Shown here: positions 1 through 64,000 of the stretch, piece by piece
How positions within the stretch are numbered: the first letter of the stretch is position 1
How the letters are laid out: each line of letters begins with the position of its first letter
NCBI RefSeq assembly: GCF_000758525.1
Contig: NZ_CP009241.1
Span: 3,162,001-3,226,000 of the forward strand
Reading direction: 5' to 3'
DNA length: 64,000 nucleotides
Origin: Paenibacillus sp. FSL H7-0357
Lineage (GTDB): Bacteria > Bacillota > Bacilli > Paenibacillales > Paenibacillaceae
Position numbers and translations under genes: made by a program
Notes under the pieces: generated by a model
What the model saw: the letters and a program-made list of their open reading frames with translations, nothing else
Databases searched by the model: none
Told to the model about the DNA's origin: nothing

Positions 1-2
1 TC

Positions 3-767
3 GTCGTTTCACCAGTAGATTTCATTCAGGAACAATTAATGGCCCATATGCGCAAGATTCTTACTTATACGCTTATTCCTTTTGTAATTTTGCTGATTTT
101 TGTTTTTCTGCTGGCCCACCAGTTGGCCAAGCCATTCGTGTTTCTAGCTGACCTGGTGAACAGGATCGGCAAAGACAATATGAAGGTGCCTGAACTGAAA
201 CCTCATTGGAACCGGGAAGCGGATCTGCTGACCCAAGCAGTCGTTATGGCCTGGAAAGATATCCAGAAGCAGAATGATCAACTGGCCCAGGAGGCGATGA
301 CCGATCTGCTGACAGGGCTTGTGAACCGCAGATCACTGGAAATCAGTATGAATCAGTGGATCGCCGCGCGAATGCCTTTTTCCCTGATCGTCCTGGATGT
401 GGACAAGTTCAAATTTGTGAATGATACGTATGGCCATTTGACTGGTGATGAGGTGCTGCGCCAGGTAGCCGGAATTATCAGCGCCAGTGTCCGTCCAGGA
501 GATGTATGCTGCCGTTTCGGCGGAGAAGAGTTTGTAGTGCTGCTTCCAAGGACAAAGGCTGAAGATGCTTATATCGTCGCCGAAAGAATCCGCAAGACAT
601 TGGAGAAAAGCGATGTTCCTCTGGCTATGCGGGTAACTTCCTCACAGGGCATTGCCCATTATCCCACTCACGGCGTTTCGCTGGAAGAACTGCTTGGACA
701 GGCGGACCGGGCGTTATATGCAGCCAAGAATAGAGGCAGAAACCGGACTATTATCGCCGGTGAATAA
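3..767 (+). CDS. Membrane diguanylate cyclase, 3' part (GGDEF)
   Basis: The reading frame is open to the left edge, so only the C-terminal part of the gene is present; the ATG at 39 is probably internal. It shows a membrane segment (LIPFVILLIFVFLLAHQLA), a HAMP-like linker and then a GGDEF domain with the active-site motif GGEEF, which makes cyclic di-GMP from two GTP. Five residues before GGEEF is RPGD, the RxxD inhibitory site, so product inhibition is expected. The missing N-terminus is probably an extracellular sensor such as dCACHE; this is inference from the residues before the membrane helix. It would tune c-di-GMP (motility, biofilm) to an outside signal. The stop is followed by about 155 bases without a gene. 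Confidence 0.9.
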   Translation, partial: VVSPVDFIQEQLMAHMRKILTYTLIPFVILLIFVFLLAHQLAKPFVFLADLVNRIGKDNMKVPELKPHWNREADLLTQAVVMAWKDIQKQNDQLAQEAMTDLLTGLVNRRSLEISMNQWIAARMPFSLIVLDVDKFKFVNDTYGHLTGDEVLRQVAGIISASVRPGDVCCRFGGEEFVVLLPRTKAEDAYIVAERIRKTLEKSDVPLAMRVTSSQGIAHYPTHGVSLEELLGQADRALYAAKNRGRNRTIIAGE

Positions 768-922
768 GGTCGCAGCATCTTTGCGGAAAATTAATAAGCT
801 GTATCCATGGGGTAATTTTATTCCTGGGCTTGGAGTGAGAAAGTCGTCACCTGGGCCTGGGCGGATACATATCCTACTGCAGAACGAATAAAAAACGGTC
901 AGCAGAAGGGAAGGATTGCAAA

Positions 923-1675
923 GTGACGTCATACATGGATTACAAGTCTCCCAATACACAGTTTACTTTTGATGTAAACAGCAATACAACGTTTAAGAAG
1001 GATGCCAACAACTATATCAATACCTTGTCAATTAAGGAATTGAACACCCTGGATAACACGTCTCTGCTTGATATTTTCCTCAGCAAATCCAATGTCGTCG
1101 AACCGCATTATCATCAAAATGCTGCGGAGCTGGTCTATTGCATCTCCGGTGCGGCAGTGGTTTCCATAATCAATCCCTTTACGAATGAGCTGCTGCATTT
1201 CCCGATCTGCCCCGGTCAAGTGGCGAATGTGCCGCAGGGGTGGTGGCATTATGAGGTCGCAACGATGGATTGCACCCATCTGCTGGCTATCTTTAATGCA
1301 CCTGTCCCGGAAGTGATTCTGGGTTCGGACATTCTGAGTCTCACGCCGGCGAATGTACTTGCCCATACTTACTGTCTTAACGAAGCTAAAGTGAAGGATG
1401 CACTGGCTCCGCTTCAACCGGGTACCTTTATTGGACCGCCCGCGGACTGCTGTGAACCATCAAAGATGGCAGGTGAAAATATCGCAGCCCCCAATATGGC
1501 TCCTCACATGCCTATGCATGTTCCGCATGCCCCGCAAGCGCACTCCTTCGGGTACCAGCCATACGCCAATCCCGGCTATTATGGCCAGCCTTATGTTCAG
1601 CAGTATCACCAGCAGCCTTATGCCCAGGCCTATCCGGTTTATCAGAATATGGTGAACCCTCCGGAGAATCTGTAA
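923..1675 (+). CDS. Single-domain cupin protein with Pro/Tyr/Gln-rich tail
   Basis: 250 residues from a GTG start with AGGGAAGG upstream. Cupin motif 1 is intact (HYH, then E and G at the expected spacing in HYHQNAAELVYCISG) and so is motif 2 (PQGWWH), giving the usual three-His one-Glu metal site; residues about 55-140 form the barrel. The last 80 residues are rich in Pro, Tyr, Gln, His and Met with repeated YxQPY-like units, a composition common in spore-coat or surface proteins. Oxalate-decarboxylase-like cupins of spore formers are the nearest class I recognise, but they are usually bicupins of about 380 residues, so the substrate is unknown. It is monocistronic, with a terminator just downstream. 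No signal peptide. Confidence 0.75.
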   Translation: MTSYMDYKSPNTQFTFDVNSNTTFKKDANNYINTLSIKELNTLDNTSLLDIFLSKSNVVEPHYHQNAAELVYCISGAAVVSIINPFTNELLHFPICPGQVANVPQGWWHYEVATMDCTHLLAIFNAPVPEVILGSDILSLTPANVLAHTYCLNEAKVKDALAPLQPGTFIGPPADCCEPSKMAGENIAAPNMAPHMPMHVPHAPQAHSFGYQPYANPGYYGQPYVQQYHQQPYAQAYPVYQNMVNPPENL

Positions 1676-1720
1676 ACTTATCTCATGTCCATCACCAAGT
1701 GAAGCCTCAGCGCTATCCTG

Positions 1721-1750
1721 AACCCGTCGAATTGACGGGTTTATTTATTT
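1721..1750 (+). terminator. Rho-independent terminator of the cupin gene
   Basis: The arms AACCCGTC (1721-1728) and GACGGGTT (1734-1741) pair perfectly around a 5-base loop and run into TTATTTATTTT. It separates the cupin gene from the two-component system. Confidence 0.8.
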
Positions 1751-1826
1751 TGACTCTATATTCATGGTATCGTAGAGAGAGTATTATAGGTTTGTAAATT
1801 TTAACGATAGATGGAGATTATGCAAA

Positions 1827-2510
1827 ATGAGATATGATGTCTTAATTGTCGACGACGAGGCCGTGCTGGCGGAAACTACCTGTGAGTATCTAAATATGTT
1901 TGAGGTTCGGACCGCTTATGTAACCAGTGCGGCAGAATGTGAGCGGTTTGTGCAGGAGCATGAACCGTCACTTATTCTACTGGATATTAACCTGGGTGAA
2001 AGCTCGGGTTTTGATCTGTGCAAAAAACTAAGAGGGACATTGCAGATCCCGATTCTGTTCATAAGTGCCCGTTCCAGCGACGATGATATTCTGATTGCGC
2101 TTAATATTGGCGGAGACGATTACATCCATAAGCCCTATACACTCAGTGTGCTGCTGGCAAAAGTAAAGGCTGTGCTGAAGCGGTACGGTAACAAGGATCA
2201 AGCGGAACAGCTGGAGTTTGGTCAGGTGCGGATTGATACCCAGCTCTCCCGTGTTCTCGTAAACGGAGAGGAGATCCGTTTCAAAACCATGGAGTACAAG
2301 CTGCTCTGTTATTTGGCACAGCATAAGAACCGGGTGGTGCCGAAGGAAGAACTATTCGCCAAAGTGTGGGAAGATTCGTTTACCGGTGATGGAACGCTGA
2401 ATGTGCATATCCGCCACCTGCGTGAAAAGATCGAATATGATCCCAACAGTCCGCAATATATTAAGACCGTGTGGGGAAAGGGCTATGTGCTGGAGGATAG
2501 TCCGCGATGA
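1827..2510 (+). CDS. OmpR-family response regulator of an ABC-linked system
   Basis: 227 residues. The receiver domain has the acidic pair DDE near the start, the phosphoacceptor Asp in LILLDINLG, the Thr/Ser position in LFISARS and Lys in IHKPY. The C-terminal winged helix (about 130-225) ends with the usual YIKTVWGKGYVL. The start ATG has GATGGAGAT upstream. Its last bases overlap the start of the kinase gene (ATGA), so the two are translationally coupled. The pair sits directly before an ABC ATPase and an FtsX permease, the layout of Bce-type antimicrobial-peptide detoxification modules, and it probably activates the promoter in front of the ATPase where TTAAGG repeats are found. Confidence 0.92.
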   Translation: MRYDVLIVDDEAVLAETTCEYLNMFEVRTAYVTSAAECERFVQEHEPSLILLDINLGESSGFDLCKKLRGTLQIPILFISARSSDDDILIALNIGGDDYIHKPYTLSVLLAKVKAVLKRYGNKDQAEQLEFGQVRIDTQLSRVLVNGEEIRFKTMEYKLLCYLAQHKNRVVPKEELFAKVWEDSFTGDGTLNVHIRHLREKIEYDPNSPQYIKTVWGKGYVLEDSPR

Positions 2511-3766
2511 GGTCCAGGGGAGTGCTCCTGACAATGCTCGCTGTTTTTATTGCAGGAGTTGTTTTTTCGCTGTCCATCATCCCGGAAGGCATTGACATGA
2601 GGCTGGATATGGTTATGGCCAACGATGTGCTGAAGACCGTAGAGAAGAACTGGGAGCGGATTGAGCAAGGCGATTACAGCGGCGTCACGCAGCAATTCGC
2701 TGTATTGGATCAAGAGGGCTTATTGCGCTACCAAACGGCGGATGGAATGTTCACGGGGCTGAATGAAGCCATCCGCAACAGGGATGCAATCCTTGACGTA
2801 ACGGTGCAGGGAGTGACGGCAGGCAAGCTCATTATTCGGGAGGACTACAGCGCAAAGCTCAAGCAGAACAAGCACCAGCTGGCGACGGTCATCACGGTCA
2901 GTTTTTTCATGATGCTGGTATTGGGCGGGCTTTATGTTTTTTATTTGCAGCGGGCCTTTATCTCACCCTTCAAGAAACTGCAGGGTTTCGCACGGAACGT
3001 GGCCCGGGGGAATTTGGAAGTTCCGCTCAACATGAACAAAAACAATCCGTTTGGCGTTTTTACCGAAAGCTTTGACATTATGCGTGAACAGCTCGCTTCA
3101 GCCAGGAAAAGCGAATATGAAGCCAACCGCAGCAAAAAGGAGCTGGTGGCCAGCCTCAGTCATGATATAAAAACCCCGGTTGCTTCGATTAAGGCGGTCA
3201 GCGAACTGATGCTGCTTCGCGCAATGGATGCGAAGGACATACGGCAGCTGAACATGATTAATGCCAAAGCCGAGCAGATAGATCTTATGATAACGGATAT
3301 GTTTCATGCGACGCTGGAGGAGCTGCAGGAATTAAAGGTTAAAGGAACTGAGGAATACAGCAGTATCTTGGATGATATTCTGCAAAATGCCGACCTGGAT
3401 AACCGGATATTTCACGACCCGATCCCGGAGTGCATGATTTATGCGGATGCGCTGCGACTGCAGCAGGTTTTCGACAACATCCTTAGCAACTCCTATAAAT
3501 ATGCAAATACTGCGGTAACCGTTGTTACTTACCTAACCTCCGGTTATTTACAAATCGATATTATGGATTACGGCAAAGGTGTAGACCCGGATGAGCTGCC
3601 GCTGCTGTTCAACAAATTCTACCGGGGACAAAATATTACCGGTCAGGCCGGAGCGGGACTCGGTCTTTATATCTCCAAATACCTGATGCAGGGCATGCAA
3701 GGGGAGATTGAATGCAGCAATCGTGAAGGCGGTTTTACGGTAAGCCTGCGATTAAAGCTGGTGTAA
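2507..3766 (+). CDS. Sensor histidine kinase paired with the preceding regulator
   Basis: 419 residues. Two membrane segments (about 5-25 and 125-147) enclose an outside loop of about 100 residues, so it has a real sensor domain, unlike the short-loop BceS/intramembrane kinases. A HAMP region follows, then the H-box LVASLSHDIKTPVASIKA, N-box DNILSNSYKYA, G1 DYGKGV and G2 GAGLGLYISKY. All catalytic motifs are intact. ATG overlaps the regulator's TGA by four bases. It is followed by a 99-base gap holding the presumed target promoter and the transporter genes. The ligand is unknown; a cell-envelope stressor is the natural guess from context. Confidence 0.92.
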   Translation: MRSRGVLLTMLAVFIAGVVFSLSIIPEGIDMRLDMVMANDVLKTVEKNWERIEQGDYSGVTQQFAVLDQEGLLRYQTADGMFTGLNEAIRNRDAILDVTVQGVTAGKLIIREDYSAKLKQNKHQLATVITVSFFMMLVLGGLYVFYLQRAFISPFKKLQGFARNVARGNLEVPLNMNKNNPFGVFTESFDIMREQLASARKSEYEANRSKKELVASLSHDIKTPVASIKAVSELMLLRAMDAKDIRQLNMINAKAEQIDLMITDMFHATLEELQELKVKGTEEYSSILDDILQNADLDNRIFHDPIPECMIYADALRLQQVFDNILSNSYKYANTAVTVVTYLTSGYLQIDIMDYGKGVDPDELPLLFNKFYRGQNITGQAGAGLGLYISKYLMQGMQGEIECSNREGGFTVSLRLKLV

Positions 3767-3771
3767 ACGAA

Positions 3772-3826
3772 TTAAGGAATGGTTAAGGTTCCGGCAAAGA
3801 AGGATTAAGAATTGATTGTGTATGAT
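3772..3826 (+). promoter_or_regulatory. Candidate activated promoter with phased TTAAGG repeats
   Basis: TTAAGG occurs at 3772-3777 and 3783-3788 and as TTAAGA at 3805-3810: starts 11 and 22 bases apart, i.e. on one face of the helix. A good -10 box TATGAT lies at 3821-3826, but the bases 17 upstream (AGAAGG) are a poor -35. This is what an OmpR-family activator site upstream of an activator-dependent promoter looks like; that the adjacent regulator binds here is inference. Confidence 0.5.
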
Positions 3827-3865
3827 AGATCTGCAGGCTACTAATGAACAAAGGATGATCCATTC

Positions 3866-4627
3866 ATGCAGAATACAATTCTCAGAACCGAAAAATTATG
3901 TAAAAGCTTCTCTTCCGGCGGAGTACAGCAGCATGTGCTGAAAAATTTGGATATCAGCCTGATGGAAGGGGATTTCACGATTATCATGGGCAGTTCGGGT
4001 TCGGGCAAATCGACGCTGCTGTATGCCCTGTCCGGTATGGACAGACCGTCGCTCGGTGAAGTTCATTTCGCGAACGCCAACATTGCCAAGCTGAGCAATG
4101 ACCAGCTTGCCATTTTCCGCAGGAACCATTGCGGATTTGTCTTCCAGCAAATCTATCTGCTCGACAACATGAGTGTGCTCGACAATATGCTTGCGAGCGC
4201 TCTGCTGGTGAGCCGGAATAAGCGGGAGCTGACCGCTAAAGCGAAGCAATTGCTTAGCCAGGTAGGGCTGGAGGAGCCCACATGGGGCAAGTTTCCTTCG
4301 CAGCTGTCCGGCGGTGAAGCCCAGCGGGCCGGAATTGTGCGTGCGCTGATCAATGATCCCAAGATCGTATTTGCGGACGAGCCTACGGGAGCGCTGAATT
4401 CCGCATCAAGCACCAATGTGCTTGATATCATGACCCGGATCAACCGGAGCGGACAAAGCATTGTTATGGTGACCCATGATTTCAAAACGGCTTTACGCGG
4501 CAACCGGATCCTGTACCTGCGCGACGGAATGATTTGCGGTGATCTTCGGCTGGATGCTTATGACGAAGGGCAGCATCAGGCAAGGCATGACAAGCTGGAT
4601 GCCTTTCTTGCTGAAATGGGGTGGTAA
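3866..4627 (+). CDS. ABC transporter ATPase (MacB/BceA-like)
   Basis: 253 residues with Walker A GSSGSGKST, signature LSGGEAQRAGI, Walker B IVFADEPTG and the H-loop MVTHD. The length and the FtsX permease partner place it in the MacB/LolD/BceA class, which work as mechanotransmitters or peptide exporters rather than classical importers. The start ATG has AGGATG about nine bases upstream. The permease ATG follows the stop at once, so the two are co-translated. The last 25 residues past the canonical domain (after the D-loop/H-loop region) are hydrophilic and ordinary. Expected role: removal of, or release from, membrane-active compounds sensed by the upstream kinase. Confidence 0.92.
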   Translation: MQNTILRTEKLCKSFSSGGVQQHVLKNLDISLMEGDFTIIMGSSGSGKSTLLYALSGMDRPSLGEVHFANANIAKLSNDQLAIFRRNHCGFVFQQIYLLDNMSVLDNMLASALLVSRNKRELTAKAKQLLSQVGLEEPTWGKFPSQLSGGEAQRAGIVRALINDPKIVFADEPTGALNSASSTNVLDIMTRINRSGQSIVMVTHDFKTALRGNRILYLRDGMICGDLRLDAYDEGQHQARHDKLDAFLAEMGW

Positions 4628-4628
4628 G

Positions 4629-6968
4629 ATGAACGTTCTCAACCTCTCCTGGGCCAATATCAAAAAAAGAAAAGGAGCAGCCTTCTCCCTGTTCATCCTG
4701 ATTTTGACGGCTTCCTTACTGCTTAATATCGGTATCACGATTGTCTCCTCAATGGGAAGGTTCTATGAGAAGAAGGCCGATGAGCTGCATGATGCGCATG
4801 CAGTGATTACGATGTCAGCCTCTCATTTTAAGCCCTCCACTGAGGATTATATTAAATCCTATGAAGGGGTAAAGGAACAGGAAACGGAACGGATTATCCT
4901 CATCCCCAAGGCTGCTTTCCGCTACGATAAAGACACCGATAATGATTTCAGTCTGCGTATCGCACTTCTGAATGCAGATAACAACCGCAACATCGCACCG
5001 CTTAAGTTGGTCGAGTCTATACCGGCAAATGATGAAACTGGGATTTTAGCCCCATATTCTTTGAAAGCCAGCGGAGGCTACCAGTTGGGTGATTCGTTCA
5101 GTCTTACCTATCAGAATGTGACTTACAGCTACAAGATCACCGGATTTTTCGAGTCTACCCTGATGGGCAAGCCAAATCTGGCCCTGATGAAATTTTATTT
5201 GCCGGACACCACCTATCGTGAGCTTCAACACAAGCTGGGAGCTGATGCAGAGGGGATCCTCCAGTCGGCAGTGTTCAAGGACAGCAGCCAGTCGACATCA
5301 TTCTTGAGAGATTACAGCGCCGAGTTTCCGGAGCTTAACGACTCGAACGATATCAATTTCTGGAGCGGTGATATCGGACAGGCCAAAAGCTCGACACTCA
5401 CAATCAATATTGTCGCGATGATTCTGATTGTTTTTGCAGCCATTATTGTGGTGGTGTCGCTGATTGTTATCAAGTTTCGCATTGCGGACAGCATCGAAGA
5501 GGGAATAGTGAACATCGGTGTGCTCAAGGCACTGGGATATACGAGCCGGCAGATTTCATCCTCCTTTGCTCTGCAATTTACGCTGACCGGTCTTGCCGGG
5601 AGTGTTGCCGGTGTAGCGCTTTCCTACGCTGCGGTTCAAGCGTTCGGAGGCATCATCGCCACGCTGACGGGTCTGCGTTGGCCTGGCGGAACCCCATTAG
5701 GCAACTCGTTGCTCAGTATTGCTATCCTTATGGTGCTTGTGTGGGCAGTGGCGATGGGTTCAACCTGGCGTGTACGCAGACTGCAGCCGGTTGCGGCGCT
5801 GCGGGGCGGGATTGTGACGCATAATTTCAAGCGCAATCACCTTCCACTGCATAAGGCCAAGGGAGGTCTGCAATTTCTGCTGGCCTGCAAAACAATGCTT
5901 GCCAATAGCCGGCAGAACCTGTTAATTGGCTGTATTATAACGGCGATTACGTTTGCATCCGTCTTCTCGGCTGTGTTCTACTATAATATTGCCGAGGATA
6001 AAACGGCCTTCTTTCAAATGACCGGTGCCGAAACACCCAATGTGGGCATTCAAGTTCAGCAGGGGCAGGACAGTGAACGGCTGCTGAAGGAGATTAAAGG
6101 GATGAACGGCGTCGAAAAAGCGGTCTTTCAGGATTACCTCACGGTAACGATCAACGGTCGTCAGGTGTCGTCTGATTTCTCCGATGATTATGCGCAGATG
6201 GACAATAACACAGTGGTGAAAGGCCGCCATCCGAAATATGATAACGAAATTGTGATTACCAGCACTTTGTCCAGGCTGCTGGGCAAAAGTATCGGTGATA
6301 CGATAAATGTTGATTTGGGCAAAGTGTCCGAACCATTTCTGATCACCGGCCTGAGCCAATCCTTAAGCACAGATGCATCTCTGGCGCTTGAAGGTGTGCA
6401 GCGGCTGATGCCTGGCCAACAGGCGATGTCTATTAACGTCTATCTGGATGGCACTACCTCTCCGGAGTTTATTGAAGCTGTGAAATCACAATATCCGGAT
6501 ATGCTTCAGTCTGTAACCAATGCCGAAAAATCCATTGCAGATTCGATGAAAGTGTATATATCAGCCATTTTCACCCTTATGGTTGTGATTTTGGCAATTA
6601 CTGTACTAACTGTTAGTTTAATTCTCTACCTGGTAATTCAGACAGGCATCCTGAAACGGAAGCGGGAGCTGGGCATAATGCGTGCCTTAGGTTACACGAC
6701 ATTCCAATTGAGATCGCAAATAGCTATGAGCTTTCTCCCTGTAGTAACGGTGGGCGTTCTCATCGGCGCCTGCCTTGGCGGTCTTTATACCAATTCCATG
6801 CTCGAAATGCTGCTGTCCAGTGCGGGAATCGCACAGGTGAACTTTACTATACAGGCCCCGATGATCATAGGACTGGGCATAGGCCTTATCTTGTTCTCTT
6901 ACCTCATATCCATGCTGGTCTCCCATCGGATCAAACGGATTACGGCTTATGAATTGATCACAGAGTAG
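4629..6968 (+). CDS. FtsX-family ABC permease
   Basis: 779 residues. The frame is open further upstream (to 4539), but that part lies inside the ATPase gene; ATG at 4629, two bases after the ATPase stop, has GGGGTGG before it and gives the typical N-terminus MNVLNLSWANIKKRK. One N-terminal membrane helix, a roughly 230-residue extracellular domain, a bundle of three helices, then a second copy of the same plan: helix, outside domain of about 200 residues, and three C-terminal helices. Both FtsX blocks carry the usual ALGYT motif (GVLKALGYTSRQI and GIMRALGYTTFQL). This is the two-FtsX-block permease with large outside loops, different from the 10-helix BceB layout. It forms the transporter with the preceding ATPase. 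Confidence 0.9.
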   Translation: MNVLNLSWANIKKRKGAAFSLFILILTASLLLNIGITIVSSMGRFYEKKADELHDAHAVITMSASHFKPSTEDYIKSYEGVKEQETERIILIPKAAFRYDKDTDNDFSLRIALLNADNNRNIAPLKLVESIPANDETGILAPYSLKASGGYQLGDSFSLTYQNVTYSYKITGFFESTLMGKPNLALMKFYLPDTTYRELQHKLGADAEGILQSAVFKDSSQSTSFLRDYSAEFPELNDSNDINFWSGDIGQAKSSTLTINIVAMILIVFAAIIVVVSLIVIKFRIADSIEEGIVNIGVLKALGYTSRQISSSFALQFTLTGLAGSVAGVALSYAAVQAFGGIIATLTGLRWPGGTPLGNSLLSIAILMVLVWAVAMGSTWRVRRLQPVAALRGGIVTHNFKRNHLPLHKAKGGLQFLLACKTMLANSRQNLLIGCIITAITFASVFSAVFYYNIAEDKTAFFQMTGAETPNVGIQVQQGQDSERLLKEIKGMNGVEKAVFQDYLTVTINGRQVSSDFSDDYAQMDNNTVVKGRHPKYDNEIVITSTLSRLLGKSIGDTINVDLGKVSEPFLITGLSQSLSTDASLALEGVQRLMPGQQAMSINVYLDGTTSPEFIEAVKSQYPDMLQSVTNAEKSIADSMKVYISAIFTLMVVILAITVLTVSLILYLVIQTGILKRKRELGIMRALGYTTFQLRSQIAMSFLPVVTVGVLIGACLGGLYTNSMLEMLLSSAGIAQVNFTIQAPMIIGLGIGLILFSYLISMLVSHRIKRITAYELITE

Positions 6969-6990
6969 ACAGTTTCTTTATGCTTAAACT

Positions 6991-7025
6991 AAAAAAGCCA
7001 CCCGGGCATGATTTCCCGGGTGGCT
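6991..7025 (-). terminator. Terminator of the yhdH-like gene (probably shared)
   Basis: Perfect 11-bp arms AGCCACCCGGG (6996-7006) and CCCGGGTGGCT (7015-7025) with an 8-base loop. The A-run at 6991-6996 becomes a U-run for minus-strand transcription, so it ends the oxidoreductase message; it probably also stops the converging permease transcript. Confidence 0.85.
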
Positions 7026-7040
7026 GTAGTTGTATTAGGA

Positions 7041-8033
7041 CTAGGAGAGGCGGACAAGTACCCGGCCTCTGGTATTCGATTTAAGGATGTCTTCCAATGC
7101 AGCGGGCAGCTCACTCAAGGCGATCTCCCGGTCGACCAGTTCCTCCAGTACCGCAGGCTTCAAATCACTTGCCATACGCTGCCAAATCTTCAGCCGCTTC
7201 TCCATAGGGCAAGAGACGGAATCAATGCCAAGCAGGCTTACACCGCGCAGGATAAAAGGCATCACGGTCGTCGGGACTGCCGTTCCTGCAGTTAAGCCGC
7301 TTGCGGCAACGGCGCCGCCGTAGGTGATCTTGCTGATTACCGCCGCTAGCGGGCCGCCGCCTACGGAATCAACAGCAGCCTGCCACAGCTGCTTGTCAAG
7401 CGGCTTGCCTGTACCATCGCCGACGTCTCCGCGGGAGATGACCTCGGCTGCACCCAGGGTCTGCAGATAACCGGCTTCTTCCGTTCTGCCGGTGCTGGCT
7501 GTGACCGTGTATCCTTTGTGGGCCAGCATCGCTACGGCTGTTCCGCCGACACCGCCGGTTGCGCCGGTTACCAGCAGCTTGCCTTTGTCCGGCGCTGCTC
7601 CGTTATCCTCCAGCGCTTGAATCGACAAGGCAGCCGTTAATCCGGCGGTGCCATAGATCATCGCTTCGCGCAGGGAAAGACCTTCCGGCAGCGGAAGGAC
7701 CCATTCGGCAGGAATCCGGGCATACTCACTGAAGCCGCCGAAATGGGATACGCCGATGCCATAGCTGGTGGCAATGACGGATTGTCCTTCCCGGAACCGG
7801 CTGTCTGCTGAAGATACAACGATTCCGGACAGATCAATGCCCGGGATGAAGGGATAATTGCGGAGAATGTTTCCATTCGGAATGCTGGCTAAGCCGTCCT
7901 TATAATTCACGCTGGAGTAGGATACCTTGATCAGCACCTCACCGGCAGGCAATTCCCCAAGTGTCACCGGTTGTACAGCTACCTTAAACGTGTCTGTTTT
8001 GTCCACAACCAAAGCTTGAAATGTTTCAGGCAT
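7041..8033 (-). CDS. YhdH/YhfP-family quinone oxidoreductase (AcuI-like)
   Basis: 330 residues, the usual length for this NADPH-dependent MDR subfamily (acryloyl-CoA reductase AcuI, E. coli YhdH, B. subtilis YhfP). It shows the GroES-like N-terminal half, SSVNYKDGL, the GIDLSGIV stretch and the nucleotide-binding TGATGGVGG. The catalytic zinc Cys/His set of alcohol dehydrogenases is absent, as expected. It is transcribed divergently from a TetR regulator, and its -35 box (TTGACC on the minus strand, 8101-8106) lies within the shared palindrome, so repression by that TetR is likely. Probable job: reduction of a reactive alkenal or enoyl-CoA. The exact substrate cannot be read from the sequence. 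Confidence 0.88.
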   Translation of the reverse strand: MPETFQALVVDKTDTFKVAVQPVTLGELPAGEVLIKVSYSSVNYKDGLASIPNGNILRNYPFIPGIDLSGIVVSSADSRFREGQSVIATSYGIGVSHFGGFSEYARIPAEWVLPLPEGLSLREAMIYGTAGLTAALSIQALEDNGAAPDKGKLLVTGATGGVGGTAVAMLAHKGYTVTASTGRTEEAGYLQTLGAAEVISRGDVGDGTGKPLDKQLWQAAVDSVGGGPLAAVISKITYGGAVAASGLTAGTAVPTTVMPFILRGVSLLGIDSVSCPMEKRLKIWQRMASDLKPAVLEELVDREIALSELPAALEDILKSNTRGRVLVRLS

Positions 8034-8077
8034 GAGTTTTCGCTCCTGTTCTTCTACGATCTGTGATAGGTAAGTCA

Positions 8078-8124
8078 GTTATATAATATTTATTCTGACC
8101 GGTCAACTTTTTTAGTGCTATGAT
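8078..8124. promoter_or_regulatory. Divergent promoters with TetR-type palindromic operator
   Basis: The 10-bp palindrome TGACCGGTCA (8096-8105) covers the -35 box of the minus-strand promoter (TTGACC, 17-base spacer, TATAAC at 8078-8083). It also covers the -35 position of the plus-strand promoter, whose -10 is TATGAT at 8119-8124. A repressor bound here would shut both genes; the adjacent TetR protein is the obvious candidate. Confidence 0.7.
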
Positions 8125-8158
8125 ATTAAGTACATAACAGTCTAATCGTGGAGGTCCA

Positions 8159-8755
8159 ATGGTACGTTACAAGAAATCCGAAGAGAAACGCAAGCAGATT
8201 CTGTATGCAGCCTTTCAGGCATTGACAGAAAGCGGCTATGATTCCGTGACCTTGCAGACCATCGCAGATCATGCCGAAGTCAGCAAAGGGGTCGTGCATT
8301 ACTATTTCGAGAATAAGGAGGCTGTGTTGGTTGAACTGCTGGCATGGCTGACAGGTAAAATATCGGCGAAAGAGCAGGCGGCGGTGCAGGAGCAGCATAC
8401 GGCAACGGGCAAGCTTGCCGCCTATATTGATTCGGCGTTTGCCGGTCCGGCCCAAAACCGTTCATTTTACCGGGTGTACCTCGATTTCCTGGCCCGGGCG
8501 AGCCGGATTCCCGTGTACCGGGAAATCAACCAGCGCTTCTATGACAGCTGTGCAGCCATCAGTACCGAAGTGCTGAACCTGGGCCAGGAGGAAGGGGTAT
8601 TCTCCAGGGAGCTGACCCCGGACAAGACCTCGCCGGTGATCCGTGCAATAATCGATGGTTGTCTGATCCAGTGGCTGATGACCGATGACGATGACCTGCA
8701 TGCCACTTTCAAAGAATCCTGTTATACAGCAATTATAAAGGTGCTGAGTGACTGA
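8159..8755 (+). CDS. TetR-family repressor
   Basis: 198 residues. The N-terminal helix-turn-helix reads VTLQTIADHAEVSKGVVHYYFENKEAVL, textbook TetR. The rest is the helical ligand/dimer domain, similar in outline to YxaF/BetI-like repressors. ATG has GGAGG five bases upstream. Divergent arrangement and a shared palindrome point to autorepression and to control of the oxidoreductase at 7041-8033. The inducer is probably the substrate of that enzyme (inference). The malic enzyme gene follows on the same strand after 132 bases but has its own ribosome binding site and probable promoter, so co-transcription is doubtful. Confidence 0.9.
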   Translation: MVRYKKSEEKRKQILYAAFQALTESGYDSVTLQTIADHAEVSKGVVHYYFENKEAVLVELLAWLTGKISAKEQAAVQEQHTATGKLAAYIDSAFAGPAQNRSFYRVYLDFLARASRIPVYREINQRFYDSCAAISTEVLNLGQEEGVFSRELTPDKTSPVIRAIIDGCLIQWLMTDDDDLHATFKESCYTAIIKVLSD

Positions 8756-8781
8756 ACCCTTGTGAAGTAAATGATTGGCAC

Positions 8782-8853
8782 GTACATTGTGAACGTGGGA
8801 CCAAAAGTTCCACGGAAAATTTCTTTTGTACATTCTGTGAACTGTAGTATATT
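8782..8853 (+). promoter_or_regulatory. Leader of malic enzyme with repeated GTACATT..GTGAAC
   Basis: GTACATTGTGAAC (8782-8794) recurs as GTACATTCTGTGAAC (8828-8842), 46 bases downstream. A possible promoter overlaps the second copy: TTGTAC (8826-8831), 16 bases, TATATT (8848-8853). The repeats may be regulator sites; no regulator is assigned. Confidence 0.35.
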
Positions 8854-8887
8854 GGTCATAGAACGCTTTGAGAAGGAGGCTTACTCT

Positions 8888-10297
8888 ATGTCCATTGCGA
8901 CAACGATGATTATCCGTCTGGAAATCCGTAAATCGGTTGCATCTTTTGGTGATGTTGCTTCAGCGCTTGCTTCAGCGGGCGGGGATATTGTGGCCATTGA
9001 CGTCATCCGTGCAGGTAAGGATGTGACGACAAGAGATATTACCGTAAACGTCCAGGATGCAGGCAATAAGGAGATTATTACGATATTGTCGAACATGCCG
9101 GGGATTAAGGTTATTAATGTATCCGACCGGACGTTTCTGGCCCACCTTGGCGGGAAGATTGAGATCACACCCAAAATGCCGATCAAAAACCGGGAGGATC
9201 TGTCACTGGTGTATACACCTGGTGTTGCCCGTGTCTGCATGGCGATTGCCGAGGATCCGGGTAAAGCCTATTCGCTTACGATGAAAAGAAACACGGTTGC
9301 CGTCGTTACCGACGGAACTGCGGTACTTGGCCTCGGTGATATCGGACCGCAGGCGGCGATGCCGGTCATGGAGGGCAAGGCGATGCTCTTTAAGCAACTG
9401 GCAGATATCGATGCGTTTCCCTTATGCCTGGACACCAAGGATCCGGAGGAAATCATCGCGATTGTGAAAGCGGTTTCTGCTGGTTTCGGCGGCATCAACC
9501 TGGAGGATATCAGCTCACCCCGCTGCTTCGAAATTGAACGGCGCCTCTCCGCCGAGCTGGATATCCCCGTGTTTCATGACGATCAGCATGGCACGGCAGT
9601 TGTTGCTTTGGCAGGACTGTTAAATGCCTTGAAAGTGGTGGACAAGCAAATCGCTTCCTGCAGAATTGTCGTGGTCGGCATCGGAGCAGCCGGCGTCTCC
9701 ATCTGCCGCCTGCTGCTGGCAGCGGGAGCCCGCAGCATATATGCCGTTGACCGGCAGGGGATTCTCAGCAGAGAGCAAGCTTACGGGAATGCCGAATGGC
9801 GCTGGCTGGCGGATAACACCAATCCTGAGGGTTTAAGCGGCGGATTGACGGAGGCGCTCCAGGGGGCGGATGTGTTTATCGGCGTATCCAGCGGGGGCAT
9901 TCTGAACGTCAGCCACCTGCAGAGCATGGCCAAGGACAACATCGTCTTTGCTATGGCCAATCCCAATCCGGAGATCGAGCCTGAACTGGCAGAACCGTAT
10001 GCCCGTGTACTGGCGACCGGAAGAAGCGATTATCCGAACCAGATTAACAATGTGCTCTGTTTTCCGGGAATTTTCCGCGGAGCGCTGGATTGCAGGGCAA
10101 GAGAGGTGAATCTGGAGATGAAGCTGGCTGCAGCACAGGCCATTGCTTCGGTTGTACAGGAGGATGAGCGGAATGAGCAATATATCATTCCGAGTATTTT
10201 TAATGAGAAAGTGGTGGAGCAGGTACGGCTGGCAGTGATCAAGGCAGCTATCGCTACCCGTACGGCGCGCCGTATTCCTCCGGATATTTCGGACTGA
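8888..10297 (+). CDS. NAD(P)-dependent malic enzyme with N-terminal ACT domain
   Basis: 469 residues from the ATG at 8888, chosen because AAGGAGG lies eight bases upstream; the frame is open further up without a binding site. Residues 1-80 form an ACT-like regulatory domain (MIIRLEIRKSVASFGDVASALA). After it comes the malic enzyme core: SLVYTPGVA, KRNTVAVVTDG, LGDIGPQAAMPVMEGK, LEDISSPRCFEIE, FHDDQHGTAVV and the Rossmann motif VVVGIGAAGVS. It decarboxylates malate to pyruvate with NAD(P)H. B. subtilis has several paralogues; the ACT-bearing form resembles MleA/YqkJ, but I would not assign the symbol. The gene stands alone. Confidence 0.92.
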   Translation: MSIATTMIIRLEIRKSVASFGDVASALASAGGDIVAIDVIRAGKDVTTRDITVNVQDAGNKEIITILSNMPGIKVINVSDRTFLAHLGGKIEITPKMPIKNREDLSLVYTPGVARVCMAIAEDPGKAYSLTMKRNTVAVVTDGTAVLGLGDIGPQAAMPVMEGKAMLFKQLADIDAFPLCLDTKDPEEIIAIVKAVSAGFGGINLEDISSPRCFEIERRLSAELDIPVFHDDQHGTAVVALAGLLNALKVVDKQIASCRIVVVGIGAAGVSICRLLLAAGARSIYAVDRQGILSREQAYGNAEWRWLADNTNPEGLSGGLTEALQGADVFIGVSSGGILNVSHLQSMAKDNIVFAMANPNPEIEPELAEPYARVLATGRSDYPNQINNVLCFPGIFRGALDCRAREVNLEMKLAAAQAIASVVQEDERNEQYIIPSIFNEKVVEQVRLAVIKAAIATRTARRIPPDISD

Positions 10298-10461
10298 GGT
10301 CACCAAAGAGCAAGCGGAAAACCTGCGGCCACAACGGTCTCGCGGGTTATTTGCTTTGCGTCCGCTTCAATAGTTGCCGCCGGGGAGTGAAATGTGCCGC
10401 TGTATCTTTTATGTGAAAAATTATACAATTATAAATAATCATTACATGTTCAGGAGGAGCC

Positions 10462-10998
10462 ATGTTCAGCAGGATACATATTATGGGGGCTTCCGGATCC
10501 GGCACAACCACGCTCGGCCAGGCGCTGGCAGAGAAGCTGCCGCATGTGCATCTGGATAGCGACGACTATTTCTGGGAGCACAAATTCACGAAGCAGAGTG
10601 ACAAGACGCAGAGACTGGCTGCAATCAAGCGGGACTTGGATCATGCCGGACCATGGATACTTTCCGGAGCTGTCTGTGGCTGGGGAGATGAACTTCGCGC
10701 TTATTTTGACCTGGTAATCTTTCTGTGGATTCCACCGGAGCTCCGGCTGGAGCGCTTAAAGGCAAGAGAATATGAGCGGTATGGGAAGGAAAGTCTGCCG
10801 GGTGGGAGCAAATTTACAGATGTGCAGTTTTTTTTGGAATGGGCCGCTTTATATGATACGGCAGGTGTGGAGGTCAGAAGCAGAACACTGCATGAGGAAT
10901 GGATGTCTGAGCTGGGCTGTCCGGTACTGCGGTTAACAGGGGAAATGTCGGTAGATCAACGTGTAGAGGCTGTGCTGAGCCATCTGTCCAGTCAATGA
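10462..10998 (+). CDS. P-loop kinase-like protein with Lys-less Walker A
   Basis: 178 residues; ATG with AGGAGGAGCC upstream. The N-terminus RIHIMGASGSGTTTLGQALAE is a P-loop of the adenylate/shikimate kinase type, but the invariant Walker A Lys is Thr (GASGSGTTT instead of GxxxxGK[ST]). DSDDYFW follows where a substrate-binding acid usually lies, and a lid-like segment (LERLKAREYERYG) is present. Proteins with this GSGTTT loop are, as I recall, fairly common in Firmicutes and annotated as AAA or adenylate kinase without known function. Whether it binds and hydrolyses nucleotide is open. Monocistronic; no partner is suggested by neighbours. Confidence 0.75.
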   Translation: MFSRIHIMGASGSGTTTLGQALAEKLPHVHLDSDDYFWEHKFTKQSDKTQRLAAIKRDLDHAGPWILSGAVCGWGDELRAYFDLVIFLWIPPELRLERLKAREYERYGKESLPGGSKFTDVQFFLEWAALYDTAGVEVRSRTLHEEWMSELGCPVLRLTGEMSVDQRVEAVLSHLSSQ

Positions 10999-11121
10999 TA
11001 AGGAGAGAAAGAGCGTGGCAAGAAGGAGCGGTTTGAGCTGCGGGTTAAGGGATGACTGTTTGTAGGATCAAGTTGTGATGTGAAAATCAAAAGTTGAATG
11101 TAATCATGGGGAGTGTATAAG

Positions 11122-11607
11122 ATGTACAACCGGGGGATTGCTTGTTGTCTTAGTGTGGTTCTGGCTGCTGTGGTGTTTGCCGGCTGCGGTGTCGACCAGA
11201 AACAGAAGGATGTGTATGGCAACAACAAGGTGATCGTACAGAGCGGAGACAGCCTTACTTACAAGGATCGTATAGGTGAAGTGACTGCACAGGATGCCGA
11301 GCTTAACTTTACCGGATTCTATGGATCGGATACTTTGTGGAGCATTGAGGCCGCGGAGGAAGGTAAGCTTGGCATCGAGTTTGAGCAGGATATCACCAAA
11401 GGAAAGTTTAAAGTCGTACTCATAACTCCTGAAGAGGAAACCGTAGTCATTGCCGAAGGCAGCGCTGAAGGTTCGGTGGAACTGCCGCTTATCAAAGGAA
11501 ACAGCCGGATTAAGATCGTCGGAAACAAAGGCAAGGGCAATGCGAACCTTCATCTGACAGCTGGAAAAGGAATTGAAGTCGATACCGTCGATTCAGGCGG
11601 GTGGTAG
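11122..11607 (+). CDS. Small lipoprotein of unknown function
   Basis: 161 residues if translation begins at ATG 11122, which has GGGGAG eight bases upstream; a GTG three codons earlier is less likely. The signal peptide ends in the lipobox FAGC, so the mature protein is lipid-anchored outside the membrane. The mature part is acidic and beta-strand-like, with no motif I recognise (LTYKDRIGEVTAQDAELNFTG). The next gene, a histidine phosphatase, begins three bases after the stop, so the two are one operon. Probably a genus-level hypothetical. Confidence 0.7.
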   Translation: MYNRGIACCLSVVLAAVVFAGCGVDQKQKDVYGNNKVIVQSGDSLTYKDRIGEVTAQDAELNFTGFYGSDTLWSIEAAEEGKLGIEFEQDITKGKFKVVLITPEEETVVIAEGSAEGSVELPLIKGNSRIKIVGNKGKGNANLHLTAGKGIEVDTVDSGGW

Positions 11608-11610
11608 ACG

Positions 11611-12159
11611 GTGAAATTCGGATTGGTCAGACATTTCAAAGTAGAGCCTCCGCCGCTGCAGGGCTGGGTGAACGGCCGTCAGTTCAATGAATGGGTGAGA
11701 TTGTATGATGCAGCGGATATCCGGACCGGGGAGTGGAATCAGCCTGCAGAACTGTGGGATCATTGCCTGTGCAGTGATCTGCCCAGAGCGGTGGACACGG
11801 CCCGCAGCATCTACTCAGGCAGCATTACATTCACGGAGCAGCTGCGAGAAATTGAAGTGGCTGCGGTTAGCGTATCGGGTCCCAGGCTGCCGGTGCCCTG
11901 GTGGCTGGCTCTCGGACGTCTGTCCTGGATATTCGGTCACCGCTCCCAGCCAGAGAGCAGGCGGACAACCAGTCAGCGCGTGAAAGCGGCTGTCGATCTC
12001 CTGGAATCAGTACCGCAGCGCTCTGGTGTGCTGATCGTCACACATGGCGCTTTTATGAAGCAGCTGGAGCGGGAACTGCGGCGCAGATCCTATCAAGGGA
12101 AGCGGATGGGACATCCGCGAAATGGGCAGCTTTATACATATGAGAAGATAGAAAATTAA
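11611..12159 (+). CDS. Histidine phosphatase superfamily protein
   Basis: 182 residues from GTG 11611, three bases after the lipoprotein stop. The N-terminal phospho-His motif is LVRHF (RHF in place of the usual RHG), followed by SDLPRAVDTA and the second catalytic motif VTHGAFM, so all four core residues (Arg, His, Arg, His) are present. Phosphatases of this kind (CobC/PhoE-like) act on small phosphate esters or have regulatory roles; the substrate is unknown. It is probably coupled to the upstream lipoprotein gene. RHF rather than RHG is uncommon but seen in some family members. Confidence 0.8.
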   Translation: MKFGLVRHFKVEPPPLQGWVNGRQFNEWVRLYDAADIRTGEWNQPAELWDHCLCSDLPRAVDTARSIYSGSITFTEQLREIEVAAVSVSGPRLPVPWWLALGRLSWIFGHRSQPESRRTTSQRVKAAVDLLESVPQRSGVLIVTHGAFMKQLERELRRRSYQGKRMGHPRNGQLYTYEKIEN

Positions 12160-12170
12160 ATGAAAGCGGG

Positions 12171-12623
12171 ATGCACAAAATGGTCACCATTAAGGAAATT
12201 GAAGCGGATGCTCTTGAGGCATTAAATGAGCTGTACAGTGAATTGATAGGCCATCGAACGGATCAAGTGAAGCTGGCAGAAGCTTTTAACAGGATAAAGG
12301 CAGATAGCCGGTACATCTTGCTCGGCGCATACGTGGACGGGGAGCTGTTCGGCTCCTTGATGGGGATCGAATGCCAGGATCTCGTCGGAGACTGCCGGCC
12401 GTTTATGGTGATCGAGAATGTAGTTGTATCCTCCCGCGCCAGACGCCAGGGTCTCGGCAAAAAGCTTATGACTGCCATTGAGCAAGCCGCCCACGAGAGA
12501 AACTGCTATTACATTATCCTCGTTTCCGGTGAGCAGCGTAAGGAAGCGCATGTCTTCTATGAGTCTATGGGCTACCGGGATGAAAAGGTAGAAGGGTACC
12601 GCAAGCATCTAAGCTCACATTAA
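12171..12623 (+). CDS. GNAT family N-acetyltransferase
   Basis: 150 residues. The acetyl-CoA loop is recognisable (VVVSSRARRQGLGKKLM), with the preceding strand PFMVIENV and the late motif VFYESMGYRDE. The ATG at 12180 (MVTIKEIE) is an equally good start with GCGGG nine bases upstream. It lies 11 bases after the histidine phosphatase and may be in the same operon. The acceptor substrate cannot be told. A 26-codon reading frame with a strong ribosome binding site and a terminator follow. Confidence 0.85.
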   Translation: MHKMVTIKEIEADALEALNELYSELIGHRTDQVKLAEAFNRIKADSRYILLGAYVDGELFGSLMGIECQDLVGDCRPFMVIENVVVSSRARRQGLGKKLMTAIEQAAHERNCYYIILVSGEQRKEAHVFYESMGYRDEKVEGYRKHLSSH

Positions 12624-12641
12624 CATGAGGGAGGGAGGGCT

Positions 12642-12722
12642 GTGTGGGCATTTTTCGAAATTATCTTTGATGACATCACAGATACTCTTTGGGAAAACCG
12701 CAAGAAGCGAAAGAAGAATTAA
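12642..12722 (+). CDS. Possible 26-residue small protein
   Basis: GTG at 12642 directly follows GAGGGAGGG (12631-12639). The frame encodes 26 residues: an aromatic/acidic first half (WAFFEIIFDDITDTLW) and a basic tail (KKRKKN), ending just before a strong terminator. The amphipathic layout and position suggest a real small gene at the end of the operon, but the spacing is tight and there is no homology to cite. Confidence 0.35.
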   Translation: MWAFFEIIFDDITDTLWENRKKRKKN

Positions 12723-12732
12723 GAATACCCCG

Positions 12733-12757
12733 CCAGCCTGCAGAGGCTGGTTTTTTT
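12733..12757 (+). terminator. Terminator after the GNAT gene
   Basis: CCAGCC (12733-12738) and GGCTGG (12745-12750) flank a 6-base loop, followed by seven T. Confidence 0.85.
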
Positions 12758-12770
12758 CGCTTAGGCATAG

Positions 12771-12796
12771 AAAAACGGCTCCAATATGGAGCCGTT
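12771..12796 (-). terminator. Terminator of the DUF2651-like gene
   Basis: AACGGCTCC (12774-12782) and GGAGCCGTT (12788-12796) pair perfectly around 5 bases. The A-run at 12771-12775 gives a U-run on the minus strand. Confidence 0.8.
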
Positions 12797-12817
12797 AATC
12801 ATTACGTTTGTTGATTT

Positions 12818-13045
12818 TCACTTATTTGCTGACTTCATCATTAAACCTACGATGACTGATAATATTGCATAAACTATCGCCCAAATGAAAAAGGACTCAT
12901 TGAAGACGGTAAAAGTTAGTGCTGTGAAAACAATAAAAGTTAATAACGGCATTACGAACCATCTTCTAATCAACATAAAACCAACAATTGAAGTGACTAT
13001 AACGATTATAGGACAGATTACAAAAACCAAAAGCAACGGATTCAC
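12818..13045 (-). CDS. Small three-helix membrane protein (DUF2651-like)
   Basis: 75 residues, almost entirely hydrophobic, with about three membrane segments (PLLLVFVICPIIVIV, RRWFVMPLLTFIVFTALTF, FFIWAIVYAILSVIVGL) and a short basic end. It resembles the small Bacillus YbeF/DUF2651 proteins in size and in the MNPLLLV start. The annotated start is GTG; GAGGAG lies directly against it, so initiation at the TTG three codons later is possible. It has its own terminator and is AT-richer than its neighbours. Function unknown. Confidence 0.65.
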   Translation of the reverse strand: MNPLLLVFVICPIIVIVTSIVGFMLIRRWFVMPLLTFIVFTALTFTVFNESFFIWAIVYAILSVIVGLMMKSANK

Positions 13046-13194
13046 TCCTCAATATAAAATATTCTATAATTATATACTTTTTACCTGGAAGAAGCTGTAT
13101 GACAAGTATAATTATTTTTTCCATGCCATGCCGGTTCTGCTATATGTTAAACTGTCTGCAAGTGTGATGAATTTAACATTATTGGAGGGGTTGG

Positions 13195-13689
13195 ATGGAG
13201 ACATTTTTCCGTTATAACTGGGTGGTTCGCGAGCAGTGGTACAAGTGGTGTGAGGAGATACCGGAAGAGGAACTGCTGAAGCCGCGTACAGGCGGCGTTG
13301 GCGGGATATTGAAGACGCTGTTTCATATTGCCGATGTAGAGTGGAGCTGGATCATGGTGATGGAGGGCAAACCGGATTTTCAGGAGGATTTCGCCTGGTA
13401 CAGCAGCCTGCAAAAGGTACGGGAGCTGGATGCAAAGTTTCGTCCCTAGGTGGAAGACTTTGTGCTGGCCTGGCATGAAGGTCTGGAGCGGAATGTTTTT
13501 GTAGATGAGCGCAGTGACGGCTCGGTGGTTACCGATGCCTGGGGCGAAATTATGCGCCATGTTATCGCTCATGAAATTCATCATACCGGGCAGCTCTCCG
13601 TCTGGGCCAGAGAGCTCGGGAAGCAGCCGCCTTCCGCCAATGTGATCGGCAAAGGGTTAGCGGACAGCCTGCCGGGCTTACGGAATTGA
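13195..13689 (+). pseudogene. DinB-family gene interrupted by an in-frame TAG
   Basis: Two reading frames in the same phase, 84 and 79 codons, are separated only by a TAG at 13447-13449 (RP-stop-VEDFV). Together they make one 164-residue DinB/YfiT-type four-helix protein with the metal-binding His in LFHIADVEW and the pair in HVIAHEIHHTGQL, both in good order. GGAGGGG precedes the ATG. A single base change from GAG, CAG or AAG would explain it. Intact relatives are thiol- or metal-dependent enzymes or stress proteins. The lack of further damage suggests a recent mutation or a sequencing error; the downstream half has a GTG and could be made separately, but lacks the first ligand. Confidence 0.8.
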
Positions 13690-13764
13690 ACTTTAACTCT
13701 GAAAGTCCGTCCGCTCATCGCCCCTCGGCCACTGGAATGACCAGGCCAACTGTCCTTGGAGGCT

Positions 13765-15441
13765 TTACAGCTCCGGCGGGAACCATAGATGGCGCAGGTC
13801 GACCCAGCCCTGGCTGTTGAAGGTTACACCGCGCACAGAGGGAAGGTAAGCCGTTTCGGTGGGCTTTTCGTACAGGATATGCAGCTGATGATCGTGGATC
13901 AGGCTGTCTTCGATGATCTTGAAGCCCTCGGCTCTGGCCTGGAAATGCGGCTCGCGGGAAATGAGGCTCAGCCGGCCTTCAATATCGGCCCGGGTACGCG
14001 GCTCGATATGCTGCGCGAGCGTCAGATACAGGTCGAACAGCCGGAGCTGTTCATCCTGATCACGGAGCAGGGAGAAAACAATCAGGTCGGCTTGCAGGCG
14101 GACCGGACCTTTGAATTCCTCCGGGGAAACGGTCAGTACCGTGCAGGCATAACCCTGGCGCTTCAGCCTTGCGGCAATGGATTCGGCATCACCGGAATAT
14201 TGCGGAATCGTGGCAATTTGCAGCGCTGCCGGATGAGGCTCTGGCTGCTGTGGTCCATGCGTCTCCACATCCGCGTTCAAACAGGATACAATGTCTGCCC
14301 GAAGAAGGGGATCGCTTAGTGGTCCCTTTTTTTTCGTATTGAAGGTCACAAATTTCCGCACAGAGGACTCGGAATGAATCCGGCTCCAGGCCGAAGGGTC
14401 AGAGACAGAAGGATTCGTAACAATGTGGAAGCCGGAGCTTGTCTCCGGAGAAGAATTACTTATCCCCCACGGTACATAGAGAATTTCCACCCGGTCCAGA
14501 TGGGCGCGGCCCTGAAAATAATACGGGAATACCTCCAGTACGCAGGAATCCTCATGCATCTCCGCTACCTTGAACGGTCCGGTGCCTGCCGGTCTGCGCC
14601 CGAAGCTGCTCTCACCCTGGTTTTCCAGATCCCTTGGAACGACAGCTGCCCGGCTCGTGCACAGGAAAGGCAGGAAGAGCTCATTGGGTTTCTTGAGCAG
14701 AAATCGCACTGTGGTAGCGTTCAGGGCTTTCACTTCCTGAATCTCTTTGAAAATAGAGTTGTACAGCATCCGGTGCGACGAAGTCATCATCCGTTCGAAG
14801 GAATAGACCACATCTTCGGCAGCCAGTACCTTGCCATGATGGAAGAAGACATCCTTACGCAGATGGAACGTCCAGCTGGTGCGGCTGACATCTACATCCC
14901 AGGCATGGGCGAGCCCGGGAAGGATGTCGTCCCGTTCACCGCCGCGTCCTACCAGCCCGTCGAACACATGGCTGGACACGAAGGACTCCGCCAATAAATT
15001 CATGTACAGCGGATCAAAGGTATGGAGCTGCTGGTTGACCGGCAGCCGTAAGCTGTCAATCCGTTTGTCGCTGCGGATCTCGGAGTGATGGCCGAAGTAG
15101 GACATCAGCCAGCCCTGCAGGGAATCCTGCAGCGAGGAGGAACGGGCATGTCCGCGGATGCCCTCCATGGCGCTGCGGATATCTCTGCTGCTGATCGCCT
15201 GCTTCATGGATTGCAGGGCGATAGACTCGGAATCCGTTAGAAATTTCAGGGAGGACCGGCGGCCCCGCCCCCGGCTGGGTGTCCAGACGATCCAGCCCTG
15301 CTCCGACATTTTATTGATAACATGCAATGCATTGCGGTGGGTGCAGCCCAGAGTTAAAGCCAGTTCATCAAGGGTGACCATGATTTCCGCCGCCCCCCCA
15401 TGATGGGAGTGCAGCTTCAGAAATTGGCTGTGCAGTTTCAT
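13765..15441 (-). CDS. SgrR-like regulator: HTH fused to a solute-binding domain
   Basis: 558 residues. Residues 1-110 hold a winged helix-turn-helix (TLDELALTLGCTHRNALHVINKMSEQGWI). From about 140 onward it is a family 5 extracellular solute-binding domain (LLAESFVSSHVFDGLV, ILPGLAHAWDV, FHLRKDVFFHHGKVLAAEDVVYSFERM, RPAGTGPFKV) without a signal peptide, so it binds its ligand in the cytosol. E. coli SgrR, the model, senses sugar-phosphate stress; Bacillus YbbB-like variants sense other solutes. In Paenibacillus-type genomes such genes often control a neighbouring transporter. Here the divergent gene is a DUF4173-type membrane protein. Ligand unknown. Confidence 0.88.
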   Translation of the reverse strand: MKLHSQFLKLHSHHGGAAEIMVTLDELALTLGCTHRNALHVINKMSEQGWIVWTPSRGRGRRSSLKFLTDSESIALQSMKQAISSRDIRSAMEGIRGHARSSSLQDSLQGWLMSYFGHHSEIRSDKRIDSLRLPVNQQLHTFDPLYMNLLAESFVSSHVFDGLVGRGGERDDILPGLAHAWDVDVSRTSWTFHLRKDVFFHHGKVLAAEDVVYSFERMMTSSHRMLYNSIFKEIQEVKALNATTVRFLLKKPNELFLPFLCTSRAAVVPRDLENQGESSFGRRPAGTGPFKVAEMHEDSCVLEVFPYYFQGRAHLDRVEILYVPWGISNSSPETSSGFHIVTNPSVSDPSAWSRIHSESSVRKFVTFNTKKKGPLSDPLLRADIVSCLNADVETHGPQQPEPHPAALQIATIPQYSGDAESIAARLKRQGYACTVLTVSPEEFKGPVRLQADLIVFSLLRDQDEQLRLFDLYLTLAQHIEPRTRADIEGRLSLISREPHFQARAEGFKIIEDSLIHDHQLHILYEKPTETAYLPSVRGVTFNSQGWVDLRHLWFPPEL

Positions 15442-15554
15442 TGTCGGCTGTTCCTTTCTTAAAATAGGAAATATAAACTCATTTCTTTCTCTTTTTCTTC
15501 TTATTTTATCAGCTAAAATTGGGATAAGAAAGCAAGATAATGGGGGGATTTACC

Positions 15555-17054
15555 ATGGAGGATGAAAATGCGGTTACAGCAATGCGGCCGCTTTACGCAT
15601 TAATTGCTGCATTTCTGCTGGCTGACGTGCATCAGTATCTGTTCTACGGCCAGATGGCAGGCGTTTCTGTACCGATTTTTGTATGCCTGCTCTATATCTT
15701 TGTGCTCTATGTTGCCAAGGATAGGTTGCGTAAGAACACTTGGTTCAGTTATGTTTGGCTGGGAGCCATATTTCTGCTCTCCTTGACGTATGCACTGTTT
15801 GCAAACTGGTTTTTCTTCGGGCTGAATTTCCTGGTGATTCCGGCGCTGATTTTCTTACATATGACCTATATGCTGAGCTATCGCCTTCCGTCCTGGAGCC
15901 GGTTAGCACTGATTGGGGCTGCGGCGGAGCACTTTTTTGCCCAGAGCCTGCGGCATTGGCCTACGGTGTTTAAGATTATCCAAAAAGCAGGAGGCAGGAA
16001 TCTGCAAGGGGAGCGCAAGCAGGTGCTGGTCAAAGTGCTGATTGGACTGCTCATCTCCTGCCCGCTGCTGCTGATTGTAATCTCACTGCTCTCTTCAGCC
16101 GACGGTGTATTTCATGAGATACTGGCGGACGTCCCGGCGCTGCTGGAGCGGATCTCATTCAGTGACGGCTTAGCCCGCATCTTATGGATCATCCTGCTCG
16201 GAATGGGACTGTTCGGTTTTGCCCAAGGGTTCGCTGATCCTAAACACTATGACTGGAGCGTGCCGCCGCTGGACGGCGAGCCGGTCCGTGAACCCTTCAC
16301 CATTTCCATTGATCCGGTAATTATCACCACAATCCTTGTGTCGATCAATACCGTGTATGTGTTATTTGTCAGCGTGCAGTTTTCATATTTTTTTGGTGCA
16401 TGGGATGGAGTTTTGCCGGAAGGCAGCACGTATGCTGACTATGCCCGGAGCGGATTTTTCGAGCTGATTCTGGTTACAGCCATCAACTTTGCGATTCTGC
16501 TCTTGTCGCTGCTGTCCGTAGGGGAAGTGAAGAAAACGCTGAAAAAGATCATTAACGTCCTGCTCTATACCTTGGTCCTGTGCTCCATGGTTATGTTGTA
16601 TTCTGCCTACTCCCGTCTGGCGCTGTATGAGGAAGCCTACGGCTATACCTATATCCGCTTTCTCGTGCACGCCTTTATGATCTTTCTTGGTTTGCTGCTG
16701 GTCATTGCGGCGGTGCGGATTAGCCGGGTTAACTTCCCGCTGGCCAAATGTTATATTGTGCTTGGTCTGCTTGCGTACGTGCTGATGAATTATATTGGGA
16801 TGGACGGGATCATTGCCGGCAGAAATATGGAACGGTATGAAGCCAGCGGCAAGCTGGATGCTGCCTATTTGAGCGGACTATCCTGGGATGCGGTCCCGAA
16901 GCTGATTGAATTCAGCAAGAAAGAGGATGGGCTGCTGGATCAGAACCTGCGTGACAAGTGGCAGAGCAACACAATTGCTGAACAAGAATGGCCATCCTTC
17001 AATGTTTCCAAATACCGGGCGAAGCAGGCCCTGGAGCAATATTTCGCGGAATAG
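15555..17054 (+). CDS. DUF4173/DUF4153-type multi-pass membrane protein
   Basis: 499 residues from ATG 15555, which has GGGGGGA upstream; the earlier ATG at 15540 overlaps that site. Around eleven hydrophobic segments. The family hallmark is the stretch ADYARSGFFELILV between membrane helices, and the C-terminal 80 residues are soluble and helical (LSWDAVPKLIEFSKK). The function of this family is unknown; several members neighbour kinases or anti-sigma systems. It is divergent from the SgrR-like regulator across about 110 bases, so shared control is possible. A Crp-like regulator follows on the same strand. Confidence 0.8.
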   Translation: MEDENAVTAMRPLYALIAAFLLADVHQYLFYGQMAGVSVPIFVCLLYIFVLYVAKDRLRKNTWFSYVWLGAIFLLSLTYALFANWFFFGLNFLVIPALIFLHMTYMLSYRLPSWSRLALIGAAAEHFFAQSLRHWPTVFKIIQKAGGRNLQGERKQVLVKVLIGLLISCPLLLIVISLLSSADGVFHEILADVPALLERISFSDGLARILWIILLGMGLFGFAQGFADPKHYDWSVPPLDGEPVREPFTISIDPVIITTILVSINTVYVLFVSVQFSYFFGAWDGVLPEGSTYADYARSGFFELILVTAINFAILLLSLLSVGEVKKTLKKIINVLLYTLVLCSMVMLYSAYSRLALYEEAYGYTYIRFLVHAFMIFLGLLLVIAAVRISRVNFPLAKCYIVLGLLAYVLMNYIGMDGIIAGRNMERYEASGKLDAAYLSGLSWDAVPKLIEFSKKEDGLLDQNLRDKWQSNTIAEQEWPSFNVSKYRAKQALEQYFAE

Positions 17055-17143
17055 AGACTTTATTTTGAAATCGGGGACGGGTTATACTCTACTATATATT
17101 GTGGTACATTGAAGCCAGCATGAGGTCAAGGAGGAAGCACGGA

Positions 17144-17842
17144 ATGAACACAATATTGGATCTTGAGGCTGTCCGTACACTGGCCGGGAAGAACGGGCTG
17201 GAAGAGATGTTCAGCACTGAGGTCATTGAAAGAATGGAGCTGCGGCGGTACGGCGACGGGGAAGCGGTCTGCTCGGTCGGAGACCGGCTGGAGAGCATGT
17301 TCATCCTGGTCCAAGGGAAGCTCAAAATTCACACGCTGCTCCCCAACGGAAAATCGATGCTGGTGCGGTTTGCCAGACCGATGTCCGTGATTGGGGACGT
17401 GGAGCTACTGCGGCAGTATCCGGTTAAAAATGAGGTGGAGTCTGTTGGGGACAGCCTGCTGCTGGTGGCCGGCAGAAAGCTGCTGCTGAAAGAAATGGAA
17501 GAGAACACGGCGCTGCTGCGTTTTCTGGTAGGAGAGCTAAGCCACAAGCTGTATACGCTCGGCCAGACCTCCGCGCTGAATCTGCTCTACCCGGTGGAGA
17601 ACCGGTTTGCCAGCTATCTGATGTCCATGTTCGCGGACAGCGTCGGCGGGCATCGTGTGGAGGAGCTCCGCACAGCAAGTCTTACGGAAACGGCGGATTT
17701 GCTCGGAACGAGCTACCGCCATTTGAACCGGATTGTGCGGCGGTTCATTGAGGATGGCATCATTGAACGCAGACAGGGCCGTTTGAGTGTGCTGGATGAA
17801 GCTAAGCTGGCCCGGCTTGCGAACGGGAATTTATATGAATAA
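17144..17842 (+). CDS. Crp/Fnr-family transcription regulator (YeiL-like)
   Basis: 232 residues. The start ATG 17144 has AAGGAGG eight bases upstream; the longer frame from TTG 17099 has none. The cyclic-nucleotide-binding-like barrel (GDGEAVCSVGDRLESMFILVQGKLKI) lacks the cAMP-contacting RSELA-type loop, and the C-terminal winged helix reads LTETADLLGTSYRHLNRIVRRFIEDGII. E. coli YeiL is the nearest architecture I recall. Two Cys are not spaced like an Fnr iron-sulphur motif. The effector is unknown. It lies 90 bases after the membrane protein and may be co-transcribed. Confidence 0.85.
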   Translation: MNTILDLEAVRTLAGKNGLEEMFSTEVIERMELRRYGDGEAVCSVGDRLESMFILVQGKLKIHTLLPNGKSMLVRFARPMSVIGDVELLRQYPVKNEVESVGDSLLLVAGRKLLLKEMEENTALLRFLVGELSHKLYTLGQTSALNLLYPVENRFASYLMSMFADSVGGHRVEELRTASLTETADLLGTSYRHLNRIVRRFIEDGIIERRQGRLSVLDEAKLARLANGNLYE

Positions 17843-17879
17843 ACGGGATTGGAGAGCGGAATGGGTTGATTTGAATCTG

Positions 17880-18956
17880 TCAATAAAACGGTAGTACAAG
17901 CAAATCGCTTTTCGGTGATTTACTTAATGTACAGCTTTCCTCTGATTTGACAAGGATATCATCTTCGATACGCACTCCGCCAACCCCCTGAAAATATAAT
18001 CCCGGCTCGATCGTCATAATGGTATGCTCTGCAAACTTATGCTCCGACCGGGAGCTGATATAAGGGGCTTCATGAATGTCCAATCCGATGCTGTGACCGG
18101 CGCCATGAGTGAAATGGGCATTCATTCCTTCACGGATAAAGGGAGCCCGGATGATCGAATCCAGCTCCTTGCTTTTCATTCCGGAACGGATTGCGCGAAG
18201 TCCTGCTTTTTGTGCTTCCAGCACCAGATAATAGCTATCGTCAAGTCGTGAATCCGGCTGACCAACGGCAATGGTTCGGGTGATGTCGGAAACGTAACCC
18301 TCGTAAGTTGCTCCAAAATCTAAGATCACCATGTCGCCCCGCTCGATTTCTTTATGGCTGGCCTCACCGTGGGGATAGGAGGAGCGGATACCGGATGCCA
18401 CGATGGTGGGGAAGGCCGTCTTCTCCGAGCCGTTCCGCTTCATGAAGTATTCCATTTCTGTCGCCACATCGAGCTCGGTGACTCCCGGACGAATGTAGTT
18501 GAGAATATGCATGAAGGTCTTGTCAGCTATACGTACAGCTTCAAGGGTACTCCGAAGCTCTTCTTCATCCTTGACCTCGCGGAATTTCTCCACCCAGCCT
18601 GTTACAGCCCGCGTGTCCGCTTTGACCAAGGATTTGAACTGTTCTCCATCGCTGTAGCTCAAATGCGCACCTTCAAAGCCGACCCGCGGAAAATCTAGCT
18701 TGTTGATGATTTCCGCTGCTTCATCCATTAAAGACTTGCGCCAGCATACACGCTGGAGCAGGCCGGGCAATTCCTCGGCGGCTTGCTCCACATAACGGCC
18801 GTCAGTGAGGAAGAAAACTTCCTGTTGGGTTAACAGCAAAGCGGAATCTTCACCAGTAAAACCACACAGATAACGGACATTTTTGGGATTGCTGATGTAT
18901 AAGGCCGGAAGGTTTTCCTCCTCCATTGTGCTCAACAGCTTTTCAATTCGTCTCAC
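17880..18956 (-). CDS. Xaa-Pro aminopeptidase / M24 metallopeptidase
   Basis: 358 residues beginning at GTG 18956, which has AAGGAGAAGG just upstream; an open frame reaching 19073 overlaps the GH127 gene and is not needed. The N-terminal creatinase-like domain (NVRYLCGFTGEDSALL) precedes the pita-bread fold with all five metal ligands: two Asp in LDFGATYEGYVSDITRT, His in HGAGHSIGLDIHE, Glu in MTIEPGLYF and Glu in GVRIEDDILV. It should release N-terminal residues from Xaa-Pro peptides in the cytosol (PepQ/YqhT-like). It lies 82 bases downstream of the GH127 gene on the same strand and may be read through from it. Confidence 0.9.
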   Translation of the reverse strand: MRRIEKLLSTMEEENLPALYISNPKNVRYLCGFTGEDSALLLTQQEVFFLTDGRYVEQAAEELPGLLQRVCWRKSLMDEAAEIINKLDFPRVGFEGAHLSYSDGEQFKSLVKADTRAVTGWVEKFREVKDEEELRSTLEAVRIADKTFMHILNYIRPGVTELDVATEMEYFMKRNGSEKTAFPTIVASGIRSSYPHGEASHKEIERGDMVILDFGATYEGYVSDITRTIAVGQPDSRLDDSYYLVLEAQKAGLRAIRSGMKSKELDSIIRAPFIREGMNAHFTHGAGHSIGLDIHEAPYISSRSEHKFAEHTIMTIEPGLYFQGVGGVRIEDDILVKSEESCTLSKSPKSDLLVLPFY

Positions 18957-19038
18957 TTTACCTTCTCCTTTGTCTCTATCGTTTGTAGATAACAGGAAAG
19001 AGGAGCAGTACTGCACTGCTCCACGGATCTCATTCTTG

Positions 19039-21318
19039 TCAAATGGTTTTGAAATACAAATGATACTGCTCATGGTTTAATTCTGCCAAAGGGGCAAATT
19101 CAAGCTGCGTCTCCTTGAAGACGAACCGGTTGGTACCAGTGATTCGTTCCATCTTCTCCTGTACATTTCCTTGGTGTAGGGGCAACTCATAAAAGTCTTT
19201 GCGGGTGGATACAGCCGCCAGAATAAAGGGACCAAAGGCGAGGGAGGCAGTGTCGTTCTTATCGGGAGTGAATTCCAACCGCAGCTCCGGCAAAAACCGA
19301 ATGGTTACCTTATCTTGCTTGCACCAGTCACAGGTTAAGGTGACATAACTGTTCTTTTCGGTAAAAGCAACCTGCTCACCATTGAGTTCAATCTTGACAT
19401 CTCCTTGATGCCAGTAAGGCTTGCGGATCTTTAAACGGGTTTTCTTCAAGGCCAGGATGGACAGCGTGATCTCTCCCGTAAAGATTTCAGGAACCATTTG
19501 CACCACATGCAGTCCATTGTCCGCATCCACCAGCTCAGATGAGACAAAGAGATTAACATATAAAGCGTCCGCATCCTCGAAGTAAACCGCTTCCGTATAT
19601 TTAAAATGGGCCTCCAAACCTGTACCGTGACAGCAGGAGTTCTCCTCGTCATAGCCCTTTTGCCCGCCGGGGCTGGTGGGCATAAAGTAGGTGCTTGCTC
19701 CCAGACATTCATGGTCGGTTGTCGCAAGAATATGATTCAACATGGTTCTTTCGTAATAATCCATATAAGACACATCATTTTCATATGCATATAGGTGTTT
19801 GGTGAGCTTTAACATGTTATAGGACGCACATGTTTCGGCGGTATGCTCCGTCAGATGGGCGCCGATCTTGTTAGGCTGCTTGAACATCTCACCCTCACCG
19901 GTTCCGCCGATCGAGTAAATATGGGAGTTTACAACCGACTGCCAGAAGAACTGGGCGATATCATAATACTTTTTTTCTTGCGTTGCCTCAAATATCTTGA
20001 TTGCTCCAACTACCTGGGGAATATGCTGATTGGCATGCAAGGCTCCCAGGGCATCTACTTTTTGCTCCATCGGGAAGAACAAGCGATCATTATCAAACAG
20101 CTTGGCCGCTTTAATATGATTTTCTTTGTCAGTATACGTATAGAGCTCAGCCAGTGACTCGTTGATCCCCCCAAACTCACCCGCAATGTACATGCTCCAC
20201 ATTTTGATTAATTGTTCATGCGACAGTGCACTCAAGCGGTTGTACACCCAGTCGCCGAGCTTGTCGGCAATGGTCAGCGCCAGTTGAATCCCGGCTTTAT
20301 GATAGCTGTCCAGCAAGCCGGCAAAAATCTTGTGCAGGGTGTAATAAGGTGCCCAGATTGCCGGATAGCGCACATATTTTTGCAGCAGATCAAATTGCTC
20401 CTCCGAATACGCGCTAATAAAGCCGAACTGGTATCTGTCATCTGCATCAAAGGCAAGTTGAACTTTATCTAATTCTTCAATCAGGTAAGTCAATTTACCG
20501 TAAATCTGCCCGTTGCCCGTTGAAGCATAGCACAGAGCAAGTGCCGACAGATAGTGTCCAGTCGTGTGTCCCTTCAGCAAGCTGTCGGGTGAATCCCAGC
20601 CGATCATCTCATCGGCCCCAAGGGTATCGATCCCAGCCGCCTTCCTGAAATTGTACAGCATCTGATCATCGTCAACCTTCAACAGAAAGGCCAGTCTCCG
20701 ATCCTGCGCAGTTTTGAATCTAGATGGCCCAAGCAGGCTGACCTTCTTCGGCGGAAAGGCATGCAGCAAGGCTTGTCTGACACTCTTCTTCTCGATGGTC
20801 TCCTTAACGATGACAGTCGCTGTTACCTCGTAAAGCGTGTCCGTCAGATGGCCAGCCGCTTTTTCCTCCCCGATCTCAGCATAAAGTCTTTCTGCTCCCC
20901 CAAGCCAATTGACCTGATGGCCAATGACATCGCCGGTTACAGTTTGAATAGACACAACAGAGGGCAGGCAAAATCTTGTATTCACTTGTTGCTGAATGTG
21001 TATGGGAAAGATTTTTCCAACCTGGGTTTTGTTTTTTTCCTCCAGAATGTTCACCTCAAAAACCTTAACCATCCTTGCCTCCCCGTACTGGAAAGTTGCG
21101 GTTAGCGGAACGATCCGGTCCCCTTTTCCATATTCAGGCTGATGCACTTTCCCAGAGCCGTCAATCCAACGGTCATCTTTTGAGGACCAGGTAATGGTGG
21201 AGCCATGCTTGCCCTCGGTCGGCAAAACAACATCAAACTCTACAGTTTTCAAATTCCCCAGATGCAAGGCCTCTATGTCTTGTTGGACCGTTTTTTGATC
21301 ACTGGATTTAACCGACAT
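19039..21318 (-). CDS. GH127 beta-L-arabinofuranosidase, cytosolic
   Basis: 759 residues from the ATG at 21318 (AAGGAGG seven bases upstream). It begins with two short Ig-like modules (about 1-200; ITWSSKDDRWIDGSGKV) not found in the minimal 660-residue enzymes. The catalytic barrel follows, with GHTTGHYLSALAL, the ETC motif in EHTAETCASYNMLKL and the CC pair in EENSCCHGTGLEAHF. In characterised GH127 (HypBA1) the Glu and three Cys bind zinc and one Cys is the nucleophile, so the active site is intact. No signal peptide: it would act on imported arabino-oligosaccharides. Divergent from an AraC regulator, with a cre-like box in the leader, so substrate induction and catabolite repression are expected. 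Confidence 0.88.
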   Translation of the reverse strand: MSVKSSDQKTVQQDIEALHLGNLKTVEFDVVLPTEGKHGSTITWSSKDDRWIDGSGKVHQPEYGKGDRIVPLTATFQYGEARMVKVFEVNILEEKNKTQVGKIFPIHIQQQVNTRFCLPSVVSIQTVTGDVIGHQVNWLGGAERLYAEIGEEKAAGHLTDTLYEVTATVIVKETIEKKSVRQALLHAFPPKKVSLLGPSRFKTAQDRRLAFLLKVDDDQMLYNFRKAAGIDTLGADEMIGWDSPDSLLKGHTTGHYLSALALCYASTGNGQIYGKLTYLIEELDKVQLAFDADDRYQFGFISAYSEEQFDLLQKYVRYPAIWAPYYTLHKIFAGLLDSYHKAGIQLALTIADKLGDWVYNRLSALSHEQLIKMWSMYIAGEFGGINESLAELYTYTDKENHIKAAKLFDNDRLFFPMEQKVDALGALHANQHIPQVVGAIKIFEATQEKKYYDIAQFFWQSVVNSHIYSIGGTGEGEMFKQPNKIGAHLTEHTAETCASYNMLKLTKHLYAYENDVSYMDYYERTMLNHILATTDHECLGASTYFMPTSPGGQKGYDEENSCCHGTGLEAHFKYTEAVYFEDADALYVNLFVSSELVDADNGLHVVQMVPEIFTGEITLSILALKKTRLKIRKPYWHQGDVKIELNGEQVAFTEKNSYVTLTCDWCKQDKVTIRFLPELRLEFTPDKNDTASLAFGPFILAAVSTRKDFYELPLHQGNVQEKMERITGTNRFVFKETQLEFAPLAELNHEQYHLYFKTI

Positions 21319-21336
21319 GTACTTTCCTCCTTGACA

Positions 21337-21350
21337 TTTAATCGCTTTCA
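21337..21350 (-). promoter_or_regulatory. cre box before the GH127 gene
   Basis: On the minus strand it reads TGAAAGCGATTAAA, one mismatch from TGWAANCGNTNWCA. It lies 18 bases upstream of the start codon, a roadblock-type position for CcpA. Confidence 0.6.
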
Positions 21351-21504
21351 CAGGATTAATGGTACAGGAAATAAAAATCAGTGTAAGTAGTTGAAAAAAA
21401 GAATAGGTGGATTATATTTACTACTATCGGGATGATTGCCGGGTTGAACTTGCCCGCTTATGGATTTCACGGAGCTATGTCTAATGCTGAGAGGAGTCAC
21501 AGTC

Positions 21505-22362
21505 ATGTATTTTGTTGATAAGAAATACACGGAGCATGCACAATTTTTGTCCGCAGGCACTTTCATCACCAATCAGCCCTGGATTCACACCGAACGGGTC
21601 ATTGACAGTTATGAAATCATCAGTCCCATCGAGTCTACGCTTTACATCGAGTGCAACAATATTCCCTACGCCATAGAATCGGGTGAGATCTTGGTCATTC
21701 CGCCGCATACTCGGCACAAGGGAATCAAATATTGTGAGGGTCGGATGAAATTCCACTGGCTTCATTTTTCATCGGTAAATCTGAGTATCCATACGGAGAC
21801 AGAGGTTATTCAGGAGCTCAATGTTAACAATGCCGATGACATGATTATCTTGCCCGTGCACACCAACAAAATCGACTCCAGGCGATTTCATGTCATGTTC
21901 AATCAACTGCTGGATTTATATCAGGAAAAGAAGCGGAATAATTACCTGAATGCTTATTTAAGCTGCCTTTTGCATGAATTGACCTCCGAAATCTTGAGTG
22001 TGCTGACCCGGAAAAATGTTAACGGCAACCGCCTGCAGCCGATCCAGGACTGGATTCGGATACATGCTTTTGATGACGTTACGATTGATAAAATTGCTGA
22101 TCATTTCAAATACAACAAAAGCTATCTGTCGAGAATTTACAAAGAGAATACCGGGATCGGAATCTCCGAGCAAATCATTACCTTTCGATTGAAGCATGCC
22201 AAAAAGTTGCTAACGGAAACAGATTTGAGCATTGTGCAAATTGCCTCGGAGGTGGGTTACGAGGATTCAAAATATTTCATGCGTTTGTTCAAAAAATATG
22301 AGAGCATCACTCCCACCCAATACAGGAAAACATTTTTTAACAAGCATTACAATAAAAAATGA
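21505..22362 (+). CDS. AraC-family regulator of the GH127 locus
   Basis: 285 residues from ATG 21505 (GAGAGGAG nine bases upstream; the frame is open from 21460). An N-terminal cupin-like sensor domain (ILVIPPHTRHKGIKYCEGRMKFHWLHF) is followed by two C-terminal helix-turn-helix motifs (VTIDKIADHFKYNKSYLSRIYKENTG and SIVQIASEVGYEDSKYFMRLFKKYESITPTQYRK). The divergent GH127 gene is the clear target; the inducer is probably arabinose or an arabinosyl sugar (inference). The coding sequence is AT-richer than the enzymes around it. Confidence 0.9.
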   Translation: MYFVDKKYTEHAQFLSAGTFITNQPWIHTERVIDSYEIISPIESTLYIECNNIPYAIESGEILVIPPHTRHKGIKYCEGRMKFHWLHFSSVNLSIHTETEVIQELNVNNADDMIILPVHTNKIDSRRFHVMFNQLLDLYQEKKRNNYLNAYLSCLLHELTSEILSVLTRKNVNGNRLQPIQDWIRIHAFDDVTIDKIADHFKYNKSYLSRIYKENTGIGISEQIITFRLKHAKKLLTETDLSIVQIASEVGYEDSKYFMRLFKKYESITPTQYRKTFFNKHYNKK

Positions 22363-22484
22363 AGAGAGCCATACTTGTGTTGCGTTGTCCACTTAACCTA
22401 TGGTTTGGGCTACCGTAGTGAAAAAGAAATCATGCTATCATTGAAAAGAAAGCGATACCATTTATTGTGAGGGGGGCATATGTA

Positions 22485-23543
22485 ATGGTGAATGGTGAAT
22501 TGCACATAGCGGCGGCCCAATTTATTGATCCGCACCGGATTGAATTGGTTTGGAATGATGGGGCGGAAGTTGCACAAGATCCAAATGCTTTTTTGGTTGA
22601 GCTAAACGGGGTGAATGTGCCCATTTACGCCAATGAGGATAAGGAGGCTTGGGATACTAGATGTGTGTATGAGGCGTCCAAGCGGCGAACAACGCTGTAC
22701 CTGCTGAATCCCATACAGCATAATGATTTGGGCAAGGTCAAGCTTACCGTTGTCGGGCAAAAAGGACAGGGCAGCGCAGTAACGGTCAACCAACCCTGTA
22801 TAATAAAAAAGTGGCAGAACTACTACACCAGATTTACCAGAACCTCTTCTGGAATTCTCATTAAATCCTCTTCACATGTCGGTTATCAGGTGCATGACCA
22901 AGCCTGTGCAATGATTGAGGTGATGTTGAGCAAAAGGCCGGAGGTAGCGCGGAAGCTGGAAGAGCTGCAAGCCTCTCTGGCTATTTACGGTTTGCAGGAG
23001 GACGCGTATGATATACCGGAGCATCGCGGCGGAGCGGACTTTTTAACCCGTCCTGTAGAAGGCTTCGGTGGAACGCCGCAAATTCCGACGACTTCTGTGT
23101 CAGAAAAAAACATCATGCGGTATAGAGATGGAGAGATTCAGACCCGATACCTCAATGAGTCCATCCTGGCCCATGAATTCGGGCATGCGATCCATTTAAT
23201 CGGGATCAATAATCTGGAGGATCAGACTTTAGCCAGACAACTGGTTAACGCCTATGAGCATGCCGTGGCCAGCGGACTTTGGCCGCATACCTACGCGATT
23301 TCCAATTACGAGGAGTATTTCGCCACATTAACGACAATCTGGTTTAATGTAATGGCCGAAAGCAAGGACGGCACCTGGGACGGGGTTAGAGGGCCAGTTA
23401 ATACTCGGGAAGAGCTAAAAGTCTATGATCCGCTGGGCTACTCCTTTTTCGACTCAATCTATCCTGACCGGGCATTCCCGGAACCCTGGAGCAGCACGTC
23501 CAATAAGTTTTCCGTTCAAGACCTGCTGCCTGCTGCGGAGTGA
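22485..23543 (+). CDS. Putative zinc metallopeptidase with HEFGHAIH motif
   Basis: 352 residues from ATG 22485, eight bases after GAGGGGGG. The N-terminal 110 residues look like an Ig-type strand domain (RIELVWNDGAEVAQDPNAFLVELNGV). The C-terminal half carries the zinc motif ESILAHEFGHAIHLIG and, about 45 residues on, YAISNYEEYFATL, where a Glu in the third-ligand position is typical of gluzincins such as the anthrax lethal-factor-like group. No signal peptide or membrane segment, so either cytosolic or exported by another route. It follows the AraC gene by 122 bases on the same strand. Family assignment beyond HExxH is uncertain. Confidence 0.65.
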   Translation: MVNGELHIAAAQFIDPHRIELVWNDGAEVAQDPNAFLVELNGVNVPIYANEDKEAWDTRCVYEASKRRTTLYLLNPIQHNDLGKVKLTVVGQKGQGSAVTVNQPCIIKKWQNYYTRFTRTSSGILIKSSSHVGYQVHDQACAMIEVMLSKRPEVARKLEELQASLAIYGLQEDAYDIPEHRGGADFLTRPVEGFGGTPQIPTTSVSEKNIMRYRDGEIQTRYLNESILAHEFGHAIHLIGINNLEDQTLARQLVNAYEHAVASGLWPHTYAISNYEEYFATLTTIWFNVMAESKDGTWDGVRGPVNTREELKVYDPLGYSFFDSIYPDRAFPEPWSSTSNKFSVQDLLPAAE

Positions 23544-23600
23544 AAACGAGCAAATATAGTTAAACAAAGCGGAAAATCCCAATTAAGTGAGCTGGTTAAA

Positions 23601-23961
23601 GTGCATGAGTTTGTAGTACGAGGGAAAAAGGGCTGTTTTGTACAAATCACCATAGAAGAGGCATTCGGTTTTCCGAACATGACAAGCCATTTTGGTGGAT
23701 ATGATGTCAGAGGAATTGTAGAAATTAAGAGTGGGAACTATTGCAGCATTGATAAATTCTGAAGTGAACCTAAAGCTAGAAGTTAAGTTTAACAAGCGAG
23801 GGCAGGTCATCATTGAAGGTTACTTCAAGGAGTTTGCACACGAGGGCAATGAGTTAATATTTGAAATCGAAAGCGATCAAAGCTTTTTTGTGGAGACGCT
23901 CGACGGATTGAAACAATTCGTTAACCACTATGGGGATATGAAAGGAATATGTCCTAAGTAG
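23601..23961 (+). pseudogene. WapI-like immunity gene, internally deleted and frameshifted
   Basis: A first frame (23601-23762) reads FVVRGKKGCFVQITIEEAF, then FPNMTSHFGGYDVRGIVEI, and stops. A second frame, overlapping from 23731, continues with NLKLEVKFNKRGQVIIEGYF, then FVETLDGLKQFVNHYGDMKG. Both halves together match my memory of the roughly 145-residue WapI-type immunity family of Bacillales, in which about 25-30 residues normally lie between them. So there has been an internal deletion with a phase change. Intact members protect against the WapA/contact-dependent toxin family. No toxin gene is nearby. A TAACGGG separator-like motif follows at once. Confidence 0.5.
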
Positions 23962-24103
23962 CCATTCTAACGGGCAGTTTTGTGGAACTTTATCGTGGGA
24001 TAGTTTAATTATGTTTGTTTTATCCTGGTCATATTGTCTATCCATCGTGGTATTATTGAATGCAATAAACAATATAATACTTCTGATGGGGCGTGATTTG
24101 AAT

Positions 24104-25570
24104 ATGAAGTCTCCCTTTAATCTGATGAATTTAAATATAGAAGAAGCAAGTATATATGAATTACAAAACGCGATGGAACAAGGTGAATTTACTTCAAAAG
24201 AATTAGTGTTTTGCTACTTATCACGTATCGCAAAATATGATCAGGATGGCCCTCACATAAATTCCATCATGGAAATTAACCCCGATGCCATTTTCATCGC
24301 AGAAGCACTTGATATAGAACGTCAGCGCAAGGGGAGTAGAGGACCTTTTCATGGCATACCGATTCTCGTTAAGGATAATATCGAAACCGGAGACAAGATG
24401 CGTACCAGTGCGGGAGCTTTAGCACTAGCACAGCATGTAAGTACGACGGACGCTTTCCTGATTCGCCGATTAAGAGAATCGGGGGCCATCATTTTGGGCA
24501 AGACGAATATGACAGAATGGGCCAACGGTATTTCCTCGACAATGTGGGCAGGTTATAGTTCAAAGGGGGGGCAGGTCGCGCACCCCTATGGTGATTTTTT
24601 CGTAGGCGGATCCAGTACGGGATCCGCAGCTGCGGTGGCCATGAGTTTTGCAGCAGCGGCGATAGGCACAGAAACCTCCGCTTCAATTCTGAGTCCGGCC
24701 ATACAGATGTCTATTGTCGGCATCAAACCGACCGTCGGCTTAATTAGCCGCTCAGGACTTATTCCTTTTTCTTATTCACAAGACACAGCAGGGCCGATGG
24801 CAAGGACGGTTTCAGATGCGGTAGTTCTGCTTAACGCATTAGCTGGGAGGGATGAGCACGACCCAGCAACCTGGCGTAATGACCATGTTATACAGGATTA
24901 CACATCATTCTTGGACAAGAATGGACTACAGGGAGCGAGAATTGGGGTCTTTTGTGAAGTACCAGATTCCCTGCGTGAATCTGGTGAATATAATCAGGAG
25001 CTATTTCATCAAGCAGTCTCCGAATTGATAAAAGCAGGAGCCGAAGTAGTAGAAAATATCGACATTCCATCGTTTCATGGTCCATGGCATTGGAACAAGA
25101 TGAATTTAGAATTCAATCATGGAGTGGAGAATTATTTGCAGCGTCTCCCGGCACATATGCCTGTTCATTCATTGTCCGAACTCATCAATTGGAATGAAAA
25201 GTATGCAGATGCAGCCCTGAAATACGGTCAAGATATATTAGAATTCCGGGAGGGGTTAACCAATCCTTTGAAAAATAAGGACTATATCATGGAATCTATT
25301 ATGGATTTATATCTAGCCCAGAACGAAGGAATTGATTATGCGATAAATAGTTATCAGTTAGATGCGATAATGTTTCCAGCTTATATTGGAGCGGATATAT
25401 GTGCCAAAGCTGGTTATCCATCTATTGCTATCCCCGCAGGGTATGGAGCAAACGGCAGACCATTTGGCATTACTTTTGCCGGAAAAGCATTTACTGAACC
25501 TACCTTAATTCGCATAGCTTATTCTTTTGAACAAATAACAAAACATCGCAAAAAACCTATATTCAACTAA
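24104..25570 (+). CDS. Amidase signature family enzyme
   Basis: 488 residues from ATG 24104, though the start is uncertain: the frame is open from 24011 and only a distant GGGG precedes 24104. The Ser-cisSer-Lys triad is visible: Lys in ILVKDNIETGD, Ser in GGSSTGSAAAVA and Ser in IGTETSASILSPA. The N-terminal ASIYELQNAMEQGEFTSKEL is typical of B. subtilis YerM-like amidases. It hydrolyses an unknown amide in the cytosol. Its last codons and stop (TTC AAC TAA) are part of a TTCAACTAA separator motif, so the C-terminus may have been trimmed or supplied by the cassette boundary. Codon use is AT-rich. Confidence 0.88.
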   Translation: MKSPFNLMNLNIEEASIYELQNAMEQGEFTSKELVFCYLSRIAKYDQDGPHINSIMEINPDAIFIAEALDIERQRKGSRGPFHGIPILVKDNIETGDKMRTSAGALALAQHVSTTDAFLIRRLRESGAIILGKTNMTEWANGISSTMWAGYSSKGGQVAHPYGDFFVGGSSTGSAAAVAMSFAAAAIGTETSASILSPAIQMSIVGIKPTVGLISRSGLIPFSYSQDTAGPMARTVSDAVVLLNALAGRDEHDPATWRNDHVIQDYTSFLDKNGLQGARIGVFCEVPDSLRESGEYNQELFHQAVSELIKAGAEVVENIDIPSFHGPWHWNKMNLEFNHGVENYLQRLPAHMPVHSLSELINWNEKYADAALKYGQDILEFREGLTNPLKNKDYIMESIMDLYLAQNEGIDYAINSYQLDAIMFPAYIGADICAKAGYPSIAIPAGYGANGRPFGITFAGKAFTEPTLIRIAYSFEQITKHRKKPIFN

Positions 25571-25589
25571 AGGGGAACTATGTAGGCAG
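25562..25589 (+). repeat. Cassette separator, copy 1
   Basis: TTCAACTAAAGGGGAACTAT, then GTAGGCAG. The TAA inside it is the amidase stop codon. The right half is degenerate. Confidence 0.45.
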
Positions 25590-25623
25590 CTTCCCATTTT
25601 CTTATCTTACGGTAGAAGATTAA

Positions 25624-25718
25624 ACAAACGAGAAACACTAGCTCAAGCATGCTGGCAGATTAAAACCTCCCTTTAGAAGCAAATCTAGATGGAATAGCTT
25701 CTAAGGGGAGGTTTTGTA
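25624..25718 (+). repeat. Separator half plus hairpin leader, copy A
   Basis: A right-half separator (AAACGAGAAACACTAGCTCA) runs into a long hairpin. Arm one is AAAACCTCCCTTTAGAAGC (25662-25680), arm two GCTTCTAAGGGGAGGTTTT (25697-25715), with a single G-T wobble. The same sequence recurs 1800 bases downstream. In this copy the ATG after the hairpin leads into ATG CTA TTC AAC TAG, so the gene once behind it has been lost. Confidence 0.7.
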
Positions 25719-25720
25719 TG

Positions 25721-25748
25721 CTATTCAACTAGAGAGCAGTTTAGCAGG
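25721..25748 (+). repeat. Cassette separator, copy 2
   Basis: CTATTCAACTAGAGAGCAGT, matching CTATTCAACTAAAGAGCAGT at 29164. This looks like the right boundary of the lost recombinase segment. Confidence 0.45.
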
Positions 25749-25754
25749 GTGAAC

Positions 25755-25794
25755 GATATGATCCTCTGTTAAAAAAATAGAGGATTTTCATATC
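25755..25794 (+). other. Hairpin in the 25571-25977 intergenic stretch
   Basis: GATATG-ATCCTCT (25755-25767) pairs with AGAGGAT and CATATC (25779-25785, 25789-25794). It may be a terminator for the broken leader. The rest of this 407-base stretch holds only the separator and hairpin copies listed separately. Confidence 0.45.
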
Positions 25795-25977
25795 ACTCCG
25801 CCGAAATTTGAAATGTACTTTTTGTTAGATATAGTGGTGTGAACCGTAGCATAGATGACAGATTTCGCTACATTTGATCTGCGAATCGGGCATATAATTC
25901 CAGGGAAATGTGGTGGAAGATGCGGGGCAAGCGTTCAACACCATGATAGAAGTGAAATCTATCTAGGAGGACTTCAA

Positions 25978-26370
25978 ATGAGCTATGATTTGATGGTTTT
26001 CGAGCCGTCCAGGGCACCGAGGGAAAGAAAGGAGTTTATGGATTGGTTTGAGCAGCAAGTACAATGGTCGGAAAATCATGAATATAATGATCCTTTTGTC
26101 TGCTCAGAGTCGTTGCACCGCTTGTACAGTAAGCTATCGGAGGATTTTCCCAATATGAATGTAGATGATGAAATTTTTGAAGCTATGGAGGAAGCCGGAA
26201 CTGAAAACCGGTTAACCGAGTACTCGCTGGGCTCCGCCGTCATCTATGCGGCTTTCGCTTATTCCGTAGCTAAGGAAGCATATACTACGATGCGGAATTT
26301 GGCTATAAAACACAAGGTAGGATTTTTTGATGTTAGCAGCAACGACGGCGAAATCTTTTTCCCTGATTGA
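25978..26370 (+). CDS. Small conserved protein, MSYDLMVF type, possibly immunity
   Basis: 130 residues from ATG 25978, with AGGAGG six bases upstream. The start MSYDLMVFEPSRAPRERKEF and the end MRNLAIKHKVGFFDVSSND define a widespread small cytosolic family I recognise by pattern but not by name. Members appear singly in accessory regions of many bacteria, often among immunity-type genes. No membrane segment or catalytic motif is evident. It sits in the cassette-like island between separators. A protective (immunity) role is inference from context only. Confidence 0.6.
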   Translation: MSYDLMVFEPSRAPRERKEFMDWFEQQVQWSENHEYNDPFVCSESLHRLYSKLSEDFPNMNVDDEIFEAMEEAGTENRLTEYSLGSAVIYAAFAYSVAKEAYTTMRNLAIKHKVGFFDVSSNDGEIFFPD

Positions 26371-26489
26371 TAATGCCACTTCGATAGTTTTCCATACCTC
26401 CCCCAAGTTAGTTGAAAACGCGGACGGAAATACGGTATTAATCGTAAATTTCTTTAGAAAACAAAAGACAATTAGTAACATATTCATTA

Positions 26490-26515
26490 TTCAACTAACG
26501 GGTAGGATAGTTCAG
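26490..26515 (+). repeat. Cassette separator, copy 3
   Basis: TTCAACTAACGGGTAGGATA, then GTTCAG. AACTA and TAGTT arms are kept. Confidence 0.55.
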
Positions 26516-26532
26516 AAAAGGCGTGAACAGTA

Positions 26533-26793
26533 ATGGAAAGTGTAATTAAGGAAATCATATCCCCAAGCGGGGTCTATAAAGCGCAGATAATTAAACGCTC
26601 TAAGGATGGTTTATTTACATCACAGGTCTTCAAATGGATTGAACATGATGAAGAAATAAGCGAGATAATAGGGGAGAAGGGCTTTTGGGGAGTTCTCTAC
26701 TCTACAAATTCATTAACAGATACAGTGGAAAGCTGTATGAAAGTTACTATCGAGAATTTAACTAATGCTTCAGCAGAGAAGATTATTATATAA
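26533..26793 (+). CDS. Hypothetical 86-residue protein
   Basis: ATG follows GGCGTG by a few bases. 86 residues with strand-rich, mixed-charge sequence (IISPSGVYKAQIIKRSKDGL, FKWIEHDEEISEIIGEKG), no membrane segment and no motif I know. Its size and style resemble orphan immunity or YkuS-like small proteins. The stop TAA is directly followed by the best-preserved separator. It begins 17 bases after the previous separator, so separators bracket it on both sides and the gene and one separator form a unit of roughly 290 bases. Confidence 0.55.
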   Translation: MESVIKEIISPSGVYKAQIIKRSKDGLFTSQVFKWIEHDEEISEIIGEKGFWGVLYSTNSLTDTVESCMKVTIENLTNASAEKIII

Positions 26794-26825
26794 CGTTCAA
26801 CTAACGGAAACGTTAGTTCAATGAA
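26794..26825 (+). repeat. Cassette separator, best copy (4)
   Basis: AACTAACG-GAAA-CGTTAGTT (26799-26818) is a perfect 8-bp stem with a GAAA tetraloop, flanked by CGTTC on the left and CAATGAA on the right. It starts one base after the stop codon of the preceding gene. Confidence 0.7.
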
Positions 26826-26946
26826 AAAAACGACAGTTAGTTTAATGATTTCGCGAATACTTCAACTATGTAGAATATGCGAAGTTTGCAGATTAGCTGT
26901 TAGGCGAATCTTTTGAAAGCATATATTAAAACATGGGAGGAAAAAA

Positions 26947-27431
26947 TTGATTAAATTCATCTCATCAGTTTTATTTGTTAAAGATATAGCAGTTTCACGG
27001 ATGTTTTATGAAGAGATTTTAGACCAACAAGTAGAGATAGACTATGGTGTCAATATCGGATACCTTGGTGGCTTTTCAATATGGAGGAAGGACGTAGCAC
27101 ATCAAAACATATTTAGAGATAACAAGGCTGAAATCGAATTAATAGGTAGCGGGAAGCAGCAAATTGAACTGTATTTTGAAGTGGAATACATAGATGAGAT
27201 CTACAAAAAACTTAAAGATCATCAGATTGAATTCGTTCATGACATATTTGAACAACCTTGGGGACAAAGAGTAGTTAGAGTATATGACCAGATAAATATA
27301 TTATTGAATTAGGCGAACCGATGAATGTGGTAATCAAGAGATATTATGAGACTGGTATGACATTGGAAGAGGTAGCAGAGAGGTCTTTAACACCAATTAG
27401 TATTGTAAGAAGCGTAATTAATAACAAATAA
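26947..27431 (+). pseudogene. VOC/glyoxalase-family gene with a one-base frameshift
   Basis: The first frame from TTG 26947 (GGGAGG upstream) gives a clean VOC domain, FISSVLFVKDIAVSRMFYEE through PWGQRVVRVYDQ, then runs to a stop after 121 residues. Adding one C in the CC at 27288-27289 restores YDPDKYIIELGEPM, the expected end of a VOC domain including the metal-ligand Glu. It also restores a further 45 codons (VIKRYYETGMTLEEVAERSL) ending at 27431. So the ancestral protein was about 160 residues and has lost one base. The truncated product lacks the last strand and ligand and is probably inactive. Sequencing error is the alternative. Confidence 0.75.
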
Positions 27432-27433
27432 TT

Positions 27434-27517
27434 AGCACTAGCTCAAGCAGGTTAGAAGATTAAAACCTCCCTTTAGAAGCAAACCTAGATGTAATAGCTT
27501 CTAAGGGGAGGTTTTCT
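27434..27517 (+). repeat. Separator half plus hairpin leader, copy B
   Basis: CACTAGCTCAAGCA (27436-27449), then the hairpin arms at 27462-27480 and 27497-27515, close to 90 percent identical to copy A exactly 1800 bases upstream. The GGGGAGG in the second arm is the ribosome binding site of the recombinase remnant that starts at 27519, so the stem would hide it. Confidence 0.7.
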
Positions 27518-27518
27518 T

Positions 27519-27668
27519 ATGAAGTTAAGTGAGTTGTGGCATCTATATGAGGCTGATATTCCTAAGTTTTTAATCGAGGAAGATGTTATTCACCTTAAGA
27601 TCTCGTGTCACTTGTTAAGCGACAGGACTCGAGATATCTTTTTTATAACAGTTTTATACCAATCGTAA
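27519..27668 (+). pseudogene. Recombinase N-terminal remnant 1
   Basis: A 49-codon frame starting MKLSELWHLYEAD, the beginning of a Paenibacillus-type tyrosine recombinase as I remember it (normally continuing KRIxGFSxxTLKAY). After residue 13 the sequence is unrelated and the frame soon ends, so most of the gene is deleted. GGGGAGG of the preceding hairpin gives a proper ribosome binding site. A second remnant of the same gene begins at 28986. Confidence 0.5.
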
Positions 27669-27727
27669 AGTATTACTAGTAGTATACTATTGGATGTGTT
27701 TCCCATTATTGAAGGGAGTGGTGTGGT

Positions 27728-27801
27728 ATGAAGAATATCGTTGCTGTCGTGGTTGTTACGGAGGAAGTTCAATTATAATCACAGAGGAATTCCTCTGTGA
27801 T
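27728..27801 (+). other. 17-codon frame and perfect 24-bp palindrome
   Basis: A tiny frame (MKNIVAVVVVTEEVQL) with GAAGGGAG upstream ends at 27778, where a perfect palindrome begins: ATCACAGAGGAA (27778-27789) against TTCCTCTGTGAT (27790-27801). It could be an operator or a hairpin upstream of the GNAT gene. The peptide may be a leader or chance. Confidence 0.35.
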
Positions 27802-27824
27802 ATCAAAATTTTGGAGGGATTCAT

Positions 27825-28271
27825 GTGGTTATTGAATTAAAGCCGGTATCAATTGAGAACTGGTACGATTGTACCAAGTTAAATGTAAAGCAAGAACAAA
27901 CTAGTGTTTTTCCAGCTCCTGTTGTTTATTGGATTGCAGAATCTAAATTTCTTCATGATTTTGATTTGCGCGCAATATATTCAGAGGCGTTGCTAGTCGG
28001 ATTTATTGTCTTTTGTAAAACCCCCGACGAAGACGGTAACCATTGGATACCTGCACTCATGATTGATGAGAATCATCAAGGGAATGGTTTTGGCAAAAAA
28101 GCAATGAAAAAATTAATTGATCTTATGAGTCAAAATGGTTGTAATAGATTAATGATCGGGCACAGACCCGACAACTTGATTGCTGGGAACCTGTATGAAT
28201 CCTTGGGATTTCAGAGGGCTAGCGAAGAAATAATTGACGGTGAAATTATTCGTTTTCTACAACTTAATTAA
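27825..28271 (+). CDS. GNAT acetyltransferase, polyamine (BltD/PaiA)-like
   Basis: 148 residues from GTG 27825, with GGAGG eight bases upstream. The N-terminus (LKPVSIENWYDCTKLNVKQE, then YWIAESKF) matches the spermidine/spermine acetyltransferase branch. The acetyl-CoA loop is NHQGNGFGKKAMKKLI, and NLYESLGFQ closes the fold. Polyamine acetylation lowers toxicity of excess spermidine; the substrate is inferred from the N-terminal pattern. It is an intact member of the cassette-like island and is followed by a hairpin and a separator. AT-rich coding. Confidence 0.85.
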   Translation: MVIELKPVSIENWYDCTKLNVKQEQTSVFPAPVVYWIAESKFLHDFDLRAIYSEALLVGFIVFCKTPDEDGNHWIPALMIDENHQGNGFGKKAMKKLIDLMSQNGCNRLMIGHRPDNLIAGNLYESLGFQRASEEIIDGEIIRFLQLN

Positions 28272-28292
28272 AGGATCCCCTTAGTAAATAAA

Positions 28293-28355
28293 TATGGCTG
28301 TCAGTAAATTACTGGCAGCGGTCGTTCAACTAATAAGAAACGTTAGCTCAATAAA
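28293..28355 (+). repeat. Hairpin and cassette separator, copy 5
   Basis: GCTGTCAGT and ACTGGCAGC pair across a short loop at about 28295-28318. Then CGTTCAACTAATAAGAAACG and TTAGCTCAATAAA (28323-28355). The hairpin may end the GNAT transcript. Confidence 0.55.
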
Positions 28356-28414
28356 TGCCATGAGTATATTAGAAATGGATTTAAGAGCGGTATGTGATGT
28401 GTGGAGGATTTTTA

Positions 28415-28963
28415 ATGACGCAATTTTATCTCATTCGCCATGGTGAACCTCTATGGGACATAAATGAACATTACAAATTAAAGGGACATGGCCGGGACAT
28501 GGTTCCTCTTACGAATAAAGGGGTTAACCAAGTATATTTGACAGCAAAGGACGAACGTTTAAAAGAAGCTGAAATTGTTGTCTCTTCTCCTTACCCAAGA
28601 GCACTTCAAACGGCCGCTATTTTATCAAAGGAACTTGGTTTAGAAATAATGGTTGAATTCGATTTAAGGGAATGGCAACCTGACTTAACATTTGAATATG
28701 ATTCATTGGAGAAGCTTAAAGAACTGGGGGATGATTATGATGCTAATCATGGAGTCTATCCTCCTGGGGTAACCAAGCTTTGGGAGTCTAAAGAACTACT
28801 GAAGAACCGCATGGAGAAGGTGATTAACAAATATCTCGAATTTCAAAAGGTGATAATTACTGGACACGGCATGGCTTTTCGTACCTTGGTAGGAGAGGTA
28901 GGCGAGATTCCACATGCTTCAATTATCGAGTATTATAAACAAAGCCATGTCACTTTACGCTAA
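28415..28963 (+). CDS. Histidine phosphatase family protein
   Basis: 182 residues from ATG 28415, with GGAGG seven bases upstream; an earlier ATG pair at 28394 lies before that site. Catalytic RHG in FYLIRHGEPLWD, SSPYPRALQTA and the second His in IITGHGMAF are intact. This branch is distinct from the RHF-type protein at 11611. The stop codon (CGC TAA CGG) falls inside a CTAACGGG separator, so the last residue is set by the boundary. Substrate unknown. Part of the cassette-like island. Confidence 0.82.
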   Translation: MTQFYLIRHGEPLWDINEHYKLKGHGRDMVPLTNKGVNQVYLTAKDERLKEAEIVVSSPYPRALQTAAILSKELGLEIMVEFDLREWQPDLTFEYDSLEKLKELGDDYDANHGVYPPGVTKLWESKELLKNRMEKVINKYLEFQKVIITGHGMAFRTLVGEVGEIPHASIIEYYKQSHVTLR

Positions 28964-28985
28964 CGGGAGACGATAGTTCAAGCAG
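28960..28985 (+). repeat. Cassette separator, copy 6
   Basis: CTAACGGGAGACGATAGTTC, then AAGCAG. It supplies the stop codon of the phosphatase and joins directly to recombinase remnant 2. Confidence 0.6.
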
Positions 28986-29080
28986 TAAAGGTAAGTGAGT
29001 TATGGCATCTGTATAAGGCTGATAAACGAATTCAAGGATGCTGGGCCATGAGAAAGCCTCAACCACGCAGATATACGCAC
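28986..29080 (+). pseudogene. Recombinase N-terminal remnant 2
   Basis: Reads VKVSELWHLYKADKRIQG, the same N-terminus as remnant 1 with five more recombinase-like residues, then unrelated sequence. The hairpin leader and ATG present at 27434-27521 are missing here: the separator is fused straight to the second codon region, so it cannot be translated normally. The end point is approximate. Confidence 0.5.
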
Positions 29081-29163
29081 AACACCGTGGCGAACGCAGG
29101 AGAGAAATGTACCAGTGATCCCTTTAGCACATTATAGCGGTAGATCCCTTTTAGAAATTTGCC

Positions 29164-29186
29164 GCTATTCAACTAAAGAGCAGTAT
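29164..29186 (+). repeat. Cassette separator, copy 7
   Basis: CTATTCAACTAAAGAGCAGT, nearly identical to 25721. Lies 19 bases before the next gene. Confidence 0.5.
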
Positions 29187-29204
29187 GTGAAGGGAGAATG
29201 ATTA

Positions 29205-29465
29205 ATGAAGGGGCGAGTTTATGTAGAGTATAGGCGTTTAGGATTTTTTGCTGTAGAGACCGAAGACAATGATTTCTCCATAATTGAGGTTGGGAGTGGA
29301 ATCCCTTCCTTAGGAGACGAATTGATTGGGGGGCTTAATTCACTTGGTGAAAAGCAACTATACAATGAGACAACTAAAGAAGAATTAGATGTATCTATTA
29401 AATCTATACAATTAACCCTAGCCGAAGCGAAGAGCTATATTAAAGATGCTGCAAGAGGGAAATAG
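29205..29465 (+). CDS. Hypothetical 86-residue protein
   Basis: ATG with GGGAG about nine bases upstream. The sequence GRVYVEYRRLGFFAVETEDNDFSIIEVG suggests a small beta-barrel; the second half is helical. No domain recognised beyond a vague similarity to small Bacillus proteins. It is the last unit of the cassette-like island, followed by a separator and a terminator. Function unknown; an immunity or antitoxin role would fit the context but has no direct support. Confidence 0.6.
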   Translation: MKGRVYVEYRRLGFFAVETEDNDFSIIEVGSGIPSLGDELIGGLNSLGEKQLYNETTKEELDVSIKSIQLTLAEAKSYIKDAARGK

Positions 29466-29473
29466 TTAGACGA

Positions 29474-29500
29474 TTTAACGGGATACGATAGCTTAATAAA
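29474..29500 (+). repeat. Cassette separator, copy 8
   Basis: TTTAACGGGATACGATAGCT, then TAATAAA, directly before the terminator that closes the island. Confidence 0.55.
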
Positions 29501-29551
29501 CCAGCGGGAGTTCAGGATTTTATTTTCCAGAACAAGACTTCCGCTGGTTTT
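29499..29551 (+). terminator. Terminator closing the island
   Basis: AACCAGCGGGAGT (29499-29511) pairs with ACTTCCGCTGGTT (29537-29549) with one mismatch, followed by T residues. Confidence 0.7.
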
Positions 29552-29598
29552 ATATGGGAGTCAGTCTAATACTTCGAACATGTATATGGAAAATATAT

Positions 29599-29640
29599 AG
29601 GAGGTCCGGCAAACCATTTCATTGGTTTACCGGACCTCCT
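29599..29640 (-). terminator. Terminator of the alpha-galactosidase operon
   Basis: 18-base arms at 29599-29616 and 29623-29640 (AGGAGGTCCGG / CCGGACCTCCT at the base) with one mismatch. Lies just past the stop of the minus-strand GH36 gene. Confidence 0.7.
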
Positions 29641-29661
29641 TATTGCAGATGCGGGTTGCTA

Positions 29662-31884
29662 CTAGTCTGCCTCCAAAATAAAAATGCGAGACAGAAAATC
29701 GCCTCTTGGCACCTTGGAATGGTAATCGCCAGATGTATGGTCATTTAAAACAATACCGATCTCCATCAATTCATCCCCAAAATAGCCGTGTTCGCCTAAA
29801 TGGGCGATGCGATATTTTTTATGAGGGTCCAGTCCGGCAAGCTTCAATCGCCGATAGCCGTCGTTTACCTTCGTAAGAATGCGGTAATAGCCGACGATCG
29901 CCCGGCTTCTGTCTCTGGATCGGACCATCCATGCTGTTTCATTACCCTGGAAGGGACTGGCCAGCCGATAAAACGTCCCCCGCGCCATGAGACCACGGTA
30001 CTTTTTCATAAAGGTGATTTGTTCCTGAACGGTTGCTTTTTCTTCATCAGACAGCAGGCTGATATCGAGCTCATAGCCAAAGGTGCCAAAATAGGCGACA
30101 CTGCCTCGGGTATTCAGGGAAACGCTGCGGGATGTCTGGTGATTGGGTACCGCGGAAACATGGGACCCCATGCTGCTGAGCGGGTATACCATGGAGGTGC
30201 CGTATTGTATTTTTAACCGTTCGACGGCGTCTGTATTATCGGAAATCCATCCCTGCGGCGAGTAATACAGCATCCCCGGATCAAATCGTCCACCTCCGCT
30301 GGCGCATGACTCGAATAAGACCTCAGGAAATTTACTGGTTAACCGTTCGTGCAATTCATATATCCCCAGGATGTATTGATGGTAAACCCTTCCTTGAAAA
30401 TCACATTCCCTTCCTTGGGAAAACACTTCTGACATAGAGCGGTTCATATCCCATTTCACATAGGAGATATCAGAGCCGGCTAACAGATGGCTGAGGGTCT
30501 GATCCAAGTAATCAATGACCTCGGCCTTCGTCAAGTCCAGGACATATTGATTTCGACCCGGACTCACCGTACGGTAGGGGACGGATAATAACCAGTCCGG
30601 GTGCTTCTCATAAAGTTTGCTTGCTTTGCTGATCATTTCCGGTTCAAACCAAAGGCCGAATTTCAGCCCCATTGCAGTAATCTTAGAGGCAAGGCCGGAG
30701 ATGCCGTTGGGCAGCTTGACCTTGTTGGGGTACCAGTCCCCGAGAGAGGTTGTGTCTGTATTACGTTCGCCAAACCAGCCGTCATCCAGAACAAACAATT
30801 CGATTCCAAGCCCGGTGGCCGCGCGGGCAAGTCCAAGTATTTTGTCCTCATCAAAATTCATGTAGGTGGCTTCCCAGTTATTGATTAGGATGGGGCGCTC
30901 TCTGTCCCTCCAGAAGCCTCGGACCAACCGTGTTTGATACAGCTCGTGGAACACTTGGCTCATCCTGTTCAAGCCTTTATCAGAATACACCAACACGGAC
31001 TCCGGCGTTTGAAAGCTATCTCCGGGTTCCAAAACCCAACTGAAGCCATGCGGATGTATGCCCATCATTATACGGGTTACATCATACGTATCTACTTCAG
31101 CCTGAGCCAAAAAATTGCCGCTGTACACTAAACTGAATCCGATTGCTTCGCCGAGAAACTCCGTAGTTTCCTTTCGCTTCAACCCGATGAAGGGGTTATA
31201 GTTGTGGCTGCTGTGCCCCCGCAGACTGTATATGCTTTGAATACCCTGGTGCAGAGGAACATTCTGAATATGCCGCTCCCTCCCCCAAGCACCGGTTAAG
31301 GTCAACATTTCATACTCCTTATCCGGAAGCTCCAGGCTGAAGCTCATAGCGGCTTCAAGGCGGATTTTCTCTGTGCCTGAATGGATTATTTTCATAGATC
31401 GGGTTAATACAGGTAACTGGTTGAAGAGAGTATATTGCAGTTCAACCTGACAGGAGAGAGTCTTGTCGATTAAACAAATACACACGGTATCGGCCTCATT
31501 GTCCTCTTCGACATACGTTGCGGGCAGGCCTTCAAGTGAAGGTTTGCCCGGGAGGATATGATGACTTAAATACTCAAAATGAGTGGTGCTGCTGCCATCC
31601 TGCTGGACCACATGAAGCCCGCAGCTTCTTAAATCGCCTGCACCATAAACCGAAACTTCCTGTTTGACCTGCTCCAGGGAAAACTTGGGATTTCCTTCAA
31701 AAACGCAGGGAGACATATCGCGAAACCCCCATTCCAGCAGGTGGGAGAAATCCTCCTGGTCCTGAATCCTTTTGCCGTAATACAAATGGCCAAGCTGCTG
31801 ATTCAGCATGACGCAAAAGATGTAACTGATATCATCATTGTACAAGTGAAATTGCTTGGTTTTTTCATGGTAGATCACAGGCAT
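29662..31884 (-). CDS. GH36 alpha-galactosidase
   Basis: 740 residues from the ATG at 31884, with AAAGGAG upstream; the frame is open to 31932. It has the length and layout of the tetrameric Firmicutes GH36 enzymes (AgaA of Geobacillus, about 730): N-terminal beta-sandwich, barrel and C-terminal sheet domain. The nucleophile Asp is at about 479 in YVKWDMNRSMSE and the acid/base Asp at about 549 in ISDNTDAVERL, next to ESCASGGGRFD. FVLDDGWFGERN is also typical. No signal peptide: it hydrolyses imported raffinose, melibiose or galacto-oligosaccharides. The transporter gene lies 57 bases upstream and is probably in the same transcript. Confidence 0.95.
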   Translation of the reverse strand: MPVIYHEKTKQFHLYNDDISYIFCVMLNQQLGHLYYGKRIQDQEDFSHLLEWGFRDMSPCVFEGNPKFSLEQVKQEVSVYGAGDLRSCGLHVVQQDGSSTTHFEYLSHHILPGKPSLEGLPATYVEEDNEADTVCICLIDKTLSCQVELQYTLFNQLPVLTRSMKIIHSGTEKIRLEAAMSFSLELPDKEYEMLTLTGAWGRERHIQNVPLHQGIQSIYSLRGHSSHNYNPFIGLKRKETTEFLGEAIGFSLVYSGNFLAQAEVDTYDVTRIMMGIHPHGFSWVLEPGDSFQTPESVLVYSDKGLNRMSQVFHELYQTRLVRGFWRDRERPILINNWEATYMNFDEDKILGLARAATGLGIELFVLDDGWFGERNTDTTSLGDWYPNKVKLPNGISGLASKITAMGLKFGLWFEPEMISKASKLYEKHPDWLLSVPYRTVSPGRNQYVLDLTKAEVIDYLDQTLSHLLAGSDISYVKWDMNRSMSEVFSQGRECDFQGRVYHQYILGIYELHERLTSKFPEVLFESCASGGGRFDPGMLYYSPQGWISDNTDAVERLKIQYGTSMVYPLSSMGSHVSAVPNHQTSRSVSLNTRGSVAYFGTFGYELDISLLSDEEKATVQEQITFMKKYRGLMARGTFYRLASPFQGNETAWMVRSRDRSRAIVGYYRILTKVNDGYRRLKLAGLDPHKKYRIAHLGEHGYFGDELMEIGIVLNDHTSGDYHSKVPRGDFLSRIFILEAD

Positions 31885-31941
31885 GGGGAAAACTCCTTTC
31901 AAAAAAGTGCTGACAATTGAAATTGTCAACACTGGGGTTTA

Positions 31942-33456
31942 TTAGTCCATATCTTTTTCGATATTTTTGGAAAAGAGGAAGATGAGCAGAGCCGTCATGA
32001 ACAGAAGTCCCGTCATAATAGGAAACAAGTTGACCTGCTCGTCAGCCGTTTGATAGAAGGTGAACAGAATCAAAGCTATTCCGTTGCCGATCGTGCCCGC
32101 CTGACCCCAAGCGGTTTGCATCTGCGTATCGTAAGCATCGGGCGACAATTTAGCTACAAGCGATGAACCGATGGGCCAAACCAGATTGTCGGAGAACGTA
32201 AGGAACAAATAGTAGAACACCATCCAAAGCAGGTTGTAGGGGGCCTGATCCTTAAACATAATGATCGGTATGGTCAGCAAGCCGAAGCCGCAAGCAGAGA
32301 ACAATATACCTAATCCGTATTTATAAGTGGTGCGAATATGGGTTGCGCGTGTTTTGGTCCACAGCCAGACAAAGACGGGGGACAAGGCCAAGCCGAAGAT
32401 GGTATAAATGGTTCCCACTGATCCTGGAGCAATTTCAATTCCAAAAATATGACGATTGATTTTCTGATCGATAAAAATCGCCACAGTGGAAGTCAGCATG
32501 GTTCCGCAAAGCGCCATCACAATCTGGGCTGAGAATAATTTGAGGAAGGGCTTCAACCGTCTTTTGTCCCGGGCGGTTAAATCTTTTTTCCTCATGAGAT
32601 TGGTCAAGAAAGCAATCGGAATAATAAAAGTGGCTGAAGTGATGATGTTTAATACTCCCTGGAAGGACATCACACCGTTAATGACTAAAACCACAATGGT
32701 GCCTATAAAGATAAGCATAATGATCAGGAAACGGGTCAATAATGTTTTGAACTTCCCTTCCTCAAGAGGTTTGATCGGCTTTTCGCCCAAGGGACCAAAA
32801 TATTTGTGTTGTGTAAAGAAAATCACCGCACCATACAGGAAGGCAGCCGCAGACGCGATCAAGAATCCCAGATGGAAATTTTTCATTCCGATTTGGCCGA
32901 CCAGAAGTGGAGCAACCAGACCGGCAATATTGTTGGCAATCGTGTGAATGGTAAAGGCGGCGTCCCGTCTTCCGCTGTCGGATTTGCGGTAGAGCTGGCC
33001 GGTCAAAGAAGCGTTGCTTGCCCCCATAATTGGAAGCGACATCAAAAACAATGCGATGAATGCAAATATTCTTCCTTGTGTTAGAGAAAAAGCCGGAATG
33101 GCCAAAACACCAAATGCCATCCCTTTCACTATGTTGCCAATAATCAAAGCTTTGCGCATGCCCAATACCCGGTCAGCCAGCCAGCTTCCCAAAATGCCAA
33201 ATATGGAGTTGCAGGCGCCCATTGCCGCAATCATAGATGCGGCCTGACCCTGTGTGAAGCCTAACCCTTTCATGTATGGACTGTAGAGATAAAAAATTAA
33301 AATCGCGTACAAGGCTCCCCAAGCAAATGAATTAAAAAAGTTCCCCGCTGCCAAAGCGCCTACACCTCTTGGGTGGCCCAAAAATTTCTTGTCGTCCAGT
33401 ACCTCCTCCAACGATTTATTTCTGGGATTCATGTTCGTATGGCTTTCATCGCTCAT
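31942..33456 (-). CDS. POT/PTR2-like transporter without ExxER motif
   Basis: 504 residues from the ATG at 33456 (GAAGGAAG upstream; the frame is open to 33519). Twelve to fourteen membrane helices with MFS/POT traits: AGNFFNSFAWGALYAILIFYLY in helix 1, the GSWLADRVLGMRKALIIGN loop and SDNLVWPIGSSLVAKLSP. Classical POT peptide symporters have ExxERFxYY in helix 1; here the aligned residues are NxxNSFAWG, so the proton-coupling Glu and Arg are missing. With an alpha-galactosidase directly downstream, the cargo is more likely a galactoside than a peptide (inference). A cre-like box lies 27 bases before the start. Confidence 0.75.
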   Translation of the reverse strand: MSDESHTNMNPRNKSLEEVLDDKKFLGHPRGVGALAAGNFFNSFAWGALYAILIFYLYSPYMKGLGFTQGQAASMIAAMGACNSIFGILGSWLADRVLGMRKALIIGNIVKGMAFGVLAIPAFSLTQGRIFAFIALFLMSLPIMGASNASLTGQLYRKSDSGRRDAAFTIHTIANNIAGLVAPLLVGQIGMKNFHLGFLIASAAAFLYGAVIFFTQHKYFGPLGEKPIKPLEEGKFKTLLTRFLIIMLIFIGTIVVLVINGVMSFQGVLNIITSATFIIPIAFLTNLMRKKDLTARDKRRLKPFLKLFSAQIVMALCGTMLTSTVAIFIDQKINRHIFGIEIAPGSVGTIYTIFGLALSPVFVWLWTKTRATHIRTTYKYGLGILFSACGFGLLTIPIIMFKDQAPYNLLWMVFYYLFLTFSDNLVWPIGSSLVAKLSPDAYDTQMQTAWGQAGTIGNGIALILFTFYQTADEQVNLFPIMTGLLFMTALLIFLFSKNIEKDMD

Positions 33457-33482
33457 GGTTCTTCCTTCTTTCTGCGTATTTC

Positions 33483-33496
33483 TGAGAACGCTTTCC
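33483..33496 (-). promoter_or_regulatory. cre-like box before the POT/GH36 operon
   Basis: TGAGAACGCTTTCC on the plus strand differs from TGWNANCGNTNWCA at one position. It lies between the start codon (33456) and an AT-rich -10-like stretch, so CcpA could block transcription. Confidence 0.55.
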
Positions 33497-33635
33497 CTTT
33501 TAAAATATAGCAGATTCATTTCTGTAAAACGGTAGCGGATAGTTGGGATAGGTGGACATTTATTACCTATCGCGGAGGTATCCGTTTCTCCCGCATAATC
33601 GATGACTTCGATGAACGCACCAAGGCCGTCTCTAC

Positions 33636-33679
33636 AAAAAAAGGATGCACCCGAGCTGTCGCTTGACGGGGCATCCTTT
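33636..33679 (-). terminator. Terminator of the 33.7 kb oxidoreductase
   Basis: AAAGGATGC (33640-33648) and GCATCCTTT (33671-33679). The A-run from 33636 gives a U-run on the minus strand. Confidence 0.75.
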
Positions 33680-33722
33680 GCATTTAAATAGCGGTACTAT
33701 TCATTCGGAAAGAATACAAATG

Positions 33723-34655
33723 CTAATTGATTAAAAGCACTGCTTTACCGGAAAATCTGCGTTCTAATAAATCTTCGGATACCTCCCCAATGTTCTCCCA
33801 TGATGTCTCCACTTCAATCCGGGGAGTTAATCGGCCTGTTGAAAGTAAATCCGCTAGCAATTTTAAATCGCTGGCAGGTGAATAGCGGTTAATTTCCTCC
33901 CCTAAAAAGAAGCTATACAAGGTTCTGCCGCCCAACCCCCTGATATTAAGTGTGGAGTAAGGGGAGGACGAATGTCCCATCGAAACGATGATTCCTCCTG
34001 GTTCAAGCTGGGGCATTAAGGCAGCCAGCGTATCGCCACCCACCGAATCCACAATGAGATGATAAGGCCCGAAAGAGTGGGCCGCTGAAATCGCTGCATC
34101 TCCAACCAAAACCTCGTTGGCACCAGCTTCCCGGACAACCAGGGCTTTTTCCTTTGTTCTGGCTACACCTACTGTGAAAGCCCCGGATTGTGCGGCTAGC
34201 TGATGGGCCCAGATCCCCACTCCTCCAGTGGAGCCAGTGATCAATATTTTTCTACCGAGCAGCATACCGCCCTTTCTAAGGGTATAGAGTGCAGACAGGC
34301 CCGCTACAGGTAAAGTGGAAGCTTGGACGAAGCTGACGTTATCCGGTATTACTGCCAGAAATGAAGCGGGTGCCGCCACCTGCTCAGCCCATGCGCCCAG
34401 CGGAAGCAAGCCGACAACACGGCTTCCTTGTTTCGGACCTGTGCCATTGCTGGCTTGCTCAATGACGGTTCCGGCAAAATCCCAACCTGGGCGAAATTGC
34501 TCGGCCTCATTCCTTGCGTCTATAACTTCACCCCGATTAAGAGAGAAGGCGTGTACTTTAACGATCGCCTCCCAAGGCTGAGCTTGAGGAGCAGCGACGT
34601 CCTTGATGGCAAAATATCCTTTTGCCAGTGAGTCTGTAACTATTGCGCGAACCAT
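33723..34655 (-). CDS. MDR-family NADPH:quinone oxidoreductase-like protein
   Basis: 310 residues from the ATG at 34655 (GGAGGAG six bases upstream; the frame is open to 34712). GroES-like N-terminal half (AFSLNRGEVIDARN, RPGWDFAGTVIEQ) and nucleotide-binding ITGSTGGVGIWAHQLA. No catalytic zinc set. It resembles the medium-chain zinc-free oxidoreductases often regulated by a neighbouring repressor. Here the divergent gene, 134 bases away, is an XRE/MmyB-like regulator, and the pairing of this oxidoreductase class with MmyB-type regulators is common in Actinobacteria and Firmicutes. The substrate cannot be read. Confidence 0.85.
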   Translation of the reverse strand: MVRAIVTDSLAKGYFAIKDVAAPQAQPWEAIVKVHAFSLNRGEVIDARNEAEQFRPGWDFAGTVIEQASNGTGPKQGSRVVGLLPLGAWAEQVAAPASFLAVIPDNVSFVQASTLPVAGLSALYTLRKGGMLLGRKILITGSTGGVGIWAHQLAAQSGAFTVGVARTKEKALVVREAGANEVLVGDAAISAAHSFGPYHLIVDSVGGDTLAALMPQLEPGGIIVSMGHSSSPYSTLNIRGLGGRTLYSFFLGEEINRYSPASDLKLLADLLSTGRLTPRIEVETSWENIGEVSEDLLERRFSGKAVLLIN

Positions 34656-34789
34656 ATAATCTCCTCCATGGATGTAATTAGAAGCAGATTGAACATTGCT
34701 CCCCGTTTTCATAATGGAGTATACTGTACAATAACTCTCGCACCAAGAGTAGAACTACACCTCATTATTTGTAAAGGATTTGGAGAATA

Positions 34790-35674
34790 ATGACTATGCG
34801 TAAAGATCAGAACCTTCAGGTTGAAACATTAAAGAATCTTTTAGCTGAGGTAGAGAGTCTTCGTGTAAAACGTCAACAAGCCTATGCTAATCAATCCCAT
34901 CCGTTGTTGAAACGTTTTAACCAGCAGGAGCTTAACGATATGGCTTGCCCTACTTATAAGAACTTATTAACGGGACGTTCACATCGAATTCCGGATCGTC
35001 AAATGATTGTTCGTATTGCTACCTATCTTGAGTGCACATCCATTGAACAAAATGATCTGCTGGTAGCTGCCGGTTATCTCCCATTCCATCAGCGACTTGA
35101 AGGTGAGGCTTGGGAGCAAGCGCTTGAGGAAGCAAGGCAGATCATGAGCAGCCTGCCATTGCCGGCCATGATCGTCGACCAGGCTCTAGCTATCAAAGGT
35201 GTTAATGATTCATTTTCCCAACTATTCGATCTGCCTGCTCATCCGGCTTTTTATAAGGACCTCAATATGGCGGATCTTCATTTCAATTCTGAATTCCCAG
35301 TTCGTTCCCGTTCCACTTTCGATGCAGCATCCTTCGAATTGTGGGAATCACATGCTATCGATGGCATACAAGCCTACAAAACAATGCACATCTATTCCAG
35401 GCACGAGCTTTGGTATAAACAAGGCATCCGAAAACTTCAGAAATACGACGACTTCAATAAATACTGGAACAAGCAGCCCGGCAACACGAGGAATGAGCTT
35501 GAGCAGCATAAAATGATTTTAGCCGAAATGGGCAACACAGGTAAGTGGGTTCCTATTCGCTACAAGCAAATTCATATTTCCACAAGCCATCATATGCATC
35601 CGAGAATTGAGGCTTTTTTACCGGTTGATGATGCTGCCCGAATGGTATTTAAACAATTGGGATGTCAAGCCTAG
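34790..35674 (+). CDS. XRE-type regulator with MmyB-like ligand domain
   Basis: 294 residues; ATG with GGAG just upstream. The N-terminal third is a helix-turn-helix of the XRE class, somewhat degenerate (FNQQELNDMACPTYKNLLTGRSHRIPDRQMIVRIATYLECT). The rest resembles the PAS-like MmyB ligand-binding domain (LPAMIVDQALAIKGVNDSFSQLFDLP), which in MmyB binds a fatty acid. It is divergent from the oxidoreductase at 33723-34655 and probably controls it. A hairpin terminator follows. It is less GC-rich than the surrounding genes. Confidence 0.8.
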   Translation: MTMRKDQNLQVETLKNLLAEVESLRVKRQQAYANQSHPLLKRFNQQELNDMACPTYKNLLTGRSHRIPDRQMIVRIATYLECTSIEQNDLLVAAGYLPFHQRLEGEAWEQALEEARQIMSSLPLPAMIVDQALAIKGVNDSFSQLFDLPAHPAFYKDLNMADLHFNSEFPVRSRSTFDAASFELWESHAIDGIQAYKTMHIYSRHELWYKQGIRKLQKYDDFNKYWNKQPGNTRNELEQHKMILAEMGNTGKWVPIRYKQIHISTSHHMHPRIEAFLPVDDAARMVFKQLGCQA

Positions 35675-35722
35675 TGTGATCGCTTCAATGTTAGAACAAA
35701 TCAGTCTTATATTTCTCTTATC

Positions 35723-35760
35723 AACGGATACCATCCTACAAAGGACGGTGTCCGTTTCTT
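35723..35760 (+). terminator. Terminator of the XRE gene
   Basis: AACGGATACCATCC (35723-35736) pairs with GGACGGTGTCCGTT (35743-35756) with two wobbles, followed by TCTTTG. Confidence 0.6.
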
Positions 35761-35973
35761 TGTTAAGCGCTGAATCGCAAAATTCAATCACCTCCGCACT
35801 TTAAGCGAACATTCAGTTCAAACTCAGGTCAGCTTAAGGCTGGGGAGATAGGATAAGGGCAGAGGAAATGTTTAGCAATACATAGGAAGAGGCGGCCCCG
35901 AGCTACTGGTTACATAACAGATATAGTGTGGTTGCATCAGCAAAGAATACATACGGATATGGAGGAAACACCT

Positions 35974-37668
35974 ATGTTTACAAAAATTCGCGCAAAAATA
36001 CTACTTGGCTTCGCAGTGGTCATTCTCGTATTCATCGCCGCAATCGCCGGAAACACCTTGTTTCAAGGCAAGGTTACCATGCTCACCGAGCAGATTAACC
36101 GCAATTACAGCAAGCTGTCGCTCGTTCAGCAGCTGACGGACAAGATCCGCACAGCGGACGGGCTCGGCGCCAGATATGTGATGAGTAATACAGATGAGGA
36201 AAGAACCACCTATCTGACCGCTTATGAGGCAATGATTCCGGAGATTACCGAGGCGATAACCGTGCTTAAGAATGCGGGCCTCAATGAAGCGGAGCTTGCC
36301 GGGATTACGAGTCTCGAAAGTGAATGGAGCAACTATTTGACCGTGCTGGAAAATGCTTTCGCTTTAGCCAAGGAAGGAAATTTCCCGAATGCGCAAAAGG
36401 AGTTCACGAATCTCTCGCTGGATACGATTATTGCTTCGCAGCTGGTCTTCGAGAATACGCTGAATGAGGAGATCCAGCATGCGCAAAGTCAGTCCGCGGA
36501 GCACCGCAGCTCGGCCATGGGTATCAGCTTTGGCGTGACGGGCTTGTCGGTTCTGCTGGCTATCTTCATCGCACTGCTGCTGTCCGGCAAGATTATTAAA
36601 CCGATCCGTGATGTAAATAAACAACTCCAGGAGATTGCCGAAGGAGATGCCGACCTGACCCGCAAGCTGACAGTCCGGACCAAGGACGAGATCGGTGATC
36701 TGGCACTTGCTTTCAATAAAATGACGGATAATCTCGGTCTGATCATCGGACAGGTGAGCCAGTCAGCGGATGGTCTGGCGGCTTCCTCCGTCAAGCTTAC
36801 CTCCGACAGCGGGCTGACAGCCGAGGCTACGGAACGGATCGCCGGCATTATGGGTACGGTTGCTTCCGGTTCGGAGAGACAAATGAATGATCTGCAGACC
36901 AACATGACGACGATTGTTGAAATGTCGGCCGGCATCCAGCAGATCGCCGCAAGTGTGCAGGATATTTCCGATGCATCACTACGCTCTAATGAATTCGCCA
37001 TGGCAGGCGACAAGTCGCTGCAGGCGGCCGCCCGCCAGATGGCTTCGATTAACCAGTCGATTGGGTCGCTGTCCGAGCAGGTGCTTGGTTTTGCCAAACG
37101 ATCCCGGGAGATCGGCAGCATAGTAGGGGTCATCCAAGGCATCGCCTCGCAGACCAATATGCTGGCGCTGAACGCAACAATTGAAGCGGCGCGTGCCGGG
37201 GAACAGGGCAGAGGGTTCGCCGTTGTTGCCGATCAGGTACGCAAGCTGGCCGAGCAATCCGGAGAATCGGCCAATCTTATTGCCGAGATGGCGGCAGGGA
37301 TTCAGTCCGATGCCGATGATGCGGTCCTGGTGATGAAGAGCAGCATTGCCGAGGTGCAGGACGGTACGGAAATCATTGAAGAAGCAGGACATTCCTTCGG
37401 GGAGATCCGCATTTCGATCGATTCTCTGGCCGGACAGGTTCAGGAGGTGTCGGGAGCGGTCGAGGAGATCACGGCGGCTACCGAAGAGATTGTGGAGTCG
37501 ATCCGCACCGTCACGCAAATATCGGAAACCACAGCTGCGAATACGCAGCAGGTGTCGGCAGCTTCACAGGAGCAGATGGCATCTGTAGAACAAATCGCTT
37601 CCTCGGCAGGTGCGCTGAACACATTGGCGCAAGGCTTGCAGGGGTTGGTGGCAAGGTTTAATGTGTAG
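35974..37668 (+). CDS. Methyl-accepting chemotaxis protein
   Basis: 564 residues from ATG 35974 (GGAGG eight bases upstream). Membrane helix 1 ([18 protein letters not shown]), an outside four-helix-bundle sensor of about 150 residues ([21 protein letters not shown]), helix 2 ([21 protein letters not shown]), a HAMP domain, and a long coiled-coil signalling domain with the conserved hairpin tip [20 protein letters not shown]. The tip is the CheA/CheW contact. Ligand unknown. No chemotaxis genes adjoin it, so it is an orphan receptor serving distant che genes. A terminator lies about 100 bases downstream. Confidence 0.95.
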
Positions 37669-37770
37669 CTTGACTGGAAATACGCTCTTCAGCAAATCTT
37701 TACCTTCATTTCATTTGGTTTTAAGCTTCAGGCGGTATATTCATCACATGACCCCCATACAATAGACCTT

Positions 37771-37806
37771 GACCCTGCCGGATAACAGCGGGGTCGCTTT
37801 TTTTAT
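37771..37806 (+). terminator. Terminator of the chemoreceptor gene
   Basis: GACCCTGC (37771-37778) against GCGGGGTC (37788-37795), then seven T at 37798-37804. Confidence 0.75.
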
Positions 37807-38251
37807 ATGCTGCTATATATAAATGGATCAGCTATCTCTTAAAGAACGAGAACTGATTACAAGTGTGCTATCCAACCATTTTGGCTAGATAGAAAAGAAT
37901 AACAATTAATGTGAACGTAATATTGCACATACTAAGCATAGAAACGGCCATTGGTTAAAATCTAGTTATATCTTATATTATTACCATAATTAGTTAGTTA
38001 ATAGTCAGTCTCCGAGTTCGGTCAGGGTATCTTGCGATTGCGGCTAGTAGTTCTGCATGTTTGCGCAAGGAGTAGATCGTGCTTTTTGTTGTGGATGTAC
38101 AGCATTGGGAGACGCTGCAGCTGGCTAATTGAAATTGGATTAGTGCGGGCAGGAGGGCAGCCTTTGAATCAAGGAGGTGAAGGGGGAAACAAATTGTTTG
38201 TGAATGCGCTTTCTTTAACATGATCCATAACATTTTGGAAGGTGGTTGTGT
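37807..38251 (+). promoter_or_regulatory. GH87 leader: AT-rich, perfect SD, weak cre
   Basis: This 445-base stretch has no convincing gene. It contains AAGGAGGTGA (38170-38179), a full complement to the 16S tail, followed by a short frame (TTG TTT GTG...) that ends with TGA at 38223; this may be a leader peptide. TGAATGCGCTTTCT (38201-38214) is a cre-like box with two mismatches. The GH87 ribosome binding site GGAAGGTGG is at 38237-38245. Confidence 0.35.
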
Positions 38252-41200
38252 ATGTTAACAGGAGACAAGGCATCTGCCAGGAAAACATTCCTCATCTATG
38301 GTTTGATTGTTGCGTTGTTTGTAGGCCAATTGGTGCTGTTTCCGGCTGTAAGCTCTGCGGCGGCCAATCTGGCGCAGGGCAAAACAATTACCGCAAGCTC
38401 GGTCGGCGACGTTTATGTGGCGGCGAATGCCAATGACGGCAATCAAGGGACGTATTGGGAAAGTGCAAGCAATGCTTTTCCGCAATGGCTAAAGATAGAT
38501 CTGGGCACAAGCAGCAATGTGAACCAGGTGGTGCTGAAGCTGCCTGCTGCCTGGGAGGCAAGAACGCAGACGTTAGCTGTTCAAGGCAGCACGAATGATT
38601 CTGCGTACAGCAACCTTGCGGCATCGGCGAGTTATACGTTTAATCCGTCAAGCGGCTCCAACACGGTAATCATTAATTTTACCGCAGCAAACGCCAGATA
38701 CATCAAATTAAACTTTACCGCAAATACGGGTTGGCAGGCAGCACAGGTATCAGAGATCGAGGTCTATGGGACGACCCCAACGCCAACCGGCACTTATGAA
38801 GCGGAAGCTGCCGCATTATCTGGTGGAGCCAAGACAAACACCGACCATACTGGCTATACAGGCTCGGCATTTGTGGACGGATATCTCGTACAAGGTGCAA
38901 CCACAGCCTTTACGGTTACTGCTGCCACTGCAGGCAGCTACAATGTTTCGCTCAGGTATGCCAATGCTTCAGGCAGCACCAGAACATTAAGTGTCTACGT
39001 GAACGGAACAAAGGTTAAGCAGACTTCGCTTCCCAATCTGGCGAACTGGGACACTTGGTCCATACAAGATGAAATATTGACTCTCTCTGCCGGTAACAAT
39101 ACAATTTCCTATAAATACGATTCCGGAGATACCGGCAATGTTAATATGGATCATCTGGTTCTTACTCCGGCGGCCACACCTACGGCGACACCAACAACCG
39201 TACCAACTCCAACAACCACACCGACAGCAACCCCAAAAGTAACACCCTCACCAACGCCTACAGCCACACCAACGGTTACGCCAACACCAACGGCTTCACC
39301 TACAGCTACACCAAGCACAGGTCCAGGATTGAATCTGGCCATCGGCAAAACTATTAATGCTTCCTCATCCATATTTACGTTTGTTCCTGGCCATGCGAAT
39401 GACGGCGATGTCACCACTTACTGGGAAGGCGGGGCTGCCAGCTATCCGAATACGCTGACCGTCAACCTTGGGGCCAATGCCAGCATTACTTCTGTCGTCG
39501 TGAAGCTGAATCCGGCGGCGGCCTGGGCAACCCGTACCCAAACGATTGAGGTATTGGGACACAATCAGGCAACCTCCACCTTTACAAGTCTCGTTCCGGC
39601 TACCCTGTATACCTTTAATCCGGCCAGCGGCAATTCAGTGACTATTCCGGTTACGGCAACGGCCAGTGAACTTCAACTGAAGTTCACCACTAACTCCGGT
39701 TCAAATGCCGGCCAGGTTGCAGAATTTCAAATTACCGGCACGCCGGCAGCGAATCCTGATCTGACGGTGACGGCAATGTCCTGGAGCCCTTCTGCTCCGG
39801 TGGAATCGGATGCCATCACCTTAACCGCAGCCATTAAAAATGCAGGAACCGCAGCATCCACAGCGACAAATGTCAGCTTTTATCTGGGTACGACCAAGGT
39901 AGGGACGACTCCGGTAGGGGCACTTGCTGCAGGAGCCTCAGCCAATGTCTCGCTTAACATCGGTGCCCAAGATGCGGCCACCTATGCACTGGGCGCCAAG
40001 GTGGATGAGAGTAACACTGTTATTGAACTGAATGAAGGCAACAACAATTACACCCATCCGTCTTCTCTTACTGTTACACCTGTATCAAGCTCCGATCTGC
40101 TAGCATCTCCGGTAAGCTGGACCCCGGGAAATCCGGCCGGAGGCAATACCGTAACCTTCTCGGTTGCCATCAAAAACCAAGGGACAGCAGCTTCCGCCGG
40201 CGGTGCGCATAATATAACGCTGACGGTGACTGATGCCACCACCAATGCCGTGGTCAAAACCTTAACCGGGTCCTACAACGGAGTAATCGCCAGCGGTGCC
40301 ACAACGGCTCCGGTCACTTTGGGCACATGGACTGCGGCGAACGGCAAATACACGGTGAAGAGCGAAATTGCCGTGGATACCAATGAGCTTCCGGTGAAAC
40401 GGGCCAACAATATTCAGACCCAGCCGCTGTTTTTCGGCCGCGGGGCGAACATGCCTTACGACATGTATGAGGCCGAGGATGGTGTTGTCGGCGGTGGAGC
40501 TGTTAAGCTTGCCCCAAACCGCACCATCGGCGATCTGGCCGGTGAAGCTTCGGGCCGGAGGGCGGTAACACTGAACACGACCGGCAGCTATGTGGAATTT
40601 ACCACAAAGGCCAGTACCAATACGCTGGTTACCCGGTTCTCCATTCCGGATTCGGCCAGCGGTGACGGAACCAATGCCACATTGAACATTTACGTCAATG
40701 GAGTGTTCAACAAGGCGATCAGCCTGACCTCCAAATACGCCTGGTTGTACGGCCCGGAAACCAGTCCCGGCAACTCCCCGGGCTCCGGTTCCCCGCGCCA
40801 TATCTATGATGAAGCGAACATTATGTTCGACAGCACCATTCCGGAAGGAAGCACGATCAGGCTGCAAAAGGATGCGGCAAACACCTCGAAGTATGCTATC
40901 GACTTTATCAGTCTGGAGCAGGTGTCGCCAATAGCCAATCCGGACCCGGCTAAATATGCGGTTCCTGCCGGATTCAGCCATCAGGATGTGCAGAATGCGC
41001 TGGATAAAGTCCGTATGGATAACACCGGCAACCTTGTGGGGGTATATCTGCCTGCCGGAACTTACGAGACCTCAAGCAAGTTCCAGGTCTACGGCAAAGT
41101 CGTGAAGATCGTCGGTGCAGGACCGTGGTACACCCGGTTTTATGCTCCAGTCAGCCAGTCCAATACGGATGTCGGATTCAGAGCCACCGATTCCGCCAAT

Positions 41201-42121
41201 GGATCGACTTTCTCGGGCTTCGCTTATTTCGGCAATTATACTTCGCGGATCGACGGACCCGGTAAAGTGTTTGATTTCTCCAATGTGTCGAACATTACGA
41301 TCGACAACATTTGGACCGAGCATCAGGTATGCATGTTCTGGGGTGCGAATACCGACTACATGGTGATCAAAAACTCGCGTATCCGCAATACCTTTGCCGA
41401 CGGTATTAATATGACAAACGGAAGCACCAACAATCTCGTATCCAACAATGAAGCGCGGGCCACCGGAGATGACAGCTTTGCACTGTTCTCGGCGATTGAT
41501 TCCGGCGGTTCGGACATGAAGGACAATGTCTATGAGAATCTGACCTCAATCCTGACCTGGCGTGCAGCCGGTGTGGCGGTCTATGGCGGTTATGCCAATA
41601 CCTTCCGCAACATTTATATCGCCGACACGTTATGCTATTCCGGGATTACCATCAGCTCACTGGACTTCGGGTATCCGATGAACGGATTTGGCGCTTCACC
41701 GCCGACGAACTTCCAGAATATCTCGATTGTCCGTGCAGGCGGACACTTCTGGGGCAGCCAGACCTTCCCGGCCATCTGGGTATTCTCGGCATCGAAGGTG
41801 TTCCAGGGCATCCGGGTCAGTGATGTGGACATTATCGATCCGACTTACCACGGCATTATGTTTCAGACCAACTATGTGGGCTCTTCACCGCAGTTCCCTG
41901 TCGCGGATACAATCTTCTCCAATATTACGATTTCCGGTGCGCAGAAGAGCGGGGACGCATTTGATGCCAAGTCGGGAGTGGGCATTTGGGCCAATGAATC
42001 GGCGGAAGCCGGTCAAGGCCCGGCAATGGGTTCGGTAGTCTTCAACAACTTGAAGATTACCAATACAGTCACTTCTATTAAAAATAATACGTCCACCTTT
42101 ACGATCAACGTTAATCCTTAG
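38252..42121 (+). CDS. Secreted GH87 alpha-1,3-glucanase (mutanase), multidomain
   Basis: 1289 residues. Signal peptide to about residue 40. Then a discoidin/F5-8C domain (LAQGKTITASSVGDVYVAAN, about 40-175), a CBM6/35-type domain (about 183-307), a Thr-Pro linker of some 50 residues, a second discoidin domain (about 358-500), two CARDB-type Ig domains (about 505-725), a further EAED-type sugar-binding module (about 735-905) and a C-terminal beta-helix. This order closely follows the Bacillus circulans/Paenibacillus alpha-1,3-glucanases. Three Asp expected for GH87 are present: D1050 in FADGIN and D1073-D1074 in TGDDSFALFS, with the same 23/24 spacing as in the known enzyme. It would degrade fungal cell-wall or dental alpha-1,3-glucan. 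Confidence 0.9.
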   Translation: MLTGDKASARKTFLIYGLIVALFVGQLVLFPAVSSAAANLAQGKTITASSVGDVYVAANANDGNQGTYWESASNAFPQWLKIDLGTSSNVNQVVLKLPAAWEARTQTLAVQGSTNDSAYSNLAASASYTFNPSSGSNTVIINFTAANARYIKLNFTANTGWQAAQVSEIEVYGTTPTPTGTYEAEAAALSGGAKTNTDHTGYTGSAFVDGYLVQGATTAFTVTAATAGSYNVSLRYANASGSTRTLSVYVNGTKVKQTSLPNLANWDTWSIQDEILTLSAGNNTISYKYDSGDTGNVNMDHLVLTPAATPTATPTTVPTPTTTPTATPKVTPSPTPTATPTVTPTPTASPTATPSTGPGLNLAIGKTINASSSIFTFVPGHANDGDVTTYWEGGAASYPNTLTVNLGANASITSVVVKLNPAAAWATRTQTIEVLGHNQATSTFTSLVPATLYTFNPASGNSVTIPVTATASELQLKFTTNSGSNAGQVAEFQITGTPAANPDLTVTAMSWSPSAPVESDAITLTAAIKNAGTAASTATNVSFYLGTTKVGTTPVGALAAGASANVSLNIGAQDAATYALGAKVDESNTVIELNEGNNNYTHPSSLTVTPVSSSDLLASPVSWTPGNPAGGNTVTFSVAIKNQGTAASAGGAHNITLTVTDATTNAVVKTLTGSYNGVIASGATTAPVTLGTWTAANGKYTVKSEIAVDTNELPVKRANNIQTQPLFFGRGANMPYDMYEAEDGVVGGGAVKLAPNRTIGDLAGEASGRRAVTLNTTGSYVEFTTKASTNTLVTRFSIPDSASGDGTNATLNIYVNGVFNKAISLTSKYAWLYGPETSPGNSPGSGSPRHIYDEANIMFDSTIPEGSTIRLQKDAANTSKYAIDFISLEQVSPIANPDPAKYAVPAGFSHQDVQNALDKVRMDNTGNLVGVYLPAGTYETSSKFQVYGKVVKIVGAGPWYTRFYAPVSQSNTDVGFRATDSANGSTFSGFAYFGNYTSRIDGPGKVFDFSNVSNITIDNIWTEHQVCMFWGANTDYMVIKNSRIRNTFADGINMTNGSTNNLVSNNEARATGDDSFALFSAIDSGGSDMKDNVYENLTSILTWRAAGVAVYGGYANTFRNIYIADTLCYSGITISSLDFGYPMNGFGASPPTNFQNISIVRAGGHFWGSQTFPAIWVFSASKVFQGIRVSDVDIIDPTYHGIMFQTNYVGSSPQFPVADTIFSNITISGAQKSGDAFDAKSGVGIWANESAEAGQGPAMGSVVFNNLKITNTVTSIKNNTSTFTINVNP

Positions 42122-42191
42122 ACAGCCAGCTGAACAGACCCATAGAAACGGAGTGCTGCTGCTTTCATTAGCAGTGCCCGTTTCACAGCAG

Positions 42192-42226
42192 GGCCGCCTC
42201 CCGCCGACACAGGGGGGCGGCCTTTT
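42192..42226 (+). terminator. Terminator of the GH87 gene
   Basis: GGCCGCCTCCC (42192-42202) and GGGGGGCGGCC (42212-42222), followed by TTTT. Confidence 0.75.
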
Positions 42227-42330
42227 GCCGCGGAATAAAGAAGCGGCATGAGCAGCCCGGATTCCCGGCAATCGACAAGTGCCGGGCCATAGCCTACAAT
42301 GGGTGTTACAAAGTATAAGGAGTAAAGCCC

Positions 42331-42393
42331 ATGCTTCCGATGCCAGTTTTATTCGAAGAACACTCATGGATGCAGCGCTCACAAAACTGTTAG
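42331..42393 (+). CDS. 20-residue leader peptide before cysteine synthase
   Basis: ATG at 42331 has AAGGAGTAA eight bases upstream, a strong site. The frame MLPMPVLFEEHSWMQRSQNC ends in Cys, and its TAG stop merges with the ribosome binding site of the next gene (TTAGGAGG). This layout suits translational coupling, or attenuation by Cys-tRNA supply; no attenuator hairpin was clearly identified. The 5' stretch holds no other gene. Confidence 0.5.
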   Translation: MLPMPVLFEEHSWMQRSQNC

Positions 42394-42404
42394 GAGGATT
42401 TACT

Positions 42405-43325
42405 ATGACACCCCTGGTAGTCAATAATATTACGGAACTGATCGGCGATACGCCAGCCCTGCGGTTGAACCGCCTGACCGGCCCGGATGATGCAGAAGTG
42501 TATGTGAAGCTGGAAATGTTCAACCCCAGCGGCAGCGTGAAAGACCGGGCCGCGTATAATCTGATCCGGCAAGCTGAGCTTGGCGGCTTGCTGAAACCCG
42601 GCGGAACCATTATCGAGCCGACGAGCGGAAATACCGGCATCGGGCTGGCGATGAACGCAGCGGCAAAGGGGTATAAGGCGATTCTCATCATGCCGGATAA
42701 TATGACGAAGGAACGGATCAATATCCTGAAGGCATATGGTGCTGAAGTGGTGCTGACTCCGGCGGCGGAGCGGATGCCGGGCGCAATTGCTAAGGCGCTG
42801 GAGCTTGGCGCAGAAATTGCGGACAGCTTCATTCCCCAGCAGTTTGAGAATAAAGCCAATCCGGACATCCACCGCACGACGACGGCACCGGAAATTGTGG
42901 CCCAGATGGACGGCAGGCTCGATGTGTTCGTCGCCACCTCCGGAACCGGAGGCACGATTACCGGAACCGGCGAGGTGCTGCGCCGGGAGCTGCCCGGCAT
43001 CAAGATCGTTGTGGTGGAGCCGCAAGGCTCACCGGTGCTTTCGGGTGGCAAGCCCGGCCCGCATAAGCTTGTCGGAACCAGCCCGGGATTTGTCCCCGCC
43101 ATCCTGAACACGGATGTATATGATGAAATCGTCCAGGTGTCCGACGAGGATGCGCTGGAAACAGTCAGAGCGCTGGCCAGCACGGAGGGGATATTGATTG
43201 GCCCTTCCGGCGGAGCAGCGGTGTGGACGGCGCTACAGGAAGCGCGGCGTCTGGGGAGCGGCAAACGTGTCCTCTGTATCGCTCCAGATACCGGTGAGCG
43301 TTACCTGAGCATGGGGATATTCTAA
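42405..43325 (+). CDS. cysK: Cysteine synthase (O-acetylserine sulfhydrylase)
   Basis: 306 residues from ATG 42405, with TAGGAGG seven bases upstream; the frame is open from 42279. PLP-binding Lys in SGSVKDRAAYNLI, the substrate loop TSGNTGIGLAMNAA, and the phosphate-binding GTGGTITGTGEVL are all intact, and GPSGGAAV near the end holds the Ser that contacts the PLP ring nitrogen. Length fits CysK/CysM rather than cystathionine beta-synthase with extra domains. Fold-type II relatives cannot be fully separated by eye. It forms Cys from O-acetylserine and sulfide. A 20-codon leader peptide ending in Cys precedes it. Confidence 0.88.
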   Translation: MTPLVVNNITELIGDTPALRLNRLTGPDDAEVYVKLEMFNPSGSVKDRAAYNLIRQAELGGLLKPGGTIIEPTSGNTGIGLAMNAAAKGYKAILIMPDNMTKERINILKAYGAEVVLTPAAERMPGAIAKALELGAEIADSFIPQQFENKANPDIHRTTTAPEIVAQMDGRLDVFVATSGTGGTITGTGEVLRRELPGIKIVVVEPQGSPVLSGGKPGPHKLVGTSPGFVPAILNTDVYDEIVQVSDEDALETVRALASTEGILIGPSGGAAVWTALQEARRLGSGKRVLCIAPDTGERYLSMGIF

Positions 43326-43349
43326 TACTTCTCTGGGGGGAAATGTAGA

Positions 43350-44345
43350 ATGAAGCTTATCCGGGGTATAGTGATTACTTGCGTGCTGCTGACAGGATGT
43401 TCTGCGCAAAATGCGGCTAAAGAGGAAGGGACAACGTCCACCTCCTCCCCGTCTGCCGTAGTAGCAAGCGCAACGCCGTCTCCGGCGGTTACGGATGAAG
43501 CCAGTGCACCGTTGGTCAACGGAACCGATGGTGGAACAACTTCGAACCCTCCGGCCTCGGCATCAGCATCGAAGGAGTACATGGAGACTGCCAGGCTGCA
43601 TACCACGTTCGGGTTTGCCGATGCAGAAGGGAAGCATATCCTGATGACCCGGGAAGATGACAGTGAGATGGAACAGATGAAATCCCTGAACACGGCTGTC
43701 GGCAATAACGGCCAAATTCTCACGTTAACGTTCGAGAAATGGCAGGCTGGGAGCGAGAACAGTAACGGCCGGGAGTCGGCGAATAATTTTGCCAATCTGC
43801 AGGGGGTTGTCTATGCGGTAGATGAAGGCGGCGCGACCCCGGATGAAACCTACTATTTGGCCGATTCCGCTGAGTTTAAGCTCAAGTCGCTGCTTGAAAT
43901 TCAGCCGGCAGCAGAAGGAAGTGGACAGCTCACCGCTGATGATCCTTTGCGAAAGAGCATTTCTGCGGCTAAACAGCGGGAAATCAAGGCCGCCTGGAAG
44001 CTGGCGGATTTGCCGCCGGACCGTGGCCTGTACCTGGTGCAATTCGTGAGACAGAACAAGAACATGCTGTTCAGTCTTGTTGTAGTGGATGGCGGGAAGC
44101 TCAAGTTCATGGATTATCCCGCCGTTGTTCAGGAGGATGAATATTCAGTATGGCGTGTAGATGATGGCGGTGAGGTCCTGCCGGAGATGTTCTCGTTGTT
44201 ATTTGCTGCCGAGACTACAGATGGACTGCTGCTCGGGCTGAATTGGTGGGGCGCAGAGGGGATTAATTCCTTTTTCCTGTCCCAGGATGGGGATACCTTC
44301 ATAGAGCTGGATATCCAGTACGGCCGTTATACCTCGCCTTTGTAG
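43350..44345 (+). CDS. Lipoprotein of unknown function
   Basis: 331 residues; GGGGGGA ten bases before the ATG. Signal peptide with lipobox LTGC, then a 50-residue Ser/Thr/Ala/Pro-rich spacer and a folded C-terminal domain from about 75 on (ETARLHTTFGFADAEGKHIL, RGLYLVQFVRQNKNMLFSL). No family recognised. It begins 24 bases after cysK and may be co-transcribed with it, though a functional link is not apparent. A strong terminator follows. Extracytoplasmic, membrane-anchored. Confidence 0.75.
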   Translation: MKLIRGIVITCVLLTGCSAQNAAKEEGTTSTSSPSAVVASATPSPAVTDEASAPLVNGTDGGTTSNPPASASASKEYMETARLHTTFGFADAEGKHILMTREDDSEMEQMKSLNTAVGNNGQILTLTFEKWQAGSENSNGRESANNFANLQGVVYAVDEGGATPDETYYLADSAEFKLKSLLEIQPAAEGSGQLTADDPLRKSISAAKQREIKAAWKLADLPPDRGLYLVQFVRQNKNMLFSLVVVDGGKLKFMDYPAVVQEDEYSVWRVDDGGEVLPEMFSLLFAAETTDGLLLGLNWWGAEGINSFFLSQDGDTFIELDIQYGRYTSPL

Positions 44346-44373
44346 CTGCTGTAAATGTGTATCTGTGTTGCAC

Positions 44374-44417
44374 AAAGTCCAGCCGTCATGATTCTGTGGC
44401 GGGCTGGACTTTTTTCT
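44374..44417. terminator. Bidirectional terminator, lipoprotein / vanZ-like
   Basis: AAAGTCCAGCC (44374-44384) and GGCTGGACTTT (44402-44412) with T on the right and some A on the left. The second arm overlaps the last codons of the converging vanZ-like gene. Confidence 0.75.
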
Positions 44418-44883
44418 TGTGCACGAACAGTCGAAGCATACTATAGCCGATCACTCCTCCAAGGGTATTCAGAATGAGATCGTCGACATCAAAGGTACCG
44501 ATAGAGAGGATAGCCTGTGCACACTCCAATAGCAGACTTAAACCCAGGGAGCGAATCAGTACACGCATCAATGAAATTCTCCGGCCGCTCGACTGGAGTA
44601 TAAGGAACATGCCATACGGCAGGAATAAAGCGATATTTCCGCCCAGATTGAGCAGTGTGTTACTTGTCAGGTTATCGAGTGTGTTCGATATGGTGGCCAG
44701 CGGGATGAAATTGCCCCATTGCATCGCACGGTCGATGTTGTGCGCACTGTGTTGTAATTGTTCCCAGAGAAAGATAAAATTTATGGAGCTGAACTTAAAT
44801 AAAATGATTTTGAACAATGCATAGACATACAAGGCGAATAAGATCTGCACTGCAATCTCTCTCGTAGCTTGTGTACGCTTCAT
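44386..44883 (-). CDS. VanZ-family membrane protein
   Basis: 165 residues with GAGGAGAAG before the ATG. Four to five membrane helices and the family motifs: NFIPLATI after a first loop, LGGNIALFLPYGMFL and the C-terminal FDVDDLILNTLGGVIGYSM. VanZ gives low-level teicoplanin resistance by an unknown mechanism, and the family is also found without resistance genes. It lies 38 bases downstream of the vanY-like gene, in the same transcript. The end of the gene forms part of a terminator. Confidence 0.85.
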   Translation of the reverse strand: MKRTQATREIAVQILFALYVYALFKIILFKFSSINFIFLWEQLQHSAHNIDRAMQWGNFIPLATISNTLDNLTSNTLLNLGGNIALFLPYGMFLILQSSGRRISLMRVLIRSLGLSLLLECAQAILSIGTFDVDDLILNTLGGVIGYSMLRLFVHKKKVQPATES

Positions 44884-44921
44884 TTCTTCTCCTCACTTTC
44901 TATTGATTACTCCCATGCTCG

Positions 44922-45788
44922 TCAGGGGAACACGGTCAAAATGACCCCGTCCATATTGTCGCCCGACAGCTCAAAACGGCGGTCAGCCGGCACCGGGATC
45001 GGTGTGTTGCCGGTAACGGAATGATACGAAACCTGGTATGGCTCTCCATCCACCGTTGCCGAATAGGTCTGCTGCTCCTTGATGAATTCGAGATACTCTT
45101 CCAGTGTGAAATTGTTGTCCTGCATAATTCTGCTGTGCGGCAAACCGACATAGCGGAAATGCCAGGGTTCATACTGAATGCCGGTAATGGCCGTCTTGTC
45201 ACCCGGGTAGCGTAAAATAAATCCGTATTTCCAGGCATTCTTCTGGAGCCATTTTCCTTCAGGTGCGCTGTTCATCGCCGTCTGTGTAGATCCGATATCC
45301 AGTGATAAGCCGAGATTATGCTCACTGTGGCCTGCCGGCAGCGCATATTCGGCACCTTTTTCCTCATAAAGCCGCTTTTGTTCTTCCGTATCCCGGTATC
45401 CGCTGCTGATCAGAAAATTCGAAATGCCGTCGGCGGCAGCTGCTTCAATCATCTCTGAGAAGCGCTGCACCACGCTTTGCGACAGCATGATCGTGTTGTC
45501 CAGCAGCCCGTATCCTTGCACCAGCTCCTGATGCTCAAACAGGTTGACGATGTCCTTTGTAACTCCTGATTTATGTACTGAATATTTTTTGTTGACGAGT
45601 AACAGGTTTCCCTGGTAGATCTGGCTTTTGGAAATAACCGTAAGATCGGTTCGCCCGGGATCCGCTGTGATCACTTTGGACCTCATGTCCTTAAGATCAT
45701 TTCCTGTGATTTCCGCTTCCTTGTGGACAGCTTCATAGCCCAACAGCATCAGGATGACAAGCCAAAAAACCCACTTCTTTTTTTTCAT
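44922..45788 (-). CDS. VanY-type D,D-carboxypeptidase
   Basis: 288 residues; ATG with AAGGAGGAG eight bases upstream. One N-terminal membrane anchor (KKKWVFWLVILMLLGYEAVH), then the M15B peptidase domain: ISSGYRDTEEQKRLYEEKGAEYA, the zinc motif HSEHNLGLSLDIG (His and Asp ligands) and WHFRYVG (third His and catalytic Glu position). It removes the last D-Ala of peptidoglycan pentapeptides on the outside, which takes away the vancomycin target. It sits in a vanR-vanS-vanY-vanZ-like order. 151 bases separate it from vanS, enough for its own regulated promoter. Confidence 0.9.
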   Translation of the reverse strand: MKKKKWVFWLVILMLLGYEAVHKEAEITGNDLKDMRSKVITADPGRTDLTVISKSQIYQGNLLLVNKKYSVHKSGVTKDIVNLFEHQELVQGYGLLDNTIMLSQSVVQRFSEMIEAAAADGISNFLISSGYRDTEEQKRLYEEKGAEYALPAGHSEHNLGLSLDIGSTQTAMNSAPEGKWLQKNAWKYGFILRYPGDKTAITGIQYEPWHFRYVGLPHSRIMQDNNFTLEEYLEFIKEQQTYSATVDGEPYQVSYHSVTGNTPIPVPADRRFELSGDNMDGVILTVFP

Positions 45789-45939
45789 TTCTGTCTCCTC
45801 CTTGTGTTCATTCTTTAAGGATAAGAGAGAGCGTTTAAAAAGAAGTGGGGTAAAAATAAAGTTTTTCTTAAATATATACTAATTTATTGCTGAAACGGAT
45901 AATAAGCATGTTGAAATCCGTGTAACGAAAAGATTACAG

Positions 45940-47028
45940 CTACCGTGGAAGCCGAACCTCAAAGAGGGTGCGGATGATGTCACTTTGCACAGAGATGCTG
46001 CCGCCATGCTGTTCGACGATATTTTTGGCAATGAACAGGCCGAGTCCAGTTCCGCCTTCTTGGTGGCTGCGGGCCCGGTCTCCGGTATAGAACATATCGA
46101 ATAGATGGGGCAGTTGTTCTGCAGGGATGCTGCCGCCATAATTGATCACCTGAATGACGATATCCTCCGCCTGCGGACTGCAGCTGACATCCACATACTG
46201 GCCATCTTTGCCGTACCGGGCGGCATTGGTCAGCAGATTCTCGAATACGCGTGCCAGCAGCTCACCGTCGCCCTCGATCTCGATCCGGGGAGGGGTATTC
46301 AGGCGGGCTGTCAGTCCATTGCTCTCAAAGACAGGATATAATTCCTCATTTAATTGGCTCAGCAGTTCGCTTAGATCAAGCGGCCTTTTGTTGATGGTAA
46401 GCATGCCGTAGTTCATTCTGGTGATTTCAAACAGTTCATCAATGAGCTTTTCAAGCCGTTGGGATTTGGTATAGGCGATGGTCGTATAATGTTTGATCTG
46501 CTCTGCAGACAGCTGTCCTTCCTTCAGCACGAGATCCAGATATCCCAGCACAGAGGTCAGCGGAGTACGCAGATCATGGGCCAAATTCAAGACCAGCTTG
46601 TCCTTGCTGTTTTCGGCAAAATCTCCCCGTTCCACCGCTTTCTGCAGCATTTCGCTCGCCAGATTCAGGTCTGCGGCAATGTCCTCGAACTCGTCGTTCG
46701 AGGAGAGAGTAAGCCTGCTTTTGAAATCGCCGTTTGCCAGCAGATGAATATGCTTGGAAATCTCCCGGAAATAGGTGGCATAGGGTTTGGTAAAGAGGAA
46801 GAAAAAAAGGATGGCCAGCGGAATAAAAAAGATCAGAAAGAAATTGAGATCTCCGACGCTGCCGATCATATGCCGGAACCGGGCCAGCGAGTCCTCCAGT
46901 TTAACCTCTGATTTATAATAAAGCTGAAGCATTTTATACAGCGCAAAGGTAAGGACACCCGAGCAAATCATGCTCATTATCAGCAGCATAATCATTTTAA
47001 AGCGGAAGCTGCGGATCATTTTAGCCAT
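45940..47028 (-). CDS. VanS-type sensor histidine kinase
   Basis: 362 residues. Two membrane helices close together (about 10-30 and 55-75) with a short outside loop, then HAMP, H-box LVLNLAHDLRTPLTSVLGYLDL, N-box FENLLTNAARYG, G1/G2 in GGTGLGLFIAKNIVEQHGG. Short-loop VanS types bind glycopeptides or sense cell-wall damage. Start and vanR-like stop overlap by eight bases, so they are coupled. The exact ATG (MAK or MIRS three codons later) is unsure. Gene order and neighbours make it part of the van-like set; no vanHAX ligase genes are present in the window. Confidence 0.88.
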   Translation of the reverse strand: MAKMIRSFRFKMIMLLIMSMICSGVLTFALYKMLQLYYKSEVKLEDSLARFRHMIGSVGDLNFFLIFFIPLAILFFFLFTKPYATYFREISKHIHLLANGDFKSRLTLSSNDEFEDIAADLNLASEMLQKAVERGDFAENSKDKLVLNLAHDLRTPLTSVLGYLDLVLKEGQLSAEQIKHYTTIAYTKSQRLEKLIDELFEITRMNYGMLTINKRPLDLSELLSQLNEELYPVFESNGLTARLNTPPRIEIEGDGELLARVFENLLTNAARYGKDGQYVDVSCSPQAEDIVIQVINYGGSIPAEQLPHLFDMFYTGDRARSHQEGGTGLGLFIAKNIVEQHGGSISVQSDIIRTLFEVRLPR

Positions 47029-47716
47029 TGAATGTATAACCTACTCCCCAAATGGTTTTGATCCATTTATTTTTGTTTTGATCTTCGCCAAGCTTTTTGC
47101 GCAGGGTACGGATATGCACCATCACTGTGTTCCCGCTCTCAAAATAGGCTTCACCCCACACCTGCTGGAAGAGCTGCTCGGCACTGAAGACCTTCTTGGG
47201 GTAGCTGGCCATAAGGTACAGGATATCGAATTCTTTGGGCGTCAGCTCGATGTTGTTCCCGTATAACGTCACGGTGCGGCAGTCAGGATCAACGATCAAG
47301 CCGCCCGCTTCGAGCACAGCCTTGCTGCCGGAGACGGGCCGGCTCAGCTGCATGGAACGGCGCAGCTGCGCGTTCACCCTGGCGACCAGCTCCATGGGAT
47401 TAAACGGCTTGGTCATATAGTCATCGGCTCCGATTACAAGGCCGGTGATTTTGTCCAGGTCCGAGGTTTTGGCACTCAGGAAGATGATCGGCATCTGGTG
47501 CTGCTCGCGGATCTGCCGGGTGACTTCATGCCCGTCCAGGCCGGGCATCATAATATCCAGAATTGCTAAATCAATGGAGTGGGTCTGGACCGCCTGTACG
47601 GCAGCTCGTCCGTCAGATACTTTGATCAGATGGTAGCCCTCTTTTTCCAGGTGCAAGGCGACCAGTCCGGCGATCTCGGCATCGTCATCGGCGATTAGAA
47701 TCGTAATTCGTTTCAT
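47021..47716 (-). CDS. VanR-type OmpR-family response regulator
   Basis: 231 residues from the ATG at 47716, judged from MKRITILIADDD; the frame is open 15 codons further. Receiver domain with phosphoacceptor Asp in LAILDIMMPGLDG, Thr in FLSAKTSD and Lys in TKPFNP; winged helix ending KWIKTIWGVGYTFNG. It closely resembles VanR in pattern (DDYMTKPFNPMELVARV). It is the first gene of the minus-strand set and is divergent, across about 220 AT-rich bases, from a NarL-type two-component system. Confidence 0.9.
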   Translation of the reverse strand: MKRITILIADDDAEIAGLVALHLEKEGYHLIKVSDGRAAVQAVQTHSIDLAILDIMMPGLDGHEVTRQIREQHQMPIIFLSAKTSDLDKITGLVIGADDYMTKPFNPMELVARVNAQLRRSMQLSRPVSGSKAVLEAGGLIVDPDCRTVTLYGNNIELTPKEFDILYLMASYPKKVFSAEQLFQQVWGEAYFESGNTVMVHIRTLRKKLGEDQNKNKWIKTIWGVGYTFNG

Positions 47717-47984
47717 TTCATTTTCGCTCCTGTATAAGTTAACATGTAATGTGGACTTCAATTAACGCTTTGCTCCTAGTTTACCTTATCGGTTTAGCTT
47801 TCGCGAGCGGCGATTTTCGGTAATGTTAATATTTTAAATACTTATATTTGTAACATTTCAAAGAGGGTATAGCCCGAAAGAGTCATGCCGGCGCTAGCTT
47901 GGGAATGCTATTCTATACATTAAGATTTGGGAGGGGACAGCAACGTATACGAGAATCAAGCTGCTTATTCTGCTGCTTCCGACA

Positions 47985-48785
47985 GTGATGGTCGGTATTT
48001 GGGAGATTGTGCGCCACCAGTTTCTGATGCCTTATATCTCTATGGACATGGGGAATTATCTGACGCCTGTGCTTGTATTCCTGTTCAGCATCGTGCTGCT
48101 GCTGCCGCTGTTCTCGTTATTGGAACGGAACCAGCGGGAGCTGGAGCAGGAACGGGCGGTCAAAACGGCCATGGAAGCCCGTGAGGGTCTGGCCAAAGAG
48201 CTGCATGACGGGATGGCGCAGTCGCTGTTTCTGTTGTCTGTGCGGATTGAGCGTCTGGAGCAGAACCGCAGGAATGGTGAGGTGAGCGGAGAAAGCATTG
48301 AGCAGATCAAAAAAACAGTGCATGAGGTCAATTCTTATGTACGCCAGGCTATTGCGAACCTAAAGGTTCCAGTCAGCGTTGTGCAGAACTTCACCCTGGA
48401 GCAGTCCGTTAAGGAGCAGCTGGCGCAGATGGCAAGTGAAGTGATGATAGAAGTGTCGCTGGACTGGAGTCTGGATGACGAAGCACTCACTTCCGCTGAA
48501 AAGGCGGAGCTGCTGTCCTGCATCCGTGAGGCTATCATTAATGTGCGCAAGCATACACGGGCGGGCAAAGTAGCCATATCCGGGCAAGGCGGCCGGGAGC
48601 GTTGGAGAGTAGCTGTCACGGATGACGGTGCGGGTATCCTGCATGAGGACCCTTTTGCAGTGAGCGGAAGTTATGGCCTGCAGATTATGAGAGAACGGGC
48701 AGAGCGGATGGGCTGGAGATTATCGCTGGGATCGGATGCCGCCGGGACCCTAGTTGAAATAACGAAAGGGGGAGACGCCGAATGA
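47985..48785 (+). CDS. NarL-type sensor histidine kinase (start unclear)
   Basis: From the first canonical start (GTG 47985) it has 266 residues, but this start lacks a ribosome binding site and cuts helix 1 in half. The frame is open upstream, and GGGAGGGG (47929-47936) is ideally placed for a start at 47943, where the codon is ACG (ACG TAT ACG AGA, then IKLLILLLPTVMVGIWE). So the true start is probably 47943, with ACG or a mutated ATG. Two membrane helices, HisKA_3 H-box LAKELHDGMAQSLFLLSVR and an HATPase_c with CIREAIINVRKH and SYGLQIMRERAERMG. It is coupled by ATGA overlap to the next gene. Confidence 0.85.
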   Translation: MMVGIWEIVRHQFLMPYISMDMGNYLTPVLVFLFSIVLLLPLFSLLERNQRELEQERAVKTAMEAREGLAKELHDGMAQSLFLLSVRIERLEQNRRNGEVSGESIEQIKKTVHEVNSYVRQAIANLKVPVSVVQNFTLEQSVKEQLAQMASEVMIEVSLDWSLDDEALTSAEKAELLSCIREAIINVRKHTRAGKVAISGQGGRERWRVAVTDDGAGILHEDPFAVSGSYGLQIMRERAERMGWRLSLGSDAAGTLVEITKGGDAE

Positions 48786-49453
48786 ACCGTTGCCGGGTAC
48801 TGGTTGTGGACGATCATGCTCATGCGCGTGAGGCGATGTGCGAGATTCTGGCGATGGATGAGCGTTTTGAGGTCATTGGAGCAGTGGCGAGCGGAGCCGA
48901 GGCCATGGTCTGGACCGCACAGTGGATGCCGGATCTGATCCTGATTGACATTGAGATGCCGGGGATGGACGGACTGGAGACGACGCGGCGGATCAAGCTG
49001 GAATACCCTTATGTCAAAATCGTTATCGTGACCGTGTCGGATGAAATCTCCTATCTGTTCGAGGCGCTGAAGCAGGGGGCACAGGGATATCTGCTGAAGA
49101 ACCTGGCTCCATCGACCTGGATCGAATATTTGCTGGCAATTGTCAGTGAGGAGGTTCCGCTGAGCCGGGAGCTGGCTATTCAGATTCTGAAGGAGTTTGC
49201 CGTTACTTCGGTGAAGGAAGAGCGGGAAGCATTAACGGCGCGGGAGAAGGAAATACTGGGCTGTGTCTCCTCCGGTTCCACCAACAGGGAGATTGCGGCT
49301 GAACTCGGGATTTCCGAGCATACGGTCAAAAATCATCTGAAAAACATCCTGCAAAAGCTGCAGCTCCAGAACCGTACGCAGCTGACGCGGTATGCCCTGG
49401 AGCAGGGACTGGCCTCGCGGGAGCGGGATTTTCCGAGGAAACCACAGAGATAA
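48782..49453 (+). CDS. NarL/FixJ-family response regulator
   Basis: 223 residues, starting inside the kinase stop (ATGA). Receiver with phosphoacceptor Asp in LILIDIEMPGMDG; LuxR-type helix-turn-helix LTAREKEILGCVSSGSTNREIAAELGISEHTVKNHLKNILQKL. The kinase-regulator pair is LiaSR/DesKR-like in architecture. A YcnI gene begins 62 bases downstream on the same strand, so it may be a target or an operon partner. Signal unknown: copper or envelope stress would fit the YcnI link (inference). Confidence 0.92.
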   Translation: MNRCRVLVVDDHAHAREAMCEILAMDERFEVIGAVASGAEAMVWTAQWMPDLILIDIEMPGMDGLETTRRIKLEYPYVKIVIVTVSDEISYLFEALKQGAQGYLLKNLAPSTWIEYLLAIVSEEVPLSRELAIQILKEFAVTSVKEEREALTAREKEILGCVSSGSTNREIAAELGISEHTVKNHLKNILQKLQLQNRTQLTRYALEQGLASRERDFPRKPQR

Positions 49454-49515
49454 CGGTTATTAAGAGGGAACCTGACAGATACCATAGAAACTGAGAAGAG
49501 GGGAAATATACACAC

Positions 49516-50166
49516 ATGAATAAAATGCTTCGTAAACTGATGACTTTAGCCGCACCTTCCGTGGCAGCACTGATGCTGTTCGCGGCTGTGGCCAGCGCAC
49601 ATGTGACCGTTGCTCCGGCAGAATCCAGTACCGGTGCATGGGAGACCTATACACTGAAAGTGCCGTCGGAGAAGGATATCGCTACCGTTCAGGTGGATCT
49701 GCGCATCCCGGAGGGGGCGGAGTTCAAGCAATATGAGGCAACGCCCGGATGGAATGTAACCATCGATGGGAATAAAGTCAGCTGGACCGCAACCGGTGAA
49801 GGCATTCAAGCCGGACAATTTCAGCGCTTCTACTTCACGGCCAAGAACCCGGATGCCGCAGGCGATATTGCCTGGAATGCTTACCAGCATTATGCTGACG
49901 GCAGTCTGGTGCAGTGGTCCGGTGAAGAAGGCTCGGAAACGCCGCATTCCGTTACTTCGATTGTGCAGTCTTCCGGCAACGGGGACAGTCACTCCCACGG
50001 ATCGGCGGACATGGATGACTCCATGAGCATGGATGAGCACAAAGCCATTGTGGAGGACCTCGATAAATCCTCAGGTACCTCACCGCTGCTCTATATTGCT
50101 CTGGGGATATCATTGCTGTCCTTTTTGTTAGCTGCCATCAGTTTGTTAAGAGGGCGTAAGGAATAA
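49516..50166 (+). CDS. ycnI: YcnI-type copper-binding membrane-anchored protein
   Basis: 216 residues. Signal peptide cleaved at VASA-HVTVAP, leaving an N-terminal His, the copper ligand of the YcnI (DUF1775) histidine brace; Trp in TGAWETYTL is the other conserved residue. Then a Ser/His/Met/Asp-rich linker (GDSHSHGSADMDDSMSMDEH), itself a likely metal binder, and a C-terminal membrane helix. In B. subtilis YcnI is encoded with the copper importer YcnJ and repressor YcnK; here neither is present and a two-component system precedes it. A terminator lies about 80 bases downstream. Confidence 0.85.
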   Translation: MNKMLRKLMTLAAPSVAALMLFAAVASAHVTVAPAESSTGAWETYTLKVPSEKDIATVQVDLRIPEGAEFKQYEATPGWNVTIDGNKVSWTATGEGIQAGQFQRFYFTAKNPDAAGDIAWNAYQHYADGSLVQWSGEEGSETPHSVTSIVQSSGNGDSHSHGSADMDDSMSMDEHKAIVEDLDKSSGTSPLLYIALGISLLSFLLAAISLLRGRKE

Positions 50167-50242
50167 GGAAAGACAGACATTTACGGGATGCAGGTGGAAC
50201 GTAGCTTCTGTCAAAATTCCAAAGGAATATGCTTTTGCAAAG

Positions 50243-50287
50243 AAGCTCCGCGTATTGACACTTTCTGTCTAAGGCGCGGAGCTTTTT
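50243..50287 (+). terminator. Terminator after ycnI
   Basis: AAGCTCCGCG (50243-50252) pairs with CGCGGAGCTT (50275-50284), followed by T5. Confidence 0.75.
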
Positions 50288-50460
50288 GGTATGTATGGCC
50301 AAGCCGGTGGAAATCCTATAATTTGGTACGAGTCATCATCCGTCTGAAATAACAGAGAGTACATGCCTTCCAAAGAACGTTTCGCATCACTCTGTGCCCT
50401 TGCAGCTGAATATTCAGGATAAGATCTGAAGTGTACGGCATACGGCAGCTAACATATTCT

Positions 50461-50500
50461 AAAAACAAAAGAGCCTCAGACGATCACCCGTCTGAGGCTC
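50461..50500 (-). terminator. Terminator facing the CotH operon
   Basis: Perfect 12-bp stem GAGCCTCAGACG (50471-50482) / CGTCTGAGGCTC (50489-50500). AAAACAAAA on the left becomes a U-rich tail on the minus strand. It is 380 bases past the CotH stop. Confidence 0.65.
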
Positions 50501-50595
50501 CACTTGCCGGAAGTTGCCTTCCACCAGTATTTAGTTGCTAGGCTGCACGGACACATGTCTGAGAGGTTTGCAGAGCCGCGTCCTGCCGAAATAAC

Positions 50596-50730
50596 TGTAT
50601 TTTGTGCAATAAAAATGGCCCATATTTGGGGTTTTTAAGTGATAATTGTATTTTGTGCAATTATAAATATCAAATAATACCCGTTTATTCCAAATGCCTC
50701 ATTTTAAGTGCACACAGTGCAATTATTCTT
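50596..50730. repeat. Degenerate intergenic array with 51/62-base period
   Basis: TGTATTTTGTGCAAT occurs at 50596-50610 and 50647-50661 (51 apart), and a third GTGCAATTAT at 50717 (62 further). It fills the AT-rich stretch between the terminator and the CotH stop. No gene seen in 50167-50880. Confidence 0.5.
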
Positions 50731-50880
50731 CGGTTCGACGCAATATCTTGGATTAGAGCTGTATGAAATACAGTTAAATACAAAGCGAACTTAAGAATCT
50801 TTTCCCGTGAACCCAACTAAACTTATTTTATGGTATTCACCGGTTTACATTATCTAGTTCTTAAGTTCAGCTTGCACAGT

Positions 50881-52728
50881 TTATAGACGTTTGCGTTTGT
50901 AAAAGGTGATGAACGCTGCTGCAAGCAGAAGCACAACGATGGACACGCCGGTTGTGATGGCCTCGCTTGTGCTGCCCTGTTGCTGCGCACCGCCAGCTCC
51001 GCCAAACTCGCCGCCGCCCATACCGCCACCGCCAAAGCCACCACCGCCGAAGCCGCCGGTCATATCACCGCCAGGACCGTTGCCGCCTTGAAGCATCGCC
51101 GGTCCGCCCATGGCACCCGGCGCACCGCCTTGCGCGGCCTGCCCGTCTGCCGGAACTTGCCCCGGTGCAACCGCGCCGATGGCGCCTTGCCCCGGAGCCG
51201 CCGCGCCGTTGGCGCCTTGCCCGGGTGCCGCTGCGCCGATGGCACCTTGCCCGGTCGCCGCCGCGCCGATGGCGCCTTGCCCCGGAGCCGTCGCGCCGAT
51301 GGCGCCTTGCCCCGGAGCCGCTGCGCCGTTGGCGCCTTGCCCGGAAGCCGCCGCACCAGCGCCATTCGCACCCGTTGGCGCCTGCCCGCCTGCGCCGCCA
51401 AAGCCGCCGCCTGGACCACCGCCCATGCCGCTTCCCGTTCCGTCACCGGAGGAAGGAAGGGTGCCGTCCAGCTGCTGGGAGACCGAACTGGCCATGGTGG
51501 ACATGAAGGTCTCCACGGAGGTAATTCCGCTCTCGTATTGCTCGAATGTGTAGAAGGTGGATGGATCAGCCTTCACGTAGCTGGAGATCATCGTGTCCAG
51601 CTCCTGAATCCGCGCCTTGAACGTATCGTTCTGCAGATAACCATCCAGCATTTCGCGGATCATCTCATGATATTTCGTCTTGTATTCCTCGTTCGCCAGC
51701 AGCTTGGCCACCAGCGGACGTTCGGCAAGAGCGCCTTGGGTTGGTTCGTCAATCAGCACATCCGAGCCGCCCATCCCGCCAAAAGCCATATTATAATCCC
51801 AAGGCAGGATCGAGAAGATTCCTTCATCTTCATAGAGGTAATAATTCTGCTTGTTTCCTCCAAGGTAGCTGTCCATATTGCCAGTCACGGCATTCAGTGC
51901 AATATACCCCAAAGCATCGTCGATATCGATATACTTCTCATAGTCGGTGCCGTTGTTCAGTTCATCCAGCATGTCGACCACAATGTCATCGTTTGATTTT
52001 TCGGACTTCAGCTCAAGTCCCGTGTAGAGTGAAGCATCGTCGCCGAGCCAGGTCAAATCACTGCCTTGGCCGGTCATTACACCTTTATATAACGCACCAT
52101 AGGAATTACCGAAGTTGCGCTCCAGATAGGCGTCGCCGATCTGTTCCACCGCGAGATAGAAACCCTTCAGTTCATCGTTGACGTAGACGTTGACGAAGGA
52201 GTATTTCGGTGTCGGAAGACCGATGCTCTCCGCCAGCTCATAGGTCAGAAACTCCCGCATATAGGAGGCATCGCTGTAGTTGTTGTTGAGGTTGATTTTG
52301 GTAATGCCGAATAAATTCTGGTTCACATACTCGTCAAAAGAAATCTTGAAGCTGTAACGGTCGGAGTCCGCCATCTGCACAACACTGCGCAGGCTTAAGT
52401 TGCCTTTGGTCCGCACGGCCACATTGTCCATTTTGATCCCGTTGTATTCCACGGAGGCTGTCTTGTATTCCTCGGCGCTGGCATTGTCCAGCATATCCTG
52501 GAAATCATCCGGGTCCAGGGTGATTTTAACATCAACAACCTTGTCCTTCGGGAACACCTCCGTATCCAGACTTTGTTCCTCGCTTGATACCGCTTTTTCC
52601 TGCGTATCCGTAATACTGTTATTGTCCGCAGAAGGATTTGCAATCTGACAACCCGCCATAGCGATAACCAGCAGCAGGCAACAAAGAATCAGCAGGGTCA
52701 GCTTACCGCGTGCTTTCATCTTCAGCAC
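50881..52728 (-). CDS. CotH-family lipoprotein with Gly/Ala repeat tail
   Basis: 615 residues. Signal peptide with lipobox AGC, then the CotH kinase-like fold (about 55-420): DVKITLDPDDFQDMLDN, VRTKGNLSLRS, YVNDELKGFYLAVEQIGD, and SILPWDYNMAFGGM with the catalytic-type Asp. Residues 435-580 are low complexity: GGGFGG blocks and about seven 10-residue repeats of the type APGQGAIGAA. A membrane helix plus KRKRL tail end the protein, so it is anchored at both ends. CotH of B. subtilis phosphorylates coat proteins, but this VTC/DUF4956-linked type is extracytoplasmic and of unknown function. Start is GTG 52728 or ATG 52719. Confidence 0.88.
   Translation of the reverse strand: MLKMKARGKLTLLILCCLLLVIAMAGCQIANPSADNNSITDTQEKAVSSEEQSLDTEVFPKDKVVDVKITLDPDDFQDMLDNASAEEYKTASVEYNGIKMDNVAVRTKGNLSLRSVVQMADSDRYSFKISFDEYVNQNLFGITKINLNNNYSDASYMREFLTYELAESIGLPTPKYSFVNVYVNDELKGFYLAVEQIGDAYLERNFGNSYGALYKGVMTGQGSDLTWLGDDASLYTGLELKSEKSNDDIVVDMLDELNNGTDYEKYIDIDDALGYIALNAVTGNMDSYLGGNKQNYYLYEDEGIFSILPWDYNMAFGGMGGSDVLIDEPTQGALAERPLVAKLLANEEYKTKYHEMIREMLDGYLQNDTFKARIQELDTMISSYVKADPSTFYTFEQYESGITSVETFMSTMASSVSQQLDGTLPSSGDGTGSGMGGGPGGGFGGAGGQAPTGANGAGAAASGQGANGAAAPGQGAIGATAPGQGAIGAAATGQGAIGAAAPGQGANGAAAPGQGAIGAVAPGQVPADGQAAQGGAPGAMGGPAMLQGGNGPGGDMTGGFGGGGFGGGGMGGGEFGGAGGAQQQGSTSEAITTGVSIVVLLLAAAFITFYKRKRL
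51151..51360 (-). repeat. Seven 30-bp coding repeats in the CotH gene
   Basis: Units begin at 51151, 51181, 51211, 51241, 51271, 51301 and 51331, each with TTGCC at the same place, encoding 10-residue repeats such as PGQGAIGAAA. Clear tandem duplication with few changes. Confidence 0.9.
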
Positions 52729-52773
52729 CGCCTTTCCTCATTGAATATTCTGTTGCTTCCATAAGGCCGGGAC

Positions 52774-53529
52774 TTAAGATACATAGTCGCCGCTATAGCT
52801 GATCAGCAAGGCGTTTTTGACACCTGCAATATCGGAGACGGTGTTTACAAAGCCGCCTTCCTTGTCGTCCAGACGCAGCTCAAGCGTAAGCTCGATATTG
52901 CCTGCGGTTACGGTTTTTTGCTTGATGTTGTAACGTTTTACGGCTTTGTTCAGATGGCTGTGCACCTCACGTTCGCTGTCATCGCCTTCACAGTTAAGCA
53001 CCAGCAGGTACGGAGTTTCGACTGAAGAATGTTTAATGAACAGGAAGAGAATCAGACCGATAATGATCGAGCCGATAATCGCCAGCGTGAAAAATCCTGC
53101 ACCGGTAACGATCCCTGCAACGGCTGCCCAGAACAGGAAAATCAGATCCGTTGGATCTTTGATCGGCGTTCTGAAACGGACGATGGACAAAGCGCCGACC
53201 ATACCGAGCGAGAGCACAAGGTTGGAGTTGATGGCGATAATGACAGTTGCGGTGATCATAGTCATGCCCATCAGGGACACGTTGAAGCTTTTGGAGTATA
53301 ATACGCCGCTGAACACACGTTTGTAGAGCAGGTAGATGAAGAATCCGATCAGAAAAGCGACGCCGAGCGTGATCAGGATTTTGGAGATGCTGATATCGGA
53401 AACGAAGTTGTCTACGACCGAATTTTTAATCATATCGGAAAAAGTTGTGGCCGTATCGTTTTCTTGCCCTGCGGTTGCAGCTATAGTCTGCGTGGCCGTG
53501 GCTGCCCCCAGTGTGGATAAAATGCTCAT
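52774..53529 (-). CDS. DUF4956 membrane protein
   Basis: 251 residues from the ATG at 53529, whose A is the last base of the preceding gene's stop; GGGAGGAT lies inside that gene. Four membrane helices (VAFLIGFFIYLLYKRVF, MITATVIIAINSNLVLSLGMVGAL and so on) with the family core LSIVRFRTPIKDPTDLIFLFWA, then a C-terminal ferredoxin-like soluble domain. This family is nearly always found with a VTC-domain protein and CotH, as here. A role in a polyphosphate or cell-surface system is suggested by that partnership only. Confidence 0.88.
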   Translation of the reverse strand: MSILSTLGAATATQTIAATAGQENDTATTFSDMIKNSVVDNFVSDISISKILITLGVAFLIGFFIYLLYKRVFSGVLYSKSFNVSLMGMTMITATVIIAINSNLVLSLGMVGALSIVRFRTPIKDPTDLIFLFWAAVAGIVTGAGFFTLAIIGSIIIGLILFLFIKHSSVETPYLLVLNCEGDDSEREVHSHLNKAVKRYNIKQKTVTAGNIELTLELRLDDKEGGFVNTVSDIAGVKNALLISYSGDYVS

Positions 53530-54242
53530 TAATAATCCTCCCAAGTATTGGTTTTTAGAAATTTGCGGCAAATGACGTATTTCGAAGCGGATTGCCGGTT
53601 TAAACCGTTTAGCTGCAGCGCAATTTTGATGTACTCCGGTATGTATTCATCAAATTTGACCTCGAAAATAATGAAGTTCTCATCAAGCGCCCGGACCGGC
53701 TGAAGCTCTTTATCAAAAATGTCCGTCTCATGCAGTCCCGTACGCAGCTCCTTGTCGAAAGTGATCCGCACATTGCCGTTATGGCAGACGTAAGGCTCGC
53801 GGACATAATCGACGATCACTTTGGGACGCAGCAAATTGTGGCGCATCTGGTTATAGAGCTCCATAAACAAAGGACTTTGCGGAACGTTCAGCACCTCGTA
53901 ATTGCCGGCCATGATCTGATCATACATTTCGCGGGTCAGCGGTTCCTTGATCTTGGCGATGTAGTCGTCCATTTTGATTTTTTTCTCAAAGTGTATGACA
54001 TCGTCCTGTACGTTGTAGATGCGGATCCGGTATTTGGCGCGTTCTCTAAGTCCGCCCAGCTTGTCCGAAAGGGCCGAATTGTTAATATCATCAAAATACA
54101 GGCTGCGGATATGGTACTCCCCACTGTCGTTCGCGTTCTGATCGGTATCTATCAAGCTCTGCAGCCGCTGCCGCAAAATAAGGTATTGATGATAGTTAAT
54201 GAAAAATTTCAATTCATGCCGGAATTGCAGCTTCTTATTCAT
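53529..54242 (-). CDS. VTC-domain (polyphosphate polymerase-like) protein
   Basis: 237 residues from the ATG at 54242 (MNKKLQFRHELKFFIN). VTC/CYTH tunnel-fold traits: RHELKFFI at the start, RSLYFDD, KYRIRIYN, HFEKKIKM, RPKVIVDYVREPYV and IIFEVKFDEYIPEYI. In yeast Vtc4 the domain makes polyphosphate from ATP; the basic and acidic tunnel residues (RxRxY, ExK, EvK) are kept here. It is the first gene of the operon VTC-DUF4956-CotH. Cytosolic or tethered to DUF4956 (inference). The divergent gene is a metallophosphoesterase, which fits a phosphate-polymer theme. Confidence 0.88.
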   Translation of the reverse strand: MNKKLQFRHELKFFINYHQYLILRQRLQSLIDTDQNANDSGEYHIRSLYFDDINNSALSDKLGGLRERAKYRIRIYNVQDDVIHFEKKIKMDDYIAKIKEPLTREMYDQIMAGNYEVLNVPQSPLFMELYNQMRHNLLRPKVIVDYVREPYVCHNGNVRITFDKELRTGLHETDIFDKELQPVRALDENFIIFEVKFDEYIPEYIKIALQLNGLNRQSASKYVICRKFLKTNTWEDY

Positions 54243-54520
54243 CTCACACCCCATTTCTCACTCAAAAGTTTGGCTTTGGTCACCGCTGCGCCTAAAGCTT
54301 GCTACTGAACCCATATTAAGTGACGGACCTTATGATTTTCTTAAATCTGCCTGAACGTTAGCTGAAAGTTATTACATTGCGTTAACAAATGACGCCGTTA
54401 TGTGAGGTTTTAGGGAGGGTTATTTGACTTCTGTCTATGAGGGAGGCTATCTTTTATAGACAGAAAGCTAGAATCCGGACTGTTGTTTATTGGAAATCAA
54501 GCGATGAGGGAGGGATGGGC

Positions 54521-55771
54521 ATGAAGGATTTTAAAGTGTTGATTATTGTTGTTATCATCGTAGCTGTATTGGTCTTGCTGGCCCTTGGCCTGGAATGGCT
54601 TAAATCGGAGCGGACTGCCCGACCTGGAGAAAGCAGTGCTCCGTATGATCTGGTCACTACCTTTAAGGAAGATGCGGAGACCAGCCGTGCGTTCACCTGG
54701 TTTACCGGAGATCCGGGCGCGGAGGGACGGCTTGAGGTTGTGAAAGGAAAAAGCGCCGCATTTACAGCAGGAAATGTTGTCAAGGTGCAGGCTATAGACA
54801 GCGTGATCAAAACAGATGATGGCAAAAGAGGCGTACATAAAGCTGAAGTGACCGGGCTTGAGCCGGGAACGCTGTATACCTACAGGGCAGGCAGCGGGAA
54901 AGAAGGCGAATGGAGCACAGCAGCTACGTTCACCACGGCGGAAGCGGACAGCGAGAGCGTAACCTTTATCAATGTAACCGATTCGCAAGGGGAGACGGCG
55001 GCAGATTTCAAATTATGGGGCAATACGCTGGACAAGGCGTTCCAGACCTTCCCGGCGGCAAAGTTTATCGTACATAACGGGGATTTGACGGAAGAGCCGG
55101 AGGATTCAGGTGCATGGGATGACTTTTTCGGCAATGTGCAGGGGTGGGTGCCGGGCATTCCGCTGATGCCTGTCACCGGCAACCATGATGAGGTCGACGG
55201 GCAGGCAGCAAGCTTTACTTCGCATTTCAACCTTCCGGATAACGGTGACCCGGAATCCATTGCCGGAACCTCATATTCTTTTGATTATGGACCTGTGCAT
55301 GTGACGGTGCTGAATACGGAGAGCCACCTGAAGAGCCAGGCCAAGTGGCTGAAGAAGGATCTGGCCCTTACAGATAAACCGTGGAAAATCGTAGCGCTGC
55401 ACCGTCCGGCATATGGCGGGAACATGTATAAGAAGCTGGAGGACTGGACAGAGATATTTGACAAGTATAGGGTTGATCTGGTGCTCCAGGGACATAATCA
55501 TGAATATTCCAGATCATATCCGCTGCTTGCCGGAAAAGTCGTCCCGCAGGGCGGGAATTCTGCAGGTACCGGAGGAGGAACGGTGTACGTGGTGACCAAC
55601 GCCTCCGGCGCAAAATTCAACGAGAAGAAAGAGGATCAGTACTATCATCAGGTTCATTTCCAGAACAATAAGCAGATGTACGCCGGAATTACGGTCAGCG
55701 GAAATACATTGAGCTATCAGGCCTATGATGTGGATGGCAACAAACTCGACGAGTTTCTGCTGAAGCATTAA
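54521..55771 (+). CDS. Membrane-anchored metallophosphoesterase, PAP-like
   Basis: 416 residues from ATG 54521, with GAGGGAGGG six bases upstream; earlier starts lie before that site. An N-terminal membrane anchor (VLIIVVIIVAVLVLLALGL), a fibronectin-like purple-acid-phosphatase N-domain (about 45-150; EVTGLEPGTLYTYRAGS), then the metallophosphoesterase core: VTDSQGE, VHNGDLTEE, VTGNHDE, ALHRPAY and QGHNHEYSRSYP. All metal-binding blocks are there, and the domain faces outside. Likely a phosphomonoesterase or phosphodiesterase active on cell-surface or environmental phosphate esters. Divergent from the VTC operon; strong terminator downstream. Confidence 0.9.
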   Translation: MKDFKVLIIVVIIVAVLVLLALGLEWLKSERTARPGESSAPYDLVTTFKEDAETSRAFTWFTGDPGAEGRLEVVKGKSAAFTAGNVVKVQAIDSVIKTDDGKRGVHKAEVTGLEPGTLYTYRAGSGKEGEWSTAATFTTAEADSESVTFINVTDSQGETAADFKLWGNTLDKAFQTFPAAKFIVHNGDLTEEPEDSGAWDDFFGNVQGWVPGIPLMPVTGNHDEVDGQAASFTSHFNLPDNGDPESIAGTSYSFDYGPVHVTVLNTESHLKSQAKWLKKDLALTDKPWKIVALHRPAYGGNMYKKLEDWTEIFDKYRVDLVLQGHNHEYSRSYPLLAGKVVPQGGNSAGTGGGTVYVVTNASGAKFNEKKEDQYYHQVHFQNNKQMYAGITVSGNTLSYQAYDVDGNKLDEFLLKH

Positions 55772-55780
55772 GATAGTAAG

Positions 55781-55812
55781 ACTCTTCTGACATTCCGTCA
55801 GGAGAGTTTTTT
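55781..55812 (+). terminator. Terminator of the phosphoesterase gene
   Basis: ACTCTTCTGAC (55781-55791) and GTCAGGAGAGT (55797-55807), then T6. Confidence 0.85.
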
Positions 55813-55912
55813 ACTATAAATGTAATAATTAGTGTGAAAATGGTACGATAACAGAAGACGGAATTCTCCAAGTTTGAACCATTTTCCCTCACTATGAATC
55901 CTGCTTACACTC

Positions 55913-55931
55913 TATAATGAAAGCGTTAACA
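55913..55931 (+). promoter_or_regulatory. -10 box and perfect cre before GH74
   Basis: TATAAT (55913-55918) is joined to TGAAAGCGTTAACA (55918-55931), a full match to the CcpA consensus TGWAANCGNTNWCA. Binding would cover the promoter and repress xyloglucanase on good carbon sources. The -35 region is weak. Confidence 0.75.
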
Positions 55932-55960
55932 AAGTAAAGCAATCATAGGAGGCGTGGTTC

Positions 55961-58900
55961 GTGATTCGTAACCGTATCCGAAGAATGGGATTAATTGTCC
56001 TGCTGGCCGCGATGTCTAGCTCTTTGTTTACCGCCTTTCCGGCGGCTGCCCATGCTGCTGCAAGTGAAGCTTACAACTGGAAAAGTGTCGTCACCGGTGC
56101 GGGCGGAGGGTTTGTGCCGGGCATTATTTTTAACCAAACTGAACCGAATCTGATCTATGCGCGTACCGACATCGGGGGCGCCTACCGCTGGAATCAGGCC
56201 ACTGGCAGCTGGATTTCCATCAGTGATGCCGTGGGCTGGGTCGACTGGAACAAGAACGGGGTGGATGCGCTGGCTACAGACCCTGTCGATCCGGACAAAG
56301 TATACATGGCTACCGGCACGTACACGAACCACTGGGATGACAACGGGCAGATTATGCGTTCCAGCGACCGGGGCAATACGTGGCAGACGACAGCGCTGCC
56401 GTTCAAGGTTGGCGGCAATATGCCCGGCCGTTCGGCCGGTGAGCGTCTGGTTATCGACCCCAATAAGAACAACATCCTGTTCTTCGGGGCACGCAGCGGC
56501 AACGGGTTGTGGAAAAGTACGGACTCGGGAGTAACCTGGTCCAAAGTAAGCTCTTTTCCTAATGTAGGCACTTATATTCAGAACCCGACGCTCGATTATG
56601 GCAATGACCTCGTCGGATTATCCTGGATTACTTTTGACAAAAGCACAGGCACACCCGGCAGTGCTACGGGAACGATTTATGTCGGCGTAGCGGATACGGC
56701 AAGCAGCGTGTACCGCAGCACCGACGGCGGCGTTACCTGGTCCGCGCTTCCCGGACAGCCCACCGGTTTTCTGCCTCATCATGGCGTGCTTTCCTCAACC
56801 GGGGATCTGTACATTACGTACAGCAATGGCGTAGGACCCTATGACGGCAGCAAAGGTGAAGTCTGGAAATTTAATAAAACCAGCGGTGCCTGGACGAATA
56901 TCAGCCCGACGACCGGAACGGATAATTGGTACGGCTTCGGAGGACTTGCTGTCGATGCCCAGAATCCGAATACGCTGATGGTCTCCAGTCTGAATGCCTG
57001 GTGGCCGGATGAGGTTATTTTCCGCAGTACGAACGGCGGAGCGACTTGGAGCCGGATCTGGGATTGGGGCAACTATCCGGAACGGACCTATAAATTCGCA
57101 ATGAACATTACCGCAGCACCTTGGCTGGATCATGGAACGACCTCCACTTCACTTGATCCTTCACCAAAGCTCGGCTGGATGATGGGAGACCTGGAGATTG
57201 ACCCGTTCAACTCCAACCGGATGATGTACGGAACAGGAGCTACAATCTACGGCTCGAATAACCTGACTGCTTGGGATACGGGCGGCAAGGTCAATATTTC
57301 GGTCATGGCCAAGGGCGTAGAGGAGACTGCTGTGCTCGGACTGATCAGCCCGCCGTCGGGAAGTGCGCATCTGATCACGGCGCTTGGTGACGTCTCCGGC
57401 TTCCGGTATGAAGATGTGACCCAGGCACCGGTCAAGTTCCAAACGAGCCCTTCCTGGGCGACAACGACAAGTATTGATTATGCGGAGCTCAGTCCGGCGT
57501 TCGTTGTGCGCGTTGGCGGAGCTGATAAGGAAAAGACACCGAGCATGAAATCGCTTGGGATTTCGAATGACGGCGGTTCTAATTGGTATATGCCGAATGC
57601 CGAACCGTCGAATGGAACCAAAACAACGGCAGGACAAGGCCAGGTCGCCGTATCTGCCAGCGGCAATGCCATCCTGTGGAGTACCTCCGATATCGGTGTC
57701 TATTACACCAAATCGTCGGGCAACTCCTGGACGGCAAGCAGCGGGGTACCGGCCGGAGCCAAAATCGCTTCCGACCGCGTAAACGCGAACAAGTTCTATG
57801 CGTTCTATGCAGGAATCTTCTATGTCAGTGTGGACGGCGGAGCTACCTTTACCGCTACGCCGGCAGCGGGTTTCCCGACGAATAATGTAGACGGCCTGCA
57901 GCCGAACCAGGCTCAGATCAGCTTGAAGGCAGTGCCGGGCATTGAAGGCGATATCTGGCTGGCCGGAGGCAATACAGTCGAGAACAAATACGGTTTATGG
58001 CATTCTGTGAATTCGGGAACCAGCTTCACCAAGCTGTCTAATGTCGAGGAAGCTGATCTGATCGGTTACGGTAAGGCCGCACCGGGCCAGAGCTATATGT
58101 CACTATATACGGTTGCTCAAATCGATGGCGTCAGAGGCGTCTTCCGCTCCGATGATGTTGGCGCATCTTGGGTACGGATCAATGATGACGCCCACCAGTA
58201 TGCGAAAATCAACATGGCCATAACCGGTGATCCGCGGATATACGGCCGGGTATATCTCGGAACAAACGGCCGGGGCACACTCTATGCTGATCCGGTGAAT
58301 CCTCCGGCTCCCGGATCCACCATTACGCCGGTCACGGCCAGCTTCGATAAGAAGACGGCGAATCAGGCGGATGTGGCCGTAACACTGACGCTGAACGGGA
58401 ACACGTTAAGCGCGATCAAGAACGGAACGGCAACATTGACTGCCGGAACGGATTATACCGTTAGCGGCACAGCAGTCACGATCAAGAAAGGTTATTTGGC
58501 CGCGCAGCCGGTGGGCACAACAACGCTGAGCTTTAATTTCAGCGCCGGAGCCGCCCAGTCGCTGGCGGTTGCTGTAGTGGATACGACGGCAGCGAGCAAC
58601 TCGGCGATTACGCCGGTCACGGCCAGCTTCGACAAGAAGACGGCGAATCAGGCGGATGTGGCCGTAACGCTGACGCTGAACGGGAACACGTTAAGCGCGA
58701 TCAAGAACGGAACGGCAACATTGACTGCCGGAACGGATTATACCGTTAGCGGCGCAGCAGTCACGATCAAGAAAGGTTATTTGGCCGCGCAGCCGGTGGG
58801 CACAACAACGCTGAGCTTTAATTTCAGCGCCGGAGCCGCCCAGTCGCTGGCGGTTGCCGTAGTGGATACGACGGCAGCGAGCAACTCGGCGATTACGCCG

Positions 58901-59656
58901 GTCACGGCCAGCTTCGACAAGAAGACGGAGAATCAGGCGGATGTGGCCGTAACGCTGACGCTGAACGGGAACACGTTAAGCACGATCAAGAACGGAACGG
59001 CAACGTTGACTGCCGGAACGGATTATACCGTTAGCGGCACAGCAGTCACGATCAAGAAAGGTTATCTGGCGGCACAGCCGGTGGGCACAACAACGCTGAG
59101 CTTTAATTTCAGCGCCGGGGCCGCCCAGTCGCTGGCAGTTGCCGTAGTGGATACTTCTGTGGTTGTGACCGGTGGTCTTAAGGTCCAAATGTATAATGGC
59201 AGCACAGCGGCTTCGGCGAATGTCTTGAATCCGCGGATCAAACTGCTGAATACGGGCACCAGCGCCGTTTCGCTGGCGGATGTGAAGATCAGATATTATT
59301 ACACGATTGACGGCGAGCAGCCGCAAAGCTTCTTCTGCGATTGGTCACAGGCCGGCAGTGCGAATGTTACCGGCACCTTTGTGAAACTCCCGGCAGCCAC
59401 AACCGGGGCGGATTATTATTTGGAGCTGGGTTTCACAAGCGCAGCGGGTTCCCTGGCAGCAGGGGAGGGCCTGGATATCCAGATGCGGGCATCCAAGGCG
59501 GATTGGAGCAATTATACCCAGACTGGAGATTATTCCTTTAACGCGTCAGGTTCGGGTTATGCGGATTGGGCTGGCGTTCCGGCCTATCTCTCCGGCAGCC
59601 GGTATGGGGGAATGAACCTTCCTGATCTGATCCGGCCGCAACCCGGATCGGCATAA
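55961..59656 (+). CDS. Secreted GH74 xyloglucanase with three X2 modules and CBM3
   Basis: 1231 residues from GTG 55961 (AGGAGG eight bases upstream). Signal peptide ends near AHAAA (35). The two seven-bladed propellers of GH74 run to about 780 with many BNR-like TSDxGxTW repeats. Catalytic Asp candidates: D70 in ARTDIGGAYRW, exactly the position in Clostridium Xgh74A, and D477 in LGDVSGFRYED. Then three X2/Ig modules of 95 residues (about 788-1066), almost identical to one another, and a C-terminal CBM3 (GGLKVQMYNGSTAASANVLN) for cellulose binding. It cuts plant-wall xyloglucan outside the cell. Perfect cre box in the promoter. Confidence 0.95.
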   Translation: MIRNRIRRMGLIVLLAAMSSSLFTAFPAAAHAAASEAYNWKSVVTGAGGGFVPGIIFNQTEPNLIYARTDIGGAYRWNQATGSWISISDAVGWVDWNKNGVDALATDPVDPDKVYMATGTYTNHWDDNGQIMRSSDRGNTWQTTALPFKVGGNMPGRSAGERLVIDPNKNNILFFGARSGNGLWKSTDSGVTWSKVSSFPNVGTYIQNPTLDYGNDLVGLSWITFDKSTGTPGSATGTIYVGVADTASSVYRSTDGGVTWSALPGQPTGFLPHHGVLSSTGDLYITYSNGVGPYDGSKGEVWKFNKTSGAWTNISPTTGTDNWYGFGGLAVDAQNPNTLMVSSLNAWWPDEVIFRSTNGGATWSRIWDWGNYPERTYKFAMNITAAPWLDHGTTSTSLDPSPKLGWMMGDLEIDPFNSNRMMYGTGATIYGSNNLTAWDTGGKVNISVMAKGVEETAVLGLISPPSGSAHLITALGDVSGFRYEDVTQAPVKFQTSPSWATTTSIDYAELSPAFVVRVGGADKEKTPSMKSLGISNDGGSNWYMPNAEPSNGTKTTAGQGQVAVSASGNAILWSTSDIGVYYTKSSGNSWTASSGVPAGAKIASDRVNANKFYAFYAGIFYVSVDGGATFTATPAAGFPTNNVDGLQPNQAQISLKAVPGIEGDIWLAGGNTVENKYGLWHSVNSGTSFTKLSNVEEADLIGYGKAAPGQSYMSLYTVAQIDGVRGVFRSDDVGASWVRINDDAHQYAKINMAITGDPRIYGRVYLGTNGRGTLYADPVNPPAPGSTITPVTASFDKKTANQADVAVTLTLNGNTLSAIKNGTATLTAGTDYTVSGTAVTIKKGYLAAQPVGTTTLSFNFSAGAAQSLAVAVVDTTAASNSAITPVTASFDKKTANQADVAVTLTLNGNTLSAIKNGTATLTAGTDYTVSGAAVTIKKGYLAAQPVGTTTLSFNFSAGAAQSLAVAVVDTTAASNSAITPVTASFDKKTENQADVAVTLTLNGNTLSTIKNGTATLTAGTDYTVSGTAVTIKKGYLAAQPVGTTTLSFNFSAGAAQSLAVAVVDTSVVVTGGLKVQMYNGSTAASANVLNPRIKLLNTGTSAVSLADVKIRYYYTIDGEQPQSFFCDWSQAGSANVTGTFVKLPAATTGADYYLELGFTSAAGSLAAGEGLDIQMRASKADWSNYTQTGDYSFNASGSGYADWAGVPAYLSGSRYGGMNLPDLIRPQPGSA
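58322..59156 (+). repeat. Three 285-bp tandem coding repeats (X2 modules)
   Basis: Copies start at 58322, 58607 and 58892, each ATTACGCCGGTCACGGCCAG, and differ at only a few bases. The near identity implies recent duplication or continuing conversion. Confidence 0.95.
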
Positions 59657-59707
59657 CAGGATTATCCATTATACAATGAGCTGCAAGAAGCCATGATTTT
59701 CTTGAAC

Positions 59708-59760
59708 CAACAGCCTCATCTTCCTTTGTGAATTGGGAAGATGAGGCTGTTGGGCGTTTT
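59708..59760. terminator. Bidirectional terminator, GH74 / SDR
   Basis: Perfect 17-bp stem (59708-59724 with 59736-59752; CAACAGCCTC / GAGGCTGTTG at the base). T residues follow on the right. Confidence 0.8.
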
Positions 59761-59774
59761 TGCTGTGCCTGCTG

Positions 59775-60515
59775 TTATAAAGTCTGTCCGCTGTCGACGG
59801 TAATGATCTGTCCGGTTAAGGCCTCTTGCACAACAACCGAGCAGATGAACCGGGCGATATCTTCCGCTGTGGCGATCTGCTGCAGCAGAAGATTGGGAGC
59901 CAGGCGCAGCATCTGCGCTTCCCGGCCGGTCCACCATCTCGTCGCGACGGCTCCCGGAGCCACAGCATTGACCCGGATCTCCGGTGAAAGCGCGCGGGCC
60001 AGTGACTTGGTAAGTCCATGTACGGCGGCTTTGGACACCGCATAAGGAAGAGAGGAGCCGGAGCCGGTATTTCCGGCAATGCTGCCGAGGTTGACAATGG
60101 CTCCCTGCTTGCTTTGCTTCATATAAGGAGCCACTGCCCGGGCGCAAAAGAACATTCCTTTGACGTTGACATCCAATAATTGATCCCAGACTTCTTCCGT
60201 AGCTGCATCGAGATCCTCCAGAGGGATGTGCTTTGTAATGCTGGCATTATTGATGAGCACATCCACACGGCCGAATGTTGCTGCGATTTGTTCAACCATC
60301 GCCCGGACTTCGACGTCCCGTGAAACATCGGCCTGTACCGCGATGGCCTGTCCGCCTTGATCAATGATCTGTTGAACAGTTTCCAGCGCTTCCTGTTCCG
60401 AACGGGAATAATTAACAGCGACCACCGCCCCGAGCCGTGCCAGCTCAAGGCTTGTGGCTCTGCCTATGCCGGTACCCCCGCCTGTTACGAGCGCCACTTT
60501 GTTTGTAAGCTCCAT
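59775..60515 (-). CDS. Short-chain dehydrogenase/reductase (FabG-like)
   Basis: 246 residues from the ATG at 60515 (MELTNKVALVTGGG); AAGGAG lies nine bases upstream, and a second ATG two codons earlier is too close. The NAD(P) motif TGGGTGIG, the NNAS strand end, Ser in LGSIAG and the YAVSK catalytic Tyr/Lys are intact. Closest to 3-oxoacyl-ACP reductase/glucose-1-dehydrogenase-like SDRs; the substrate is not readable. It is divergent from a LysR regulator, which is probably its activator or repressor. Confidence 0.88.
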   Translation of the reverse strand: MELTNKVALVTGGGTGIGRATSLELARLGAVVAVNYSRSEQEALETVQQIIDQGGQAIAVQADVSRDVEVRAMVEQIAATFGRVDVLINNASITKHIPLEDLDAATEEVWDQLLDVNVKGMFFCARAVAPYMKQSKQGAIVNLGSIAGNTGSGSSLPYAVSKAAVHGLTKSLARALSPEIRVNAVAPGAVATRWWTGREAQMLRLAPNLLLQQIATAEDIARFICSVVVQEALTGQIITVDSGQTL

Positions 60516-60582
60516 CTGCATCCACTCCTTGAATATCTTTTTGGGTTGATACAGACTATTTTATAGAGCATACTTGGTTTTG

Positions 60583-60588
60583 TATAAT
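60583..60588 (+). promoter_or_regulatory. Possible -10 box of the LysR gene
   Basis: TATAAT at 60583-60588 in the 127-base divergent region; 17 bases upstream is TTTATA, a weak -35. A LysR T-N11-A box was not pinned down. Confidence 0.35.
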
Positions 60589-60642
60589 TGAACTTATTGA
60601 AGTGATGATTCATTAATATTGAATCTTGATGGGGGAATGGAA

Positions 60643-61527
60643 ATGGACTTCAAGGCGCTGATTACCTTCCAGACGATCGTAAGCACAGGAAGCTTTAACC
60701 GTGCGGCGGAAGAGCTGAATTATGCCCAGTCGACGATTACAATGCAAATACAGAAGCTGGAATCACAGCTGGGGGTACAGTTGCTCGAACGCGGCAAGGG
60801 GATTAGCTTAACGGAAGCCGGGCGGCTATTCCATGAACAGAGCCTGCTCATTGTGAAGGACATGGAACGGTTGCAGAGCAGTCTCGCGGAAATGAAATCT
60901 GGCGAGGCGGGGAGTGTCCGTCTGGGTGCAACCGATCCTACTGCCAGCTATCGGCTGCCTCGTCTTTTGCAGCAATTCATGAGCCTTTACCCCAAGATTG
61001 AAATCTCGGTAGATATCGCCGGAACGCCGGCGCTCACCGAGCGGCTGCTCCGCGGGGAACTCGACATGGTGCTGTGTTCAGCACCGGAGCTGGGAAAGGA
61101 GCTGCACTTTGAGCCTCTGTTCATGGAGAAATTCGTGCTGTTAATGCCGGAGGACCATTCGCTCGCTGACCTGCCGGAGGTGACTCCAGATCATCTTCGC
61201 GGACATCGGCTGCTGATTACGGCCGTCAATTGCCCCTACCGCAAAAAATTGGAGAGCGTACTGCAGGAATTCGCCGGACCGCCGCTGAATACCATGGAAG
61301 TCGGCAGTATGACAGCGCTGAAATTCTACGTAGAGGCTGGTTTAGGCCTTGCGTTTGTCCCTGAGTCTACACTTGCGCCCGTACCGGCGGGAACGGCAGT
61401 GAGGCAGCTGGCAGGAGGAGCTGTAGACATGGCCTGCGGAATCGCCTGCAGAGTGGCCGGTTATCCGCTCCGGTCGGCCAGCTTGAGACTGTATCAATTT
61501 CTGAAACGGGAGCTGTCGTTATGCTAA
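60643..61527 (+). CDS. LysR-family transcriptional regulator
   Basis: 294 residues from ATG 60643, six bases after GGGGGA; ATG 60637 (MEMDF) is the alternative. The N-terminal helix-turn-helix is typical (FQTIVSTGSFNRAAEELNYAQSTITMQIQKLESQLGVQLLERG). The effector domain is the periplasmic-binding-protein type (GSVRLGATDPTASYRLPRLL, LRGELDMVLCSAPE). Divergent to the SDR gene, the usual arrangement for a target. The effector is probably a substrate or product of that reductase (inference). Confidence 0.92.
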   Translation: MDFKALITFQTIVSTGSFNRAAEELNYAQSTITMQIQKLESQLGVQLLERGKGISLTEAGRLFHEQSLLIVKDMERLQSSLAEMKSGEAGSVRLGATDPTASYRLPRLLQQFMSLYPKIEISVDIAGTPALTERLLRGELDMVLCSAPELGKELHFEPLFMEKFVLLMPEDHSLADLPEVTPDHLRGHRLLITAVNCPYRKKLESVLQEFAGPPLNTMEVGSMTALKFYVEAGLGLAFVPESTLAPVPAGTAVRQLAGGAVDMACGIACRVAGYPLRSASLRLYQFLKRELSLC

Positions 61528-61588
61528 CTTTGCAACAAGACAAGATAGATGGGACGAGACGAGAAGAGGAAAGGTGAGATGAGATCAG

Positions 61589-62299
61589 ATGAGTGGAGCG
61601 AAACTGGATTTACAGCGGATTGTTGTGATTGGGCGGACCTTTGAGGAATATTTGCGGATGTTCAATTTGCAGCGTGAGGAGCTGGCCGGGCGGAGAATAC
61701 TCGATTGTCCTGCGGGTGTTTGCTCTTTCACGGCTGCGGCGAATCAGCTCGGCGCTGAAGCCGTCGCCGCTGATATTGCCTACTGCCATTCTGCGGAAGT
61801 TCTGATGGAGAAGGGAATCAAGGATATTCAGCACGCTATACTGCAGCTTGGGAAGGTGCAGCAGAATTTCCTGTGGAATGAGTTTAAATCCATCGAAGAG
61901 CTGAAGCAGGCAAGAACCGAAGCGTTAACAGCCAGCACTTTGGACAGACAACAGAACGAGGAACGTTATATTTCGGCGGTGCTCCCGCAGCTGCCTTTTG
62001 CCGATCTAAGTTTTGAGCTTACATTATCCGCGCATTTTCTATTCATGTATAGTGACCGTCTGGACTATGATTTTCATCTCCAGAGTCTGCAGGAGCTGAT
62101 GCGTGTGACAAGTGAAGAAATCCGCATCTTCCCACTGATCGATCTATCCGGCCGCAGATATGAAGAAATGGACCGTTTAATAGAATATATTCACACTCAG
62201 GGCTGGAATACAGAAGAGCTTAAAGTCTCCTATGAATTCCAAAAAGGCGCAAACAGCATGCTGCGGATGACGAGGAGCAGAGGAATGCAGTCTGCATAG
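61589..62299 (+). CDS. SAM-dependent methyltransferase-like protein
   Basis: 236 residues; the ribosome binding site is moderate (AAGGTGAG about 11 bases upstream). The N-terminal half shows a Rossmann motif I variant LDCPAGVCSFTAAANQLGA with AVAADIAY as motif II. Motif IV-like LPFADLSFELTLSAHFLF, followed by LQELMRVTSEEIRIFPL, is the typical layout of class I methyltransferases that read a product line. GxGxG is altered to CPAGVCS, so activity is not certain. The gene follows the LysR gene by 61 bases. Target unknown. Confidence 0.75.
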   Translation: MSGAKLDLQRIVVIGRTFEEYLRMFNLQREELAGRRILDCPAGVCSFTAAANQLGAEAVAADIAYCHSAEVLMEKGIKDIQHAILQLGKVQQNFLWNEFKSIEELKQARTEALTASTLDRQQNEERYISAVLPQLPFADLSFELTLSAHFLFMYSDRLDYDFHLQSLQELMRVTSEEIRIFPLIDLSGRRYEEMDRLIEYIHTQGWNTEELKVSYEFQKGANSMLRMTRSRGMQSA

Positions 62300-62389
62300 A
62301 ATACAACTAATAAAGCAAACCATGGAACCGCCCGCATTGCTGTGAGGTTAAATTTCATTTCATATCAGCTGTTGCGATATTGCGGTAAA

Positions 62390-62570
62390 AGTACCCGCTA
62401 ATTTGAGCTGAAAACCCCTTTTTGGCATAATATAGGGAATTGTTACCGCTAACGTGGAGATAAACCCCAATGATCCCTGGTAACATAAAATTAGAGGGCG
62501 GGATTCCCGTTAGTTGTTCATTTCTTGGAATAAGGGCTATATTAGCGGCAGCATTTCCCGTTAATGAGGA
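62390..62570. repeat. Degenerate intergenic array, 51/61-base period
   Basis: TACCCGCTAAT (62392), TTACCGCTAAC (62443), TTCCCGTTAGT (62504) and TTCCCGTTAAT (62555) lie 51, 61 and 51 bases apart. No coding potential in this part of the 895-base intergenic region. Confidence 0.55.
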
Positions 62571-62610
62571 TAGGCATCAAAATGAAGCAAGGGTGCTCCC
62601 GCATAACACA

Positions 62611-62655
62611 CATAAACCTCTATCATTGATTGTTCATCAACAATAGAGGTTTATG
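62611..62655. repeat. Long two-tier hairpin
   Basis: CATAAACCTCTAT (62611-62623) pairs perfectly with ATAGAGGTTTATG (62643-62655). Inside it, TTGAT (62626-62630) pairs with ATCAA (62636-62640). There is no T-run, so it is not a normal terminator. Confidence 0.6.
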
Positions 62656-62695
62656 TTGTAAGCACTATACCCATGTTCTTCTCAGACTCCTTATC

Positions 62696-63151
62696 CTATC
62701 CTTTGTTCTCAGCCGGGTAGAAATCGTCCGAGGCGGCAGTGTATTTGCCTATCCTGACCGTTAAATCTTCTCTAATCATCCTCAGGTAACGATTGGATTG
62801 ATGATCAACGTTTGAGCTTTAAGAAGCTCATACCATTTCGTTCCGGGATAAATTGAAAGCTTTATTGCCAGGATCAAAGATATAGTCTCAAGCTCAGGGA
62901 TTACAGCTGCAAAAGATTGCTCACGGAGAGATTTTACCTGCCCGCATTAGCGTTCCTTCTAGCAGTGTATGGTTCCTTGAGTTGATGTCTATAGTATACC
63001 CTGATCCCCATAAGCAGTAAAAAGCCGTATCATTTGAATCTGGAACCATTATACATATAACCCTCTTGTAAGCGCTATTATCCTTGCTTATTCTTAGTTT
63101 TTTAACTAATATTCCATGGATAATTGCTGCTGCTCTTAATGTATAATTCAC
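62696..63151 (-). pseudogene. Possible decayed gene on the minus strand
   Basis: Three short, protein-like stretches lie in different frames in the same order: 63151-62921 (YCLWGSGYTIDINSRNHTLL), about 62930-62780 (SLREQSFAAVIPELETISLI and IKLSIYPGTKWYELLKAQ) and 62779-62696 (MIREDLTVRIGKYTAASDDF). This could be one gene broken by frameshifts. No family recognised, and chance cannot be excluded. The rest of the 62300-63194 stretch holds the array and hairpin listed above. Confidence 0.25.
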
Positions 63152-63194
63152 TTATGGCGTAGGAGTTAGGAAGAATGGAAGGAGTAGAGCATAT

Positions 63195-63818
63195 ATGAAG
63201 CTGTTTCAGATGAAGACGGCGCCGCTTGGGATTGAGCGGATGACGGAGTTTGTGCAGGACAATTATGTTTGCGCCGGATATCCCGGCATCGGTGATTTGG
63301 AACAGGCAAGCCGCGAAGAAATCGCCAGACGGCTGCATCAGACCTCTGCCTACTACGGGCCGGAACTGGAAAAGGCGCTGGACAGCCTGGACATCTTTGT
63401 ACATACAATGCAGGACGGAGATTATGTATTGATCTCAGACGGGGAGTGGGCCTACCTTGGCGATCTGGGCGATTATTTCTATGAGGAAGCCTGTGACCAT
63501 CCGGAAGATGGCCGTTGTCACCGGAGAGGTGTAACCTGGCTGAAGAGCTTGATTAGTGCAGAGCTGAATCCTATGATGGGTGAACTGCTGGCAGATGCCC
63601 TGCCAGTCTCGCAGTATATAGGAACACTGCCGCCTGAAAGGCTGGACCTGTGGCTTGCGGATGCGGGTCTTGGAGGTATTGAGCAAACGAAACACACTGT
63701 TAAAGTTGATGCAGAGATAATTGCTGAAGCGCTGTCTGTTCTCACGGCTGCGCTGCATAGTGAAGATGCCGAGCGGCGGGAGCGGGCGGCTGCGGCTATT
63801 CTTCATTATGCGAAATGA
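63195..63818 (+). CDS. Hypothetical 207-residue protein
   Basis: ATG with GGAAGGAG ten bases upstream. Soluble and acidic, with FVQDNYVCAGYPGIGDLEQA near the start and LISDGEWAYLGDLGDYFYEE mid-protein. A region of charged helix ends it (LHSEDAERRERAAAAILHYA). Two Cys and several His (CDHPEDGRCHRRG) could bind metal, but no known family comes to mind. It is likely a genus-level conserved protein, monocistronic, with no informative neighbour. Confidence 0.65.
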   Translation: MKLFQMKTAPLGIERMTEFVQDNYVCAGYPGIGDLEQASREEIARRLHQTSAYYGPELEKALDSLDIFVHTMQDGDYVLISDGEWAYLGDLGDYFYEEACDHPEDGRCHRRGVTWLKSLISAELNPMMGELLADALPVSQYIGTLPPERLDLWLADAGLGGIEQTKHTVKVDAEIIAEALSVLTAALHSEDAERRERAAAAILHYAK

Positions 63819-63986
63819 AAGCTAACCAGAAGTGAAATTAAAGCGATTTCACTATATAATAGAGTGATGTTGTACGAAGCCTATTAAGTAAGATGCTGCT
63901 CTACAAAACTAAGCTGATGCTTCCCAAGCGAGTTTGTACGATGCTAATCAAGGAAGCAGATGCTCACAAACTTTCAGGAGGTTCCA

Positions 63987-64000
63987 ATGGCAATTCAATA
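63987..64000 (+). CDS. Start of a gene cut by the window edge
   Basis: ATG GCA ATT CAA, with AGGAGG five bases upstream (63977-63982). Only four codons are visible, so no product can be named. Confidence 0.6.

Follow-up and report, generated by a model that had tools for sequence, protein, structure and literature searches.

Integrons spread genes among Gram-negative bacteria, and their integrase, IntI, carries an extra segment in its catalytic domain. In dif modules, the orientation of the sites alternates. According to a passage of a published study, integrons hardly ever occur in Firmicutes, where one complete integron and a few CALIN were found (PMC9024848). Here we analysed a 64-kb stretch of genomic DNA (the window) and found that it very probably carries a decayed array of a Bacilli gene-cassette system that would work like an integron. 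A literature search by title and abstract start, with limited coverage of subscription papers and preprints, found no description of this system.

The array was punctuated by a motif of single polarity that occurred in two forms. Namely, the LH form (TTnARCTAACGGGAnACGATAGTTCAA) came after the stop of a gene, and the RH form (TTnARCTAACGGGCAG) opened the next gene module, often with a hairpin between them. Scanning the + strand from 20000 to 34000 yielded six strong copies (at 25617, 26487, 26793, 28322, 28952 and 29467; 18.6-39.5 bits), and one strand of the reversed 64-kb window yielded a single match of at least 6 bits. Degenerate copies, recognised partly by eye, were located near 23964, 25559, 25722, 27423 and 29168. 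The repeated motif proposed in the first-pass annotation of this DNA was real, but its single motif had to be divided into the two forms of one polarity. Adjacent sites at most 3 kb apart were in the same orientation in 252 cases and in opposite orientations in five (40 loci and the window). In further loci, with one overlapping locus left out, the numbers were 41 and three.

The array of unrelated genes was 6.0 kb long (Table 1) and was missing at the orthologous locus in two relatives (L153 and L154). In the closer relative, with flanks 91-92% identical, the sequences bordering the array were only 4 bp apart (window 17883-23544 aligned to 10591-16217 of L153, and 29581-33260 to 16222-19901). 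The first-pass annotation had described nine small genes or remnants, all on the + strand and ending at 29500. The common strand was confirmed, although we recognised eight genes or gene fragments in 23545-29500, and the array end was moved to about 29580. Relatives of five of these eight were found at such array loci in other species. Separators had been placed at or inside stop codons, and this was the case for the amidase (TAA at 25568-25570), the 86-residue protein (stop at 26793) and the phosphatase (TAA at 28961-28963, within the core). The suspected recombinase remnants were also present, three in number: remnants 2 and 3 matched intact recombinase units of other species, and remnant 1 matched remnant 2 and the LH-hairpin part of a recombinase unit. 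The left array end (23546-23600) was suggestive by eye of a fourth remnant; the site scan had no match there, and we do not claim it.

Table 1. Features of the cassette array in window coordinates
Feature	Position	Strand	Evidence
Whole array, absent from two relatives	23545..29580	+	Flank alignment to L153; L154 likewise without array
WapI-like immunity-protein fragment, 76 aa, first module	23731..23961	+	PF24716 E 1.2e-7; 68% aa relative in recombinase locus L219, there followed by an LH site
RH-type junction TTCTAACGGGCAG, amidase module start	23964..23990	+	By eye; 2.1 bits in scan
Amidase gene	24107..25570	+	PF01425 E 3.3e-77; 49% aa relatives in array loci L097, L157
Degenerate site over amidase stop	25559..25581	+	9.5 bits
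Recombinase-unit remnant 1: LH, hairpin 25662-25715, RH CTAGAGAGCAG at 25729; gene lost	25617..25740	+	
129-aa protein, without Pfam family	25981..26370	+	
RH-type junction CTAACGGGTAGGATAGTTCA	26487..26518	+	12.3 bits; 30.3 bits in 20000-34000 scan
86-aa protein, cassette gene	26533..26793	+	315 bp at 98.4% in L069 of another genome, with a different right neighbour
LH site, best stem	26793..26824	+	20.5 bits; 39.5 bits in 20000-34000 scan
Glyoxalase-like gene	26947..27312	+	PF12681 E 8.7e-27
Recombinase-unit remnant 2: degenerate LH, hairpin 27462-27515, gene remnant with internal deletion	27423..27622	+	121 bp at 90-98% to recombinase units of other genomes
GNAT acetyltransferase cassette, gene 27825-28271	27623..28333	+	712 bp at 95% in L090 of another genome, context different
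LH site	28322..28354	+	18.2 bits; 32.1 bits in 20000-34000 scan
Histidine phosphatase gene, stop codon within next core	28415..28963	+	PF00300 E 5.9e-21
Recombinase-unit remnant 3: LH, gene remnants, hairpin, RH CTAAAGAGCAG at 29173	28952..29186	+	27.7 bits; 147-158 bp at up to 89% to 3' ends of recombinase units
86-aa protein, last cassette gene	29205..29465	+	349 bp at 82.5% in L071 of another genome
Terminal element: LH, long hairpin and GTCAGTCTAATACTT	29467..29580	+	Related elements dispersed in relatives

The window copy of the cassette system is best read as a decayed array. No recombinase match was found in its genome at E<=1e-60, and therefore this copy probably no longer moves unless it receives help in trans. 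Further sites in the same genome were located near 1.95, 3.49, 5.66-5.67, 6.77 and 6.86 Mb, together with a few single ones. A model search of this genome produced at least 26 matches at E<=1 from 150 of 1970 candidates scored, and the window locus was the sole match to the strict motif pattern. For another array of this genome (L184), clean synteny was not found in the orthologous comparison with the nearest relative.

The modules followed a recognisable grammar. Among 416 cores, the junctions were RH-gene-LH (100), LH-short hairpin-RH (77), LH-LH (43), RH-RH (28) and LH-RH far apart (25). In 173 of 197 intervals the longest ORF shared the strand of the sites, and 92 of these 173 ORFs stopped between -60 and +25 bp relative to the following core. 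Genes started at a median of 125 bp past the core, leaving room for their own promoters. The sites in array loci comprised 109 of separator class, 10 terminal, eight of recombinase-unit class and 67 others. Tandem one-way arrays of single-gene cassettes, a hallmark of integrons, were thus present. The commonest families among the 61 cassette proteins sampled were NUDIX (4), GNAT (4), phosphotransferase-like (3) and methyltransferase (2), all of them kinds known from integron arrays.

Near-identical modules recurred beside different neighbours both within and between species. Two genomes shared modules in changed order, and one 1.15-kb module, present in three genomes, had a different neighbour on either side in each of them. 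The first-pass annotation had suggested comparing separators and genes in close relatives; at the window locus the two relatives had no array, and elsewhere the same separators flanked other genes and the same genes had other neighbours. We located breakpoints in 79 usable near-identical segments, which were not independent of one another (36 were from within one genome). The right end was at the core in both copies in 41 segments (null 0.085), the left end in 13 (null 0.11) and both ends in seven (null 0). Between genomes, 22 right and eight left ends of 43 were at the core, and within one genome 19 and five of 36. Since at least one copy had no core at 66 left and 38 right ends of the 79, rearrangements of other kinds, overlooked sites or divergence contribute as well. 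The first mismatch was at +3 to +8 in 16 of 27 clean right ends, and the other 11 matched as far as +10 to +18, too far to place the crossover. In part of the segments, this sequence footprint suggests that cassettes moved as units with exchange at the site, as they do in integrons.

These breakpoints bear on a MITE/REP explanation, which we consider improbable. It holds that the LH-hairpin elements are small non-autonomous repeats inserting after genes, with the recombinase unit as the autonomous parent, and that ordinary homologous recombination between the repeats shuffles the genes lying in between. Accordingly, the ends of the recombinase unit resembled separator ends, and an LH-plus-hairpin element of ~115 bp had 19 scattered matches, 14 in one relative and five in another, 16 of them after a same-strand open frame (by eye). 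Four of the 19 had no recognisable LH and several others kept only part of it (by eye). Dispersal between native genes was seen only for this terminal form, in the 19 copies examined in the two genomes, and the 43 sites in 30 best-hit loci comprised 13 clear LH-hairpin-RH separators, seven terminal, 21 other and two cut sites. The REP-like alternative named in the first-pass annotation was therefore partly true. However, the homology of gene modules often ended in the core and not across the separator, 28 RH-RH joints had no separator between genes, and RH opened gene modules, for which the separator alone does not account. Moreover, same-strand neighbours outnumbered opposite ones by 330 to eight in Paenibacillales loci, some of them overlapping. 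RH, module grammar and core breakpoints marked cassette arrays.

An intact recombinase with the MKLSELW start, which the first-pass annotation had suggested looking for, was found inside such arrays. It was an Xer-like protein of 280 aa that travelled with these sites in a module of its own. This unit of ~1,005 bp started in LH and had the layout LH-hairpin-gene-hairpin-RH, with CTAAAGGGCAG as the end of eight of the 13 units listed. The protein had the tyrosine recombinase signature R-K-H-R-H/W-Y (PF00589, E 1.8e-33), and R138, K162, H229, R232, H255 and Y264 were invariant in all 15 recombinases. It scored 188.7 against the XerD model (cut-off 329.6) and 187.7 against XerC (cut-off 335.15), and was under the cut-off of all eight NCBIfam models listed. 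Its best solved relative by sequence was XerD (1a0p, E 2.6e-31), and its predicted structure was poor (mean pLDDT 50.8). Since residues 15-187 matched TIGR02249 10-181 and residues 207-267 matched 2a3v 245-305, the IntI-specific segment is likely missing.

A recombinase of ~51% identity was found on a Sporosarcina plasmid, where such sites surrounded mercury-resistance genes, and in other families; the core was the same and the LH arm different. Paenibacillales loci had 228 LH1 sites (reversed control 12), and their 16 LH2 matches were not counted as real because the control gave 17. The 22 loci of the other subfamily and relatives had one LH1 and 27 LH2 sites (control 0 and 3). Site arm and recombinase subfamily thus went together. 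Eight of 22 loci with 49-65% identical recombinases yielded no such site. None of four candidate stretches on viral contigs encoded a relative of the recombinase, and three phage records matched at E<=1e-40 with about 34% identity. Modules of dif/pdif type, moved by housekeeping Xer recombinases, would share the two-armed site of Xer size and an Xer-like recombinase. Nevertheless, this reading is very unlikely, since the recombinase family was dedicated, fell below the XerC/XerD cut-offs and travelled with the sites, whose LH arm followed its subfamily and whose polarity was single. Additionally, we know of no likeness between the site and the Bacillus dif site.

The strict motif was present in 68 of 88 recombinase-positive genomes and in 108 of 304 other genomes of the order (p 3e-12), and 20 of the 88 did not have it. 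Three large-array genomes (G047, G057 and G070) had no recombinase match at E<=1e-60. From association only, we infer a role of the recombinase in cassette movement. With this qualification, the cassette-capture system different from integrons, driven by a tyrosine recombinase and now decaying, that the first-pass annotation had envisaged was supported.

A true integron with diverged IntI and attC would also have one-way arrays of accessory genes, and the recombinase did score against the integron-integrase model TIGR02249. Yet its 87.8 bits were far under the cut-off of 265 and also below its XerC/XerD scores, and it moved as a module. The separators had a strong central stem (at least 7 bp in 36 of 75; 1.4% of shuffles); a terminator at every separator was rejected because only seven of 31 stems were followed by a T-run. 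However, LH and RH were direct repeats with conserved primary sequence and a consensus fold of only five pairs, unlike the structure-conserved, folded single-strand attC. Covariation was not found between the left and right arms of LH (169 sites, p 0.14) or between the right arm of LH and the left arm of RH (609 of 825 paired, shuffled 615, p 0.92), and arm pairing as a sign of a folded single-strand site was rejected. An Rfam search of four array loci gave one T-box and no match to the site itself. We regard a diverged integron as the least credible of the explanations. The best reading is a cassette system that is integron-like in its working although it falls outside integrons on the tested features of integrase and site.

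Considering the observed sites, polarity, grammar, core breakpoints, cassette sharing, array presence and absence, recombinase association and catalytic residues, we propose the following model. Modules are of three kinds, namely genes together with their upstream regions, hairpin separators and recombinase units. They follow one another in a single direction, with the core CTAACG at each joint. Every module ends in the left arm TTnAR-CTAAC; gene modules begin with GGGCAGnnTAGTT (RH), and separators and recombinase units with GGAnACGATAGTTCAA (LH). The dedicated 280-aa recombinase, itself a ~1-kb module, may recombine the cores and in this way excise, insert and reorder modules. The crossover would fall between the left arm and about +5 of the core, presumably with circular intermediates and the corresponding strand chemistry, and arrays might start at lone LH elements.

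We consider it likely, though less so than the reading of the window itself, that Bacilli have their own cassette system that evolved apart from integrons. It would be characterised by an Xer-derived family, a 6-bp core, polar left-side crossover, the recombinase as an in-array module, co-evolving site arms, lone LH elements as scattered landing sites similar to dispersed attI, and a range that takes in Paenibacillus, Brevibacillus, further families of the class and the Sporosarcina plasmid. If true, a separate system common in one Firmicutes order would help explain how small accessory genes are pooled and reshuffled in soil bacteria, and would provide a second, independent case for judging the requirements of a cassette system as well as a new site-specific recombination tool.

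With respect to known systems, the Bacilli arrays resembled integrons (intI-attI-attC, sedentary chromosomal and CALIN) in their tandem one-way organisation of mostly single accessory genes, a tyrosine recombinase with a site at each gene end, cassettes shared and reordered between species, and integrase-less arrays. In contrast, their recombinase was not IntI by the NCBIfam cut-off and was located inside the array as a module, with no proven attI or common promoter, and their site was made up of two directly repeated cores of conserved sequence that enclosed either a hairpin or the recombinase gene. The dif/pdif modules of Acinetobacter plasmids similarly have genes flanked by short two-armed Xer-type sites, whereas the Bacilli system had a dedicated recombinase, one polarity, long arrays and a different core. 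XerC, XerD and XerA shared the family and the catalytic residues but not the linkage to cassette arrays. REP/MITE-type dispersed palindromes were comparable in the lone LH-plus-hairpin copies after native genes, and differed in the arrays, RH ends and core breakpoints. The strings of swappable genes in Paenibacillus-group soil bacteria, with a recombinase of their own, look like an independent counterpart of integrons.

The first-pass annotation had proposed a cassette-like array of one-way genes with separators, and this was confirmed at 23545-29580 of the window (G000:C1:3162001-3226000; genome size 7.69 Mb). The array held eight genes or gene fragments, all on the + strand, and its intergenic spaces contained the previously noted sites together with remains of one recombinase unit in three places. 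For six sites, a weight matrix derived from other genomes gave 18.6-39.5 bits, and the reversed 64-kb window gave one match of at least 6 bits on one strand. The further reading as a capture system with a tyrosine recombinase, now decaying, was also supported. The array is one decayed, local representative of a system that is widespread and has putative activity. The native flanks encoded long glycosidase-like ORFs, an AraC-type regulator and a transporter, as judged by translation.

Features located in the window, its genome and the compared loci
Feature	Location	Orientation	Content
Array genes 1-4	within window 23545-29580	+	WapI-like immunity fragment, amidase, 129-aa protein, 86-aa protein
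Array genes 5-8	within window 23545-29580	+	glyoxalase, GNAT acetyltransferase, histidine phosphatase, second 86-aa protein
Native flanks	window 17880-23543, 29662-33519		apparent sugar-use genes, named from translations
Left flank aligned to G017	window 17883-23544; L153 10591-16217		90.7%
Right flank aligned to G017	window 29581-33260; L153 16222-19901		92.4%
Own-genome duplication	L184:8457-10217; L186:5801-7561		1.76 kb, 99.9% identity
Own-genome repeat	L184:18653-18712		~60 bp; some 25-30 scattered matches in G017
T-box leader (RF00230)	L096:16313-16517		within cassette-array locus
Dispersed element	L192:6917-7031 and 19 places in G017, G055		~115 bp, LH and long hairpin, after native genes
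Sporosarcina psychrophila plasmid pSP10-266k	L293, 3579-34367	recombinase faces other way	cassette-type sites around merA/merR, NUDIX, GNAT, metallopeptidase genes
Related recombinases without recognisable core nearby	L337-L340, L342-L345		49-65% identical to the Sporosarcina one
Peribacillus simplex plasmid pSHB26	L294:1187 and 15877		RH-like sites, two tyrosine recombinase genes

Among 170 site copies from 40 fetched genus loci, strong conservation was confined to about -8 to +24 around CTAACGGG, followed downstream by a weak trend from GC-rich to T-rich. Two forms shared the core CTAACG: LH, after a gene's stop (TTnARCTAACGGGAnACGATAGTTCAAT), and RH, starting the next module (TTnARCTAACGGGCAGkwTAGTTnAA). 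A strong site lay at most 110 bp upstream of 61 of 132 RH copies (57 at 49-80 bp) and was absent from 71. The site profile gave 427 raw matches of at least 7 bits in 41 sources versus 4 in reversed sequence, the fetched loci being a non-random sample picked for a recombinase or dense motif matches. With overlaps removed, neighbouring sites up to 3 kb apart were on the same strand in 252 pairs and on opposite strands in 5, at a median spacing of 662 bp. The order of the 416 cores was a grammar: RH-gene-LH (100), LH-hairpin-RH (77), LH-LH (43), RH-RH (28) and distant LH-RH (25), the remaining pairs being unclear cores or rare orders. In 173 of 197 intervals the longest ORF ran in the same direction as the sites, and in 92 of these 173 its stop lay -60 to +25 bp from the next core. 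One array locus contained a T-box leader, and therefore cassette modules may carry their own regulatory leader.

Starting from the remnant at 27519, an intact 280-aa protein was found, which was Xer-like by its scores against XerD (188.7 bits, cut-off 329.6) and XerC (187.7, cut-off 335.15). R138, K162, H229, R232, H255 and Y264 were invariant in 15 homologues. The recombinase unit (~1,005 bp) started in LH and ended in a hairpin, followed by CTAAAGGGCAG for 8 of 13 intact ORFs examined; therefore, it looks like a separator enclosing a recombinase gene. At E<=1e-60, 26/100 genus genomes and 88/392 order genomes (21/49 genera) had matches, many of which were broken. Of the 188 loci, the best 80 included Paenibacillus, Cohnella and Brevibacillus among their named carriers. 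No such match was found in the own genome or in G047, G057 and G070, the latter three having large arrays. The strict motif was present in 176/392 order genomes (21/49 genera), where a single match may be a lone LH element. Tallied by hand from the two order-level counts, it occurred in 68/88 recombinase-positive versus 108/304 other genomes (Fisher p 3e-12).

Five of the eight window genes had relatives in other genomes, all located at loci with an array or a recombinase. Namely, the first 86-aa gene module matched at 98.4% over 315 bp, the GNAT module at 95% over 712 bp and the last gene at 82.5% over 349 bp, and the amidase and WapI-like fragment had relatives at 49% and 68% aa identity. 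The 129-aa protein, glyoxalase and phosphatase had no relative among the fetched loci. In G017, the closest relative found, the array was missing and the aligned flanks stood 4 bases apart; G055 also lacked it. The empty site of G017 retained a stretch resembling the site's right arm, ATAGTTGAATA, and therefore loss of the array with a scar was possible there; no such stretch was seen at the G055 locus. The locus comparison was one of presence and absence, compatible with either direction of change.

A comparison of array loci yielded 84 segments outside the recombinase with a length of 200 bp or more and an identity of 90% or more; the 79 usable ones (36 intragenomic, 43 intergenomic) were not independent. 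In both copies, a core lay no more than 25 bp from the right end in 41/79 (null 0.085), from the left end in 13/79 (null 0.11) and from each of the two ends in 7/79 (null 0); between genomes the counts were 22, 8 and 4 of 43. In at least one copy, 38/79 right and 66/79 left ends lay away from a core. At base level, the closest upstream mismatch was at -1 in 7 of 13 non-redundant left ends (two of the 13 were out of register in one copy), and the first mismatch of 27 clean right ends was at +3 to +8 in 16 and later in 11. Moreover, a 1.15-kb module had a different left and a different right neighbour in each of three genomes, and G056 and G057 had four common modules (97-99% identity), two in changed order. 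From these end points and changed neighbours we therefore infer that the exchange point falls inside CTAAC(G), to the left within the two-armed site.

In the mechanism proposed as most likely, a module would end in the left arm and carry the right part itself, so that any module could follow any other. The recombinase would bind both arms, with strand exchange taking place at the spacer's left edge, and excised circles would then be inserted at other cores. Strong separator stems (at least 7 bp) were found in 36/75 versus 1.4% of shuffles. A T-run followed only 7/31, and thus separators may be terminators only in part. No covariation was found between arm pairs, which favours double-strand recognition. 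Lone LH-plus-hairpin elements were scattered in G017 and G055; 16 of 19 examined followed a same-strand open frame, and 4 had no recognisable LH. These may be landing sites or a REP-like relative of the separators; the same hairpin type ended the window array and followed the last site of some other arrays. Separately, the own-genome duplication was perhaps an insertion element adjoining an array, and the ~60-bp repeat was apparently unrelated to the cassette site.

A recombinase ~51% identical was encoded by the Sporosarcina psychrophila plasmid, with the same core nearby on the opposite strand: TTnAACTAACGGGTGCTTTAGT (LH2, the second LH arm type) and TTnAACTAACGGGGCAGGTTAGTTGAA (RH). These sites surrounded genes including GNAT and mer genes; 30/31 genes of the stretch ran in the site direction, and one-way order was therefore little informative there. 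With this protein as query, matches at E<=1e-70 occurred in 26/398 class genomes (18/145 genera). The 22 loci of this subfamily and its relatives (20 fetched and two plasmids) had 31 RH, 27 LH2 and 1 LH1 versus 1, 3 and 0 in reversed sequence, and neighbouring sites agreed in 33 cases and differed in 4. Paenibacillales loci, some overlapping, had 275 RH, 228 LH1 and 16 LH2 versus 1, 12 and 17. Thus, the LH arm went with the recombinase, the core and RH being unchanged, as expected if the enzyme reads the site. No site was seen in 8/22 loci, whose recombinases may have sites of another sequence. The pSHB26 recombinases were possibly a further subfamily.

The dif modules of Acinetobacter have small two-armed sites as here but are not known to have a dedicated recombinase. 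No description of the present system, whose activity is predicted, was recognised in the open literature searched. The system would work like an integron; however, its recombinase scored 87.8 bits against the integron integrase model (cut-off 265), its sites were direct conserved repeats, and the recombinase was itself a module. PMC9024848 reported one complete integron and few CALIN for Firmicutes. Judged by the defining parts of integrons given in PMC8618304, the cassette system was not an integron by the tests made.

What the first reader, a model, noticed from the sequence alone, without database searches (positions are those of the whole stretch)
23545..29500. Cassette-like array of one-way genes with stem-loop separators in a Firmicute
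Seen: nine unrelated small genes or remnants, all on the + strand, punctuated by at least eight variants of one short motif (TTCAACTAACGGG..ACGATAGTTCAA; best stem AACTAACG-GAAA-CGTTAGTT). Separators sit at or inside stop codons (amidase TAA at 25568, 86-residue protein stop at 26793, phosphatase TAA at 28961). Recombinase remnants lie inside the array. Known: integron cassettes share one-way genes with a structured recombination site each, but these motifs do not fit attC and no IntI is present. Inference: a different cassette-capture system driven by a tyrosine recombinase, now decaying.
Basis: partly seen in the sequence, partly recalled or inferred. Interest (0 to 1): 0.8.

Follow-up and report, generated by a model that had tools for sequence, protein, structure and literature searches.

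The report
Integron-like gene cassette arrays in Paenibacillus
The window holds a decaying piece of a gene-capture system that resembles integrons but appears to use a different recombinase and a different recombination site, and the same system, in better shape, is found in many Paenibacillus genomes and on some Bacillus-type plasmids.

Summary
Window 23545-29580 is a one-way array inserted into a Paenibacillus chromosome: in a relative (G017, 91-92% DNA identity) the flanks are joined with 4 bp between. The separators are ~27-bp palindromic cores. They are sparse here but 62 of 100 genomes of the genus carry the pattern, in arrays pointing one way (412 of 416 sites in 93 multi-site loci). 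There are two types: A (CTAACGGGANACGWTAG) at gene ends and C (CTAACGGGCAG|N) before genes; 155 of 420 A cores have a C core 40-110 bp downstream with a hairpin between, an attC-like layout. Near-identical genes recur between different neighbours, and the change falls inside the A and C cores, so genes move as cassettes. The remnants belong to a 280-aa Xer-like tyrosine recombinase, intact elsewhere, often preceded by an A core (44 of 78) and followed by an attI-like core (33 of 58). It lacks the IntI-specific segment and scores far below the IntI cut-off. Relatives at ~50% identity lie on Bacillaceae and Planococcaceae plasmids with analogous sites. Best reading: an undescribed integron-like cassette system of Bacillales, degenerate here. 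Catalysis is untested.

The parts
23545..29580 (+). whole insertion (cassette array) between a 358-aa gene without Pfam family and an alpha-galactosidase (melibiase) gene
   Evidence: G017 aligns at 91-92% to window 20002-23544 and 29581-33699 with 4 bp between; G055 also lacks it; flanking genes
23545..23570 (+). left junction, degenerate core site (AAACGAGCAAATATAGTTAAA), read by eye
   Evidence: comparison with the empty locus in G017
23585..23961 (+). cassette gene: WapI-like immunity protein, broken
   Evidence: PF24716 match; 75-79% DNA identity to two stretches of L113
23962..23977 (+). C-type core (CCATTCTAACGGGCAG)
24011..25570 (+). cassette gene: amidase
   Evidence: PF01425; 65-67% DNA identity to L050 and L207
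25562..25588 (+). degenerate A-type core overlapping the amidase stop codon
   Evidence: matrix score 6.4
25620..25740 (+). recombinase unit remnant 1: A-type core 25620-25646, leader hairpin to 25717, attI-like core 25724-25739; coding sequence lost
25978..26370 (+). cassette gene: 130-aa ORF, no family found
26490..26505 (+). C-type core (TTCAACTAACGGGTAG)
   Evidence: the left edge of a block 98.4% identical to L098 lies in it
26533..26793 (+). cassette gene: 86-aa ORF
   Evidence: block 26504-26816 is 98.4% identical to G046 (L098) with different flanks
26796..26821 (+). A-type core (TTCAACTAACGGAAACGTTAGTTCAA)
   Evidence: the right edge of the shared block lies in it
26947..27312 (+). 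cassette gene: glyoxalase-like
   Evidence: PF12681; block 26844-27440 is 91% identical to G096 (L106)
27436..27625 (+). recombinase unit remnant 2: leader, first codons, then an internal fragment
   Evidence: up to 98% identity to the leader and start of recombinase units in L101 and L091
27825..28271 (+). cassette gene: GNAT acetyltransferase
   Evidence: PF00583; 27623-28333 is 95% identical to G035 (L050)
28325..28351 (+). A-type core
   Evidence: score 26.0
28394..28963 (+). cassette gene: histidine phosphatase
   Evidence: PF00300
28955..28981 (+). A-type core containing the phosphatase stop codon; best copy in the window
   Evidence: score 40.0; 3 mismatches to the seed
28985..29183 (+). 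recombinase unit remnant 3: start fused to the C-terminal end, hairpin, attI-like core 29168-29183
29205..29465 (+). cassette gene: second 86-aa ORF
   Evidence: 29186-29529 is 82.5% identical to G083 (L090), where an A core also follows
29470..29496 (+). A-type core
   Evidence: score 15.9
29497..29580 (+). terminal hairpin module and degenerate right junction
   Evidence: 29476-29574 is 80-82% identical to stretches of L106 and L055; 75-78% to L180 and L051; junction

Best explanation
The array is a degenerate member of an integron-like gene-capture system of Bacillales. Shown by comparison: (1) genes lie head to tail in one direction, typically starting after a C core and ending at an A core; (2) near-identical genes recur between different neighbours, and the change falls inside the cores; (3) between an A core and the next C core often lies a ~70-bp hairpin module, or a ~1-kb unit that codes for a Xer-like tyrosine recombinase and often ends in an attI-like core; (4) the host locus is empty in a close relative. 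Inferred: the recombinase binds the two inverted 11-bp arms of each core as double-stranded DNA, exchanges strands across the 5-bp spacer, and so excises and inserts cassettes in one orientation, with recombinase units moving like cassettes. In the window all three recombinase units are broken, so this array can no longer move by itself.
For: Site real and clustered: 196 copies in 809 kb of selected loci, none in one shuffled control; 62 of 100 same-genus genomes at 2 mismatches, reversed-pattern controls 0 in all 100. One-way: 412 of 416 sites in 93 non-duplicate loci with two or more; 224 of 226 sites follow the recombinase gene's direction in 80 named loci; longest ORF in 230 C-to-A blocks: 212 +, 15 -, 3 without one of 50 aa. 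Cassette exchange: 45 A-site pairs (23 gene clusters, gene 3' ends 78-99% identical, IS-ended pairs removed), same downstream module in 2 pairs; 45 C-site pairs (20 clusters), same upstream module in 4. Position profile of the pairs with different modules: at A cores positions 1-5 go with the gene and 13-15 are at background; at C cores positions 3-5 are at background and 17 onward go with the gene; the positions between hardly vary. Window block 26504-26816 is 98.4% identical to G046 with both flanks different and edges in both cores. Empty locus. Recombinase: A core 70-130 bp upstream in 44 of 78 loci; attI-like or C core within 110 bp after the stop in 33 of 58 full-length genes against 143 of 2000 random stretches of the same loci; R138, K162, H229, R232, H255, Y264 at the catalytic places of XerD. 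Similar layout on Bacillaceae plasmids.
Against: No experiment links this recombinase to these sites. Many arrays are irregular: 265 of 420 A cores lack a C core 40-110 bp downstream and 259 of 414 C cores lack an A core that far upstream; 66 A-A and 73 C-C intervals of 300-2000 bp. No A core 70-130 bp upstream in 34 of 78 recombinase loci, no attI-like core after 25 of 58 full-length genes, many of them in the more distant copies. Of the same 100 genomes 62 have the site and 35 the recombinase start, 11 of 51 matches with a full open frame, so many arrays, this one included, lack a working recombinase in cis. Only one of the shared window blocks has both edges in cores; the G083 match runs on through the A core into the hairpin, and edges of the G096, G035 and L113 matches lie partly elsewhere. 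A crude end-to-end test gave 8 pairs (2 of them duplicates), 6 differing on the left but 1 on the right, the rest scored same or too short. Spacer positions 14-15 vary, unusual for recombinases that need spacer identity. On the four plasmids looked at, sites of one type occur in both directions.
Confidence: 0.75

Rival explanations
1. A true integron: IntI acts on single-stranded folded attC sites made of A core, hairpin and C core, and the gene plus its attC is the mobile cassette.
For: Two simple sites with CTAAC/GTTAG-like boxes around a hairpin, mostly 55-75 bp apart in Paenibacillus and 62-64 bp apart on Bacillaceae plasmids; a single attI-like core after many recombinase genes; hairpin modules fold well (median z -3.4 against mononucleotide shuffles, 155 modules).
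Against: The recombinase scores 87.8 bits against the IntI cut-off of 265 and has no match to the stretch between IntI profile positions 181 and about 240. Genes rarely keep their downstream module (2 of 45 pairs), so exchange happens in the A core too. Variable arm positions do not covary as pairs.
Confidence: 0.12
2. The hairpin modules are MITE-like elements of a tyrosine-recombinase transposon (the recombinase unit being the autonomous copy) that insert next to genes; the genes between them are passengers.
For: Hairpin modules and the recombinase unit share the same inverted ends (CGWTAGYTSAA ... TTSAACTAACG).
Against: The gene-side halves of A and C cores travel with the gene even when the neighbouring module differs, so gene blocks have ends of their own; one window gene block is shared without either neighbouring module; sites of an array point one way.
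Confidence: 0.1
3. Repetitive terminator/REP-like elements between genes, with ordinary homologous recombination shuffling the genes.
For: Hairpins resemble terminators; cores are repeated.
Against: Sparse in this 7.7-Mb genome (4 copies at 3 mismatches); the change falls inside cores under 30 bp; orientation; empty locus; a recombinase associated with the arrays.
Confidence: 0.03

Closest known systems
Integrons (IntI / attI / attC)
   Same: One-way arrays of unrelated small genes; composite separator of two simple sites around a hairpin; attI-like core beside many of the recombinase genes; separator families that differ between Paenibacillus and Peribacillus; IS110 and apparent group II intron insertions at or next to separators.
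   Different: Recombinase is Xer-like without the IntI-specific segment; exchange in both cores; genes not tied to their separator; no sign of arms conserved by pairing; recombinase usually in the direction of the array and itself part of an array unit.
dif (pdif) modules of Acinetobacter plasmids
   Same: Genes bounded by short sites of two arms and a spacer; two module types alternate; shuffling across strains (PMC13141974, passages incl. parts of the abstract).
   Different: pdif sites on either side of a module are inversely oriented and use the host XerC/XerD; here sites are directly oriented and a recombinase unit of its own travels in the arrays.
XerC/XerD/XerA tyrosine recombinases
   Same: Fold family and catalytic residues.
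   Different: 30% identity or less to the host's own full-length tyrosine recombinases; several copies or remnants in some genomes, within cassette arrays; below the XerC, XerD and XerA family cut-offs.

Membership tests
Integron | IntI with the IntI-specific additional domain | tested here: not met
   TIGR02249 87.8 bits against cut-off 265, in two stretches; profile positions 181 to about 240 unmatched where the query has about 20 residues. That IntI is defined by this domain: PMC9668308, passages read.
Integron | array of one-way gene cassettes | tested here: met
Integron | attC: two simple sites flanking a hairpin | tested here: met
   met in part: 155 of 420 A cores have a C core 40-110 bp downstream; those 155 modules have median fold z -3.4
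Integron | attC recognised as a folded single strand, arms conserved by pairing | tested here: inconclusive
   no complementary covariation at variable arm positions; conserved positions cannot be tested this way
Integron | gene and its attC move as one unit with crossover in one core only | tested here: not met
   exchange in both cores; downstream module shared in 2 of 45 pairs; the feature itself is recalled knowledge
Integron | attI next to the recombinase gene | tested here: inconclusive
   attI-like or C core within 110 bp after 33 of 58 full-length genes, 143 of 2000 random stretches; function not tested
dif (pdif) modules | modules bounded by inversely oriented sites for host XerC/XerD | tested here: not met
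   412 of 416 sites in the array's own direction; definition from PMC13141974
REP-like repeats | many copies dispersed over the genome | tested here: not met
   4 copies in 7.69 Mb at 3 mismatches; more degenerate copies exist (11 by matrix in four stretches), not searched genome-wide
Any of these | recombination demonstrated biochemically | not testable with these tools
   sequence evidence only

The most novel reading that the evidence does not exclude
Bacillales possess their own gene-capture system, an independently evolved counterpart of integrons: a Xer-derived recombinase that shuffles promiscuous genes between double-stranded ~27-bp cores, with genes, hairpin modules and the recombinase gene itself all behaving as exchangeable cassettes, on chromosomes of Paenibacillaceae and on large plasmids of Bacillaceae and Planococcaceae.
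Probability: 0.6. Interest if true: 0.93.

Novelty: new variant of a known kind. Interest (0 to 1): 0.86.

Why it matters
Integrons are the classic bacterial device for collecting genes and are very rarely found in Firmicutes (IntegronFinder 2.0, PMC9024848, passages read: the only complete one in Firmicutes was in Limnochorda pilosa, with a few integrase-less clusters in other genera). If Bacillales use a separate recombinase and site for the same job, gene capture in arrays has evolved more than once, a large hidden pool of cassette genes exists in soil Firmicutes, and searches built on IntI and attC would miss it. It also gives a test of whether integron behaviour needs single-stranded attC folding.

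Tried and rejected
Rejected: REP-like element; Rfam families (none in the window array at E 0.1, none at gathering score in L101, L092, L137); cassette-borne -10 promoter boxes after C cores (41 of 230 blocks against 49 of 230 shuffled); defence-gene cargo in the window (PADLOC, none for 6 proteins). My first crossover profile mixed two effects, because hairpin modules form families; I replaced it, which groups by the gene side only. In one search the pairs were chosen by homology of the gene flank and the same-module pairs were set aside for the position profile, so it locates the break but does not estimate how often breaks occur; counts of same and different are given. An end-to-end comparison gave 8 pairs, two of them duplicate records: 6 differ on the left, 1 on the right, the others 'same or too short' by a crude shared-word test that shared cores and hairpins can trip. 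I did not build a tree with IntI sequences: no IntI over the cut-off was found in the six genomes or the 14 controls searched.

Rows dropped: records that duplicate others (L107, L129, L136, L126) and short loci L001-L004; L026 in 44 and 79; L131 in 65 and 79; IS-ended pairs (59 pairs, 45). Searches kept duplicates (427 A, 420 C, 158 pairs, 447 of 451 sites); one search gives the counts without the duplicates. Loci were chosen because they held sites or the recombinase, so densities are not genome-wide rates. Of 188 related loci in genome contigs 80 were returned; all 80 were used, 64 of 80, and the 58 of those 64 with a frame of 275 aa or more. Of 2632 plasmid records with a recombinase match (all under 60% identity) I looked at four among the best.

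Literature: eight of the ten searches looked for such arrays in Paenibacillus, Bacillales or Firmicutes and listed no paper whose title or abstract describes them; fetched comparison papers. Passages of PMC4909258 and PMC11089894 proved unrelated. The library holds open-licence papers only, no preprints.

Full report
What is there. The window lies at 3162001-3226000 of a 7.69-Mb single-contig genome. The same genus holds genome G045, whose contig of 332,757 bases with an identical recombinase matches the named record of P. rhizophilus, so I take the host for a Paenibacillus. Between a 358-aa gene without Pfam family (ends 23543) and an alpha-galactosidase gene lie eight gene cassettes on the + strand, ten core sites, some degenerate, and three remnants of a recombinase unit. 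In G017 the two flanks (91-92% identical) are joined with 4 bp between, and G055 (71-75%) lacks the array too, so 23545-29580 is an insertion. The G017 junction reads GTGA-ATAGTTGAA, which looks like a core half-site; whether G017 is the ancestral state or has lost an array cannot be told from this.

The site. TTCAACTAACG with one mismatch is found 8 times against 0.72 expected. In this genome the 27-bp pattern has no copy at 2 mismatches and 4 at 3, the reversed control none; a matrix finds 11 A cores in the four stretches looked at. In the genus 62 of 100 genomes have the pattern at 2 mismatches with zero control hits; G035 has 33 copies and G047 14. A matrix from selected loci gives 196 copies in 809 kb and none in a shuffled control, with consensus RTTNARCTAACGGGANACGWTAGYTSAA: two inverted 11-bp arms around a 5-bp spacer. 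In 93 non-duplicate loci with two or more sites, 412 of 416 point the same way as the rest of their locus.

Two core types. Downstream of many A cores a second type occurs, TTNARCTAACGGGCAG followed by a weakly conserved right arm. Without duplicates, 155 of 420 A cores have one 40-110 bp downstream, with peaks at 55-60 and 65-75 bp and a hairpin between. These modules fold better than mononucleotide-shuffled sequence (155 modules, median z -3.4, 80% below -2). The layout is that of an attC site, but at the variable arm positions the two sides do not covary as base pairs, neither within the A core nor between A and C cores. The other 265 A cores and 259 of 414 C cores have no such partner.

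Genes move as cassettes. I compared sites whose adjoining gene ends are homologous. Of 45 A-site pairs in 23 gene clusters (ends 78-99% identical; IS-ended pairs removed), 2 pairs share the following module; 21 of 23 clusters show a change. Of 45 C-site pairs in 20 clusters with homologous downstream genes, 4 share the preceding module; 17 of 20 clusters show a change (details). Cluster-averaged identity per position shows where the change falls: in A cores positions 1-5 go with the gene and positions 13-15 are at background; in C cores positions 3-5 are at background and positions from 17 go with the gene (the flank used for choosing pairs begins at 17); the positions between hardly vary. In the window, block 26504-26816 is 98.4% identical to G046, its edges lie in the two cores, and the flanks differ on both sides. 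Other window cassettes recur in G096 (91%), G035 (95%), G083 (82.5%) and P. glycanilyticus (75-79%). Those four matches do not have both edges in cores: the G083 match runs through the A core into the hairpin, the G035 match ends with its contig, and the others have edges partly elsewhere.

The recombinase. The remnants match a 280-aa tyrosine recombinase whose N-terminus is found in 35 of 100 same-genus genomes; 11 of the 51 matches have an open frame of 280 aa or more without a stop, the rest are shorter or broken. At E 1e-60 it is found, whole or in part, in 43 of 295 genomes of the family, in 9 of 19 genera. A scan of named genomes found 188 related loci, 80 returned: Paenibacillus, Brevibacillus, Cohnella, strains named Bacillus and one Bacilli MAG. 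In those 80 loci 224 of 226 sites have the gene's orientation, and 44 of 78 with enough sequence have an A core 70-130 bp upstream. The typical unit is: A core, leader hairpin that covers the ribosome-binding site, gene, hairpin, attI-like core TTCAACTAAAGGGCAG. Such a core or a C core lies within 110 bp after the stop in 33 of 58 full-length genes, against 143 of 2000 random stretches of the same loci. A search for that core in all loci gave 339 matches along the arrays, 17 on the other strand and 8 in a shuffled control; 64 of the 339 have a recombinase C-terminus within 250 bp upstream, and many of the others are ordinary C cores. The protein aligns with XerD over the catalytic residues. 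It is below the XerC, XerD, XerA and IntI cut-offs and lacks the IntI-specific segment. This genome has no intact copy.

Beyond Paenibacillaceae. Relatives at about 50% identity lie on plasmids of Peribacillus, Sporosarcina, Cytobacillus and others. Four plasmids that I looked at carry two site types: 10, 5, 18 and 21 copies of CTAACGNGGCAGNTTAGTTNAA and 7, 4, 14 and 14 copies of TTNAACTAACGGGTGCTTTAG at 3 mismatches, with one reversed-control hit in all. Over the whole plasmid the first type occurs in both directions on all four and the second on two of four, so one-way order can hold only within stretches. On pSHB26 of Peribacillus simplex the 14 A-type sites between 2354 and 37229 are all on +; 7 of them have a C-type site 63-64 bp downstream by the pattern search, 6 with a near-identical hairpin, and 37 of 42 annotated genes in the first 40 kb are on +. 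An attI-like core lies about 31 bp after the recombinase stop there. On the Sporosarcina plasmid the recombinase points away from the array.

How it most likely works. The recombinase binds the arms of two cores, cuts at the edges of the spacer and exchanges strands; between directly repeated cores this excises a circle, and the reverse reaction inserts it in one orientation. That positions 14-15 of A cores follow the gene no more than chance is what spacer exchange followed by replication would give; one search suggests that they follow the other side no better. Shown: site, orientation, cassette edges, empty locus, association with the recombinase. Inferred: binding, cutting, double-stranded substrate, attI role. 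In the window the system is dead in cis, because all three units have lost most of the gene.

Compared with the known. It works like an integron, but two defining integron features were tested and not met (IntI-specific segment; gene and attC moving as one unit), so I do not file it as one. It shares alternating module types with Acinetobacter dif modules, but the sites are directly oriented and a recombinase unit of its own is present (PMC13141974). IntegronFinder 2.0 reports one complete integron in Firmicutes, in Limnochorda pilosa, and a few clusters without integrase (PMC9024848, passages). Eight literature searches listed no description of this system; the library holds open-licence papers only.

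Noticed in passing
L091 12674, L092 8193/11983/14233, L111 10267 (array-oriented coordinates): A shared ~150-bp end (...GCTGCATG) stops directly at A cores in these places; at L092 14233 an IS110 transposase gene precedes it, and L091 holds one too. IS elements that target attC are known as the IS1111-attC group (recalled).
   Followed up: partly
L234 11535 and 37209 (pSHB26): The same stretch, which looks like a group II intron start, interrupts the A-type core after GGGTGC in both places; an annotated ltrA gene follows the first.
   Followed up: no
L107 5935-6003 and 17 other leaders; window 25656-25717 and 27456-27518: The recombinase leader has a conserved hairpin that pairs with the ribosome-binding site and a conserved GCAAA-CTAG core; 2 of 10 pairs show compensatory change, the covariation term is small. 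It may control translation.
   Followed up: partly
window 26836-26880; L055 15783, L099 9122, L140 4883, L207 7503 (array-oriented): Similar 5' segments (GATTTCGCGAATAC...) follow C cores in several arrays; whether the genes behind them are the same was not checked.
   Followed up: no
L230 (Sporosarcina psychrophila pSP10-266k): The recombinase is on the opposite strand to the other 27 annotated genes of this 25-kb stretch, which include merA and merR.
   Followed up: no
L088 and L103 (genome G065): Two stretches of one genome share one whole cassette at 98.8% and the 3' end of another at 99%, in different surroundings.
   Followed up: no
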